Translations under genes and position numbers: made by a program | Notes under the pieces: model-generated | The model's database searches: none | What the model was told of the DNA's origin: nothing | Seen by the model: only the letters and a program-made list of their open reading frames with translations | In this document: positions 1 to 64,000 of the stretch, one piece after another | How positions within the stretch are numbered: the stretch's first letter is position 1 | How the letters are laid out: each line of letters begins with the position of its first letter | NCBI RefSeq assembly: GCF_029873635.1 | Contig: NC_080421.1 | Location: forward strand, 38,420,617 to 38,484,616 | Source of the DNA: Malania oleifera | Lineage: Eukaryota > Streptophyta > Magnoliopsida > Santalales > Ximeniaceae | Length of the DNA stretch: 64,000 bases | Direction: 5' to 3'

Positions 1-3000
1 GATGGGTAAGCTTGGTGGATTGAAATTTTTTTTAGGAGGGGGGGGGGGGGTTTAAAAAGGCAGGCCCAGCAAAGCTCTTCAGCTAAATTGATGGAGAGGT
101 TTCAAAGGCACAATATTCGAGAGATTTGAAAGTGATGGAGAAGAATTTGAGGAATGCATTGCTCGCTATTGACCCACAATTATCTTTTAGTTTAGTCGGT
201 GGGACATTAGAAAGGGAGTTGAAGATTCCTAAGAGTAAAGGGGACTTAGCTCTGACATTGTACTCAAGGGAAGGGAAAGGCAAAACAGTCAAAGGAGGCT
301 ATGGACAAAGAACTAAATATAATTTGACTACTAGGGGGGGGAGGGGGGGGAGAGGGAGAGGGAGAGGGTATCAAATAAGGAAGATAACTCGAGCAACTTT
401 TGTGACTCTGAGAAGTTGTTGGTGGATCAACTGAGAGCTGATTGAGATCTGTTTGAAGAGGAAGCCTTGGCACAACTTATAGAGGAAAGTTACGACGGTG
501 AGGGAGTGGAAGAATTGGGGCAGAGGAAAGACCACGCACAAAGTTTACAACTATATGGGGAAGGGTGTCTTCAAGTGCTCTCAGAAACTGTGTAGGGGGG
601 TAAAAATGATATTAAACACAATTTAAACCAGACGAAAGAATTGGTACATAAGGGATCTTTGTCCCTTGTCCCTGAGCCTAACTCTGACATGGTGGAGATG
701 TTCCTTCAGTAAATTGGGTGTTGGTGGGAGGGTATGAAAAGGCAACAATTTCTATGGTCGGACTAAATTCGCCTAAATCTAAAGGAGGTATTCTTCCCCT
801 TCTCGTTCAATCCGTTATTTCTTCTAACACTTACGCCACAAGGAGGGTTCATCTAGGGGTAGCACTTATGGATCTGGTATCGACCTAAGGGTAGTGAGAA
901 AGACATTCTAGATCCAAATAAACTCCTTGATAACTTGGGTTTTAAATCAATAAGTCCAGTTGGGATCGAGGTGAAATTGCCAATGATCCCTAGAACTTAT
1001 AAGTGGGGAAAAAAAAAAGAACCTCAGTGCAAAAAGAACTTAAGAACCTAGTTTCTTCTATCGACTATAGGGGAGGAAGGGAGTTGTGAAGGGAGGGAAA
1101 CGAGTGAAATTATGAAAATATGAAAATTGTCAGTTGGAATGTTAGAGGGTTGGGAGATCTTAGAAAGAGGGGGTTAATTAAAGAGGTCCTACTTAGATAT
1201 TCTCTTGATATTATTTTGATTCGAGAGACAAAACTTGAGAATATTGATGGGGGTAGTTAGAGGGATTTGGGAAGGAAGTAATAAGGATTAGGCATTTGTA
1301 CCTTCTCAAGGGTCGGTAGGTGGTATCTTGGTGACGTGGGACACTTGTTCTATTATTAAAGTGGATAGTCTAATAGGCTTTTTCTCTCTTTCCGTCTTAG
1401 TAGACGCAAAACGCTAGGGCCATTGGTGGGTTTCGCCAGTGTATGGTCCTTCTAGACCAACCCTTAGGAGCTCCTTTTGGAATGAGCTTTGCTGTATGTT
1501 TGGCTTTTGTGCTCCTAATTGGATTATGGGAGGTTATTTAACATGGTGAAGTTTCTCCGAGAGAAGAAAGGAGGTGATGAGTTACTGCTATTATGTTGAG
1601 TTTTGACTCTTTTATTAAGGAGTGTGACTTAAGAGACCTTCCTCTTGATAATGCTAATTTTACATGGTCGGTGAGTGGTGCTAGAGCGGTGGCGAGTAGG
1701 ATCGATAGTTTCCTTTTCTATAAGGAGTGGAGGATGAGTTCCCTAATCTCTCTCAATCTATTTTACCTAAGACTTCTGACCACTTTCCCATCATGTTGGA
1801 ATTGAGAAAGGTTGCTTGGAGATCTACTCCTTTTAGGCTTGAAAATATGTGGTTGGATCATGATTCCTTTCATCCCTTAGCTAGGATTCTTGGAATGAGG
1901 ATGTGGAGAGGGGTTAGAAAGGTTTTAGATTCATGAAAAAACTAAAGATATTAAAAGAGAAGTTGAAAGATTGGAATAGGGAGGTGTTCGGAGAATTGAG
2001 TTTTAGAAAGGCTAGTATGTTAGAAGAGTTGGCTGATTTAGATAAGGAAGGACAAGGGAAATTTTCCATCGGGAGAGGAAGAGATGAGAAGAGTACCTTT
2101 GAAGAATGAATTGGAGGAGGTGATTTTCAAGGAAAATGAGAAGTTGGAGGCAAAAGACAAAGTTTAAAAGGATAAGAGATGGTGATTGTAATTCTAGATT
2201 TTTCATAGGATAGCTAATGGGAAAATGAGGAAGAATTTCATTATAGAGCTGGAAATGGAAAAAAAGGGGGGTCATTATATCCAAGTTGAGTCAAATTGCT
2301 TCTAAAATCACTGAGTTTTATTCTAATTTGTATTTTGAGGAGGATGGTAGTAAACTTATGGTTAAAGGATTAGAGTGGGACCCTTTGTCTAGTGAGAAGG
2401 TGGTCTAGTTTGAGAGGATCTCTTGAGTGAGAGGAAGTGAGGGCCACAACTTTTGGGATGAAGAAGGATAAAGCTCTAGGACTTTATGGTTTTAATATGT
2501 CTTTCTTCCAAGATTGTTAGAAGGTGGTCAAGACTGATTTGCTTAAGGTCTTTAATGAATTTTATAGGAATGGGATTTTAAGCAAGAGTATCCATTCCAC
2601 TTTCATAACTCTAATGCCAAAGAAGAATATATCCATAAAGATATCAAATTGTAGACCTATTGGCTTCGTTTCCAGTGTTTATAAAATCATCACTAAAGTT
2701 TTAGCTAATTGGCTGAGTGCAATGCTTAATAGGACTGTTTCTAAGGCTCAGAGTGCACCTGTGGGGGGGTAGGCAAATTGTGGATGCCATTCTAATTGGT
2801 GATGAGGTTGTTGAGGATATAAGGAGAAGGAAGAAGATGGGAATCAAATTTAAGTTGAATTTTGAGAAAGCTTATGATAAAGTGAACTTGAAGTTCCAAG
2901 ATACGATATTTGAGAGGAAGGGGTTCTGTGAGAGATGGAGGCATTGGATTAGAGAATGTGTGAGCTACTTGGTTTTAGTGAATAGCAAGTCTAAATCTTG

Positions 3001-4690
3001 TTTAAAGGCTATGAGAGGGGGTCAGGGTATCACACCTTCAGTTTGCTGATGATACTATCTTCTTTAGTATCATAAACCCTCTATGAATATTTTAGGTCCC
3101 CTTCACGTTTTCAAGAAGGTATTTGGGCTTAAGATTAATATGGGGAAAATCGGTATCGCAACTATCAATATGCCTGTTGAGAGTGTTAGGGAGTTATCTA
3201 CGGAGGTGGGATGTAGTGTTTTGGGTTGACCACTGTCCTATCATGTGGTTCCATTGGGGGGGAACCCTAGATCAACTAGCTTTTCATATCCTATTTTGGA
3301 AGGGGTTTCCAAGAGACTGGATGGATGAAAAGGAGCTCTTTTTTCTCTTGGTGGTAGAATAACACTTATCTAGGCTTGTCTTTCTAGTATCCCTTTATGT
3401 TTCTTTCGATTTTCAAGATTCCGGCGAGGGGTAGCTAATAAGATTGAAGATTATGAGGGATTTCTTATGGTCGAGGGTAGGGGGTTTTAGGGATCATTTG
3501 GTAAGTTGGTGAGCGGTGGATAGATCTAAACAGAAGGGTAGTTTCAGTATTGAAAATTTGATGTCTAAAAACATAGCCTATTTGGCTAAATGACTTTGGT
3601 GGTTTCCACTAGAGATTTCTTCTTTGTGGCATTTAGTTGTTAAAAGTATGAATTAGACAAGAATGGGTGGGATACCACTTAGAGATTTAGATGTTTTTAG
3701 GAGATTCTATGGAAATCTATCTCTTAGAGTTATCACCTCTTCATTCCCCATATTAAATTCTTGGTGGGAAGATGTAGTAATATCCTTTTTTGGAAAGACC
3801 TTTGGTTGTGGAACGTAGTTTTGCCCACCTCTTTTCCACGATTGAGCTCAATGCAGGATGGTTCCATTTCTTCTTTTGTAGTCGATCCAAGTAGTCCTTT
3901 GCCTTCTTGGGACTTCCACTTTTGTAGATTGTTAAATAATAGAGAAATGGTAGAGCTATCCTTTTTGCTAATCTTATTGAATAATTGCCATTTTTCTTTA
4001 GAGGAGGCAATGCGGTCTTGGTCTTTGGATCCTTTAGGGATATACTCATGCAAATCTTTTTGTGCTTTTTTCAATAGGTCTAATTAACCTTTTCCTCTCT
4101 ATAGCTCCATTCGGAAGGCCAAAGTCCCCTTTAAAATCAAGGCTTTTATCTGGTTGGTTGCACTTGATAGAATTAATACCAATAACTTGCTACAAGGTTA
4201 GGAGACCTTTGAAGGCTATATCTCCAAACATATGTGTTCTTTGTTTTAATTCCTCAGAATCTTCATCGCATTTGTTCATTCATTGTGACTATGCCTAACG
4301 GGTTTGGAATAAGTTATCTGATATTATAGGCGAATGTTGGGCGAGTTCTGAGACACTGAAGGGCTTTTTGGCAGTGTCTTCTGCTGGTTTTGGCAGGAAA
4401 ACAGGAAGGGCAGTGCTCTGGAAATGGGCTTTTTTTGCAGTATTTTGGGGGCTGTGGATGGAGCGTAATGCACGTGTTTTTCTAGCGAAGAAGTCTCTTT
4501 TTCTGGTTTGGAAAAGATAAATTATTTGGCTTCTCTTTGGTGTGTGGGACAAGGGAATCTTAAGGGGGTAAGCTTTTCTGATATTCAGCCCAATTGGCGT
4601 TATATGTTGGAATGTTGGTGTTGCTTTTTCTCTCTCTTGTTTTGTAGTTTTCTGGTTCTTCTTTGTGTTTTTTATTTAGAGAGATAACAT
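1..4690 (+). mobile_element. Decayed L1-like LINE (non-LTR retrotransposon), 5' end outside window
   Basis: This is a degenerate plant L1-type LINE. The first 700 bp look like the C-terminal part of ORF1, with a Gly/Arg-rich GGRGGRGRGRG stretch near 331-370. ORF2 starts at 1120 with MKIVSWNVRGLG, the usual start of the apurinic-type endonuclease. Reverse transcriptase traces follow: FEKAYDKVN near 2855-2885 and FADDTIFF at 3042-3065. The C-terminal zinc-binding region (CVLCFNSSESSSHLFIHC) lies near 4228-4290. Many frameshifts and stops break the reading frames, and the segment between the two RT motifs is too short, which suggests an internal deletion. The element should cut its target and prime reverse transcription from the nick, but this copy is dead. 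It sits in sense orientation opposite to SMC1, probably inside a large SMC1 intron. The 3' boundary is approximate and I found no clear target duplication. Confidence 0.88.
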
Positions 4691-5165
4691 CCCTTTTTTG
4701 AGGATTTGCAAAACCAACACCATAGTTGCCCACAAACAAATACGATCTGTACATCCCTCTAAGCCCATCACTCGAGATTCCCCCATGTGCCATCAGACCA
4801 ATTGAAGGCTGACAACCCCACGCCACACGCTAGCGCAGGAGACTTCCTAAAAGCTTGTTTTTTCCCCGATTTGATTCCACATGGTTCAAATCCTCCTGTA
4901 ATTTTTTTTTAATAGAAGAATCCACATATAAATGATGATATTGAAACAGTGGTCATGGACTTCAGTCCAAAGATCCATTCTTTTAAATTGTTCGCTCATA
5001 ACCAATTGGATGCACTCCCCCAGTAATGAATGTTAGGACCCTTCAGGAGCTGTTTGTTAGTGGAACTGAGTCCATTGAGTGCTGAAGCAGTGCTAGGTCA
5101 TTGTGTTTGTGACTCATTCTGACTGCTTTCTTTGTTTGTTGTTGGCCTTGTTTGTGTTTGTTGGG
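4691..5165. other. Unassigned spacer between LINE and old copia element
   Basis: No gene or clear element boundary is visible here. The LINE-like 3' sequence stops near 4690 and the following 200 bp differ in character. A T-run near 4900-4911 could be an A-tail on the minus strand. It may hold a remnant of another element. Confidence 0.4.
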
Positions 5166-5768
5166 ATGGGGTCCACAAATCCCAAAAATTTTGATTCCCT
5201 CATCATTGCTGAAAATTACAACCAAGCAATTGAAAGGAAGAAATATTTGCAGTGATCTAAAGCCGTCGAGATCTATTTGACAGACTCAGGCAAGTCCGAA
5301 CCCTTACTTCAGTTTGGAGTCTCTGGACCCCGTGACAACCAACAGACAGAGGTATGGCTTCAGGAAGATGCATTGATTGTCTCGCTGTGGCAGAACTCAA
5401 GGTAATCACAGATTGGACAAACGTGTATGCATCTATGTGTAAGGAGATCTGGGAATACATCAAGCTCCTATATTCCAACAACATACCTCGTATATTAGAT
5501 CTCACTTGTGTACTTTCAGCTGCAACAGGGAGGCAGGAGGGCGTCTGAATACTTAGCGTAGATGAAGCATATCCGTGAAGAACTCAACATTGTGCAGCCT
5601 ATCACAGCCAATATCCAGGAGATGCAAAACCAGAGGGAGCAAAGGGATCAATGATGATCATTCAGTCCTAGCAGGTTTGAAACCCAAGTTTCAGCCAGTT
5701 TGATCTTAGTTTCTTCTCAGTAATGTAGAATTGCTATCTTTTGCTGACATTTATTCTCATGTACTTTG
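5166..5768 (+). mobile_element. Old Ty1/copia element, left piece (gag remnant)
   Basis: A copia-type gag is recognisable from the ATG at 5166, which opens MGSTNPKNFDS. It continues in shifting frames with WLQEDALIVSL, EIWEYIKLLYSNN and, near 5570-5620, EELNIVQPITANIQEMQ, all typical of the copia gag polyprotein family. Several stops and frameshifts show that it is old. The reading is cut at 5768 by the insertion of a younger copia element and resumes at 10286 on the same strand. No LTR of this older element was found at its left end, so it is a fragment. Confidence 0.8.
5764..5768. repeat. 5-bp target-site duplication CTTTG, left copy
   Basis: CTTTG directly precedes the 5' LTR and recurs at 10286-10290 directly after the 3' LTR. 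Copia elements make 5-bp duplications, so this fixes both borders of the younger element. Confidence 0.93.
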
Positions 5769-5872
5769 TGTTGGGAAGTTTCAAAATTGATCCAGTCAAC
5801 TCTCCTTGATTATAGGAGAAATTTCTGTAATTATGTACCCTATGGAAGGGATATTCAGACGAAAAACTGACA
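5769..5872 (+). repeat. 5' LTR of younger copia, internally deleted
   Basis: The 104-bp LTR matches both ends of the 302-bp 3' LTR but lacks about 198 bp between AATTATGTA and CCCTATGG. Its outer ends and target duplication are intact, so the loss is internal and happened after insertion or in the template. Confidence 0.9.
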
Positions 5873-5884
5873 TGGTATCAGAGC
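5873..5884 (+). other. tRNA primer-binding site
   Basis: TGGTATCAGAGC directly follows the LTR end. It is complementary to the 3' end of initiator methionine tRNA, the usual primer for plant copia elements. Confidence 0.9.
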
Positions 5885-6225
5885 CTACTGCTGCTTCTTT
5901 GCTGCTTTACCCTGGTTTTTAGTTCAAAAAACATGGTATTTTTGCACTTTTTTCTGTTCAGCCTTCATTGCTGAAATTTCTTAGAAGCAGTTTCAGTTCT
6001 CATTTCTACCATTGCCAGCCTTCATTGCTGGTGGTTTTGTTCAGCCTTCATTGCTGAAATTTTTTAGAGCAATTTCCGTTCTTATTTCTACCGTTGCCAG
6101 CCCTCATTGCTGGTGGTTTCCGTTACTTTTCTGTTCAGCCTTCATTGCTAAATTTTCTTTTCCTTTCGGCAGTCATAGCCTCTAAAACCTAGGCCTCACT
6201 GCCTTAACCCTGGTCAGCCTCCATT

Positions 6226-6951
6226 ATGTCTGAAATTTCCAAAACTTCCACCATGGCCAGACCTGAACCTGTGGTCAACATCAAAATTGAAACCACGGCT
6301 TTGGTTGCTGCTAATCCTACTGTTTTGGCTGCTCCAAATGCCTCTGTACAACGGTCATATCCCAATCAAAAATCCCAAGTATGGTGTGACTATTGTAATA
6401 AGCCATGCCATACCCGAGAAACCTGCTGGAAACTACATGGAAAACCAGCAAATTGGAAGAGCAGCAAACCTGGACCTGGAAACAACCAAGTGATTCCTAG
6501 AGCAAATGAAGCCCAGACCAATGTTCTAAGTTCAGAGCAGATGGATCAGCTTCTTCAAATGCTGAAATCCAATCTGATATCCGGTACTTCTATTAGTTCC
6601 TTGGCCCAAACAGGTAATATGTCGAGTGCCTATTCCAGCTCTTTAGCCTTTGCACCATGGATTATTGATTCATGTGCATCCGACCATATGACTAATATAT
6701 CTCAATTGTTTCAATCTTATTATCCTTGTCCGGGTAATAAAAAGGTTAGGATTGCAGACGGGAGTCTTTCATCCATTGCAAGAGCAGGTTCAATTAAAAT
6801 TTCCGTGAAAATAGAATTAAAATCTGTCCTTCATGTTCCTAAACTTGCTTGCAATCTTCTGTCTGTTAGTAGATTATCCCGTGATTCTAGCTGTTGTATC
6901 ATATCTTTGATTCTCACTGTGAATTTCAAGACCAGAACTCGGGGGCAATGA
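6226..6951 (+). pseudogene. Copia gag remnant with zinc knuckle and protease
   Basis: The 241-residue frame starts MSEISKTSTM and reaches the zinc knuckle CDYCNKPCHTRETC (CX2CX4HX4C) after only about 60 residues. A normal copia gag has some 200 or more residues before the knuckle, so the capsid-like core is deleted. The aspartic protease motif is WIIDSCASDHM near 6658-6690; the family motif is DSGAS, so the glycine next to the catalytic aspartate has become cysteine. The frame runs into a shift near 6890, after LLSVSRLSRDSSCC, and the true continuation is in another frame starting at about 6894. Confidence 0.88.
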
Positions 6952-7879
6952 TTGGCAGTGCTAGGATGATTGATGGCCTTTATTATTTTGATGATACCCT
7001 ATTCAGCAATAAACAAGCTCAGGGCTTGAGTGGTAGTACTAGCTCAATCCCTGTGCGTGATCAAATAATGCTTTGGCATCTTAGATTAGGACATCCTAGT
7101 TTTTCTTATTTCAAACATTTGTTGCCTAACCTGTTTAAAAATTTGAATTGTATGTCTCTTCATTGTGACGTGTGTCATTTATCAAAAAATCATCAAGTTC
7201 CTTATATTTCAAAAGGCTACCATGCATCAAAACCTTTTTATTTGATTCATAGTGATGTTTGGGGTCCCTCTAAGGTAGTACCTTATCCGGAAAAAAATGG
7301 TTTGTGACTTTTATAGATGATCATACTCGGATTTGTTGAATATATTTGATGAATGGAAAATCTGAAGTTGAAATATTATTGAAGAATTTTTATAGTATGA
7401 TCAAAAACCAATTTCACACAAAAATAAGCATACTTCGTACAGATAATGGTACAGAATATTTCAACCAAGTTTTGGGAAATTTTTTTAAAGAAAGAGGGAT
7501 TCAACATCAATCCACTTGTCGCGACACCCCACTACAAAATGGCATTGCTGAAAGAAAAAATCGTCATTTACTTGAGGTTGCACGAACTATAATGTTTTCA
7601 ATGCATATTCCAAAATATTTGTGGGGGGATACTATTCTAACTGCTTGTTACCTTATTAATAAAATACCTACCCATGTGCTGCAGTATATCGCTCCTTTGG
7701 CATGCCTAAAAAAATCCTTTACTGACTATAGGATAATTTCTGATCTGCCTCTAAAAGTATTTGGATGCACTGTTTTTGTTCATATTCCAGCTCACCTTAG
7801 ATCTAAACTTGATCCTAGGGCTGAAAAATGTGTGTTTCTTTTGGATATGCTACCAATAAGAGAGGGTATAAATGTTTGA
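6894..7879 (+). pseudogene. Copia integrase, broken
   Basis: This part carries the GAG-pre-integrase and integrase core. The N-terminal zinc-binding motif is visible: the histidines lie in LWHLRLGHP and the cysteine pair in CDVCHLSK. The DDE catalytic set is retained as IHSDVWGP, LRTDNGTEYF and NGIAERKNR. A frameshift occurs in the A-run near 7290, and a tryptophan codon has become TGA near 7337 (ICW to IC stop). Another shift near 7840 moves the frame to that of YATNKRGYKC. The protein would have joined element cDNA to chromosomal DNA. Confidence 0.88.
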
Positions 7880-8461
7880 ATCCAAAAACAAAAAAAAATC
7901 ACATCAATATGGATGTCGTTTTTGTTGAAAATCAGTCTTACTTTAACCAAACTTATCTTCAGGGGAGAGTAGTGAGGATCAGTTTTGGCAAACTTCTATA
8001 CCAATGCCTAATGTTTTCCTTGACACTGACATTCCTATACAAAACATTCAAGGAACTGAAATTTTAAATAGTGAAAAAAATGGAAATCCCAATCAGCCTG
8101 TACAAAGCATAAGGGAATCACAAACAAGGGGAGAATTGCTACAGAATAATCCCTCTTCTGAGCTTCGTGTTTATACTAGAGGCAAGTATCGTTCTAATAC
8201 TAAGGATCATCCCACAATTTCAAAGCAGAATCAATCATAACCTCCAAAAACTGGTCATTTGGAAATCCCAAGTAATCCTACTACTACACTTCCAGTTAAT
8301 CAATCTACTGACCTTGATGTACCTATAGCCGTTAGGAAAGGAGTTAGAACTTGTACCACACACCCCATTGCCAAATCTTTATCATACCATAGACTCTCTC
8401 ATAATAGGCCTTTACATCCAATATTTCTCACCTATTTGTTCCAAGGACCATTCAGGAAGCT

Positions 8462-9973
8462 ATGGATCATCCGGATTGGAAGTTAGCAGTTCTTGAAGAG
8501 ATGAATGCACTACGGAACAACAATACTTGGGCAATTGTTGCTTTGTCAAAGGAAAAGAAAACTTTAGGTTGCAAGTGGGTGTTTACAGTTAAATGCAAGG
8601 CCGACGGCAATATAGAGAGATATAAGGCAAGACACGTTGCAAAAGGGTTTACACAAACATACGAAATTGACTATCAAGAAAATTTTGCTCCAGTGGCCAA
8701 GATAAACTCAATCCGAGTGTTACTCTCCTTAGCTGTACATTCTAACTGGCCCTTACACCAGTTGGATGTAAAGAATGCCTTTTTAAATGGAGATCTAGAG
8801 GATGAAGTGTTTATGGAATTACCACCAGGTTTTGAAGGTAATCTTAGCAGAGATAAGGTGTGTAAATTGAAAAAATCATTGTATGGGCTCAAGCAATCTC
8901 CGAGAGCTTGGTTTGAACGCTTTGGGAAGGCTGTAAAGGGTTATGGTTACAGCCAAGGTCATGCTGATCACACCATGTTCTATAAACACTCAAGTGAAGG
9001 AAAGGTTGCTATTCTAATTGTCTATGTTGATATTATTTTGACAGGTAATGACAGCAAGGAACTTGAGAAATTAAAACATATGCTTGCTAATGAATTTGAG
9101 ATTAAAGACTTGGGTGACTTGAAGTATTTTCTCGGTATGGAATTTGCAAGGTCAAGAAGAGGTATTTTTGTTTCACAAAGAAAATATGTGCTTGACTTTC
9201 TTGAAGAAACAGGTTTACTAGGGTCTAAAGCAGCTGAGACACCTATAGAGCCTAATCTTAAACTACAACCTGCCAAGCCTGAGGAAGTAACCAATAGAGA
9301 CCACTACCAAAGATTGGTTGGAAGGCTACTTTATCTATCACATACACGTCCTAACATAGCCTTTTCTGTCAGTATTGTAAGCCAATTCATGCACTCACCA
9401 GGGCCTGACCACTTTGATGTAGTTTATAGAATCCTGAGATATTTAAAGGGAACTCCAGGAAAAGGTCTATTGTTTGAAGACCATAGACATCTACAAGTTG
9501 AGGTATACATGGATGCAGATTGGGCTGGGAGTATAACCGATCGAAGATCAACTTCTGGTTATTGTGCCTTTGTTGGTGGAAATTTGGTTACATGGTGAAG
9601 CAAAAAACAAAATGTGGTAGCTAGGAGTAGTGCAGAGGCAGAATTTAGAGCAGTTGGTCATGGAGTTTGTGAAGTGTTGTGGATTAAAAAATTATTGGAA
9701 GAATTGAAAGTCACTAATCCGCTACCTATGAGACTGTATTGCAATAAAAAATCTACCATAGGCATTGCTCACAATCCAGTGCTTCATGATAGAACAAAAC
9801 ATGTTGAGGTCGACAAGCATTTTATAAAGGAGAAGCTGGACAGTGGACTGATTTGTTTACCCTCTATCTCTACTACTTACCAGGTAGCAGATATACTTAC
9901 AAAAGGACTACCAAAAAAGCAATTTGAAAATTTGATCGGCAAGCTGGCTATGGAAAACATCTTCAAACCAGCT
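8462..9973 (+). pseudogene. Copia reverse transcriptase and RNase H, broken
   Basis: The frame from 8462 to 9598 holds the reverse transcriptase: WAIVALSKEKKTLGCKWVF, HQLDVKNAFLNGDLEDEV and LYGLKQSPRAWF. The active-site strand reads VYVDIILTGND where the family has YVDDIILTGND, so one catalytic aspartate codon is deleted in frame. At 9596 a TGA replaces the usual arginine in GNLVTWRSKKQ, consistent with CGA to TGA. RNase H continues to 9973 with DADWAGS and SSAEAEFRA, but the third acidic site reads CNKKS where CDNKS is usual. This copy cannot copy RNA. Confidence 0.93.
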
Positions 9974-9983
9974 TGAGGGGGAG

Positions 9984-10285
9984 TGTTGGAAAGTTTCAAA
10001 ATTTATCCAGTCAACTCTCCTTGATTATAGGAGAAATTTCTGTAATTATGTAAATCTACTCTCCTTGATTATAGGAGAAATTTCTGTAATTATGCAAATA
10101 ACGCTACAAATCAGGCAGCATGCTGGTACTGAACATGTGCCTGAAATTCTGGCAGCATGTGCCTGAAATTCTGACAGCATTTAGGCGCTGGAAATCTTCC
10201 TGAAAATATGGCACCCACTATGTAAATTTCTTCTATATAATGAAAGCAAACCCTATGGAAGGGATATTCAGACAAAAAACTGACA
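9984..10285 (+). repeat. 3' LTR of younger copia
   Basis: The 302-bp LTR starts TGTTGG directly after the purine tract TGAGGGGGAG and ends ACTGACA. It contains a 37-bp direct duplication (10014-10050 and 10058-10094) and a second short repeat, GTGCCTGAAATTCTG, at about 10137 and 10159. The 5' LTR lacks most of this interior. Confidence 0.93.
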
Positions 10286-11440
10286 CTTTGCGCTGCCACT
10301 AGAACTCATTGCTCTGCTCCTGCTGCCGGTGCCCAACTTCTGGTTCTGAGAAGTTAACATTTATGACACAGGGTAGTTCTGGCCATGAGGCGAGGATAGC
10401 AAAGGTTTACAGGGTGGGTTGGATAGCAAAAATGTACTCTGCAGACTGACAGATCATATGAGTGAGCAGTTTCGGGATCTCCAGGGTAAGGCCCCACATT
10501 TCGCCAATGCAACCACCACAAATTCCACCCCTACTGGTTCAACTATAGGAGAGTAGTGTACAACATGCCTGTTTCTGAGGGGCATTCAAAGTTCCTATAA
10601 TATCAGGCATCGCAATGAGCTTCTCTTCCTATTGATCACTTGTCGAAATAGGAAATACCTATAGCTTGTTTGTTGTCTAGTAAATCTCCCACTGATACTT
10701 GGATCATTAGATTCTGCTGCTACTAACCATATAAGAAGTACAACAACCTCTTTTCCACCCTCTAGTATAACAACGTAGCCTATGCCACCCTTGTCCATGT
10801 ATCAAGTACTACAATTGAGGGAATAGAGACAGCAAACCCTGCACCCTCTGTCTCTCTCTTCTGATTTATATATTCCCAAATTCCCCTTCAATCTCATGAT
10901 TTTAGCAAGATTACAGAATCAATGAATCACTCCATAACCTTCTTTCCTCATTCTGTTGTTATTCAGGGTTTCAGGATGAGGAAGACAAAAGGTGGAGGAC
11001 ATGGGGCTTGTGGATTATACCACTTTGAGTCGCTATCTCGTTTCACCACCCACACTACTACTGCCACACCTCAACAAATCCATTTTCACCTTGGTCATCT
11101 TTGGATTTGTTAAAACAGTTGATTCCTGCTTTGAGTTCTACGTCTAGTCTTGAGTGTCAGTTTTATCCACTGGAAAAGCTTCAAAAAACAGGTTGTTAGC
11201 CCCCCTTCGCTCATTTTTTCGGTTCCTCGCCCTAGACATGACGTTAGAATTTGGAACGGCAATGATTTCAGAATCTTTTCCCGTAAAAATCTATATTACA
11301 GTTGTTGTAACCTCTTCCTATATTTTTTGCCAGCGGGAAAAAAGCAATCCGGAATAGCAGTCTCCCTCCAAAATGAAGGCATTCACTTGGACTTTTGTTC
11401 TGGATAAAAGTTAATACAAATAGTCTGTAGTTGTTGAGAA
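10286..11440 (+). mobile_element. Old Ty1/copia element, right piece (protease to pre-integrase)
   Basis: The older copia resumes after the CTTTG duplication. A protease motif LDSAATNHI is readable near 10700-10735. A pre-integrase region follows at 10922-11035 with NHSITFFPHSVV and GACGLYHFES. A poor match to the start of the integrase zinc region follows to about 11440. Frames change repeatedly and no RT is visible, so the element is truncated here. It lies inside an SMC1 intron if the rest of SMC1 is to the left. Confidence 0.7.
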
Positions 11441-11971
11441 GACCCAAGAAGGCAATCAGTGCAGATACTTGTATTGATGCGTTCAGCTTCAAAAGTTAAC
11501 ATTTTTATAAATACTGTGCATTATAAATATCAAATTTATGATAAGCTTAATCACAACAAATTACCATCTATTTCTTTAGAAAATGTATAGACTACAATAC
11601 ATAATTATGATACAAGTTTAGCTAAATCTGACAATTCAATTATATGATGAACTTTAAAGGCTTACTTCCATTATTAAGCGTGAATATAGATTTCACCCAG
11701 AAATAAATTTAATAAACTAAAACCCATTAATACTAAATGACAAAAATATCACACTTTGTTATTGCTAAGGAAGAACAGTGTGTAAATGTATGGCATTGCG
11801 ATTAGCGCTTTAACTTACAATAATCCTAATCAGAACAAAGTATTAATATTTGTTTACAAAACAAAAATCTACTCAGTAATTATAGATTCAAATAAAATAA
11901 AATAATTCAGAAGATAAACAACAAGTGTTGGTTAAATATCAATAGCAAGTTGGCAGCTTGAAGAAACTCAC
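11441..11971 (-). other. SMC1 intron 3, exon-proximal part
   Basis: AT-rich intron sequence. The 5' splice site of this intron is the GTGAGT read on the minus strand at 11971-11966. No acceptor for it was found anywhere to the left, so the intron is at least 11.9 kb long or the next exon has been lost. Confidence 0.65.
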
Positions 11972-12205
11972 ATTCTTGTCAAGTTTCCTTTTCTTCTCCC
12001 CAATTTTTTTGACACATTGAGCAATCTCTTTCTGATACCTGGCTTGATCTTTCTTCTTTATACCTGCTTCATGTTCACAATTATTTTTTTCCTGAATAAC
12101 ATCATTGTGGTGTTGCTTTTCAGCTTCAATGTCCTCATTTATCTTAGTAATATCCTTTTCTATGTTAAACAGTTGCCACAAAAAGTGTTCTTTCTTCAAA
12201 GATTT
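11972..12205 (-). CDS. SMC1: SMC1 cohesin subunit, coding exon 3
   Basis: This 234-nt exon encodes 78 residues from KSLKKEHFLWQLFNIEKDI to KKRKLDKN. It is bounded by an acceptor CTGCAG at 12211-12206 and a donor GTGAGT at 11971, both phase 0. The sequence matches the start of the first SMC1 coiled coil, rich in Lys, Glu and Gln in heptad-like order. SMC1 pairs with SMC3 to form the cohesin ring that holds sister chromatids together in the nucleus. It joins exon 2 in frame (QDQL then KSLKK), as in plant SMC1 proteins. No disabling mutation is visible. Confidence 0.93.
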
Positions 12206-13180
12206 CTGCAGAAAAAGAAAAAGGAACAAACAATTTAATATCTTCAGTAAACCATGACAACCTCTGCAACAGAAGTTCCAAAGGAGACGAGGCAAACCAA
12301 TGCATTAGAGAAAAATATCTAGGGCCACAAGTACCAAGGCTCGCTCCTTGTTTGATATTTCATTGAAGCAATAAAATACTTTTTCCTCATTAACAAGTAT
12401 TGATGTATTAAAGAAAAAAGAAAAAGTTTTAACAATGGAATAAACTGAGGGTGCTGTTGGTGATGAGACAAATGAAAGGGAGACGACAGTCATTAACAAG
12501 TCCAAAGCTCTGAGAGGTTAACAAATTTCAATTTAACATGGTGGTGAGGATGACATCAAGTATTTGAGGGACGAGTGGGGCAAAACCAGAATTGTGATAC
12601 AGTAGCCAAGACCCAATCGATTTCAGTAGTGGAGATTGATGAGGATTTGAGCAAAATGAAATAGAAACTCCTGCAGATAATAGCTCCTATACAGCTCAGT
12701 ATATAACATATACAGCTCAGGATATACATTGGATTTAAACAATACTTTGCCAGGAGATGTAATCTGGGACAAAGGGAAGTGGGTTTTGAATTGACTCTAA
12801 CTTACCTTGTTCAGAAGGTACTTACCATGCTGTAATAGAGGAATTTGCATTAATAATTAATAAGTAACAATTACACATTTCCGCCACCAAAAAAAAAAAA
12901 AAAACCCTTAAAAGATTTACATAACCAGGATGAGGAGGAGGGGGCACTACAACCACAAAACCAACAAAGAAATGAGCAGCATCTCCTCCTAAAATTGAGT
13001 ATCCCACTAACGAAATAAATAAAATTCAATATGAAAACAACCTTAACTGCAACTGATTGAACACAACCACAATTCAATCAATTCAATACAAAGAAAAACG
13101 AGGAGAGAAGACCACGACACTCCTGAGCTTTCATCCCCAAAAAGTATGTAAGATACCCTAAAATCAGAAACCATAACCCT

Positions 13181-14076
13181 AGAAGCAAAACCCACCATTG
13201 TTGTTGCTGGTAGGAGAGGAGGAAGGAAGGAGGAGAGAAGGGGCTTGTTTCCAGTTTTTGGAAACCGACAAAGAGATCGCCGAGAGAAAAGTTGATTAAA
13301 TAGATCTATCAATCACTATCACAGCAAACAACCACCAGATCATCAAATCACAGCACAGGGAGAGTGAGAGATTGAGAGAGAGTGTTGATGATGCCAAATC
13401 AACTAGAGAAAGTCGTCAAGAGATTGAAACCAAATCATCCACATAAAGTCATCGCAGCCACTACCACCAGCAGTGATGGCACCAAGTAGCAGCTCTCATG
13501 TGCTTGAGGCTTGGCTACGAGTAAAAGAGAAATAATGAGGGATGCTTTGATCATTATTAGGGTATGGGCTATTTGGAATTATGTTTTACAGCAACATGCT
13601 CAAAGCAAAAACCCTCATGTTGTTGCCAGTATTGTGGAAAGGAATACAGGAGGGAGGAAAGGCAGGGATTGTTTCTCATTTTTAGAAAATGATGGAGAGA
13701 ACATCGAGAGACAAAGGTTGATTCCTCTAATTCTATCCATCACCATCAAACAACAACCAGATCATCAAATCGCAACACAGGGAGAGTGAGAGATCATGAT
13801 ATTGTGTTGATGGCACCAAACTGACCCAAGAAAGTTGTCAAAAGATTGAACCTAAATTGAGGCATAGAAGTGAAAGATCGAGAGACTGAACCCAAATCAA
13901 CCATAAAATCCGTCACCACTGCTACCACCAGTGATAATGGTTCCTAATGGTAGCTCTACAGTGGTTTCCAATGCTTTGCTTCGAATAAGAGAGATGGAAT
14001 GAAAAGATTGAATGAGGAATGCTTCCATGATTGTTAAGGCATAAATTATTTGGAATTATGTTATTTTATGGAGGCT
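13181..14076. repeat. Diverged tandem duplication, units of about 0.42 and 0.48 kb
   Basis: Unit 1 (13181-13600) and unit 2 (13601-14076) share, in the same order, the blocks AAGCAAAAMCC, AACAACCACCAGATCATCAA, CACAGGGAGAGTGAGAGAT, GTGTTGATG, AGAAAGT and, at their ends, ATTTGGAATTATGTT. They are head to tail and adjacent. No coding potential was recognised. Confidence 0.75.
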
Positions 14077-14511
14077 ATTATGGTCTTTGTCAAGAGGAAA
14101 AAAAAATCAAGAACAGAATGATGATCCCTGTTGAGGCAGAATCAACATTCTGTTAAATGGGGGAATCAGCATTCTGCTAGAATGCAATTATGTCCTCATT
14201 TACAAAAACCAAAGGACAGAGCAGAAATCAACTGAATTTTGATTCCGTTCCAGCCTTAATTATGCTAGGTATGAGCAAATAGTCATTACGTAAATTCGGT
14301 TAAACCAAAATTAACCAAAATTTTCAGTTTAGATTTTTCATCAAGCATACTGATGAAATACAACTATTTAACTGAACATATGCCAACCAAAATTTTATTC
14401 AATTCATTAGGCTAATTAACATATATATATATATATATATATATTATACATGTACATAATAAATACCCTTTTATGTGTATGCATATTAACATATACATAC
14501 CCAATAATATA

Positions 14512-15225
14512 ATTCTTTTTTTTAAAATCAGTAGAGAGAAATTTATATTAGCAAGGCATCAAGGGAATGCCATCCCGTGGTACAAAACACGCAAACATCA
14601 AGGATTACATTGAGATCATTGACAATTTTTCCACTAAGCCAGCTGAAACAACAGCAATCCACTACTCTTTGCAAATCTGAAGTCGAGTAGCTGTAACTTT
14701 GAAGACTCTCTTATTTCTTTCTTTCCAAGCACACCAAAAGATGGCGAGAGGGATGAGGTTCAAAGCCTTTCGCTTCTCCTTGGTGGCTCTGATGGCTTTC
14801 CAAACCCAAATATCCCCTCATACAGAATTTGCAGTAACCCACCGATATCCAGTCAAGGATAGAACCATATTCCACAAGTTCCTTGTCCAGGGGCAGTGGA
14901 GAAGAATGTGGTTTGACTGATTCTGCATTAACCATACAAAGAAAACACCAATTTGTGATTGTAAGCCCCCTTTTCTGCAGATTGTCAAGGATTAAAACAA
15001 AGAAGGCAACGTTTGAGTAGGCTGCTGTCCACCAAATATAAATCCAAGGGGAGTCGTTGCAATTTGTTCCTACCGAGGAGAGTTTAGAATTTAATAGTGA
15101 AAACACCACTTTTGTCCAAATCCCATTTTGGTTCGTTGGGGATGTTTTGGTAACAGAAATTATAGAGATTTCTATAAAAGTCAGAGAGTGCACGAAGTTC
15201 TCAATCAGCCACATTTCTATTTATT
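14512..15225 (-). mobile_element. LINE 3' fragment (C-terminal zinc domain) in SMC1 intron 2
   Basis: Minus-strand reading gives the zinc-binding tail of an L1-like ORF2: LDNLQKRGLTITNWCFLC followed, after a frame change, by HILLHC-like and WKERNKRVF-like sequence. Reading ends in a T-run at 14515-14524, the A-tail of the element on the minus strand. It is strongly 5' truncated and shares SMC1 orientation. Confidence 0.8.
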
Positions 15226-16349
15226 AACATCTAACATATACTTGTTACTGTTTAAAATTTAGTTAATTCCTTTAACCAATAAAAACTTTTTCTTACCAAA
15301 CTGATAATTAAAAATCATTTTTTTTCAAATATTTAAACAAAATTGACCAAAATAACATTCACTGAACCAAATTAACCAATTTTTTTCAATCAATTCGATT
15401 TCAACTGAATAATACATCCACGAATTCTCCCTCATGCCACATAGCCCAACCAAAATGAGTTCAATTGTTCAAGGAGCCGTTTGTATTCATACTCCCTTGA
15501 ATTAAAAAAGAAGCATTTCCTCCTAACGGATAATGTGATACAGAACTTTATTGTAGCACCATGCAGTAGATTGAGGTTGAATATTCTATGTTGAATTTGA
15601 ATGATAGATGGAAGCCCATTAACACAAATTAGGATGCTTTCAATTCTGATCACCATTCTTCCAATTCAACTATGATTAACCTTAATAAATCCAGCATTCA
15701 GAAATAGATTTAGAGTTCAAAGTTTAATAAATGAGCTGGGGAGAGAGAATTAAAAGAAATATGTGTGCAAACACACACACACACGTATATGCTTTCACAC
15801 CCACTGGATGATTCCTAAATTCACTAGCGGACATCCCCTCCTTTTTCTTTTCTCATTTCCCTTATTTTTCCACTTCTTTAAGATAGTGATTCTAGAAGAA
15901 TAAAAGGAGAGAGGAAAACAACAAAAAGAAAAAAAAAAAGTCAAAAGGGAACTTCAAAGCACAAATATAAAAAAGAGAAGAAATTGAGCTCTGAAAATAT
16001 GTGTGCATGTGTGAGCACACTCACCTACAACTTTGAGCAAAATGGAAGTCTTCAACTAACACATTATTTTATGCAGCTTGATGAATATAAATACACAACT
16101 AAAATAATACAACCAACACAAAATGTAGCTCAAAATAGATTTGGCGTATACAAACTGGTTGCAGACTTCCACAATTTTGTGTAAGAATTAAGTTTTGTCA
16201 AAAAAAAAAACTGTTGGGTTAAAACATATAGGTAACCCAGGCCCCGTTTGGAACTTGGGAAACATAAAAGAAAGGAAAGAAAAAAATATGAAACTACTTT
16301 CTCGTGTTCAGTTTCATGGAAAGCAAATATATATATATTTATAATAATT

Positions 16350-17124
16350 CAATGTTTTAAAAGGCAAAGGCGTAAGGCGAGGCATTTTACCCTCCTTGAG
16401 GCGAGGCGTAAACATTTTAGGACTGTATTTTTTAAAAAATTAATAAATAAAATCAATTTATATATAGTAAAAAAAATGAGAAAAAATTAGAATAATGGAG
16501 AAAAAAATAAAAATATAATTTTTAAATATCATATAAGGCAATTTTAGATAATAAACACAAATAATATATGTTAAAAAATAAGCACGAGCCACATTACCAA
16601 AAGAAGAGAAAAAGCCAAATTAAAGCATCCTCCACTAATTTCTAAGAATATAAAAGTAAATGACCAAAGTTCTGAGGCAGATCAAATTGGAAGGGATCCA
16701 CGACTCGTCGAGAGAGACGAGAAGCTTGGGAGGAATCATCAAAGAGGGAGAAGGAGCTGGAGGAAAGCTAGGAAGCTTCGTCGAGCCGTCGGAGAGGGAG
16801 AAGGAGCTGGAGGAAAGCTACAGAAGCTTCGTCGACTCGTTGGAGAGGGAGAAGAAGCTGGAGGAATCGTGGGAGAGCTACAGAAGTTTCATCGAGAGAG
16901 GGAGGAAAGAAGCTTCATCAAGGGGTTTTGACACTCCAGAAATGCGTACTCCTTCCCAACTGAGGCGTGAAATGCGCGTTTCTTCCTGAGGCGTACGCCT
17001 TTTCCCCTGAGGCACGCCCATTTTACGCTTTACGCCTTTCCTGTTACACCTTAGGGCGTTTTATGCTGAAAACACCTCAAGGCGCACCTCAAAGCGCGCC
17101 TCAAGAACGCCTTTTAAAACATTG
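16350..17124. mobile_element. hAT-like non-autonomous DNA transposon, 775 bp
   Basis: Terminal inverted repeats CAATGTTTTAAAAGGC and GCCTTTTAAAACATTG bound the element. An 8-bp target duplication TAATAATT lies at 16342-16349 and 17125-17132, as for the hAT superfamily. Both ends are rich in GGCG and GAGGCG blocks facing each other. No transposase is present. The centre holds a tandem repeat and an open frame described separately. Confidence 0.88.
16660..16989 (+). CDS. Small open frame with tandem peptide repeat inside the hAT-like element
   Basis: The frame encodes 109 residues. A DNA unit of about 50 bp is repeated nearly three times between 16740 and 16900, giving related peptides such as EKELEESYRSFV and EKKLEESWESYRSFI. 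The residues are mostly charged and helix-prone. I do not recognise a family. It may be a captured host fragment, or a chance frame kept open by the repeat; there is no evidence of expression, and codon use was not measured. Confidence 0.3.
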   Translation: MTKVLRQIKLEGIHDSSRETRSLGGIIKEGEGAGGKLGSFVEPSEREKELEESYRSFVDSLEREKKLEESWESYRSFIERGRKEASSRGFDTPEMRTPSQLRREMRVSS

Positions 17125-17414
17125 TAATAATTAAATAAACAAAATTTTGATTTTACACATCATTAACCTTTAATTTTCATAACTTTCCGTCATACTAGAT
17201 GAAACTGTCATTCTTAATAGAGTTTGATATGGAAAGAAACTTTCATCCCTCAGTGGTGGGGTAGTCAACTTTCCACAAAAATGCATCCAACCCTCCCCCT
17301 GAAAAACATAGACGTGTATTTGTATGCAAGCATATTTTTTACAATTTTATATACACACACTAAGAAACAAAAATGTCAAACTAGATGCCAGCAGCAATGT
17401 GTTAAAGCACCTAC

Positions 17415-17651
17415 CAGTTGATCTTGCAAACGAAGGTGCTTTTCAGCCTCTTCTTTCTGTTCTTTCTTTTGCTTTCTCTCCATCACAATTGTTTTTTTCC
17501 TCTGAGAAATAAGAGCTGAATTCTCTTCAGCCTTGGCTGTCTGTTCTTCCAGATCTTCATAGTCTTTCTTAAGATCATCAGACCCAGAGATTTGCTCAAG
17601 GAGTCCAGTCAATTCTTTGGGATTTTTTGATGCAATTGACTCCACATCGCC
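17415..17651 (-). CDS. SMC1: SMC1 cohesin subunit, coding exon 2
   Basis: This 237-nt exon encodes 79 residues from GDVESIASKNPKELTGLLEQ to KHLRLQDQL. The acceptor is ATGTAG ending at 17652 and the donor GTAGGT begins at 17414; both junctions are phase 0. The text follows the ATPase head lobe in SMC1 proteins: GDVESIA with KELT and a conserved LLEQISGSDDLKKDYE block, which leads into the coiled coil. It joins exon 1 as VFQ|GDVE. No stop or frameshift is present, so the gene looks functional here although it sits between two multi-kilobase introns. Confidence 0.95.
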
Positions 17652-17929
17652 CTACATAACAAAGTTGATAGGTTGTAAATTCAGAATACAATCACCTAGT
17701 TAACTCATGGCAACACAATAAGAATGTTCAGAAACTTGACTACAAAATTAGGAAATTCAATTATTAAACTCTCCTCACCTTTACGGTGGCACCCCATTAG
17801 CGTTTGTGTCAATTGTGGTTTAATAAAATTTCGTAGCACCAAAAAAAGAGAAAAAAACAACTGTCTCTCATTCCCTTCACAATTTTCTGGTGCGTTTGGA
17901 AAGAGAGGAATAGGAGAGTGTTTAATAAC

Positions 17930-18132
17930 TCAACCTCAGCACTCCAGATCAGCAAAGAGTAGTGGTTTACTGCCATCAATAGCTGGCATAGTGGGATTGT
18001 TGTTAATGATTATAATGTAATCTTTGATCTTTGTGACACCCTTCAGGGTGGTTGACTTTCTGTATTTCGGGCTGGCATCTCCTTGATGACTTTTCAAAAA
18101 AATTTCCTTATTTATCAAAAAATAAAAAAGAA
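17930..18132 (+). mobile_element. Possible short LINE or SINE 3' end
   Basis: The sequence ends TTTCCTTATTTATCAAAAAATAAAAAAG, of which the TTATTTATCAAAA tail is common at plant LINE 3' ends. Nothing coding is left, so the class is uncertain. Confidence 0.35.
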
Positions 18133-19344
18133 AAATATATTAGCACATGTTAACTGGTCCTACAAAGATAATTATGTCCCATACATTGTTTAAAAAACAG
18201 TAGCAGTCCACATAATGTTAATGACCGCACTGTAAAGTTTGCAGCCATCGGAGACATGTAACAGGTAACGGACACCACATCCTTGAATTCATTTTTCACA
18301 TTAGCAAACTTTTTAAAAACATGTAGACTCACATGTTTTGATCCCATAATCCTGCATACCAATGCTGTAGATGATTTTTAGTAAATTTAAATATAACATA
18401 TACTACAGGTAATGGATGTCATTTTGGTTGGTGTAGTTGCTAAACTAAGAAACCATAAATATAAAGAAATATAATAGATAGAATGCCATCTTTTGTACTT
18501 TCTTAGTCTTAAAAATAATTTTTGTTACCTAAAAAATAAAATATAGAACAAACATAAATTAAACAAGAACAAAAATGCCTAGCAATAGAATGTATTTTGT
18601 CCTTACTCCTTAAATTAGGTGTTCAAAATAAAAGTTGAAAAAACTTACAATGTACATATATGTAATTCTAATGAGAAAAAGTTGGGTTTATTTGAATGCT
18701 TGTTTTTAAAGAAATAAATACAAAATGTCAAAGAAAACAAATTCAAAAATGAATTTTTAATAAAAAAATTACTAACAAAAATAAATCAACTTAAAATTGA
18801 ATTCCTAAGCTAAAGTAAAGGGGGAAGCATGAAAAAAAAAATGCAAAAAGAAAAAAAAGATTCAAAAGCCATTTTTAGTCATTAACAACTCCGATAATGT
18901 AACCAACAGATGATATTGGTAACAGCCAATACTTGTGAATCAAAGGACCTCCAAGATGTCGTCTTGTAACAATCTCGAAACTCAAAAAGCAATTGAGACC
19001 ATTCATGATGGCCATTATACACGGATTTTAACACTATGGTCCTATACTTTTCAACTATTTCTCAAAAGCTAAGTTTAGACAGTAGAGGAAAATTTATGCA
19101 AAGCCTCATCAGGGATCCATGACCAAAACCAAAAAGCCTTATGTTAAGGCTCAATATACATTATTACATCGTTGCTGCACAACCTGATAGCTTAAACCTT
19201 TTAGGCTCCATTTAGATCAATGATTTTATTTGGGGAAACGAAAGGAAAGGAAATAAGAACAAAAGTCATTTTCCATTGTATTTTCTCTCTCTATCAAATA
19301 CTATTAAAAAATGAAAACTTATTCTAATATAAATAAAAACTAGG

Positions 19345-19605
19345 AATGCTCGTATTTTTGCGGGAAGATGTCTTCGGTTATGCTTTGGGATAGGATTCAA
19401 TATTTGGCCTCTTTGTGGGTTTTTGCAGTTGGGTGTTTCTAAGGGTTTTTGTTTTCTAATTTACAGCGTGATTGATTGGCTGCGCTGTTTTGATTTATTT
19501 TGATTTTGTTTTGTATTTTTTAAGGAGGATTACTTATGCTCCTTCTTGTACTTCTTATTGATAAAATCTTCTTGTTCGATTCAAAAAACAAAAGAAGAAG
19601 AAGAA
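19345..19605 (+). mobile_element. LINE 3' terminal fragment, plus strand
   Basis: Reading starts with NARIFAG, the end of an L1-like ORF2, and runs to a 3' end with GGAGGATTACTTATGCTCC, then TTGATAAAATCTTCTTG and an A-rich GAA-repeat tail. It meets the next LINE fragment tail to tail. Confidence 0.7.
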
Positions 19606-20150
19606 GAATCAAATTTCTCTTTTTATAGCAAAAGAAAATTTCATGAGGAGAAGAATTTACAAGAGAGAGAATGAGATATCTCCCAATAAAAAAATGGAAC
19701 AAGCCAGAAAACAAATAAATAAAAATAAAAATAAAATAAAATAAAACCTGAACTACAAAAAGAGAAAAAATCAACAAGCAAGCACATTCCTCCAATCTCT
19801 TTGAATCTCCTAAAAACTATATTATCTGAAAAAACCAAAACCAACGCACTGCAGTGCTGCCAAATATTGAAGTTTATCCCAGACCAGCTTCCAATTAATT
19901 TTTCCCCAGAGAAAATAAGTGTTACTCTCCATTGATATCCACCATAAAACTGCAAACATGCCAGACCTCCATAGGTTGCCCAATCCTTCCCTCTACCAAA
20001 ACCTGCGAAAGAAATGGCTAATAAATCTTCCACCGATGCAGGGAATACCCAACTCTCTCCCACGATACCAAAAAGCTTATTCCAAATTCTCCAAGAAAAA
20101 TCACAGTGCAAAAGCAGATGAGAAACTGTCTCAGAGTTTGTCATAGAAAA
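19606..20150 (-). mobile_element. LINE 3' terminal fragment, minus strand
   Basis: Minus-strand frame from 20144 begins MTNSETVSHLLLHCDFSWRI, the zinc-binding C-terminal region of L1-like ORF2, followed by NKLFGIVGESWVFP and AISFAGFGRGKDWA. The 3' end is A-rich near 19606-19640. It is 5' truncated. Together with the preceding fragment it forms an inverted, tail-to-tail pair. Confidence 0.8.
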
Positions 20151-20567
20151 ATCAAATGTTAAAGGTGTGTAAAATCAAATTTCTGTTGATTGATTTGCTA
20201 TATTTTTTAATTTACATTCTCACTTTCCTTCATAACCAAACAGGAGTTCCTTCAAATGTTCCTTTCCCTAATGTTTTCCAAGTTCCAAACAGGCCCTTAG
20301 GGAAGTGGGAATTAGCCATAGTTAGCAAGAGGTCTTGGGTATTTCTTGTTGCCCATGTTTATTCTATTATTGTTAAAACTTACCTTATTTCTCGTAACAG
20401 CTACTTTGTCTCTCCGCATGCAATCAGTCTACATGTGCAAGGGAGTTTTAGGCCCTGATACACTCTTGTTCACAACCTAACAGCATAAGCATTTGGGTAA
20501 AATGACAATCTAGTACCCTAATTGAAAGCAGCAAATGTTACTTCACTTACTAGAAAATACAGACTAT

Positions 20568-20940
20568 AGGATCTTTTTCTTTTCTTTTCTTTTAAGGAGG
20601 GGGGCAGGGTTGGGGCTAGTGACACCCAGTCTCAGGGAAAGGAGGAAACCTGAACCCCCAACATGTTGAGAAGAGCTCCCTCACCACTAGGCCATGCCTT
20701 TGGCCTCAAAATTGTATAATCATTGAGAATAAACTTGACTCCTTACCTGAAAGGACAGAAATGGTAGGATTTTTCTCCTTTGTTTTGACTAGGGGGCAAG
20801 GTTGGGGCTAGCAACACAAGGGAGAGGAGGAGGCAGATTGAACCTGGTACATGTTGAGAAGAGCTACCTCACCACTAAGCCAATCCTCTGGCCTCAAAAT
20901 TTCATAATCATTGAGAATAAACCTGACTACCTGAAGTCAA
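20568..20940 (-). repeat. Tandem duplication carrying two tRNA-derived SINE-like units
   Basis: Two units of about 190 bp (near 20568-20757 and 20766-20940) share flanks as well as the core. On the minus strand the first unit reads TGGCCTAGTGGTGAG, a polymerase III A-box-like block, then about 23 bp later GGGTTCAGGTTTCC, a B-box-like block, and ends in an A/G-rich tail. This is the layout of a plant tRNA-derived SINE. The second unit is the more degenerate in its boxes. Because flanking text such as ATAATCATTGAGAATAAAC is also duplicated, the copy arose by local duplication and not by a second insertion. Confidence 0.65.
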
Positions 20941-21514
20941 ACTGGTGGAAGGTAATTGGTGTAGTCTCTATCAAAGGCATCTAAATTTGACATGACAACA
21001 TTATCAAAGATTATAAAGCATTTTGCTTTGACATGCAGGATTGAAGTGGGAGCAAGAAACTTAAAAGGAAGAAAATTTGCACTGTTAATGTTACTATGCA
21101 GGGCATTATTCACGTTACTGTTGCAGTTTACCTATTTTAGGGGACTTTAAGCATCTGAGCCTTTTCTACATAGGTTATTATTGTTTCATGTAATCATGTT
21201 TATAACCGCAATGGAGAACTCAATTTGCAAGTTCAAAATTTTATCAAAGAATTAATCAGCGTACAAGAGCCTCCAAAATAAGGTTTTTAATAAGTAGCAA
21301 AAAAACCCTGCAATTCTAGGCCTTTCCTTCAAAAGCTTTCAATCTCAACCCAACATTTTTAAAGTGTACTCAAAAAAAATAAGGGCAATAACAACCTAAT
21401 TAAAAGCATTTAAAAGACACTAAAGACCCTAAAACAAGTAAACTGCAGAAGTAACACCAATAGTACATTACTACCGTAACATGAACAGTAAATTTTCCCT
21501 CCATAAGACTCCTT

Positions 21515-23060
21515 ACCCTTTTTTTCTAGGTAAGGAAGATACTATTATAGAAAGGAAAGAAATTACAACACCTCAGAGGACAAGATGTCCACAAATAATA
21601 ATACAATGAAAACAATCTAAAACAAGAAGGCTTTCCAGTTTTGGTGCACCCCTAAAAACAAACCAAAAGCAGAACACCATAACGAAGCCAAAAAGGAACC
21701 CTACTCCACATTGGTGATCATTTGGAACCACTTATGTAGAAGTGTTTTTTAAAAAGAAGGCTGAATTTAGCAAGTGCTGATAATAATACTGAATTGGAAA
21801 AATTCTGAAAGTTATAAATGGTGTTTGGTTGTATTTAAAATAAGTAGTATTGGAATACTTACTTTTATTATAGGGTGCCATATGATTATTTATAAATATA
21901 TTTTAAATTAAAAATATTACTGTTTTCTAATTAAAATTTTCATTATAATTATTTTAATTATTTTTAATTAACATAAAATAATATAAGTATTCTTTTTAAT
22001 TAACAATAATCTTGTTATTACTGTATATTTCTAACATAAGATTATTTATGATAAAAATAATAGTATTAATTAAATTGAATTTTTTTATTTATTTAATGCT
22101 AATAATTCCAAAATTGAATTATATATCACTGATAGTTAATATATTATAATACACAATAAAATAATATATGATTATTTTCTAATATGTTTTAAATTAAAAA
22201 TATAATATTTTTAATTAAATATTTAACTAATTATTTTGTAATTGTTCTTTTTAGTAACTTTTAAATATTTTTATTAAATTAAAAATAATATAATATTATT
22301 TTTAATTAACAATCATCTTGTTCTTAATGTACATTTATAACACTTTTTTTTTCTTTTAAAAATGTACATTTATAACACATGATTATCATATTTATGTTAA
22401 AATAATATTAATAATTAAATTAGCATTCTTAATTTTTATATTAATTTAAATTAATAGATGGTTCTTCTTGTTCATTCTAGAATTGTATTATGTTTTATCA
22501 ATAATTAATATGTTATAATACATAATAAAATAATATATGATTATCTTCTAATATATTCTTTAAAATTACAAAATATCCACTAAAATTTCTTATATTCACA
22601 AAACTGACCCTGCCTATGAACAATGCTACTTATGAGTGGCTCAGTGGCCAAAAAGCTATCTTCCATTGCTTCTCAAAATTCACTTAAAAAGTTCTAAAAA
22701 AGTTATTCTGAAAAAGCATATTTTGCAATAAGTACTTGTTAGTATAGGCCAACCACCACTTTTTGTAAAAGTGCTTATTTTAATGATCACTAATCAGTGA
22801 TATAAGTACTTTTTTAAGTGCTCTCAAACGGAGGCTTAATCCATCACCCTCCCCTTAAAATTTATAGAATTGCACTCCAACCAAATATTCCACACAATTG
22901 CGAAAAATAGCACATCTCCAAAGCATTTCTGCTTCCTTACAACAAAAAAATCCCTTACATTTTTAGGGAAAATAGTTCCAAAGACACCAAACAGACCCAA
23001 ACCTCCTCAAACACACCAAAAAGGCTCAGCAAGTGCCCCAAGTGAAATGGCGACCCACGC
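21515..23060 (-). mobile_element. LINE fragment split by an AT-rich insertion of about 1.1 kb
   Basis: The minus strand of 22850-23060 reads KQKCFGDVLFFAIVWNIWLE, the C-terminal end of a LINE ORF2. The matching 3' part with a terminal T-run (A-tail on the minus strand) lies at 21515-21740. Between them, about 21745-22842 is very AT-rich with a junction AGTGCTCTCAAACGGAGG at the right. That junction resembles AGTGTTCTCAAACAGCTCC at 43539-43562, which suggests a shared non-autonomous DNA element. I could not define its left terminal repeat. Confidence 0.55.
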
Positions 23061-23982
23061 CCATGCATTAAACTCTCCTAGTTGGAAGAATTCCCTATTG
23101 GAATTACAAACCCCATAAACTCTTACCCTATTCCCTTCTCGATCTCTTTGCAGTCTTTACCGATAATTCAGTTTTACTGCTGCTGGAAATTTGTATTCAA
23201 TTGCTGAACAGCAACTTTTACTTGTCAATGCTGCATCCATAATAATCAATGTAGTGCAGATCCAAATTATAAACTGCATTAAGCACCAAACAGACCACAC
23301 ATGTAGCACTCATAGCAACGGCTCTAACTCGACTATTCACTCATAATTACTGGTCACAAGTCACATTAGTTGACCAACAGTATCTCAACCCTTAATGACC
23401 AGAGCATTATAGATATTAGGCATCTTGCCCAGTCCTTGCTTTTCTTTCTGTTACTTCAAAAGTAGCTACTTCAGTCACTCAGACTTTCGAAATTCCTTTT
23501 TATTTCTCATCAAACGAATGGCATCTTCTTCTGGAAATCCAAGTTTTGAGTACCGTTTGTACAAATAAGAATCCCCTTCATTACATGATTTCTTCTTCGT
23601 ATAGATAGATATTATCTAAGAGGCAATTAATTAGAAGTACATTTTGTGCAACAGCCCTTCTTACTGGACATTTTCTATAAGCAATCCAAGACATGCATGC
23701 CACTAGAATTTTACAGATCATAGTAGCTACATCAGTTTTGTCATTTATACGATGACAGGGAAGGGAAAGTACTCTAAAGTTGAACCTGTTCACCTTATTA
23801 ATTATCAGAAAAATTAGCTAGGGAATACAGATTACAAAAAAAATTTACCAGTGCATAGGTTCCCATTTCCTTGCGTTTCCCTGCTCATCACTCTTAGATT
23901 CAACAATTCACCCACAAAAACTTGCAATGGGGCAAGCCAAATCAAAATTCCAGTTTATCCATAACTTGACCAGTAAAAGGAA

Positions 23983-26900
23983 TTTTTTTTTTTTTGGGTG
24001 ATAGCAAAGAAATTCATTAGATAGAAAAAGGATGTACAATCAGGACAAGAGACACCTCCTTAACAAAGTCTGGAAAAACCTCTAGGAAAACAAAAAAAGA
24101 AAACCAGAAGAATACGCAAGTTACGTTCCCTGAAAATATACGCGAGTTACATTCCTTCCGTAAACCCAAAAATACTGCAAATACAGCACTAATTCATAGC
24201 ACTTTTCCTTCCTTCTTCCTCCCAAACCCAACAAAGGTTATTGTCAAAAACTCCTCCACCTTCCCAAGACAAACCCAATTTTCTCCAAAATAACTGAATA
24301 ACTTGTAGTTCCAAACATTCCATGCGAAATTACAATGCAAGAAAAGATGTGGAGCAGATTCTGAGCAGTTAAAGCGAAGCACGCAAATATCAGGAGAGAG
24401 AGCCTTTAAAGGCCTCCTAATCTGCAGCCCAAGATTGCTATCAGCTTCCAAACATACCCGACAATTATTCAACAAGACCAGCAATGAAGGCAACTCATTT
24501 GTTTCCCTATCATTCAAAGATCTCTTAAAATGAAATTTCCAAGAAGGTAAAGGACCATTTGGATCAACAAGGAAAGAAGAAATGAAATCATTTTGTCCTG
24601 AGCTCAATCGGTCTAGGGAAGGAAAAAAGATGAAAAAGACAATATTCCCCAACCAAAGGTCTTTCCAAAAGTGATTATTACACCCCTTACCCAATACAAA
24701 TTTAGTATGGGAAATAAAGAGAGGATAAATCTGAGAAATAGCTTTCTAGGGACTTTCCGAAGAGTATCTAGAACCCAAACTGCTATCCCACCCATTCCCA
24801 TCAAGTCCAAACTTGCTTTTAATAACTTTATACCACAAAGAAGAAACCAAACCTCCCTCCTGTTTAGAACCACAAACTACCTCCAACTCGCCAAGTGATC
24901 CCTAAAACCCCTTACCCCTGACCAAAGAAAATGTCTCATAATCCTCTTGATCTTACTAGCAACACCCGCTGGAATTTTTAAAAAATAAAAAGAAAATACA
25001 ACAAGATACTAGAAAGGCAAGCCTGAATTAGAGTAATACTACCTCCCAAGGAAAAAAGAGCTCCCTTCTACCCATCTAGACACTTGGACACTCTCTCAAC
25101 TACCGCGTCCCAAAAGCTAACTGACCTAGGATCACTCCCCAAAGGTACCCCTAAGACAACGGCCAATCCAACTCAATGCACCCTATCTCTAAAGATAACT
25201 CTCCAACACTCTCTGCAAGAATGTTAATTGCCACGATACCACTCTTCTTCATATTAATCTAAAGCCCTGAAATCCTTTCAAAAAATATGGAGACACCCCA
25301 AAATATTCAAAAAAGATGGCCTAAGATCCTCCATGAAAAAAATGGTATCTTCAGCAACTAAAGGTGTGAGACCGTAATCTCCTCCCTCCCCACTTCCAAA
25401 CCTTTCACTAAACCTCTGTCCACGGCCCTATCAACCAACCTATCAAAACATCTGCTACCAAAACAAATAAAAACAAGGAAAGAGGATCAGCTTGCCTAAT
25501 CCCCCTCATGGCCCCAAACCAAGATTTAGGTTCACCATTTAGTGTCACCAAGTAAAACACATTAGACATACAACCTTTCATCCATCTTCACCATCTCTCT
25601 CCAAACCCCTTCCTCAGAAAAAATCTTATACAAAAAGCTCTAACTCACTCTGTCATAAGCCTTCTCAAAATCCAACTTGAAGAAGAAGCCCTTCTTCTTC
25701 CTCCTTCTAATGCCCACAACAGCTTCATTAGCAATCAAAATGGCATCAACAATTTGTCTCCCTCCCACAAAAGTACTTTGGGCCTTAGAGATAGTCTTAT
25801 CAAGCACCCCTCTCAACCTATTAGCAAGAACCTTGGTGATTGTCTTATGAACACCGGATACTAAACTATAGACCTATAATCAAAAATCTCAATTGACCTA
25901 CTTTTCTTTGGCACCAAAGTAATGAAGGTAGAATTCATACTCTAAATTAAAACCCCATTCCCATAAAATTAGTTGCAAACCTTCATCAAATCATTCTTCA
26001 CTACCAACCAACAATCTTAATAAAAAGCTAACTTAAAACCATCCCGCCTACGACCTTTATCCCTCTCCATACCAAAAACTGTAGATCTAACTTCCTCTTC
26101 CTCAAAAAGTGTCTCTAACCAAGCTATCTTGTCAATGGATAAAGGATCCCACTCCAAACCTTCCACCATCGGTCTATTCTCATCCTCCTCAGAAAACAAG
26201 TCATGATAGAAATCAATGATCTCAAAAAGCAATCCTAGTAGTATCCAATATTATTACCCCCCTCATCCACCTCCAACTCCCTAAAATTTATTTCTCATTT
26301 TTCCACTGACTATCCTATGAAAAAATCTAGAATTACAATCATCCTCTTTAACTGACTTAAACTTCATCTTCTACCCCAACTTTTTCTTTTCTTTGAAAAT
26401 CAGAGCTTCCAACTCATTCCTCAAAAAATACTCTTCTAACTTCCTCCTCCCTTGAAAGAGTAACACTTTCTTCCTTTCTATCTATCTCATCCAATTCATC
26501 TAAAATACTAGCTTTTTAAACCTAATATCTCCAAACACCTCATTATTCCATTCTTCTTTCAACCTCTTCAGCTTCTTCATAAATCTAAACCCCTCCCAAC
26601 CCCTTTCCACAACCTTAGACCAAGAATTCCTTACCAAAGTTCGGAAGGAGCCATGATCCAACCATATAATTTAGAACCTAAATGAAGTGGATCCCCAAGC
26701 CAACTTCCTAGATTCCAATAAGATGGAAAAATGATCGGAAGTGGGTCTAAAAAGCACAACTTCTGAAAGATTAGGGAATACCTCTTCTCACTCATTTGTA
26801 CACAAGAACCTATCAATTCTACTAGCCAACTCCCTCTCTCCCCCCACCAACCAAGTAAAATTAGCATTGCCCAACAAAAGGTCCCTCAAACCACAGTCCC

Positions 26901-27880
26901 TAATAACCAAATCAAATTTCTGCATAATACCAATGCCATTAACCCTTCGACCCCCCTTCTTCTCCCTCGGGAACCTCACAACATTAAAATCACCACCTAT
27001 AATCCACCTAGGCACATAAAAGCCAGAGACAACATAAAGCTCATCCCTAAAAGAATCCCTAAGAGTTGGTCTAGAAGGATCATACACAAAGAAAACCCAC
27101 CATTGACCCTTGTCTCTAACTTCCAACAAGACAAAAAAAATTCTGCTAGACTATCTACAAGAACGTGTATACAGCAACACGAGTATGCCTCCCGCGGACC
27201 CTTAAGAAGGTACATAAACCCAATCCTTACTGCGACCTTCCCAAATCCCTCTAACAACCTCCCCATCAACTAAGTCAAGCTTAGTCTCCTGGATTAATAT
27301 AGCATCCAGAGAGTTCCTGAGCAAAACCTCCCTAACCAGACTTCTCTTCCTAACATCCCATAGATCCGTTACATCCCAACTTAAAATCTTCATAACAAAA
27401 CATGTTTGCCCCCTTTCCTGATACCTTTACCACCCCCATAATTGATGTAAGAAATTAAACTCTTTAATTCTTCTTGCACCTTCTTTTTTTCCCAACTCAT
27501 ATGTACTAGGACTCATCCCCAACTTAACCTTAGCTTCAGCAAGACACTAATTTCAAACCCAAGTCGTTTAGAAGTTCATTTGGGTCTTTAAAATCTCTCT
27601 CACTATTCCCTAGACCAAAATCAAAGGCACTACCCCAACAAATCCCTATTTATGACATAAAGCATCAAAAGGAGAAAAGGACTGAACAAGAAGGGAAAGA
27701 TTACCTTTTCTAGCTTCCGAAGAATTCAGATCATCAGATCAAATGGCTATCTCTTCATCAATTACCCTTCCCAATAAAAGAAGGAATAGCAACAACATCC
27801 ACCTTATTAGAAATAGGCTCAAGAAACAAATTTAACAAGCTAAAATGTAATTGGGCGGGAATAGAAACATGTTGATCTCA
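23983..27880 (-). mobile_element. Near-full-length L1-like LINE in SMC1 intron 1
   Basis: ORF2 starts at 27393 on the minus strand with MKILSWDVTDLWD, the same endonuclease start as the LINE at 1120. The endonuclease core (IGGDFNVVRFPREKK near 26940-27000) is next, then a fragmentary RT, and then the C-terminal zinc region near 24300-24420 with CVLRFNCSESAPHLFLHC. The element ends in a 12-13 nt T-run at 23983-23995, its A-tail. Several stops and shifts disable it. It runs in the same direction as SMC1, so its tail signals could be read in the SMC1 transcript. The 5' limit is approximate; no target duplication was found. Confidence 0.88.
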
Positions 27881-28045
27881 ATTTGATTAGAGCCATTAAA
27901 TTTATGGTGTATAATCAATTTATGTATCACATATTCTATTCATCATCAAATTTGCATTTGAATTTTTTAATTCAAAACACAATTATCTAAGGTCCATTGG
28001 ATCCTCAAATTTGTATTCCAGTATGTAACCAATTTCAGTTAAAGT

Positions 28046-28305
28046 ATTATGAAAGATAAGGGAGGAGTGGTCGAGATGGTTTGGGCATGTGCAAAATAGG
28101 CCAAATAATGCACCAACGAGGAGTGGGCTGGTTTGGAACATGGGTAGACCTAAAATAACTTGGAATGAGATAGTAAGAATTTAACAATCTCAAATTGTCA
28201 AAGGATATTGCCCAAGATTGCGTAAAAATTGGCAAAGAAGAGTTCATGTAACCAACTCCACCAAATGAGACTTAATACTTGATTGTTGTTGTTGTAGTAG
28301 TAGTA
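28046..28305 (+). mobile_element. RTE-type LINE 3' end
   Basis: Plus-strand reading gives RWFGHVQNRPNNAPTRS, GRPKITWNE and a final block CATGTAACCAACTCCACC, then a TTGTTGTTGTTG tail. This is the characteristic 3' end of plant RTE-type LINEs, which end in short trinucleotide repeats and not in poly(A). Only the last 250 bp survive. Confidence 0.75.
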
Positions 28306-28319
28306 TCATAGCTGAGAGG

Positions 28320-28745
28320 GCAATGTTTTTGGAAATCAAATTTCCAAGACATAAGCCCCCCTCCAATTCTCCATCTTACTAGTGATACCCACAAGAATCC
28401 TAAAAATGGACAGGTAATATATAAAGGAATACTAGCAAGGAAGGCCTAAATCAGAGTAATGCAACCACCTCCCCCTAAAGAAAAAAATGTGCCTTTCCAC
28501 CCATCTAGAGATTCTAAACGATTAGACACCCTTTCCACAATTGGGTCCCAAAAGCTCCTCTACTAAAATTACCACTCAAAAGGGACCCCTAAATAAGGTA
28601 GGGGTCAATCCAAACTACCACAACCCACTTACAAGGCCAGCTACCTAACTCTTAATAGCAGCAATGCCACACTTACCCAGGTTAATTTTAAGCCCACAAA
28701 CCCGTTCCAACATACAAAGGAGGCAAAAAAGAGGACTTGTGGACC
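28320..28745 (-). mobile_element. LINE RT-region fragment
   Basis: The segment parallels part of the larger minus LINE at 24960-25270: CTACCCATCTAGA-type and GGTCCCAAAAGCT-type blocks occur in the same order in both. It has no coding frame left and no visible ends. Confidence 0.65.
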
Positions 28746-29347
28746 ACTATTCCCTCATATTATCCTAAGAAGTATTACTCCTAGCTTGCTAAGAAATCAT
28801 TCTTGACCTTTATGTATTAAAATTATACCTCTCATCTATCTTAACATTCTCATTTTAACTATGTTTACATTTTCGGTATATTTTTCTTAGTTGAACAACA
28901 TTCAGATTCATATAATGTGAGCATCCTTCTAAAGGTCCTTTAAAATTTTACTTTATTAGAGGAATTTTGCTATCACAAAATCATCATTTTATGCACTTCT
29001 CCATTTTATCCAACTAGTTTTAAAACTTATGTCGTGTTTGGTTTATGCCTTTGTGGAATAAGATGGGTAGGAAAGAAATGGGATGAAAATTTGAATAGAG
29101 AGCATGATTAAATCAAGTAATCAATTTGATCCCATCACTTCCTCCCCTGGATTGTATTCCATTCCTAAGTACCAAACATGCAATTAATTCTGGCGTATCA
29201 TTTGAAGTTGTGGAAACAAAGCAAAGGAAAAAATAAAGCAATTTCACGTTCTTTTCCCTTTTCGTTCTCTAATTTCCCAGATAACAAACAAAATATGCAT
29301 CAAAAAAAAAAATGCCTGTTAGATAACTAAGAAGAAATAATCTCCAC

Positions 29348-29785
29348 CTGAAAGACGAGAAAGTTCCGCGCCTTGACAAGAATTCCAAGGGACTTCAATT
29401 TCGCATTGTAGTCATCCCACGACACGACTTTTCCATCAATTCGATACTCACTGCCACCGGCGCCAGTGATGGTGCGGGTGAACTGAAGCTCGGAACCATT
29501 GCCCATCTGGTAGACTATGCGGACGAAAGCCCTACGGCCCTTCTGCTCCTTCTCCCTATCATCGAACGCATAGATAAGGTCCTTGAGCTGGGCGCCCCGC
29601 AGTTGGGTGGAGCGAACGCCAAGCACGAAGCTGATGGCATCCATGAGGTTGGACTTTCCGGCGCCGTTAGGGCCAATGATGGCCGTGAAATCGTAGAAGG
29701 GGCCGATGGTCTGGAGGCCCTTGTAAGACTTGAAGTTCTCGAGCTCCAAACGGACGATTTTCCCGGGGGAGATTAGAGACGGCAT
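29348..29785 (-). CDS. SMC1: SMC1 cohesin subunit, coding exon 1 (start codon and ATPase head)
   Basis: The exon begins with the ATG at 29785 and encodes 146 residues, from MPSLISPGKIVRLELENFKS to KARNFLVFQ. It ends at a GTGGAG donor, phase 0. Walker A is GPNGAGKSN at residues 38-46, followed by DAISFVLG and LRGAQLKDLIYAF; KARNFLVFQ closes the N-terminal lobe. These features define the SMC ATPase head, and GKIVRLELENFKSYKG with AQLKDLIYAFDD points to SMC1 and not SMC2, 3 or 4. In cohesin, ATP binding at this site controls ring opening and loading on DNA. The start is supported because it begins at the conserved SMC1 N-terminus. The exon is GC-richer than the surrounding DNA. Confidence 0.96.
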
Positions 29786-30080
29786 GATTAGGGACTGCTG
29801 GAGCTAGGGTTTGAGAAAGCAATTTGTATTGAAATTTTCTCGGGAAATTAGAGCGTAGGGTGTGGCAGAGAAAGTGAAGGGGGGATCAATGGGGGGAGTT
29901 CCGAAGGTTTGAGCATGGATATTTGGCGGGTTACAGATTTCAGAGGCCTTCAACTTTCCATTTTCGAGTTGTGGAAGGAGCACGAAGTGACGGGACACAA
30001 ATTTTCGGCTCTCGGTTTTTTGTTTTATTTTATTTTATTTTTGTCACTCTTTGCTTTTACTAGATTTCCTGTATTTCCAA
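29786..30080 (-). promoter_or_regulatory. SMC1 5' flank with E2F-like site
   Basis: TTTGGCGG at 29922-29929, about 137 bp upstream of the start codon, fits the plant E2F consensus WTTSSCSS. Plant S-phase genes, including cohesin genes, are often E2F targets, so cell-cycle control is a reasonable inference. A near palindrome TTTCTCGGGAAA lies at 29837-29848. The transcription start cannot be placed from sequence. Confidence 0.5.
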
Positions 30081-32860
30081 TATTGTTCGATTCGCCTTCT
30101 AAAAAAAATTTAATAATACCATCTGAAAAATGATTTTTTAGATAAAAAAAAAATTTTAAGTATTTAAAATAGCTTAATAATCTGATAGCTTATAAAAATT
30201 GAAAAGATTAATAATAATAATAATAATAGAATAAAATAATTTGTTACTTAAAAAATTAGATTTTAATTTTTCAAATTTTTCTAAGCAAATTTAAAACTAA
30301 CTTTTAAAAGTTAAAAAAATTAATTACCAAAGACTTTTTAAAAGAATAAGTTAGGATAAAAAAATGAGATCAAACTCACATTTAGTACAAGTCAAAAGTA
30401 TACCAGTAACATAATCAGGTTAACCGAACCAAATCGGTACATTATAAATTTATAAAAATATATAGCTTATAGTATTTTTCAATAACAATCTAAAACTTGG
30501 GTTAGTTATTATTATGTTATTTATTTAGAAATGGAACTTGATATGGATTTAGTTTATGTTCAACTCATATGTGATTGGTTTTAAGCTTGATGATAATTTG
30601 AAGTTTAGAAATTTAAAATTCTTATTGATGCTCAAGTTCTAATGTTTCAATTTTAAAATTTACATGTTGATTATAAATAGAAGAAAAAAATATTAATTTA
30701 CAGTTACTTTAAAATTTTTAATTTAATCTAGCACTTTAATTTAGTTAATAATTGAATATTAGCCTAAAGCCCAAGTAACTGACATTTGGTTAATTGTCTG
30801 AAATGATTTGGTTTCTTTTAGATTACCGATTCAAGGGATATGGTTCAATCGAACCATGTCCAACCCTAAAGTCAAGTACTAACCTCCCACATTTTGTTAA
30901 AAGATGTATGCCAACCTTCCATCAAATTTTAAAATTTTGGTGAACCTTTCACCATTTAACTTTTAAGGAACTAATATGCTTACTATTGAAAAACCGGATA
31001 AAATTTTTTTATTGATTGTTTTTTCCTTGCATGAGAAAGTGAAAATGGCATAATAAATTACTCATCCATTCTACCAAACAAAAAAAAAACATGAAATTTC
31101 AAAAAATAAAATAAAATAAATTCATAAGGTGAAATAGTCAATTTATTGGAATTTTATTTGACTACATGATGACAAATTAATGTAAAGGGTGTAAGTATTC
31201 AAATATCCAAAAGTTCGATAGAATTTAAAATCTCAAGAAGGTCCGTTTTTTTTGTCAAACCTCATGCAGCCAGTTTCTTTCACCTTTTTATTTATTTCCA
31301 CATCAATAACCAATTATGTGGCCCTTCAACCCATTTACTATCTCTAACGATACTATGATATGAGGTTGATGCAGTAAAGTTGGTTTTTAGTAATTCAAAT
31401 GACAATTGAGTAGAATTGATGCTAGAAGTGTTTTTTTTTTTTTTTTTTCATTACGGTTTTTTAGTAAATTTTATTATAGAAAACATACATTTTTCTTACT
31501 ACAAGATACATTAAAATGCTAAAAAAATTCGTAATAGAACATGGTATAATTAAAAATATTATGTATTCACATTTTTTCTATGACAAACTATAAATTACTC
31601 TATTAAAGGGTATTTGGAGATATTTTCAAATAAAAATAAAATTTTGAACCTAAATTAATCCTTGAAATAATTTATTAAAAAAGCATTAGTAGAGTTCTTC
31701 TCACTTTTCACTCATGATGGTAATTGGGCCACTCACTCTCTTTCTTTGTTTGTAGTAAATGGGCTCTAGAGATAATGAGTTCACCAAATGGGCTTTCAAT
31801 AAGGAGACCGATTGCATTTGTCTAGACATCTAAAATACCTTTAATTGTCTCTTATTCAGTGAACATAAGAAATGGTGCTTAATTTTATTCCAACACAACA
31901 TGAGCTTCCTCACTATTCTCATCTGCTCGCTTTGCCTAAATGAAATGACTTATTACAACCATATTTGCAATTTTTTCATTCAATTTACATAATTTTTTCT
32001 GCAATATTTTTTGTAGAATTTGATTTGAATAAGAAGATGATGATGGTGATGATGATCTTGCAAAAGATAACTTCTAGAAATTTTGTTTTGGGGTGGGCAA
32101 AAGATAACAACCTCTATAATTTTTTTGAAGCAAGAAGATCTAAAATAGATGAAGATTTATGTTTATTTTTTAAGAAGGTGTAGGTTTTTTTTTTTTTTTT
32201 GTAAAGATAATGTGTAGCAATATATTTCAATTTTTTTTTTCTTTTGCTTTTTTAGGTTCTCATGAAATTGTTTAAGATTAAAATATGGATATATATCAAA
32301 CAACCTAAACTCTTTAGTGCTTAGGAGTTCACTTTACTTCTGATTCCAGTTCACAAATTCAAAATTAAGTATAATATTTGCACTTAATGTTTAATTTTGT
32401 CAAACACCTCCTTAGATTGAGGGCTATTTATATTATTACAAAGTGGGCTTGAGAAATCTAGGATCTTAATAATTGAATGCATTTCTCTTTTGACAATTAA
32501 ATCTTTAACTAGGTGGAAATCTTAGTAACATAGAACCTTGTTTTTGAACTTTTGTTTTCAAGGAAAGTCCCTCTTATTTGAGGTTTTTGACAAGACCTTG
32601 GAAACTTTAACACAAAAAGAAATATTTCTTATTCAAACAACTAAGAGAGAGAGCTTGAAAGAAAAAATAATTTGATGGTCTAGAATGATGGTTGTTAGAA
32701 ATTCTTGTTGATTATGTCAATGATTATTTTCACCAAATGACCAATAAATTCGTTTGCACCACTAAAACCTATTGTAAACACCTAATTTTGTGGGAGCCTA
32801 CTTTGAGCCCTTAGAGACACCATTTAGGTTTTCTCTACCTCTTTCAAGGGGTCTATGCAG
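30081..32860. other. AT-rich intergenic DNA
   Basis: The stretch has no supported gene. It contains an (ATA)n run near 30207-30227 and T-runs near 31430-31450 and 32185-32200. Short open frames here are AT-rich and without recognisable domains. Confidence 0.6.
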
Positions 32861-33581
32861 TGACGGATGCAAGGGGCTGGCAAGGGCTACCAACCCACAA
32901 GCTTTTTGAAAGGTTTTGTTGTGTTATATGGCTCATATATTTAATGGGATGTGACTTATTCTAAAAATGAGCAGTTTGAAAGTTATCCCAAGTATAGGAG
33001 TTCAGTCGTATAATAATTAGCCTAAGGGCTAGATCGTCTCATCAGGGAATGCAATTTAATTCCAAATTTTGTGTAATTCCAAAAGAAATAAAGAAAAGAA
33101 AGGTTTATTTAACACAGTTCAGATTCGGTTCCTGGAATGTTTGAGATTTTTGCAATGAAACTTAAACTTTAACTAAAAATTTAACAGGCATAAAATAACT
33201 AAATAAAGCCAGACTCAAGTCTCGAATAACGAAAGAAATAACCTTATAATTATTTAACTAAATAAAAAGACTAACTTTAAACATAAACCCAAACAAAAAT
33301 AAACTCTAACTAAATAAAAGCACTAACTTTAATAATAAAAATACCCAAAGAAAATATTTAAACGCTACAAAAACTTTATATAAGAAAAAGGCAATTAAAA
33401 TTAACAATAATAATGCTCAAACAAGAATTTAAATGCAAGAGAGAGAGAGAGATTAAAACAATGACATTAAAAAAAAAAATTTGAACATAACTAAATTTAA
33501 TACGATAATCCAACAGAAATTAAAACTTTCAATACTTTAAATGAAACACAACTGAAATTAATAATAATTTAAATAAGTGTT

Positions 33582-33628
<47 letters not shown>

Positions 33629-34096
33629 AAGAAGACAAGTCATGTGAAGGAGAGTTCTTCCCTGGCTGTGCACGGCCTCCCAGCCGCAATGTGCTGTGGC
33701 ACCCCCCAAAAGCAAAAGCTACTCTAAAAAAACTAAAAACAAGACAAAACCCTAAAGAAAGCCTCAACAAATACCCTAGATGCCCTTTTTTGTTTCTCTT
33801 GCATGGTCGGGTCAAATCAAGCCCGGCCTCTCTTTTTTTTCTTCTGTTACCAACGCACACACAGGCCCAGTTGTTGTCTTCACTTCCAGGCCCAACCACT
33901 CATGCGCACACACTCACAGGCTTGTCAATGCAGCTCAGCTAAACAACTTCTTCATGCATTCGGCCAGCCCATTCACGGTGGAAGCCCAGCTCACGTTCAT
34001 GGTAAGCCCCTCTTCACACACGTATGCCCACATAATATGCTTACCTCCAGGATTCATTCACACATGCACACGACTCACCATGAAGTATTTTTATAT
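32861..34096. other. Unassigned repetitive region with (GA)n run
   Basis: The segment includes CTAAGGGCTAGATCGTCTCATCAGG near its start, an A-rich tract of short ACTAAATAAA repeats, and a (GA)n run at 33586-33623. It looks like a repeat-derived sequence abutting the broken LTR at 34097. No gene was recognised; open frames on both strands are low-complexity. Confidence 0.4.
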
Positions 34097-34272
34097 ATGT
34101 CTACTCTCTTCTCTTTATCTCTCATCTTCTCTCATCTATATGCCTACTCTCTTCAAATATTTTTCTGTGTATGACAAAAATGAGAGGGAAAAGACCCTTT
34201 TATAGGATATGAAAGGGTGGAAGATGAAGGGGTGGATGATGAACGGTGACGACCATTCATTTTTTTTCATAA
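34097..34272 (-). repeat. 3' LTR of antisense copia, truncated
   Basis: It matches 39955-40153 (TCTCTTTATCTCTC, GCCTACTCTCTTCAA, CCCTTTTATAGGA, ATTTTTTTCATAACA). The outer portion that should correspond to 39808-39955 is missing and the left junction runs into unrelated sequence. Confidence 0.8.
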
Positions 34273-34675
34273 CACATCCCCTCAGATTTCACCCATATAT
34301 TAACTCATTCTGCTAAAATCTTTAAGATGTCTCATTCTGATGAGATGAACCAATTTCTTGAATGTTGCGGTAAGCAAAGGTTTAGTGAACAAATATGCTA
34401 GATTATTACTTGATCGGATTTGCTAAACATCTATATCACCATTCTTTTGAAGTTCATGTGTATAGAAGAATTTTGGAAAGATATGTTTTGTTCTATCACC
34501 CTTTATGTATCATCCTCTTAATTGAGCTATACATACAACGTTGTCATCATATAAAGCTATTGAAATATCCTTAATTGATTAAAGACCATAATTTGCTTGG
34601 ATATGAAAAATCATTGATATGAACCACACGCATTCTCTACTGGCTTTATGGATAGTTAGTATTTCAGAATGATTG

Positions 34676-36335
34676 TGTTAGCCTTAGTGGCTACACCATC
34701 ATTGTTTAATGTGTTTTGATGATATTAACCTATATGTTGTTCCTAATGTTTTCCTATCTTTGCAGATCATGTTTAGTACATGTACTCGTACATGAATTAT
34801 TGGATCGAAGGCAAAGATCGGACCGAGTAGACGTCAAGAAGGAAAGATCAAATGGACACGTACTCGGAATGACCCAAGCATAACCAAAGAAAGCTTAATT
34901 GTAGAATTATTTGTAATAAGAGTTGTGTGAGGTAGTATGTTTTGTAACTCTTGCGAGTGTGTTTCTTGCATGATTTCTGAGTAAGATTTGAGCAAAACAC
35001 ATGCATACTAGGACGCATGAGTTTATAGGATTGCACTAAACACATAAACACAAACTCACCTTTCATAACTTTCTAAGTTAAAACAAGAGTTTGTCAAATA
35101 AATCTTAAAACTCAATATGTTTTCAAAGGGACAGGTTTTTAACATCCTAGTTTTAAGAACATTTTTATACGTAGTCCCAATTGTGTTAAAACAAGTTTAA
35201 TGTCCTAAAGGTTCAAAGAAAGTCGAATATATTTACAAAAGGACATACTAAGCATATAAGTTATCAAAATGGGTTTTCAAACGTGTTGTATTAATTAAAA
35301 TATCTTATATTCAAAAGGAAACTCATTTGAACAAGTTTTAATCTTCATTAAACTTAATATATTTCATATAATTTTGTCCAAGAATGATTTGAGTCATTAA
35401 AACACTTTTTGACAAGGAAAAACAAAGTAATCGTCACTGCCGTAGTGCAGTCTTGAGTCCTATACATCTTACGGTATTTTGGGCATAACTTTTTTCTAGA
35501 AAATTCCAAATGGGACGATCTTCGTGTCCCTGGAAAGCTAAGACATAATGCCACAACTTTCATTTTGGTGACTTTTTTCTAATTCAGGGACCTCGTCGAT
35601 GAAATTTAGATTTCGTCGACGAATTCTAGGCAGAAGCGCCCCAACGGGCGGAAAACGGCTAGTTTGCTAAATAAAGTATTTTTTCTTCCCCCTAACGACT
35701 AGTTAACGGCTCCTAAGGTTCTTGGGCTATAAATACAAGCTATTATACTTGTATTAATAAGGTTTTGAAGGTCTTTGATCATTGTTAGTAAAAAACATCA
35801 TTTTATACAAAATCTAACACATTACATATTAGTTCTTCATTACATGTGCTCATTCTCTCTTGCTCACTTATTGTGAGAATAGTGTGAGGTTTGAGTTGTA
35901 AATCATATTTGCTCATTGTAAGGAGCATTCTTTGTAATCTTTCATCTTCTTGTGAAAGGTTCTTTGTGAACCAAGTTGTAAGGTTCTTTGTGAACCGAAT
36001 CAGTAAAGGCTCTTTGTGAGCAGTAGGGATTTGTTCCCAAGTTTGTAAGGCTTGCTCCGCTGTGGAAGGAGCGGTTATAGTGGATTGTAGAATCCTTGGC
36101 TTGGTGCTAAGGCGTGGACATAGGTTTGGTGCCGAACCACGTAAAAATACCGGTGTTGTTCTTTCTCTCCCTTACACTCTTTATTTTATATCTTGTGCAT
36201 GATTTATATTTATATTGCGATATAATTTCTTGTATCTTGCAAAGAGTTTTCATTTTGTAGAAAAATACGTATTCTGCGAAAAGAGTCTATTCACCCCCCC
36301 TCTAGACTATATACTCCAGGTTGGGACTTCCAACA
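34676..36335 (+). mobile_element. Solo LTR (1660 bp) of a large copia-type element
   Basis: The segment starts TGTTAGCC and ends CTTCCAACA. Perfect GATTG duplications flank it at 34671-34675 and 36336-36340. No internal domain is present, so it is a solo LTR left by recombination between two LTRs. A TATA-like TATAAATA lies at 35728-35735 and, about 105 bp before it, the perfect palindrome TTCGTCGACGAA (35612-35623). Near the 3' end is CTATTCACCCCCCCTCTAGAC, as in SIRE/Maximus-like LTRs of plants. It interrupts the RNase H region of the antisense copia. Confidence 0.92.
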
Positions 36336-39300
36336 GATTGGAAGATGTTGCTATAATCGTCTATTTTACTAATTTCCAAGATATAACAGTTTTTCGTTAA
36401 GAAATACATATCCAGTTTGAGATTTATTATTATGAGGATCAAATAGATATCTAGTATCTGCATATCCTACTAGTTGAGATTTGGAATCAAATGAGTCGAA
36501 TAGACCCAAATCAGACGTACCTCTCAAATAACGTAGAATGTGCTTAATTCCAAGTTATATCTTGTTAGTATATTTACAGCAAATGTAATGTCGGGTCTTG
36601 TACAATTGGCTAGATACATCAAAGAGCCGATAACACTTAAATATGGTATTTTAGGCCAAGTAATTCCTCCCCATCATTATGAGGTTGAAATAGATCCTTC
36701 TTAACATCAAGTGATCACACCATCATTGGAGATCCCAAAGGATGAATTTTGTCCATATAGAATTGCCTTAATACTTTTTCCGTATATTTAGATTGATGAG
36801 CAAGAATTCCGCTATTTACATATTCAATTTGTAGGTCAAGACAATATTTTATCTTTCCTAAATCTTTCATCTCAAATTCCATCATTAAATAATTAGCAGT
36901 TTTAGTGAACCCTTCAAGAGTCCCAACTGAATTCAAATCATCAACATAAATAGCAATTATAACAAATTCGGATTCTGATCTTTAATAAAAATGCATGGAC
37001 AAATTGGATCGTTTATGAATCCTTCTTTCACAAGGTATTCACTTAATCGATTGTACCACATGCATCCAAATTGTTTTAATCCATATAAAGAACGTTAGAG
37101 TTTAATTGAATATAAATTTATGGGTTTTGCTTCAAGCAATTTAAATCCTTAAGGACTTTTATATAAATTTCACTATCTAATGATCCATATAGGTATGTTG
37201 TTACTACGTCTATAAGATGCATGTTCAGTCATTTAGCGACTGCTAGCCCAATTAAGAATCTGAAAGTGAGTCCATCCATTACCGGAGAATATGTCTCCTC
37301 ATAATCAATTCAGGGTTTTTGCGAGAAACCTTATGTCACAAGCCTTACTTTATATTGAGTAATTTCATTATTTTCATTTCGCTTGTGCACAAATACCCAT
37401 TTGTATCCAACGGGTTGGACATCTTTTGATGTTTGGACTACATGTCCAAAAACTTCTCTTTTTAATAGAGAGTTAATTCTGATGTGATAGCCTTTTTCCA
37501 TTTTAGCCAATCACTTTTATATTGACATTCATTAACAGATTTAGGTCTAGGATCCTCATTACTTCTAGTAATGTCAGTAACTACTGTATATGCAAATATA
37601 TTGTTAACAACAACTTTATTTCTATCTTACATTTCTCCTGTGTAATGAATTGAGATCTCATAATTTTTTCCAGGTACCTATCCCTTTTCAAGGAATGTCA
37701 CTTTAGAAGTTTTCTCTGTAGGAAATTCCTCTTCAGAAGGTTTCATAATAGAGATTTCATTTTCAGGAAAAACGGGTTTGTGAATGTCGAATGGATTATC
37801 CACCTCTGTAACCTCTTTTGGAGTGTTTGCAGATTTCAATTCTTTCCTTCAAAGAGTTTTATCTTTTGTACCAACAAGCCTTCTACGCTTAACTTGTAGT
37901 TTAGGTTCATTAGTTGGTTGTTGTCCTTCAAGGACATTAATACGTACTAGAACATTTGTAGCAGGTATATGAGATTTTAATATGACATTGGTATCTGCAA
38001 AAGAATATGGTAACTAATTTGCAATCCCTTGCAAATGTATACTCTTTTGAACTTCAAGTTCACTTTGGTTTGTGTGAGAATCTAAATGAGATAAACTCAT
38101 AGCATTTCATGTGATTTTAGGCTGTGCTTCATACACTGATTTGCTACCCCTAATATAGGAAATACTAGTTCATCAAAATGATAATCTTGAAATCATGTTT
38201 TAAACAAATCACCTGTTAAAGGTTCCAGATATATAATAATAGAAGGGGAATCAAAACCAACATAGATACCAAGCTTACGTTATGGACTCATTTTAGTTCT
38301 TTGAGGAGCGGCAATAGGAACATATACTGCTCAACCAAAAGTTCTTAAATAAGAAATATTAGATTGTTAACCAGAAACTAATTGCATGGGTGAAAGCTTA
38401 TTGTAAGCAGTTGGCCTTATACGAAATAAACATGTAGCATGAAGAATAACATGTTCCCAAACAGATAAAGACAATTTGGTTCTCTTAATCATAGGTCTAG
38501 CAATGAGTTGAAGTCTTTTTATAAAGATTCAACTAAACCATTTTGTGTATGGGTATGAGTAACGAGATGTTCAACATCTATTCCAAGTGTTATGCAGTAG
38601 TTATCAAAAGTTTGGGATGTAAATTTATCAGCATTATTCAAATGAATTGATTTAATTGGATATTCGGGAAAATGAGTTCGTAATCCAATTAGTTGGGAAA
38701 GAAGTCTAACAAATGCAATATTATGAGTAGAAAGTAGAGAAACATGTAATCATCTAACAGATGCATCAATTAAGATCATGAAATATCTAAATGGTCCAAA
38801 TGGTGGATGTATTGGTCGGCATATATCACCATGAATTCTTTGTAAGAAATTAAGAGATTCAAGACTTACCTTTGAAATGGATGATTTGACAATTAATTTT
38901 CCTTGAGAGCAAACAGTACTCATGAAAACACTTGATAAAAAAATCTTCTGATTCTTTAGTGGATGACCATGTAGATTCTCAATGATTCTTTGCATCATTA
39001 CATCTTCAGAATGTCTAAGATGATCATGTCAAAATGTAAATAATTTTGGGTCATTGCACTTATGGTACAAGACATTATATGATTCAACTACTTTAATATT
39101 TGTATAATATAATCTAGAAGATAAAGTTGATAATTTTTTTAAAATTTGTTTCTTCCTAGAAACAATAGAAGTAATATAAAAGAATTCTTTACTACCTTTA
39201 TTTGTAGTTTTAATGTGAAATCATTGAGTCTTAAATCTTTAAAATTTAACAGATTTCTTCTAAATCTATTGGAATATAAAGTTTCATTAATTTGCAATAA

Positions 39301-39807
39301 AGTACCATTGGGTAACTTTATATTAGCTCTTCCGAAACCTTCAATCAAATTTGAAAAACTAGATATTGTTTTAACATTTGTTGAAAATATATTCAAGTAA
39401 TGGAAATATTTCCTATTTCAAAAAATTGTGTGTGTTGTAGCACTATTAGCTAAACAAACTTATTCCATAGATATTTTAGAATCGATCAAAGCTTTAGGAC
39501 AATCCATGGTGGTTAAAAATATATCATCTTCAAGAAGTAAATATTTACTATCTCTTATGGAGACTAGAGACATAGTCTCTTCAGGAGGTTTTTTCCTTTG
39601 AGAGATTAAATATATAGATGAGATATATATATATATATAGTCTCTTCAAGAGAACTATCTTACCATCTGTTTTTGGAGATTGATATCCTTTAAACTTTAA
39701 AAGATATATTCTTTTCTAAAGATATAGAGTAAAACTTACAAGAAATAAATTTAATAGAATTTAAAGAAATACATATTTCAATTGGTTAGAGTCTCGTGCT
39801 AATAACG

Positions 39808-40153
39808 TGCTATAAAAAATGTAAGAAAATAAATAGAGATCAGACAAAAATTTATGTGGTTCAACTTTGCCTAGTCCACGTGCGAATGAGATAAAAAACT
39901 TCCCTATCTCAGGAGGAATTATAAGATGATATGGAATCGATCTTGTACAAAATATTTCTCTTCTCTTTATCTCTCTTCTTCTCTCATCCTTTCTATATGC
40001 CTACTCTCTTCAAGTATTTTTCTTTGTATTACAAAAATGAGAGGAAGAAGGCCCTTTTATAGGAGATGAAGGGGTGGAAGATGAAGGAGTGACAACTATG
40101 CATGAAGGGGTGGATGATGAAGGGGTGACAACCATTCATATTTTTCATAACAC
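39808..40153 (-). repeat. 5' LTR of antisense copia
   Basis: On the minus strand it starts TGTTATGAAAAA at 40153 and ends TTTTATAGCA at 39808, directly followed by CGTTATTAGCACGAG as the probable primer site. The partner LTR lies at 34097-34272. Confidence 0.82.
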
Positions 40154-41494
40154 AAAAATTATTCTTTAAATGGATTTGAGATCACTAACATGACTAATAA
40201 ATTAAATATTCACAACTTGAATATTTTAAATCCCTACAATAGAAACCATATACATATGAGAGGTTTTTTTTTAAAAACAAAAAAAATTTATATCCCTCTC
40301 TTTTTCATTACTCTAAACCAAACTAGCTGTTGTTTTTATTATTTTCATATTTTTAGGTACTCATGTCTTGATTGGTAATGCATATGCCTACCCCAAGCTG
40401 TCTTTAGTTCTTTTCTTATCAAATAGTGGAGATAAATCGGGCAAACCTTATATGAATAGGGGTTTTTTCCTAGGTTGGCAGTGCTTTAGCTTAATGGTTT
40501 TCAAAAGAAAGTAATCACATAAGAACCCAGTGCCCCAGTGCTCGGTTTTTAAGATTCAAGGGAATACAGGAAAGATTTTTACAAAAAGAAATCAGTTTAA
40601 AACAGTTAAAATCTGGCAACAGTATCAACATTTCCATGCTACAGAAGCAAAGAACAGAATACATTAAACTAGATTCTTGGCAGAGTACAAACAAACTCCC
40701 TTATAAATTGCAGGGAAGAACTGTTGCATGTGGCATGAATATTCATAGAACCACTATAAATTCTATCAATCATTGGCCAAGTGATGAAGAATTGGAAGGA
40801 TGAGGAAAAGAAAGTAGGGACAAAAGACAAACGAGCAACCTAAACAACGGAAAATGGAATTGACATGTAAGTCTCAAGAATGTACGAGGCTAGGAAATCC
40901 TCCAAACCAAAGCAACACAGGTTAAACAAAAAAGAAAGGAAAACCAAGACAAAAAAGGGAATAAGAAAAAGCCAATGAAGAAGGCTTTCCATGAAGTAAG
41001 AGTGTCCCCACCGCTTGCAGATTTGTTGGCATGGCCTGTTCTAATAATTTGTTAGCCAACCGAGATTTTAAATCCTAAGTTTTATTTAGGTCCACAACAT
41101 GAAATGATAGCTTCAATAAGAAACAATAAGATAATATCCTTGATTCTCTCTGACAAGTCTCAATATCTTACTCAGGTAAAGGAAAATTACAGCATATGAT
41201 TTCTACCAGACACCGGTAGCCAAAACTGCAGAAGTACAAGCTATTTATTATTAGTTGAAACCAATCTGAAGCATCAGCAATTCTGAAACTACCTGTTCAG
41301 AATTAGGAATGCAATAAATTTTTTGATGAGGTTCTAATCACACATCCTTTGAATCAGTGGCCTGCACCATAGCACCATGTCTTCTACTAGCTAAATGGAT
41401 TGGCAGCAAGGAGATCGTAAGTGAGCCATCCATGTTCGAGAGGATTCATCCCAAAAAGAGTGAAGCATTTTATGATTAGAGGCCAATTTGCAAA
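40154..41494. other. Intergenic DNA without recognised gene
   Basis: No supported coding sequence or repeat boundary is visible. Composition is ordinary for intergenic plant DNA. Confidence 0.5.
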
Positions 41495-42304
41495 GGGGGT
41501 GTTTGCTTCATGGAATTTGACATTCCAGTTAAGAATGAGATTACCGGAATATTTATATTTCTATAATCACATTACTATCATGCATCATTCCTGTGTTTGA
41601 TTTGCTTAAATTCTATGAAACGAAATGTGTTTATGCCCTTTATGCCCATACAGAAGAAACAAACAGGCAGGCCGGAAGGTAAGCATTTTCTAGTTCCCTT
41701 TCCCATTTTTCAAACCCCCTTTCCTGGCTGTTCAGTTACCAATGAATTACCTCTCTCTCTCTCTCTGCAGTGTTGATCTCCATTACTCAATCAGTTTGCA
41801 GCTTGAGATCTGCTACTCACCAGAAGCCAAATGCCACCAACGAAGCTCAACTTCCCAGTCTGGCCAATAATCGACAGTGACCCGATTGATGAACTTCTAC
41901 ATGTTGAAAGAATCAGAGGCATCGTTGAGCTTCTGGAGGCAATCATCAAAATGTTCAGATCTGCTATCCCATTTTCCGCCATAAAAATCCCTGTCATGAT
42001 GATGAATTGGTGCTTCGCCCTCTATACTCACCTGCTCGCCCTGGGCCCTCCCCAACAGCAGAGTCGACAGGCTCTCTACACCCTGTTCCATGTTCTTGAT
42101 CAAGAATCCCAATTGACACATTTATCTTAGGGAAGTTACAATACCAACTTATAAATGGTAATAAAATTTTTCCAAAAATAATATAATTGGTCATGTGAGA
42201 TGAATGGAATGTTAAATTTTATTTGTGAACCAAACATGGGCATACTATCACATTACTGGAATATTATATTACTAGAACTCACATTCTGTGAACCAAACGC
42301 CCCT
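41495..42304. mobile_element. Terminal-inverted-repeat DNA element, about 0.8 kb
   Basis: The left end GGGGGTGTTTGCTTCATGGAAT and the right end, read in reverse, AGGGGCGTTTGGTTCACAGAAT, form imperfect inverted repeats of the kind seen in plant non-autonomous DNA transposons. The interior includes (CT)n at 41752-41766 and two overlapping open frames of about 75-100 residues on opposite strands (41831-42130 plus, 41897-42121 minus) without a family match. I could not find a target duplication, so the superfamily (Harbinger-like or hAT-like) is open. Confidence 0.55.
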
Positions 42305-45018
42305 GAGGTCATTAAATGTAAACCCAGAACTTAGTAGTTAAAAAAGTTTCTGTAGTAAGTGATGAAAAGGTGCATTTGGCAGCACGTCTTATTCAAAGCT
42401 TATGAAAATGGGTAGAAAAATCAAGAAAATAATGTGCAAAGCAGAAAGGAGCATAGTCAAATGAGCAAAGTCCAACAAACCTCATAACAATAGTTCATCT
42501 ACTATGTGCAAACTAACCGAACTACTAGAACACATGGTTCATCTACTCTTCCTGGCTATTACAGTACAGAAAACTAATAAATACTAGAACAAAGATCAAA
42601 GAACAAATCCAATCTTAATTCTACTCCAAACTGCACAGTACATGTCTCTGGTTTAAAACTTCCGTTGAGAGAAAATTGAACTTCAGAAAAAAGGCATACA
42701 TGGTAATGAGCTTAATTCAATGCAAAACTACAGTAATATGAATATAGGTGAATTAGTAATATAAACATTTTGACAAGTACCATGTATGGCATTTATTGGA
42801 ACCAGCAAAATTCAGAACAAGCCTATGGCATATATCATATCTTATTGTGAGTGATGGTGCTTACGTTATTCATATAGCATCATGATATTAGAAGCTTGAT
42901 TTGAATGATAATCAAACCTAAGAAATTAATTAGAAGCCTAAAAAACAAATTCAGAACAGATACCAAAAGCAAATCAACCTGAAAGATTAGACTTCGAGAT
43001 TGGATTCAGAACAAATCTCAAAAGAATCATACCTGAGAGATTAGAAGTCCCAAAAACAAATTCAGAACATATCTGAAAGAGAAGCAGGCATGTGAGATTA
43101 GAGATATTTGAGTCAAATCTAGTTCGGAATAGATCGAATTCAGAAATAAATTGAATCGAACACTTACTAGTCAAGATTTCAGAGCTGCTGATTGAGTGGG
43201 AAGCTGGCATTATATTTGATGCTCGGGAATCAGGAAGTGGATTTGTAATGGCTGGAAGATTTGTGCCATTGCTGAGATTGAGAAATGTTGAGAGGGAACC
43301 AGAAATGTTGGCAGGGAAAGATGAGAAAAATAAGCAGTTAGGCAGAAAAGAAAAAGTTTATTTTATAATAAAGTTGTGAGTATAAAGTCAAAATTTTTGG
43401 CTTCTACTTATTGTCTTAAATCTTAATGAAGTGGTAGTAAAATAATAAACACTTTTCATTTAAGTACTTGTCTAAAATAATCCAAACACCACTTATTTCA
43501 ATCATAATTACTTCACTCAAAGTGGTTATAAGTTCTTATTATTGAGTGTTCTCAAACAGCTCCTTACTTAAGAAAGTCAATTTTTCGGTAAGGATTTGGC
43601 TTGCTGTTGTTATAACTCAATTTTTTATTTTCTGTTATTTACAGCACATCCATTCAGTAAAAATTTCAAAAGCTACGCGTATTATTTTTACTCCTGCAGT
43701 GTGAAAATATGCAAGGCAACAAAGCACTCAAATTTTAATCATAAACAAAGAACTCATATCCCTTGTAAACTACATATAGTTGCTGAGGAAAAAAGAAAAG
43801 AAAATAAAGACAAAAGACACAGGTTTCCCCCAAGATTTGGTCAATAGATGCAAACCTCGTGCGAAATTTAAAAAATATGTTAAATTATAGGACACCTCTT
43901 AAATTTTATTTTTAACTTTTAAAAAAAGACAGCCCAGTGCACAAAGCTTGCATATATGGGGTCTAGGGAAAAGGCACCATAATGGGTTTATAGTACGCAG
44001 TCTTACTTGCATATTTTGAAAAAAATTCAAAAAGTTAACAATCTTAACTCTTTCTTGCCCTTGAAATATATGAAATGACATAATAATAGTTTAAAGTCAC
44101 CCAAATGATAAAACATTTACACTTTTTTAGGGAGAATTACACAATTTAGTTAAATAACATCAACAAATAGTTTTGTTCCTTTTTTCAAAATTTTAATGTT
44201 TTGTTTTTTTGAAATTGGGAATGAATTTATGTTATTTAATGTGTGCCGAATGCAAAAAAAAGGACAAAATAATCAATTCTTTGAAATTTTATTTACTACT
44301 AAATAGAAAATTATAAAAATCAATCTCAGCGATAAATTATTCAAATTTTAAAACCTCAACAGAAATCCACCTCTTTTTACCAAATAATAGAAGGCGAAAT
44401 TTGCACTCTTGCAGCAAAAATTTAAGTTCTGTTTGGCTCACAAAAATTATATTCTTAGGAATATAACGTAATACAATGAGAATGTAATGGAAATTGTATT
44501 GAAATATAATAAATTTCAAAAAATCATCAAGTAAAACTTTGTATTATTTCATCCAACAAGAATAAGAAAACAAATTTGTTCCTATGATGAAATTTGAGAA
44601 TAGTAATTTCTTATCTATTACTTTCTATGGATTCAAAAAATTTTACATTATTATTCATTTTATGATAATAACACATTTTTTGAATAACTTAAGAAATTCC
44701 TCCTTTCTGCGAACCAATCATAACCTCCAAACATGAAAATTATCTTATCCTTCACCAATTAAGGTTATATTATTTTTATATAACTTATATTTAAATGCAA
44801 AGCGGTCCATGCTCAAACCCTGCAATAGCAAATAGTTTTTTTTTCCTTATAATTAGTGAAGTAAAGTTAAGTGATCATTGCTCGCGAATTAAGTTCTAGC
44901 AGCCGCACCATAATGCAATATCATTATTGTGTGAATTGGGGCAAAATGATCCAAATCAAAGGCCCAAAAATCCTTACTTTCAAACACAACCTTAAACTAA
45001 TTGAGGATTAGCATCGAT
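42305..45018. other. AT-rich intergenic DNA with possible MITE remains
   Basis: No gene is supported. The stretch 43380-43562, ending GTGTTCTCAAACAGCTCC, resembles the right junction of the AT-rich insertion at 22842 and may be the end of the same non-autonomous element. Diverged CCTGAAAGATTAGA and CCTGAGAGATTAGA blocks near 42980 and 43035 form a weak local repeat. Confidence 0.4.
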
Positions 45019-46250
45019 TTTTTTTATTGAAAAAGAAAAGTTCATTACTGTATAAGAGAAAGAATTACAAAGAAAGGAGGATAGAAATCCTCATAACACA
45101 TAAATAATACAAAAGCAAGCAAAAAAACAAAAGAAAACCAATCATAAAAGTAAAACAAGCACATCAAACCCCTTTCCAATCCCTTTAAAGATCCAATAAC
45201 AACATTCCTTGAAAGAAACCACAAAGATTGAGCCCAAAAAGAAGCCTTGAAGGCTGAAAGTAACCCTATCCCAAAGGAAATGCACAGAATTTATTTTCCG
45301 TTGAAGATCCTTGCATTCCTTTCGATCCACAAAGCCAAAAAATGCCCAAAAAAATTACACATCTCCATAAAAATTTTCCCAAATCCTTTGTATCACTGTT
45401 AGGAAATTATCAACAGTATAGGGAAGCACCAGAGCGTCCTCAAAAACCCAAAAAAGAGAATCCCAGAGCTGCCTAGCCACCCAATAATGTAGTAACAAAT
45501 GATCACTTGTCTCGCCAGCTTGCAAAAGCATAACATAAATATTCAAACTTATGGCTTTGTAAGGTCTCCTCAATAGCAGCGAATCATTATTATAAGCCTA
45601 ATAAGAGTCAAAGTCCACATAAAAGCCTTGATCTTGTAAGGAACCTTGGACTTCCAAATAAAGTGATTCAAGGGCAAAAACGAAGGATTTGGATTTCAAC
45701 AACTCAGCAAGAAAAGATTTCGTGGAATATAAACCAGAAGAATCCCCAAGTCAAATCCTCAAATCATCACCCATGGAGAAACAAAAGAATCCAGCATATG
45801 CAGCAACAGAGAATCCTCAACCTTTCTCTCATTGAGATTTCTAAAGAAATGAAAATCTCAAGAAAGAGAACTACCCTCAAAGGAATAAAAAGCATTAATC
45901 GATGCATTATGTAAGAGGAACAATCTAGACAGACAAGAGAACAAAGATTCCAAAGATACCTCACCAACCCAAACATCTTCCCAGAAATGAATATGATTCC
46001 CATTCTCTATGCGATAACAAGTACGAGGCAGAAAAACTGAGGTACTTGAGAAATAAATTTCCAAGGATTAGCATAAGAAACAATACCACCACTGCTAGCA
46101 TCCCACACATTCTTATGCAATCCATACTTTTAAAACCATGTTCCATGAAAAGTCAACCTCCAAAGCCATTTATGCTCCAAGGACATGTCTCTAGACACCA
46201 AGTTCCCAAGGCTCAAACCCCCTCAGATGATCCCTCTTCTCATAAATAAA
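45019..46250 (-). mobile_element. 5'-truncated LINE
   Basis: The minus strand carries the C-terminal third of an L1-like ORF2: ASYLLSHREWESYSFLGRC near 45960-46030 in one frame and the zinc region RRPYKAISLNIYVMLL with SDHLLLHYW near 45460-45570. The final cysteine position of the zinc motif reads tyrosine. A T-run at 45019-45026 is the A-tail. It ends near 46250 on the right, followed by an (AT)n run. Confidence 0.8.
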
Positions 46251-46315
46251 GGAGTTTTACCCACTTTTGACGTCCACATCTTAAATTTCTAGAATATCGT
46301 ATTAAATATTAGCAA

Positions 46316-46318
<3 letters not shown>

Positions 46319-46349
<31 letters not shown>
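46319..46349. repeat. (AT)n microsatellite
   Basis: About 15 AT units in a row, adjacent to the truncated LINE. Another (AT)n run is at 14421-14446. Confidence 0.9.
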
Positions 46350-46351
<2 letters not shown>

Positions 46352-48123
46352 TATGTATTCTACAACTAGTGAATGACAAACTCACATCTAATGTATAAAT
46401 ATCTACAATTAACTCCTAATTAATATATATGGTTCTTACCTATAATGACATCTAATTTTCAACATCTCAAAATATTGTTAACTCACATTGGAAATCTTTC
46501 AATTTAAATTATAAAAAAGATAAAAATTAAAATTAAAAAGTAATAAATTTTATGAACAAATTAAATAAAAACATATTACATGCATCAATTGTCCAGTGTC
46601 TGGTAAAATCTAATTCATGTCACTGTTGAACTTGGGTCAAACACATCCTGAAGACACGCAATACTCCCAAATTGGAACATTAGAATTGTAGGCAGACACA
46701 TGGTATTGAAGATTATATACTATGATCCAAACAAATTTTTAGTTCTGCCTCCAAAACCAGGAACACAGAACATGGGAAACTGTATATTTTCCAGCAATCT
46801 ACTTGTAAAGTATCAAATAGATATGCTCAATAGAAAAGAAATGAAAATTTGACAGAGTGATGGAGAAGATGTTCTTTATACAAGAACTGGAGTAGAACCA
46901 GCTAGTAAAAAAGCAATAAATTGAACAGAATTTAATTCACTGCCTTCAATTCTTAATAGTTGCCAATAGAAAAACTATGGTCAATCACAATGTTTTCAAT
47001 CAAACTCTTTGCAAAAACCACATAAAAATAACACAATGTAGATTTCTATGGTATAATTTACAAAAAAGATGGTGCCAGTGGATAAAAATGTAGACCTAAT
47101 TAGATAACTAATTAAGAAGTTGCTAGATTATCTGGAATAAAGAAAAACAAAACAAAATTCCACTTTCCCTGCTTTTGAAACTTAAAATACCAACCTGTAA
47201 AATACTATCACTTCATTAACAATGCTTTCAAGCAGTCAAAATCCAAAACAAACAACAAAAAAGTATAATTAACAAATAGCTTTTTACAAATGAATACGTC
47301 AAAAGACACCACTTTTAGAATGAGAAAGGAAGAAATAACCAAACAAGTAGTCTAGAGGGAGAAGTATTGAACCTGGATGGAGAAGGCAGGGATGATTGCA
47401 CAGATAAGTAGCACAAGAGCAAGGAGGTGAACAGTGATCTTAGCAGATTTAGGACAGGACCTGCAAACAAATTATCAAGATCATGGTCCATTATAGTCAG
47501 ACTACAATTGGTTAACAAATCAGAGAGAGAGGGAGAGAGAGAGAGAAAGAGCTATGAGGAGAGCATGGAAAAATGGTAGAGAAAGAGGAAGGCAGCGGCA
47601 CAGGAAGGAGATTGCACCTGGTAGATACAGAGAGGGCAACCACTGTGGTGAGACATGCAGGTGCATTGAGGGACATGCCACTTGATTTTAAGAAATTATT
47701 CCCTTCCTGAAGGAAGTGGTTTTCCTCTGTCCAGCAGAAGAAATTTTCCTCTGGAAAATATTTTCTCCTATTATATGTAACGTCAAACAAAGGAAAATTG
47801 GAAAAATATTTTTCAAAAAATCATTCCTCCCAATCAAATGGAGCAGAAATGAATCTTTGTAACACCATGAAATCAAAGTAATAAGCAAAGACCACAGGCA
47901 AGAGGCATGAGAAGACTCAAACCAAGCCAATGTGACTAGTATTTTCACAGAAACTTAAATAAAATAACATAATTAAAGTAAACTCTCAAGTCTCAACATA
48001 ATTACAATAACTACATAAAGGTATCTATAAGTAAGGGGCTAACAGGATGAAGTATGCTCGGCGGACATTAACAGAACCTACATACAACGATACAAAGTGT
48101 TATTAAACCCAGACCAGCTTCCT
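46350..48123. other. Downstream region of the TOL gene
   Basis: This lies 3' of the TOL stop codon and must include its 3' untranslated region, whose end I cannot place. Between 46350 and 47300 nothing is recognised. At 47315-47790 the minus strand has short frames with a hydrophobic run, which I do not accept as a gene. Confidence 0.5.
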
Positions 48124-48438
48124 TCAAATAACATTTCTATCATCACTGCTGGATTCAGTACTGCGCCCTTTCGGCAATTCAGCTACTCTGGCTTCACTAG
48201 GAGCCCCAACTTGCACTGGTGAATTGGCAAAGGGACTACTAGAGGTTTCACATGTCTTTTCTTCAACTTTTGCAGAAGTTTGCAATTCCTCACATCTGGA
48301 AATTACTTGCTGAAGCTCATCATGAAGATTTAGAGCCTCAAATAATAATCCCTCATCATCACCCATGCTCTCTATGATCCTCTGGATGACAGGAAGAGAC
48401 TGTTTGCACTTCTCTAACATGCTCACTGTCAGATCATC
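48124..48438 (-). CDS. TOL2: TOM1-like (TOL) protein, coding exon 3 and stop
   Basis: The exon encodes 104 residues plus a TGA stop at 48126-48124. The acceptor is GTAACAG ending at 48439, phase 0. It starts DDLTVSMLEKCKQSLPVIQR and continues IIESMGDDEGLLFEALNLHDELQQV, the second half of the GAT domain, which binds ubiquitin in this family. After residue 325 of the protein the sequence is polar, low in hydrophobics and rich in Ser and Glu, ending SSDDRNVI. The total of 358 residues is close to that of short plant TOL proteins, so I take this as the true C-terminus; an alternative 3' exon cannot be excluded. Confidence 0.9.
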   Translation of the reverse strand, partial: DDLTVSMLEKCKQSLPVIQRIIESMGDDEGLLFEALNLHDELQQVISRCEELQTSAKVEEKTCETSSSPFANSPVQVGAPSEARVAELPKGRSTESSSDDRNVI

Positions 48439-48910
48439 CTGTTACCAAACAATACATATTATTGAATATTGGTTGCCATAATATTCTTGCACAAAAATGT
48501 CAGACACCTCCACTGTACCCACTTTCTCATAATAATAATAATAATAATACTAATCTTCCCTTCTACAAATATGTATTGAGTGCTAGATAGTTCATTAGAG
48601 GAAATGAATCAAGTACTCGTTCTGACAGATATGAACAAACAATTACAATTCTGTGCATTTGATATTGCACACATTTGCACCAACATCTATGATAGATTAT
48701 AGTTTTCATTTACCAGGATGTGTTGAAAACTGTGCACAAAAAGTTGGAAAAAAAAAACACTTCAATAGTTCATATGATCTTTTTCTGCACACAGATTAAA
48801 GAAAAATTCAGACAGGAGGAAAGAGGATGAACATGGAGGCACTACTAAATGTCTGAGAAACATAGGTGTGTTAAGAAATGCTGCCTTCACATTAGTAGTA
48901 AATATATTAC
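48439..48910 (-). other. TOL intron 2 (472 bp)
   Basis: The donor GTAATA is at 48910 and the acceptor CAG ends at 48439. It holds an (AAT)n run near 48529-48549 and no other feature. Confidence 0.9.
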
Positions 48911-49186
48911 CTTCATTAGTTTCTCTTCTTCTGTTCCGGAGTTCAGCATGCTTGATAGCAGTTCAAGGCTGTTCCTAGTTATTACAAGAAACTCTTTCTT
49001 TTCTTCAACAGATGGGATGGCATAATTATAGGGAAAATTCAAATGATCTTCACCATGTGAATCCCTGCCAGGAATTGGGATATGAGAAGACATTGGCTGT
49101 TGATGAACAAAGGACTCCAAGGAATGTTGCATGACAGGTGAATTCCCATCCTCTACTGGTACAGGTGAACCTCTTTCCTTCAGCAT
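48911..49186 (-). CDS. TOL2: TOM1-like (TOL) protein, coding exon 2
   Basis: The 276-nt exon encodes 92 residues from MLKERGSPVPVEDGNSPVMQ to EEEKLMK. The acceptor is ATTACAG ending at 49187 and the donor GTAATA; both junctions are phase 0. The first 50 residues form the linker after the VHS domain. The block VEEKKEFLVITRNSLELLSSML begins the GAT domain. In plants, TOL proteins act early in endosomal sorting of ubiquitinated membrane proteins such as auxin carriers. No stop or frameshift is present. Confidence 0.92.
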
Positions 49187-50713
49187 CTGTAATGTTTGCA
49201 CATTGAATAAAGGTTTAAAAAAATAGGCAAAAGAAAAAAACAAAAGGGGAGGGGGGGTTTCTATATCTTTTCAAATGCAAGAAAAAGGGTCATGCAATTG
49301 GAACAGAAAGAAAACTGAAACCAAAGTGACCTGTCATGAATAACAGAGCGGGAGGCAATATCAATATACAGATTAAAATGGTAATTAAAACATGAATGAG
49401 AAACTAAGACATGGACAAGAAACAAAATAGTGCTTCTTACATGCTCCCTTCCTTTTTTAAGTAAGACTCTTCTCCACCAGCAAAGCAAAAAATAATTTTA
49501 TTTTATGGTTCAGTTGGCTTTAAAAGCAACCAAACAAATGAAATCAAAGAATAAAGTAGCAAAAAAATAACATGCAGGCACATTTTGCATTTTGTAAATT
49601 TGCCGGCCCCTAAGCTAAGATACTATAATTGTCTTCCAGCCTCAAGATCCTCTTGAATTCCAGGTACCTGATCTCATGGTGTTGTTGGCCCTAGGTAGCA
49701 ATTAAGCATCAACATAAGCAAAGGTGACGGCAAACTTTAGAGACAACAAGTTTTTTTTTTTCTTCTTTTTATTTTTTTTTCCATGAAAGAGGAATGGAAT
49801 CTTTTATGTTGCCTCAATAAATCAAACATGAGTCTAATACTGTAAATACTTAAAAACAGAAATGATCAAGGCACACAGTATTCCTTGCATTTTTATTTCT
49901 TAATTTTTTTGGGGGGAGGGCCAAGGACAAAGAATGAATAAATAATTAAATCAATCAAGTTGGTTAATTCCTTCGGTGCCCAAATTTCTTGTCAATTTAC
50001 ATTTTTTTGCCCTAGTTATTTTATCATATTATATCACCCATAAATGCAGTGGTTTGTTTCCTTAATATGTGCATTCAAAAACAGGCAACTATAGAAAGAA
50101 AATTGACAGCCATAAATATTACGTGATACAAAGACTGCTTCCTACTAACAAATAATGACGCGCACTGGAACATGTTTATATACGTACATACAAAATTATA
50201 ATAAAGAAACAATGTGCTTGACACAGGAAAACCTACATAAATAAGGGGAGGAAAAGAGCTTGAAATTGGAGTTTTAAGAGGCAAAAAGAAGTCATAAGAG
50301 ATCAAAAAGCCACCATGGACTTTTATGCCAAGGAAAAGCACTCATTATATGTTTGATGCATGAGAATTGAATTTAATTGGTTAGTCTATTTCTACAAGTG
50401 GGTCATTCGATTCTTTATTTCGTTTCATTTTATACTGCTCCGAAAAAAATATAACCCTGGCATCGAATTCTTAAACATAAAGGGTAATATTTAAATTGGC
50501 CGATTGCCTAATATAAGCATGAACAGCTAATGCGAATTGACGACTTTAATAAGAGAAAGCACTCTCTCATTAGCAATTTCAAAGTAGTTTTGATGCCATT
50601 AAGAGCCAAAACTAATGCAATTTCACTTATGAAACGACCAAAAAAGGTACCTCGAAAGAGACGCGCAAACAACACCAAAAAGATTAAACAAGAAGCGAAA
50701 AGAAGCAACTCAC
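49187..50713 (-). other. TOL intron 1 (1527 bp)
   Basis: The donor GTGAGT is at 50713-50708 and the acceptor AG at 49188-49187. No transposon was recognised; this intron is compact compared with those of SMC1. Confidence 0.88.
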
Positions 50714-51199
50714 CATATAAGTTTGGCGAAACACGGGCAAATACGCGAGGTCCTCGGACTCACCCCAAGCCCTGATCAACTCCCAAGCCCTTCTCCTATT
50801 CCCGCTATCAGCCTGTGGATTGTCAATCATCTTCACCATCTCCTCCAAAACCTTCTCCGAAGCCACCTCCGAGAAAACCTTCTCGCAGTTCATGGCACAG
50901 GCCTCCAGCAGCTCCAGGCTGAGGCGCTGCACGGCCGCGTTCTTACCGGACATCTTCTTCTTGAGTGCGCGAAGGACCTCGGCGCCGCTGAACTCCTCAC
51001 CGTTAATCATGGCGCAAATCCGCATGTTCATCCCCCAGTTGGGCTCCCGCAAGGCCTCCGACGTCGCCTCGTCTACCATCTTCGATTCAGGCGTCGGGGT
51101 TTGCAGCAGATCCTTCATCTTCGTGCTCATCATTCGACCCATTTGAGCGCCCTGATTCTTCAAGCGCTCGCCCAATGAAGCCAGCTTCAATTTGTCCAT
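50714..51199 (-). CDS. TOL2: TOM1-like (TOL) protein, coding exon 1 (VHS domain)
   Basis: The exon begins with the ATG at 51199 and encodes 162 residues, from MDKLKLASLGERLKNQGAQM to PVFRQTYM, ending at a GTGAGT donor in phase 0. Residues 40-162 form the VHS domain: VDEATSEALREPNWGMNMRI, SLELLEACAMNCEKVFSEVA and RRAWELIRAWGE are signature blocks of plant TOL proteins. The MDKLK start and the text around EPNWGMNMRIC resemble Arabidopsis TOL2 more than TOL1, from memory of the family; the paralogue is therefore less certain than the family. The exon is clearly GC-richer than its surroundings. The start codon lies 139 bp from a transposon end. Confidence 0.93.
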
Positions 51200-51330
51200 T
51201 ATTCAGCACCAGAGGTACGGGAACAAACCCTAGCTGCGGTCGATTTTGAGCTCTTGGGGTGCTATTGTGTCCTCTTCTGTGTAGAGAGTGAAAACTCGAA
51301 ACAGGGAGCGTCCTTCGCCGAGGTGAGATG
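51200..51330 (-). promoter_or_regulatory. TOL 5' leader and core promoter remnant
   Basis: Only about 130 bp of apparently native sequence separate the start codon from the hAT-like insertion. The native flank resumes at 55520 after the transposon. No TATA box is obvious. The transposon must lie within the 5' untranslated region or the proximal promoter. Confidence 0.6.
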
Positions 51331-52156
51331 GCTGCACGTAGGTGTGGTAAAACGGGTTAACGGGGTCGGCCGACTTATAAACGGGCAGGGGTTAAATGGA
51401 CTTTGATAATGGGTGGCTAACGTATAAATCGAACGGGGCTTATTTAATGAAAAGATTGTAAATGGGTGATCCGTTTTAAAAATAATTTATATATTTTAGT
51501 TTTTTCTAAAGAAGCATTCCTTATTTTTTTTTATCAAATCTTAAAAAAAAAAAAACATAAAATGTGAAAAAAAAAAAATTATTTGAGAGTGAGAGCCGTG
51601 AGGGAGACTGTTGAAATAATTGGTTATATTCTATTTTGATAATGACAAATACCTTGGTACTAATACTTGTTTAAAATTTGTATGTAGGTTCACTCTACAC
51701 ATGAAGTTGAATAGATTTCTTTAATATGATGGTGTATGGTGATTCCAAGGGAGATTAAAGAATATTATGCTTAATTTGTACTTGTATTTTTTATATTATT
51801 CATTCTAGCTTGTAATTCAATATGATATGTAATAACTCCATCGTGCATTATAGGACTTCATGCTCAATTTGTCCTAAATTGAACTTAGGTTCCTACTCAC
51901 TTAGTGCACAAGACCCCTCTACACTCACATGTCAGCAGGGGTAAATTTAAATTAAAGAATGAAACTTAAGCTTTAAATCATAAGGGTTTCGGCGACCGAA
52001 CCAGGCAAGTCAAATTGTTTCAGTCGATCGAAACGTTGAATGGTCAAAAAGTTGACACGATTTCGGGCGACTGAACTCAAATGATCTGAGTGTCCACTGT
52101 CGATCGAAATCAAGCCCTAGCTTTTTCCAACAACTCAGGCACCCGAACTTCACGTT

Positions 52157-52387
52157 CAAAATACCCTCGGGCAACCGAACTTGAAACCAGACGACCGAAC
52201 CTCGGATAGAATGGAAATCGCCTTGGTCAACAAATTGAACCCTTAATTAGGCACTCGAATAATAGAAAAAGTGAATTTTGAAGTTCGGGTGCCTAATTAA
52301 GGGTTCGATTTGTTGACCAAGGCGATTTTCCATTCTGTCCGAGGTTCATTCGTCTGGTTTCAAGTTCGGTTGCCTGAGGGTATTTTG
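52157..52387. repeat. Long inverted repeat (arms 103 and 104 bp, 24-nt loop)
   Basis: The left arm 52157-52259 and the right arm 52284-52387 are reverse complements with only a few mismatches. The loop is 52260-52283. The arms contain four CGAACC-type motifs. The loop sequence AGAAAAAGTGAATTTTGA (52264-52281) recurs exactly inverted at 52432-52449. Confidence 0.93.
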
Positions 52388-52398
52388 ACCAATGCTCA

Positions 52399-52660
52399 CC
52401 TCCCAATATAAATGTCCATATAACGACCTCCTCAAAATTCACTTTTTCTAATGGAAAATCGCCTTGGTCAACAAATCCAGTCTGTCGACGAGTGCTTGCT
52501 TTTTTAGTTTTCTGATCTCTTTTCCTTTTTCTCCTATTTTCCCTTTTTCCTGATATAGCTGTCATATAACGTTGGCAGTGGTATGAGAAGGTCGTTATAT
52601 AGGCATTTATATTGGGAGGTAAACATTGGCAGTGGTATAAGGAGGTTGTTTACCTATTTA
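52399..52660. repeat. Second inverted repeat and local direct repeat
   Basis: CCTCCCAATATAAATGTCC with its continuation to 52432 pairs with 52589-52619 in reverse. GGCAGTGGTAT-type units occur at 52573 and 52627 as direct repeats. Also, AATGGAAAATCGCCTTGGTC at 52451 repeats 52210-52228. Confidence 0.85.
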
Positions 52661-52689
52661 TCATGAATAAAGTGTTTGTTTTGTAACCT

Positions 52690-52925
52690 GTGTGGTTGAT
52701 TAGTCCTGTGTGGACATATATGTTGTGTGATTGGTTTGTCCTGTATGGACCATGTAATCTGTATGATTGGTTAGTCCTGTGTGGACCAGTCTTGTGTGGA
52801 CATGTATATTGTAATTGACAGTTCTGTGTGGACTAGTCCTGTGTGGACGTGTATGATGTGTGTGTTAGAAGTCCTGTGTGGACGATTACATATTGTGTGG
52901 ATGTAGACCCTGTGTGGGTATGATT
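52690..52925 (+). repeat. Degenerate tandem array of CCTGTGTGGAC
   Basis: Nine or more copies of a core CCTGTGTGGAC or close variants (CCTGTATGGAC, TCTTGTGTGGAC, TTCTGTGTGGAC, CCCTGTGTGGGT) recur with spacing of about 15-45 bp. The array lies inside the gypsy-like part. Confidence 0.8.
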
Positions 52926-52949
52926 GAAGACTGTATGTTTATCTTGTGT

Positions 52950-53769
52950 GGATTGATTGTGGTATGCATATATGTGTGAAGCTCTATGAAATAAATATTG
53001 TTGGCTATGTGTAACTTTAATTAATTAAGTATTTAGGGTAAAGTAGATTACTCCACCCGAGGGCTTGCTGAGGAAGGCAAGTACTCTGGTAATTAATTGT
53101 GGATACCAGAGTAGAGGGAAGCCACTTGTATGGGTGGGTGACCTTCCCTATTCTTGGTGACTACCTGGATACACAACCCGAGGGATTAATGAGAAAGGTG
53201 AGTGCCTTAGTGTTAGTACTAGAGCTAAGAGAATCTACTTGTATAGGTGGGTAGACTTCCCTATTCTTGGGAATTATCAATCAAATATACATGTATGTGA
53301 GCATGTGATTGGATGACAAGACGTTGACCATGATATGATTATGAGCGTGATATTTTAGCTACTAGTGTATCATGAATGCGATTGTATGGATATTTTGATT
53401 ATATATTAAACACTTCAGTCACACACTGTTATAAACTATTTCTTCCTTACTAAGTAGTGTCTCACCCTGTCGATGATTTAATCTTTTCAGGTTATCTAGG
53501 TGATTGAACTTAGATAGCTCCAGGGCGGGGTAGTTTTTGTGAGTGGTACTAGAATGTTTTGTATTAAATTTTATGTTTAACATATTTAAAATTCTGGTTG
53601 TAAAATGAGGAATGAGTTTGTAATTATTATGGATCTGCGTGTGTAAATATATAACACTAGCATATTTTGTTTGAGGTTATTTAATTGTTTCCGTTGCATG
53701 AATGGTATTAGAGACGCGTGTTGGTCTTATAACACTCCGGGCCCCACGTGGCGGGTTCGGGGCATTACA
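52950..53769 (+). mobile_element. 3' part of a Ty3/gypsy-like LTR nested in the solo LTR
   Basis: The segment ends ACACTCCGGGCCCCACGTGGCGGGTTCGGGGCATTACA in character: a CGGGTTCGGGG-CATTACA terminus is common in Tekay/Del-like plant gypsy LTRs. Before it comes TTACTAAGTAGTGTCTCACC with TTTTCAGGTTATC, also usual there. The left end of this LTR could not be fixed because of the rearrangement between 52260 and 52660; no duplication of the following CATAC was found on the left. Confidence 0.6.
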
Positions 53770-55519
53770 CATACACTCTTCCTTTGTCATTCCTTTGATA
53801 AATCAAAATTCCTAAGTGTGTTTTTAACTAATTCCATTTGCTTAAAAACTCTCCTTGTTCTAGATTGATTTATTGTTTTTATTGAGAGTTTTAGTCAAGG
53901 TTTTCCCCCCGGTTTAACTAATAAATCTATGTGTGGGAAAACCTTTGTAACTAGTGAGTCTTTGCATCTTTGTTGCAAGACTCGTCAAGCTTGAGTGTTT
54001 TTTATTGCCCAAAATCTTTTTCACAAGCATATTTTTCAAATATCTCTTGAGCTATTATTTTGATAAAATTATTTTTGAGATATTTTGAATACTCTAGTTA
54101 GAACTCTTTGAAACTTGTGGTGATTGATTAATATCAATACTTTGTTTCAAAGATTGCTTGAAAATACACTCCGGAACTTGATTGTATATTTACATTAGAT
54201 TGAGTGTTAGCACAATTCACTTGCACTGAGCATAATTACTGTCATCAGTGAGTGCATATTTACCTGGATTATATTGTAGTACATATCTGCTTGTGTAGAA
54301 TCATATTTGCTTGTACGCAAAAAATTATTTGATTATTTGTTGTATTCTCGACGTGTGTTCGAAAGAAGGAGACTTGCCTTGTAAAAAGTCTCGGATTGGT
54401 TTTGACCCGATTAGGAAAGTTAGGTGTACCATCCTGGTAAGGTGTTGCAAACGGTGCCGCTCCACCCCTGAAGTGAGCCTCAGTGCAATCCTTGTGCGTC
54501 TGAGCCAAGTTGGGGATGTAGGCAGTATTGGACGGACCCCGATATCATATTTGGTGTCACTCTTACTTTTCCTACATTATATTCTGCATTGTGCTTGATT
54601 TAATTTTCTTACTGTATATACTGCATATCTGATTGACACGGTATTGTATCTAGTGAAGAAATACTAAAATTGTGGTGCATGAACTGAAAATTGTTTAATA
54701 TATCATATATGCAATTTCATACACACTTAGACTGCCCCTAGGTTGTGTCATACTGTTGTTGGATGAGTTCAACCTAGGAGGAAATTTTTTAATCTCCAAT
54801 TCACCCCCTCTTGGGATTGCACCAAAGTTAACAGAGACTAAGAGTGAGAGGGAGACTGAGATTGAGAGGGAGATTCGAAAGGGAGACTGAGAGTGAGAGT
54901 GAGAGGGAGAGGAAGACTGAGGGTGAGAAGGAGACTAAGACTGAGGGTGAAAGCTGATAAGGAGACTGAGAATGAGACGGAGATGAGTCAGATTGAGACG
55001 ACAACGAGTGACTGAGTGAGATGGAGACAACAGCGAGTGACTGAGTGAGATGGAGATGAGAGAGACCAGATCTGATCTGGCATATTAGACCAGAGACGAG
55101 ACTCAAGAGTGATATAGGGATGTGAGTGAGTGGTGATGACAATATGGAGAGCTGCGAGAGGATCTGCAGAGGAGAGAGCAACGATGAGAAAAAGAGAGGA
55201 GGGCAACGGCACAGATAAGAGGGAGAGGCTTTTGCTCATGCTGGAGTGCTGGCAAGTGCTGGTGTTGCAATGTTGCTATTTCTAGGTTAGGTTTCAAATG
55301 CAAGTTGAGGTTAGAATATATATAGATATATATGCAGATAAATGGGTCACCTGGCCGGTGTCCCGACCCGAACCTGCCTAACCTATTTAATAAAAAGGTT
55401 GGGTCCAAGTTGGCGTGTTAATAAATAGGTTAGCTTGCATTAATCCAAACTTGACTTAAATGGGTGGGTCATGGGTCACTCATCAAGTTTCGACCTATTT
55501 TGCCACCCCTAGCTGCACG

Positions 55520-55984
55520 ACCCTGAAGCATGAGAAATTATTACATCGAGTCTATCATTAATCCAATAGACAACATACAATACATTGTATGAGCAAAATA
55601 TAATTATTTTTTTAACAAATAAAAAATATAATTACTTTTTTTTTGAATAAAAATTATGTATACAAAAATTATTATTAATTTTTCTTCCTAAAATAAATTA
55701 CAATGAAATTTATGGTTAAAAATTATTAAAAAAAAAAGAACTTAGAGTTTATATAATTATTTAGCAAAAAGAATTCCAACTTTAAGTGTTAATTTAAATA
55801 GTAGTTTTAATAGATGTATTGATTGTGCATTGAAATGTTTGTATTTTATTTAATAGAAAATGTTGTAAAGTTAGTAAGCTAATTTTTGTTACAAAAAAAT
55901 TAATGAATATATTTAATTTTTAGACATCTATAAAATTATTTAATCATATGATTTTATAAATATATTTTAATTTTTTTGGCCTAA
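55520..55984. other. AT-rich DNA beyond the hAT-like element
   Basis: This is the displaced upstream flank of the TOL gene. It has no gene and no recognised repeat. Confidence 0.5.
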
Positions 55985-56237
55985 CTATAAAATTTTATAA
56001 AATATAAACAACAACAACAAGCCTTAAGTCTTAGTAAGTGGGATTGACTGCATGAATCTTTTTTTGTCAATTTACCCAATCAAGAGTATTTTCCTCTATT
56101 ATATTAAAGGTTATTAAATCCTTTCTCACTATTTTATTCCAAGTTAACTTAGGCCTACCCCTACTCCTTTTCATGTCAGATACAATAATTAACTCACTTA
56201 TTCTTATAGGTGCTCTATTAGGCTTGCATTTTAAATG
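55985..56237 (-). mobile_element. RTE-type LINE 3' end, cut by a copia LTR
   Basis: Minus-strand reading gives MKRSRGRPKLTWNKIVRKDL and ends in AACAACAACAA on the plus strand, the reverse of the GTT-repeat tail. It is the same class as 28046-28305. Its 5' side is interrupted at 56238 by the LTR of the large copia element. Confidence 0.75.
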
Positions 56238-56526
56238 TGTTGACTTTTTGAGTTTGATCCCTATTTTGATGTTAACAAAGCACAAGTATCTTATGTGTGT
56301 TTTTAAGTGCTTAAGCATGTTTATAATTCAAACACACACATAAGGGAATGGGAAATGGAAGCCTGAAGGACTGAAAGACCATCTCAACTTGGCGTATTCC
56401 ATCAAAAGAGTAAAGAAGAGGAAGACACATATTTTTGATTGTAAATTGCATTTAGTTTTTGGTCTGTAATAATGCACATCTTGCATGATGTAATTGAAAG
56501 CTCAAATGACCATAACCTGACCTTTT

Positions 56527-58642
56527 TGTTAGCTTTGGTGTATTCCCAAAAAGGGGGGGGGGTGGATTGGTATTTAAAATTTTTCTCCTAGGTTAATCTA
56601 TCCAGAAGCAGTATTAACACAACTTAGGGTCTGTCTATGCAATTTCCAAATGTGCAAATAAATATGATGTGGAAATTAAATCATAAGCATCATTCACACC
56701 ATAACAAACACATGTGGTAAATATAAAGTGCATAAATATAAATAGACACACGATATGTTATCGGGGTTCGGCCAACTGTGCCTACGTCCCCGCCTCTAGC
56801 TCGTAAGCCCGAGAATTCCACTAATGACTCACTTAACAGTGGCACCTAATACAATCAGGTCAATTACCGCAAGGCTGACCTCAACTTAACTAGGTCAATT
56901 AAGGGACTGCCTTCAACCAACACGCCTTAACAGGATGGCGTACCTAACTCTCCTAATCGGGTCTAAGCCAATCTGGGACTATTTCAAAGGGCTAGTCTCC
57001 CTCTTTAGGCCCGTGTCTGGAAATACAGCAGTATTTGAAATACAACGAAATGGTACAGTGATTATGCTTTCATGTAAAGCAGATGTGTACCTAGATACGC
57101 GTAGTATACTTAATCAATCAAATGCACATCAACAATGTAGGTAGATGTAAGCTCAGTGATGTGTATTTTTGTGCAAGCTACACTCAACAAGATATGATCG
57201 TTAACATGCTCAAGAGTTTTCTAATCAAGTTATTTCTTTGAAACAGAAATATCAAGTCTCAATAATAATCAAGGTTTTAAAGATGCTGCAAATATTCAAA
57301 ACAATTCAAAATATTTTCTTCAATGTAATATGCTCAAGAGTTGCTTAAAGGAATACTATAGTTTGTAGAAAAATATTTTTGCACAACAAAATCAAGCTAT
57401 TGGACACTAGCAATAATAATGCAAATATCCTCAAGCCTATGAGTTTATCCCAACACAAGATTTACTATATTCAAATCTATGAGAAAAACTTTACTAAACT
57501 CCTCAAAATAATATCAAACAATCAAGCAGAGTAATGGGAGTATTAGCACCCTCTAATAAACACTAGCCCCCTCAATATGCTCTCATACTAATAAAATGTA
57601 TCAAGTGAATAAAGATATGAGAGTATTTGGACAAGAATAGGAATTTGAGATAGAGAGAATTTTGTAAATGATTTTCTGCAAATCTCATGTTAATCCTCAC
57701 AAATGAACTCATATTTATAGACCAAGGTAAAAATACAACCGTTTAGGACATAGGGGTCATAATTAGAATTGTTTTAAAACCAATTAAGAAAATTAACCCC
57801 GTCTAACAATTTTTAACCCCGGTAAAAAATAAGTAACCTGAGAAGGTTAGGGTGGCTGAACCTTGGTTCGGTCACCTGAACAGACTCAGTCAGAAGAGCC
57901 AATCTTGAAGGTTCGGGTGCTCGAGTCTGGGCTTGGTTAGCTGAACCAAAGACAGAAACTTTCTGTCTGTGGTTCTGGTGCCCGAAGCTGAGTTCGGTTA
58001 ATTGAACTTGCAAGTTCGGTCGCCCGAGGTTTTTTTGAATGCGATGGTTCGGGTGCCCAGGGAAGGTGAAAAGTGACCTTCTAAGGGTTCGGTCGCGCGA
58101 GGATGATAAGGTCTTTTAGGTTCGGTCGCCTGAAACCTGGTCAAACTGTTGACTTCTCAACAGTTTGGGCGCCCGAGGAGTTTTGAACTCCTGGGGTTCG
58201 GTCGCCCGACCTCTCTCAATTTTTGCAATTAAGTCCAATTTTTAATTCAATTATTTCCCTTAATAATATATGTGATATGGGGACTATTTTGTGCATTTGT
58301 GTAGGGAGCTAAGATCTTTTCAAGTACACCCAAAAACCTGGCGTCAGTCGACCGAAGGGTGCCCTAAAGTCATTTGGTCCCTATGGTCATTCTACGGTTA
58401 TTTTGAGCTTACAAGAACTTACATGCATGACATACAGAGATTATTACAGATCGTATGCCTAGTTACTATTACAGACCCATATTACAATAATTGATTTGAC
58501 AATACAAATTAAAGTCTCCAGGGTCTTCATTTCTCTTTAGGTTGCCGCATGCCATTATGAGAACCTGCACACAAATTTGACAACCATTAAATACCTTAGT
58601 GTTTGTTATCATCAAAACAGGGTATGACCCATAGGGTCAACA
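56527..58642 (-). mobile_element. Inverted solo LTR (2116 bp) inside the 5' LTR
   Basis: On the minus strand it starts TGTTGACCCTATGGG at 58642 and ends ACCAAAGCTAACA at 56527. Flanks are CTTTT (56522-56526) and CTTTC (58643-58647), a 5-bp duplication with one change. A TATA-like TATAAATA is at 57719-57712 on the minus strand. Its palindromic motif array is at 57840-58212. Confidence 0.85.
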
Positions 58643-58742
58643 CTTTCATCGAAAAATCTTTTCTAAATGGCTAAATTCTCACAAAGGTTTTTAAAATACT
58701 TTTGGGTCAAAATAAGGCTAAAACTTAGGTTTTTAACTAACC

Positions 58743-59107
58743 TTGGTCAATTGGCCCTTTCATAGTTATATTCACCTTAGTCAACCGACCCTTGACATTT
58801 GGCCTATTTAGAAAGCCTCAACCAACCGACCACTTTTGCTCATGAATAGCCAAGCTGACCGACCATAGTATTTTGGCCTATGTTATAAAGCTTTAGCCGA
58901 TCGAGCTGTATGCTTTAAAGACTCCCAGTCGACCAGGATTGTTCACTTGGCCGACTGGCTTTTGAGAATAGTCGACCGAACTTATGAAGGTTTGGGAAAT
59001 CGCCAAGGTTAGCCGACCGGTACCTTCCTCAGTCGATTGAACCCCATGGAAATTTGAATTTTGACCTAAGGTCAGCCAACCGACGAAGCCCTCGGTCGAC
59101 CAAACCT
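58743..59107 (+). promoter_or_regulatory. U3 array of about twelve palindromic GTCGACCGA motifs
   Basis: Variants include AGTCGACCGAAC, AGTCAACCGACC, AGCCGACCGG and GGTCGACCAAAC, spaced about 20-50 bp. The array ends about 105 bp before the TATA box at 59211. Role unknown; listed for its constant position. Confidence 0.7.
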
Positions 59108-60708
59108 CTCGGGTCTGACTATTTTTCAACACTAAAACGTGTTTAATTTTTTAATTAAAAAATTTTAAAATACCCTTCGTGTCCCTAATGGTCATTTTTC
59201 TTGGGAGCCCTATATATACCCTTCTCATAAGCATAATTAGTAAGGTGATTAGTTGAAAAATTCTCTTAAATATTTTTTGCTCTTTTTTCATCTTCAAAAC
59301 TTTAATTCATACTCTTTTACTCTCATTTATTTCAAAATCATTTTTAAGAGAACTTTGATTATTTCTTTTACTCTCTTCATTAGCAAATTTACTGCTCTTG
59401 AAGATTGTTTAAAGAATCATTTATTTGGGCATTTATTCTATCATTTAAAGCATTTACTCCCACTTAAGCTTTTGTTTGAAAAATCACATTTAAGAGTAAG
59501 CTTAAAGTTTCTCCACATATTTTTCTTGATAAATATTTTTGGAGAAACTTATTCTAGCTTGTGGATCATTTTGCACATTTATTGCAAAGATTCAAAAGCT
59601 CACTTTTTCTTTATTGTAACATCTATTTTGTGCAAAAACCCTAAGGATCTCCCATATTCATTTTTGAAATATATATATTTTTTTGGAGAAAATCTTTGGG
59701 TGAGTCAAGAGAACCTTGAGCATATTTTCATATACATATCTTTGCTTGAAATGTCTCTCATGTTTTGATATTAAGAAAATCATCCAAAAGCAAAACCCTA
59801 GGTTCTCTTACATTTTTATTGAAGGATATTTTTTGGAGAAATATTTATTAGGGTTCAATCTTTGAAGTATTTTATCATATACTTCATTTTCAAAGATTGC
59901 AAAATTATTTTGAGAAAAACACCCATACTCTACTAAGCATAAATCATTTTACCTGAGAGTGCCTTTTAAAGCTTCAATTTGTACACATTTGCTTATTGCA
60001 GAAGCATTTTGTTTGTACATAAAATTTCATATCTTTGTATTCCAAGCATGGCTTGAAGAGGAAGTGCATCATCTTGTAAGGTGTACCGATTTGGCTCAAG
60101 CCTGGTTAGGTGAGTTGTGGTGACTATGCCTCGTAAGGAGAACCAGTTTGGCTCAGCCTGGTGAATTGAGTTGAGGTGACTCAACTTGTAAGGAGAACTG
60201 GTTTGGTTTTGCTCGTAAGTGAGTTGAAGAGGCTCTGCCTCGTAGGGAGTATTGTAAACGGCGTCGCTCCGCCCAATTAAGTGAGCAAATAGTGAAATCC
60301 TTAAGATGAGGCTTGAGGCGGGGACGTAGACAGGATTGATTGAACCCTGATAACAAATATTGTGTCTGCTCTTTCTGTCCTGCATCTATTTAATTTCCGC
60401 ACTTTAATTTCTACACATGTATGCTTAATTATTTATTGTCTTGATTGTTTTACATACATGCTTTTAATATTTGTGATATTGGTGTTTGCATAGAAAGACC
60501 CTAGGGTGTGTAATACTGATTGTGGTTTAAAATCAAACACACTTAACCTAGGAAGGAATTTTTTTATGTACCCAATTCACCCCCCTCTTGGGAATACACC
60601 ATTCTTGTCAATGGGTATTAGAGTCTCGTTACAAAAAGCTTAACTGCTTATGTTAAAGATCACAATGGCTTAATTCAGTATATTCCCATTTAATGAGGGA
60701 TGGTCATG

Positions 60709-62693
60709 TACCAGGCTATTAGAAATGGTGTATTCCCAAGAGGATGGGTGAATTGGAAATTTAAAATTATTTCTTCCTAGGAATAACTAATTCAATAGTA
60801 GTATACCACAACCTAGGGTCTGTTTAAAACATCTACCAATTCAACAAATAAATTACTGAGCAAATATATAATCAATTAAAGCAATCTCACTATATCAAAC
60901 ATTTAGAGTAATAAATATTAACATACAAGTGCATAAAGTAAATTGCAAAAAATAAAACTGACACCAAATATGTTATCGGGGTTCGACTAATACTACCTAC
61001 GTCCTCACCTCAAGCTCACAAGTAAGAGGATTCACTAAATTGTTCACTTGTGGATGGAGCGACACCGATTACAACACCTTACAGGATGGTATACCTAGTT
61101 CTCCTAACCGGGTCTGAACCAATCCGGTGCTCACCTAATCGAGTCTGAGCAATTCGGGATTATTCACAAAACTAGGCTCCCTCTTTCAACAACTTTTTGG
61201 GAATACAACAAATGAATATTTTTGTACAACAAAAATATGGTTCTAAGCAAGCAGATGTGTACAATAATATGCTCAAAAATACACTCACATATGATATGCA
61301 AATAAGCTCAATGTGAGTGTGTGATTTTCACAAAAATAATCTTTGAATAAAAATGTGTATGATGAGTGCTCAAAGATTTTATGCCCAAATAAGAAATTTC
61401 TTCAAAAATATTTTTCTAAATAAGGTGTTGGAGAATTTAGGGTTTATGACTCAAAAATATTTTCGCAAGTACAAGCAAATGAGCCTTTGAATCTTGCAAT
61501 GAATGTGCAAGATTCACAAGCAAATACTATTAACTCCCAAGAATATTTATCAAATGAAATATGTGGGAGAAACTAAAATAATACTCTCAAAATAAGATAT
61601 AAAAAATATATGTAAGATGAAAGTAAAAACAATTTTGGATTGTAAAACGAATGCCCAAAACAAAGTTTAAAACTATGCTCTCTTGAAATATTTATCAAAG
61701 AAATGCTAAAAGAGAGTAAAAATTAAGGATAAAATTTGAGAGGATTTTTGGGCTAATCTACTTGCTAATTATGAGTAATGAAGGGGTATATATAGAGCTG
61801 GGCAAAAATATAACCGTTGGGGACACGCTGGGTATTATTAGAAAAGATTAATTGATTTTTAAGTGTGTTTAAGAATTTAAAAATGGCTTGACCTAAGAGG
61901 TTTAGTCGACCAAAGCTCTGGCTAGTTGACCAAACATGGGAGTTCGGTTGACCAAGGAGAATTGGCGGTCGGTTGAGCACTCATAGGAAATTCAAATTTT
62001 AAACGGTTCAGTTGACCAGGGAAATCAACGGTCAACCATTGCTGGGTGATCAGAACCCTTCGTAAGTTTGGTCGACCAGGATATGAGGTCGGTTGCTTGT
62101 TCATATGATTCGGTTGACCATTAGGGTTTTGAACTGGAGGCGCCTGTCCACCAAGGCATAAAAGTTGGGCAAAGACATAAGGATGGTCGACTGTGGGCTT
62201 TAGAACAAAAACTGGCCGGTCGGCTGAAGTTCGGTTAACCAAGGTGTTTTGAACTGTAAATGGTCGATTGACTAAGCTGTGCAATTTAACCTGAAATGTA
62301 GTGTTGGTCGATCGAAGTCTGTAGTTTTAAAATTTTACCTTAAGTTTGACCTTAACAAAAAATCTTATGTGAAAAATTGTTGGTCCCTAGGGTCTATCTA
62401 CGGTAGTTTGAACTTATCATCCACATCATACATGCCATGCATTAATTACAGACCAAATTAAAAACAATAATGCATTTACAAAAAAAAAAAAAAAAAATTA
62501 AATGTCTTCAATCTTCTTATTCGTGTGTCTTCATGGAATGTGCTAGATGCATATGATCTTGGAGTTTTTTCTGGCTTCCAAGTCCCTTGATCTTATGTGT
62601 GCTGAATTTTAGACTTGTTCACATACTTAAACATACATAAGATACTGGTGTTTTGTTAGCATCAAAATAGAGATCAGACTCAAAAAGTCAACA
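60709..62693 (-). mobile_element. Inverted solo LTR (about 1985 bp) between primer site and gag
   Basis: On the minus strand it starts TGTTGACTTTTTGAG at 62693 and ends near CCTGGTA at 60709. CATGC follows at 62694-62698 and CATG precedes at 60705-60708, an imperfect target duplication. The LTR end is mutated (TA instead of CA). A TATATATA box is at 61787-61794 and the motif array is at 61900-62320. Start and interior resemble the surrounding element, so it is a relative. Confidence 0.78.
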
Positions 62694-62698
62694 CATGC

Positions 62699-63504
62699 CT
62701 TTAGTATTTTGCGGTTTTGATTACACCTTGTGGAAACAAAGAATTAGAGTGTTTATAAAATCAGTGGACTGGAGGGCCCGACAGGTGATTGTTAAAGGAA
62801 TTTGTATGCCTCTGAATGAAAATGATATTAGTCTAATGTGAGAAAATTCAAATGCCATGGACTTATTATATTATGCCTTAGATTCTAATATCTTATATGA
62901 AATTATGGCATGAAAATGTGCGAGAGGCATTTGGGTGGATTTGGAAAAGAGGTATGGAGGAATTGAAAAGAGGGAGACCACCACTCGAGAAGCTTCAAGC
63001 TCAAATGGTAATGTGGTGGCAAATTGTGAACAAATTGCTCTAGTCAATGAGGAGGTACATGTTTTATGTGATGATTCCTGTGCTAATTCTTATGTTATAC
63101 CTTGTGATGAATCATCTAATGCCTCTTGTGAAAATTTTGCTGAATCTAGTAGCATTACTATTAATAATGCATGCATTGATTCTTGTAATATTTTTTGTAT
63201 TAATTCTTGTGTTAAATCATGTGCATATGATATTGAAAACATGGCAACTTATGAGAAACTGCGAAAGAAATTCATTAATGCTCATAGGTTTCTAGTTAGG
63301 ATGTCTAAAAGGAAAACTTTCTTGAAAAATGAAAATAAAAGGTTAGCAAAACAATTAGAAGATCTAAAAGAATATCATGCTATCCTTGAGAAGAAAAAGA
63401 TTGAGAAAGTTTTGAAAATTACCTACTTAGAGGATGAAATAGATGATTATTCTAGAGTTACATCCAAAGCCAATAACGAAAAGAATAATCATGATAAACC
63501 TTAG
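62699..63504 (+). pseudogene. SIRE-like copia gag, N-terminal and coiled-coil part
   Basis: Reading resumes after the solo LTR with PLVFCGFDYTLWKQRIRVF, the usual gag N-terminal block. In-frame TGA codons at 62839 and near 62911 break it. The open part from 62935 (189 residues) has a Cys/Ser/Asn-rich stretch at residues 38-100 (CDDSCANS, CIDSCNIFCINSCVKSC), then a Lys/Glu-rich coiled coil from about residue 105 to 180. Gag would form the particle around element RNA in the cytoplasm. The cysteine-rich insert is unusual for copia gag. Confidence 0.75.
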
Positions 63505-63536
63505 GAAGTAAAAAGAAAAATCTGTTCAATAAGGGT

Positions 63537-63755
63537 TTGAACTCATCATATAAATCCCATAATCATTTGTGTGTCTCATCGAGCAAACATTGGATTAGTA
63601 ATCATAGTCTTTCACGTATATACAAAACTTGCTTACCTTGTAAAATGAAAGGGCATAATCGATATAACTTTCCATTTAGATGTGCCCAAGGCAAAGATAC
63701 GGAAATGATTTGGGTAATTAAGAAAGCAAACCCCTTTGGACAAAAGGAAAAATAG
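63537..63755 (+). pseudogene. Gag C-terminal zinc-knuckle remnant
   Basis: Reading gives CLPCKMKGHNRYNFPFRC, a CX2CX4H pattern like the CCHC knuckle of copia gag but with the last cysteine displaced, followed by KDTEMIWVIKKANPFGQK, usual after the knuckle in SIRE-like gag. A stop and frame change separate it from the preceding part. Confidence 0.65.
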
Positions 63756-64000
63756 ATTTAAATTATAATTACATAATCATTTAATACTTCCTTAGATATT
63801 AGGATTAGGTTTAGGGGTAGTGATGACTAAGAGGCTTAGGAGGTGGTGTGTGCTTAAAATGAAAATTCTTAGTATTTACTTTCACTATTTTGCAATACTA
63901 AGAATCACTAGAGAATCAAGCCAATACGAAAATACAAGTAATATATCTAATCTAAACTTAATACATATATATCATAATGATTGGTTAAAATATATTGGCT
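63756..64000. other. Right edge of window, no feature recognised
   Basis: AT-rich sequence following the gag remnant, with no protease or integrase motif. It may be foreign DNA inserted in the element or a decayed part of it. Confidence 0.4.

Follow-up and report, generated by a model that had tools for sequence, protein, structure and literature searches.

The 64,000-nucleotide stretch of Malania oleifera DNA analysed here (contig NC_080421.1; hereafter the window) contains long terminal repeats (LTRs) that carry arrays of a palindromic motif, which raises the question of what kind of element these arrays belong to and what they do. From the sequence, we consider that they are probably cis-regulatory RM boxes of Sirevirus-type Ty1/copia LTRs, which would act as a phased enhancer for a host DNA-binding protein. 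Some plant genomes consist to a considerable extent of Sireviruses (21% in maize, according to PMC10760457), and the helical phasing and orientation of the boxes make their function directly testable.

Box arrays in the LTRs of the window

The LTRs of the window were found to be nested, which corrects an earlier note: the solo LTR B lies within LTR C, and LTR A adjoins LTR C. LTR A was probably inserted into the element of LTR C, and LTR D is probably interrupted, because it is longer than the other LTRs and contains an inverted repeat. Boxes were scored with the pattern CRGNCGNCYG, allowing up to two mismatches, and the poly-C signals were assigned by eye.

51609..54833, plus strand: LTR D, solo LTR with TGTTGA...TTAACA ends, flanked by the 5-bp target duplication GAGAC
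51987..52259, plus strand: RM array of LTR D with 7 boxes, spaced by 32, 43, 33, 39, 32 and 20
54796..54815, plus strand: poly-C integrase-type signal of LTR D
56238..60613, plus strand: LTR C, 5′ LTR of an element and interrupted by solo LTR B; its terminal CA precedes ATGGGTATTAGAGT
58743..59107, plus strand: RM array of LTR C with 11 boxes and a phase coherence of 0.74 at 10.5 bp
59210..59218, plus strand: TATA box of LTR C, 107 bp past the last box
60572..60592, plus strand: poly-C integrase-type signal of LTR C
56527..58642, minus strand: LTR B, solo LTR within LTR C, flanks CTTTT / CTTTC (4/5 alike)
57840..58212, minus strand: RM array of LTR B with 10 boxes; a further box stands alone at 58345-58354
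57712..57720, minus strand: TATA box of LTR B, 128 bp past the last box
56545..56569, minus strand: poly-C integrase-type signal of LTR B
60709..62693, minus strand: LTR A, solo LTR adjoining LTR C, flanks CATGT / CATGC (4/5 alike); low-coordinate end uncertain
61900..62320, minus strand: RM array of LTR A, 13 boxes
61787..61795, minus strand: TATA box of LTR A, 107 bp past the last box
60735..60756, minus strand: poly-C integrase-type signal of LTR A, eroded

Bousios et al. 2010 (PMC2829016) described "RM boxes" in Sirevirus LTRs, with CGGTCGACCG as the Vitis box and, in their table, 3-14 boxes per 3′ LTR, and left the function of the palindromic box open. The initial annotation knew of no described element of this form, a statement that does not hold, as the ten-base Vitis motif of that paper is the same. 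When this published motif was searched with up to two mismatches, the window gave 21 matches, whereas 20 dinucleotide shuffles of it averaged 1.15, and 19 of the 21 fell inside the arrays (five in D, four in B, three in C and seven in A). At this threshold, every array exceeded the maximum of its own 1000 shuffles; with three mismatches, D was equalled by 2 and B by 3 of 1000 shuffles, and C and A by none. Boxes with the CGG-CCG core of the Sirevirus motif, many of them imperfect, numbered 13, 11, 11 and 7 in A, B, C and D; the 8-15 copies first annotated at four places were therefore confirmed as arrays at all four, but LTR D falls short of that number.

The surrounding features also resemble the Sireviruses of PMC2829016, in which many palindromic, CpG-rich boxes occupy the first half of the LTR before the TATA box, and in which the poly-C signal and the CA/ATTGG/TATCAGAGC junction are likewise present. 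A CCAATTCACCCCCCTCTTGGG-like stretch lies near the 3′ end of LTRs A (eroded), B, C and D, and a possible remnant of the junction, agreeing in 13 of 16 bases, is left only at LTR C. The cTATAWA box follows the RM boxes in A, B and C, and no TATA box was found downstream of the array in D. For elements A-D, no linker with a 3′ LTR, the site of the Sirevirus AGGGGGAG polypurine tracts, was identified in the window, and when four reading-frame pieces within 62671-63752, past LTRs C and A, were checked for gag/pol of the lineage, none matched a Pfam entry above the cut-off.

A fifth LTR had been assigned a related pair of motifs.

34676..36335, plus strand: LTR E, solo LTR with the target duplication GATTG on both sides, within pol remains of a minus-strand copia element
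35592..35623, plus strand: palindrome pair of LTR E, CTCGTCGATGAA at 35592-35603 and TTCGTCGACGAA at 35612-35623, centres 20 bp apart

The pair itself was recovered, but its relatedness was not, as it does not match the RM motif: the box is TTCGTCGACGAA and lacks the CGG-CCG core, and the only CRGNCGNCYG site in LTR E (up to two mismatches) lies apart from the pair. LTR E has CTATAAATA at 35727 and a poly-C stretch, followed by TCTAGAC in place of CTTGGG. The class E arrays form a second set. Genome-wide, we counted 20,690 class E TCGTCGACGA pairs, and the 83 pairs listed had spacings of 19-21 and 24-26 only.

RM boxes in probable Sirevirus LTRs of the genome

We then examined the genome as a whole. 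TTCGGTCGACCGAA occurred 3249 times and its reversed control once, ATTCGTCGACGAAT 2990 times against 3 for its control, and the exact Sirevirus LTR/internal junction 8130 times against none. LTRs were sampled as the first 60 of 100 loci listed with a Sirevirus LTR/primer junction, and were thus chosen by the junction and not by the motif. The 41 sampled LTRs with a poly-C signal contained 110 RM matches against 2.9 expected; taken singly, 14 of the 41 exceeded their own shuffles. The 19 loci without the signal had 5 matches against 2.6 expected, all in one locus (L073). The poly-C signal of L073 looks decayed. With the box pattern, 220 sites were detected in the 41 LTRs, against 53 for the reversed pattern and a mean of 18.9 (maximum 72) for column-permuted patterns; in 8 of the 41, no array was found by the box pattern.

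The boxes are situated in U3, before the TATA box. The last box ended 107-193 bp upstream of TATA in 29 of the 30 sampled LTRs with TATA in range, which differs from the mean of 37 bp between the CpG island and TATA given in PMC2829016. The window distances listed above, together with about 104 bp in LTR E, agree with the initial placement of the arrays about 0.1-0.5 kb before TATA.

Orientation and helical phasing of the boxes

The two-fold symmetry first ascribed to the boxes is kept only in part. In the 41 sampled LTRs, the innermost pair was complementary in 103 of the 220 boxes and non-complementary in 117, and the right half of the box, CGACYGAAC, was more conserved than the left. This word occurred 25 times in sense and once in antisense; for the shorter CGACYGA, the orientation was weaker (69 sense, 27 antisense). 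Boxes therefore tend toward a single orientation.

Furthermore, the boxes tend to lie in phase with the DNA helix. Their coherence peaked at 10.5 bp with a value of 0.464 in 33 arrays, which are not 33 independent events because the LTR families have common ancestry, and none of 2000 jittered sets reached this value. The nine cluster representatives (0.441) and arrays A-D of the window (0.471) were also unmatched by 2000 jitter nulls each, and eight other words in the same spans gave -0.04 to 0.08. When adjacent spacings of up to 60 bp were collected from the nine representatives and the four window arrays, 69 of 78 lay within 2.5 bp of a multiple of 10.5, where chance predicts a fraction of 0.51. 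Permuted patterns that formed arrays had a coherence of 0.31; when the scan was repeated, 779 of the 1593 sites of permuted patterns coincided with real boxes, and once these were removed no array of at least three was left.

CGACCGAAC pairs numbered 6421 genome-wide against one for the control. Among the first 100 pairs listed, spacings were 19-24 (10 pairs), 32-34 (75) and 36-41 (15), with 11-18 and 25-31 absent; in the genome-wide pair list, mostly 32-33, 10.5 (0.661) was not singled out from 10.75 (0.725) and 8 (0.686). The boxes also tend to keep phase with TATA: the observed value was reached by 4 of 3000 rigid shifts in the sampled LTRs (n=30) and by 47 of 3000 in the cluster representatives (n=8), and was not significant in the window alone (255 of 3000, n=3). 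Less in favour of a phased protein array, only 2 of 19 array gaps in the long-array family were 19-21 bp, and a general comparison of indels in 125 pairs, many of which aligned poorly so that it told little, gave 0.378 indels per substitution in arrays and 0.420 in flanks, with no difference, and array gap lengths no nearer to multiples of 10.5. Class E phasing was weaker, with coherences of 0.124 at 10.5 bp, 0.313 at 11 and 0.705 at 22 in 15 clusters of at least three boxes.

Palindromic RM box arrays are a known kind, but their orientation, helical phasing and kept spacing series are absent from the text of PMC2829016 consulted, which yielded nothing on box spacing, helical phase or periodicity. 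A literature search on helical phasing in retrotransposon LTRs gave no paper, and among the papers listed for the box words tcgaccga and gtcgaccga none looked relevant.

Candidate function of the arrays

Because the boxes for the most part share one direction and lie near multiples of the helical repeat, a protein aligned along one face of the DNA is suggested. A sequence-specific host protein would bind each box through the conserved right half, with the left half as a second, looser contact, and its copies, lined up on one DNA face, may jointly drive transcription from the TATA box, or switch it. Between element lineages, the inner and outer bases may shift as the binding partner shifts, and the U3 copy at the transcript 3′ end could form RNA hairpins as a by-product usable by host silencing. 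In its stricter form, to which we give an even chance, the RM boxes would be one-way protein sites, not primarily palindromes, that keep helical register among themselves and with TATA and whose box-to-box geometry outlasts the sequence, and class E would be a second such system, belonging to a different LTR lineage. A protein array of this kind, acting on duplex DNA, should be harmed by an insertion of 5 bp but not by one of 10 bp. Among the initial suggestions of dimeric protein binding, hairpins and clustered CG methylation, protein binding is best supported because of the helical phasing, the orientation and the place before TATA, whereas "dimeric" is not carried over because the box is asymmetric in many LTRs. 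The U3 regions of the plant copia elements Tnt1 and Tto1 also bear repeated, partly symmetric activator boxes, in few copies and with another sequence. Tnt1 box I is mentioned in PMC2829016.

Maize Sireviruses share a palindrome-rich LTR cis region able to fold (PMC10760457, PMC5311732), with a consensus, CACCGGACNNNGTCCGGTG (PMC10760457), that differs from the box here. For these elements, it was proposed that the palindromes are kept for RNA hairpins, from the 3′-end U3 or from antisense, that feed small-RNA production, and an excess of small RNAs at their palindrome clusters accords with this (Bousios 2016, via PMC10760457 and PMC5311732). As the main role of the present arrays, we consider this unlikely. 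Folding was indeed stronger on average (mean z -4.1 in 13 arrays against -2.0 in downstream stretches), and bases four out from the box paired more often than in within-LTR shuffles (81 against 69.3, sd 5.6). However, three of the window arrays fold weakly (z -0.65 in A, -1.92 in C and -0.86 in D; their downstream controls were stronger), the inner pair often cannot pair, and within arrays no covariation beyond shuffles was detected between box halves at positions 2/9 and 4/7 or between flanks at distances 1, 2, 3, 5 and 6. Hairpins, from which the element has no clear gain, predict neither the 10.5-bp phase nor its odd multiples (32, 52, 73), and the phasing suggests that duplex DNA is a target, if not the sole one, unlike the small-RNA hotspot view.

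It is quite unlikely that the arrays are CpG islands whose methylation state sets LTR activity, the sequence being a mere carrier of CpG. CpG islands are bounded by RM clusters in published elements, CpG O/E was 0.83 in arrays against 0.46 in the remaining LTR, and box windows had a 7 times higher CpG density, in part owing to the way these windows are built. Nevertheless, many boxes have CAG..CTG outside, so that the outer CpGs are lost (A at position 2 in 66% and T at position 9 in 58% of the 220 boxes) while the boxes persist, which makes clustered CG a less likely target of selection. Array CpGs outside boxes were unphased (-0.039), and orientation and phase are left unexplained.

Copying of a founder box with its surroundings, leaving a tandem-duplication pattern without present use, is very doubtful. 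The two spacing layouts (steps of about 21 bp; 33/40-43 alternation) suggest amplification, and 19-21 bp units separate close relatives of the short-array kind. Yet the spacers within arrays, noted early on to differ between copies, were only 0.372 alike (35 pairs), with 0.294 expected by chance and 0.709 for the boxes, and the spacing series 33-43-33-40-33 (±2), found again in 8 of 65 LTRs, survives in some pairs whose spacers are only 35-40% alike.

Rotational nucleosome positioning, in which GC-rich boxes on one face set the wrapping of promoter DNA, would fit the 10.5-bp phase and a weak phase of AAA and TTT (0.052 and 0.077), but is highly improbable, as it needs neither a strict motif nor one-way orientation, and AA/TT/TA/AT in the spacers had no peak near 10.5 (amplitude 0.029 at 10.5, 0.045 at 10 and 0.053 at 13).

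Box arrays in the window and in sampled LTRs

The window, whose genes and elements mark it as plant DNA, holds five LTRs, several nested in one another, of which A, B, C and D carry box arrays:

34676-36335: LTR E, solo LTR with target duplication GATTG and a different palindrome pair
50684-51202, minus strand: VHS-domain exon (Pfam E 1.2e-22)
51609-54833: LTR D, solo LTR with target duplication GAGAC
56238-60613: LTR C, primer junction retained but worn
56527-58642, minus strand: LTR B, solo LTR within LTR C
60709-62693, minus strand: LTR A, after LTR C, lower end uncertain

LTR A was probably inserted into the element of LTR C; the starts of the two share 91% identity across 68 bp, and blastn finds no match between their arrays. 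We searched the window, allowing up to two mismatches, for CGGTCGACCG, the Vitis box in Table 3 of PMC2829016, which was taken from the literature and set in advance. We found 21 matches against a mean of 1.15 in 20 dinucleotide shuffles. Of these, 19 belong to the arrays of A-D; the other two are at 58345, in LTR B ahead of the array there, and at 51363, outside. Every array lay above the maximum of its own 1000 shuffles at this threshold; with three mismatches, D was reached by 2 and B by 3 of 1000 shuffles, and C and A by none. The initial annotation, which had reported palindromic motif arrays in these four LTRs, was right in its observation, and the kind of element is already known: the available text of PMC2829016 describes the Sirevirus LTR boxes (RM boxes), their location, CpG islands and TATA.

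In the genome (1.494 Gb, 510 contigs), TTCGGTCGACCGAA occurs 3249 times, against once for a backwards control. We sampled LTRs independently of the box by the published Sirevirus LTR/primer junction, found at 8130 places (backwards control, 0); the sample, the first 60 of 100 listed loci, runs along one contig and is not a random draw. Our own regular expression, which looked for a poly-C signal close to the end of the LTR, called 41 of these Sirevirus-like and 19 not. Within 2 kb, the 41 contain 110 RM matches versus 2.9 expected, with 14 of these LTRs individually exceeding their own shuffles, and the 19 contain 5 versus 2.6, all in one LTR, L073, whose poly-C signal looks decayed. With three mismatches, the counts were 234 versus 41.0 and 38 versus 29.5, respectively. 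When the best palindrome was sought in each LTR, 26 of the 41 returned a box from a set of six related ones (CGGTCGACCG 7, CAGGCGCCTG 7, CAGTCGACTG 6, CAGACGTCTG 3, CGGGCGCCCG 2, CAGCCGGCTG 1) and, among the 19, L073 alone did so; in the remaining 15 poly-C LTRs it was a different word, sometimes AT-rich. Control words (direct, mirror or scrambled), frequently simple repeats, outscored the palindrome in several LTRs.

Helical phase, spacing and orientation

The box-to-box spacings cluster near 21, 32-33, 41-43, 50-51, 63 and 72 bp, and phase coherence in 33 arrays (208 boxes) is maximal at 10.5 bp (0.464). It peaks at this period, too, when each sequence cluster is represented by a single array (0.441; 9 arrays, 67 boxes) and in window arrays A-D (0.471; 42 boxes; singly 0.26, 0.45, 0.74 and 0.59), and when boxes were jittered by up to 6 bp, 0 of 2000 trials reached the observed value in each of the three sets. 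Leaving out the three largest clusters in turn gave 0.445-0.506; CG, TG, CA, GAA, TTC, AAA, TTT and GTT outside the boxes in the same spans gave -0.04 to 0.08. Exact CGACCGAAC pairs spaced 11-41 bp number 6421 genome-wide (control, 1). Among the first 100 listed, spacings of 11-18 and 25-31 bp are absent and 32-33 bp dominates, partly through related copies; these pairs alone fail to single out 10.5 bp, with 10.75 and 8 fitting equally.

The last box in the window ends 107 bp before TATA in A and C and 128 bp in B. TATA was in range for 30 of the 33 sampled arrays, at 126-133 bp (16), 142-161 bp (9) and, in one array each, 107, 173, 182, 193 and 268 bp. Box phase to TATA beats 2996 of 3000 rigid shifts in these 30, 2953 of 3000 in 8 representatives and only 2745 of 3000 in the window's three LTRs.

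Equal-length spacers within one array are 0.372 alike versus 0.294 when shuffled (35 pairs), bearing out the earlier remark that spacers are not shared; the boxes are 0.709 alike. The spacing series 33-43-33-40-33 (±2 each) was found in 8 of 65 LTRs (60 sampled, 5 in the window), two of which, sampled locus L038 and window B, are not independent evidence since the series was derived from them; in 2000 random layouts of 16 sites over 600 bp it never arose. Along this series, L038 and B are 0.37 alike in spacers (best of two anchorings) and 0.73 in boxes, and other pairs sharing it have spacers 0.35-0.72 alike. Box spacing outlasts spacer sequence. In 8 close pairs of short-array LTRs, array gaps of at least 8 bp were 19-21 bp long in 9 of 9 cases, partly the same event counted twice, versus 1 of 24 outside the array; the long-array family, with 5 close pairs compared, gave 2 of 19, and a wider gap comparison over 125 LTR pairs found arrays no different.

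Box shape was counted in 220 boxes from the 41 poly-C LTRs, and the positions outside the box-picking criteria differ between the two halves. Position 7 is A in 78% and position 4 mixed (T 43%, G 32%); to the right of the box come A (76%), A or C, and C in that order, and the left flank is less fixed (T at -1 in 57%). In the 41 LTRs, 25 copies of CGACYGAAC are in sense orientation and one is in antisense, a bias weaker with shorter words (CGACCGAA, 23 versus 8; CGACYGA, 69 versus 27), and exact CGACYGAA is absent from window LTR A. The two-fold symmetry first ascribed to the motif holds in part: of the 220 boxes, 103 have complementary bases at the innermost pair, but many LTRs carry an asymmetric box, unlike the palindromic boxes in the available text of the 2010 Sirevirus paper (PMC2829016). 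Because 103 exceeds the count after cross-LTR shuffling (84, maximum 99 in 2000) and not that after within-LTR shuffling (107), symmetry looks like a family-level trait rather than copy-by-copy restoration.

Readings of the arrays

The phasing and orientation of the boxes favour protein binding on duplex DNA, protein binding being among the ideas raised initially; according to the available text of PMC2829016, no common single-factor binding site was identifiable and experiments are called for. Both features would add to the published description as given in the texts consulted, and no report of phasing was seen among the papers that the literature searches listed. The mean RNA-folding z of 13 arrays (-4.1 versus -2.0 in the downstream control) is in line with arrays kept as RNA hairpins, an idea proposed for maize Sirevirus palindromes, which are small-RNA hotspots according to the available text of PMC10760457 and PMC5311732. 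However, hairpins require no 10.5-bp register, and window arrays A, C and D fold more weakly as RNA than their own controls. CpG enrichment as what the arrays are for would fit a CpG O/E of 0.83 in arrays versus 0.46 in the rest of the LTR, but outer CpGs are lost in many boxes. The AA/TT/TA/AT steps around boxes have no 10.5-bp peak, which argues against rotational positioning of nucleosomes.

Class E boxes and neighbouring features

Class E boxes, those like the palindrome pair of LTR E, lack the CGG-CCG core. Genome-wide, ATTCGTCGACGAAT occurs 2990 times (control, 3) and TCGTCGACGA pairs spaced 11-41 bp number 20,690 (control, 0). The 83 listed pairs have spacings of 19-21 (58) and 24-26 bp (25) exclusively, with a coherence of 0.46 at 10.5 bp; arrays, taken as 15 clusters with at least three boxes, show a coherence of 0.124 at 10.5, 0.313 at 11 and 0.705 at 22 bp. 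Same-spacer pairs recur in G000 C1 at 1289153/1293057, 1473357/1478877 and 2678220/2685046 (3904, 5520 and 6826 bp apart), as if they lay in the paired LTRs of fairly short elements. The insertion target of LTR E itself is copia pol remains at 36369-38749 (minus strand; RVT_2 at 36715-36981, E 1.4e-9).

LTR D contains inverted repeats (52307-52334 with 52450-52477; 52389-52434 with 52584-52629), and its region 52281-53770 includes a stretch terminating in GGGGCATTACA, which we take to resemble a gypsy LTR end. The VHS exon, presumably TOM1-like, has its 5' end ~0.4 kb from LTR D, and the array of D thus lies ~0.8-1.1 kb from the gene start. Elsewhere in the window, 1225-3987 and 24462-27288 are diverged copies forming an inverted pair with 72-81% identity.
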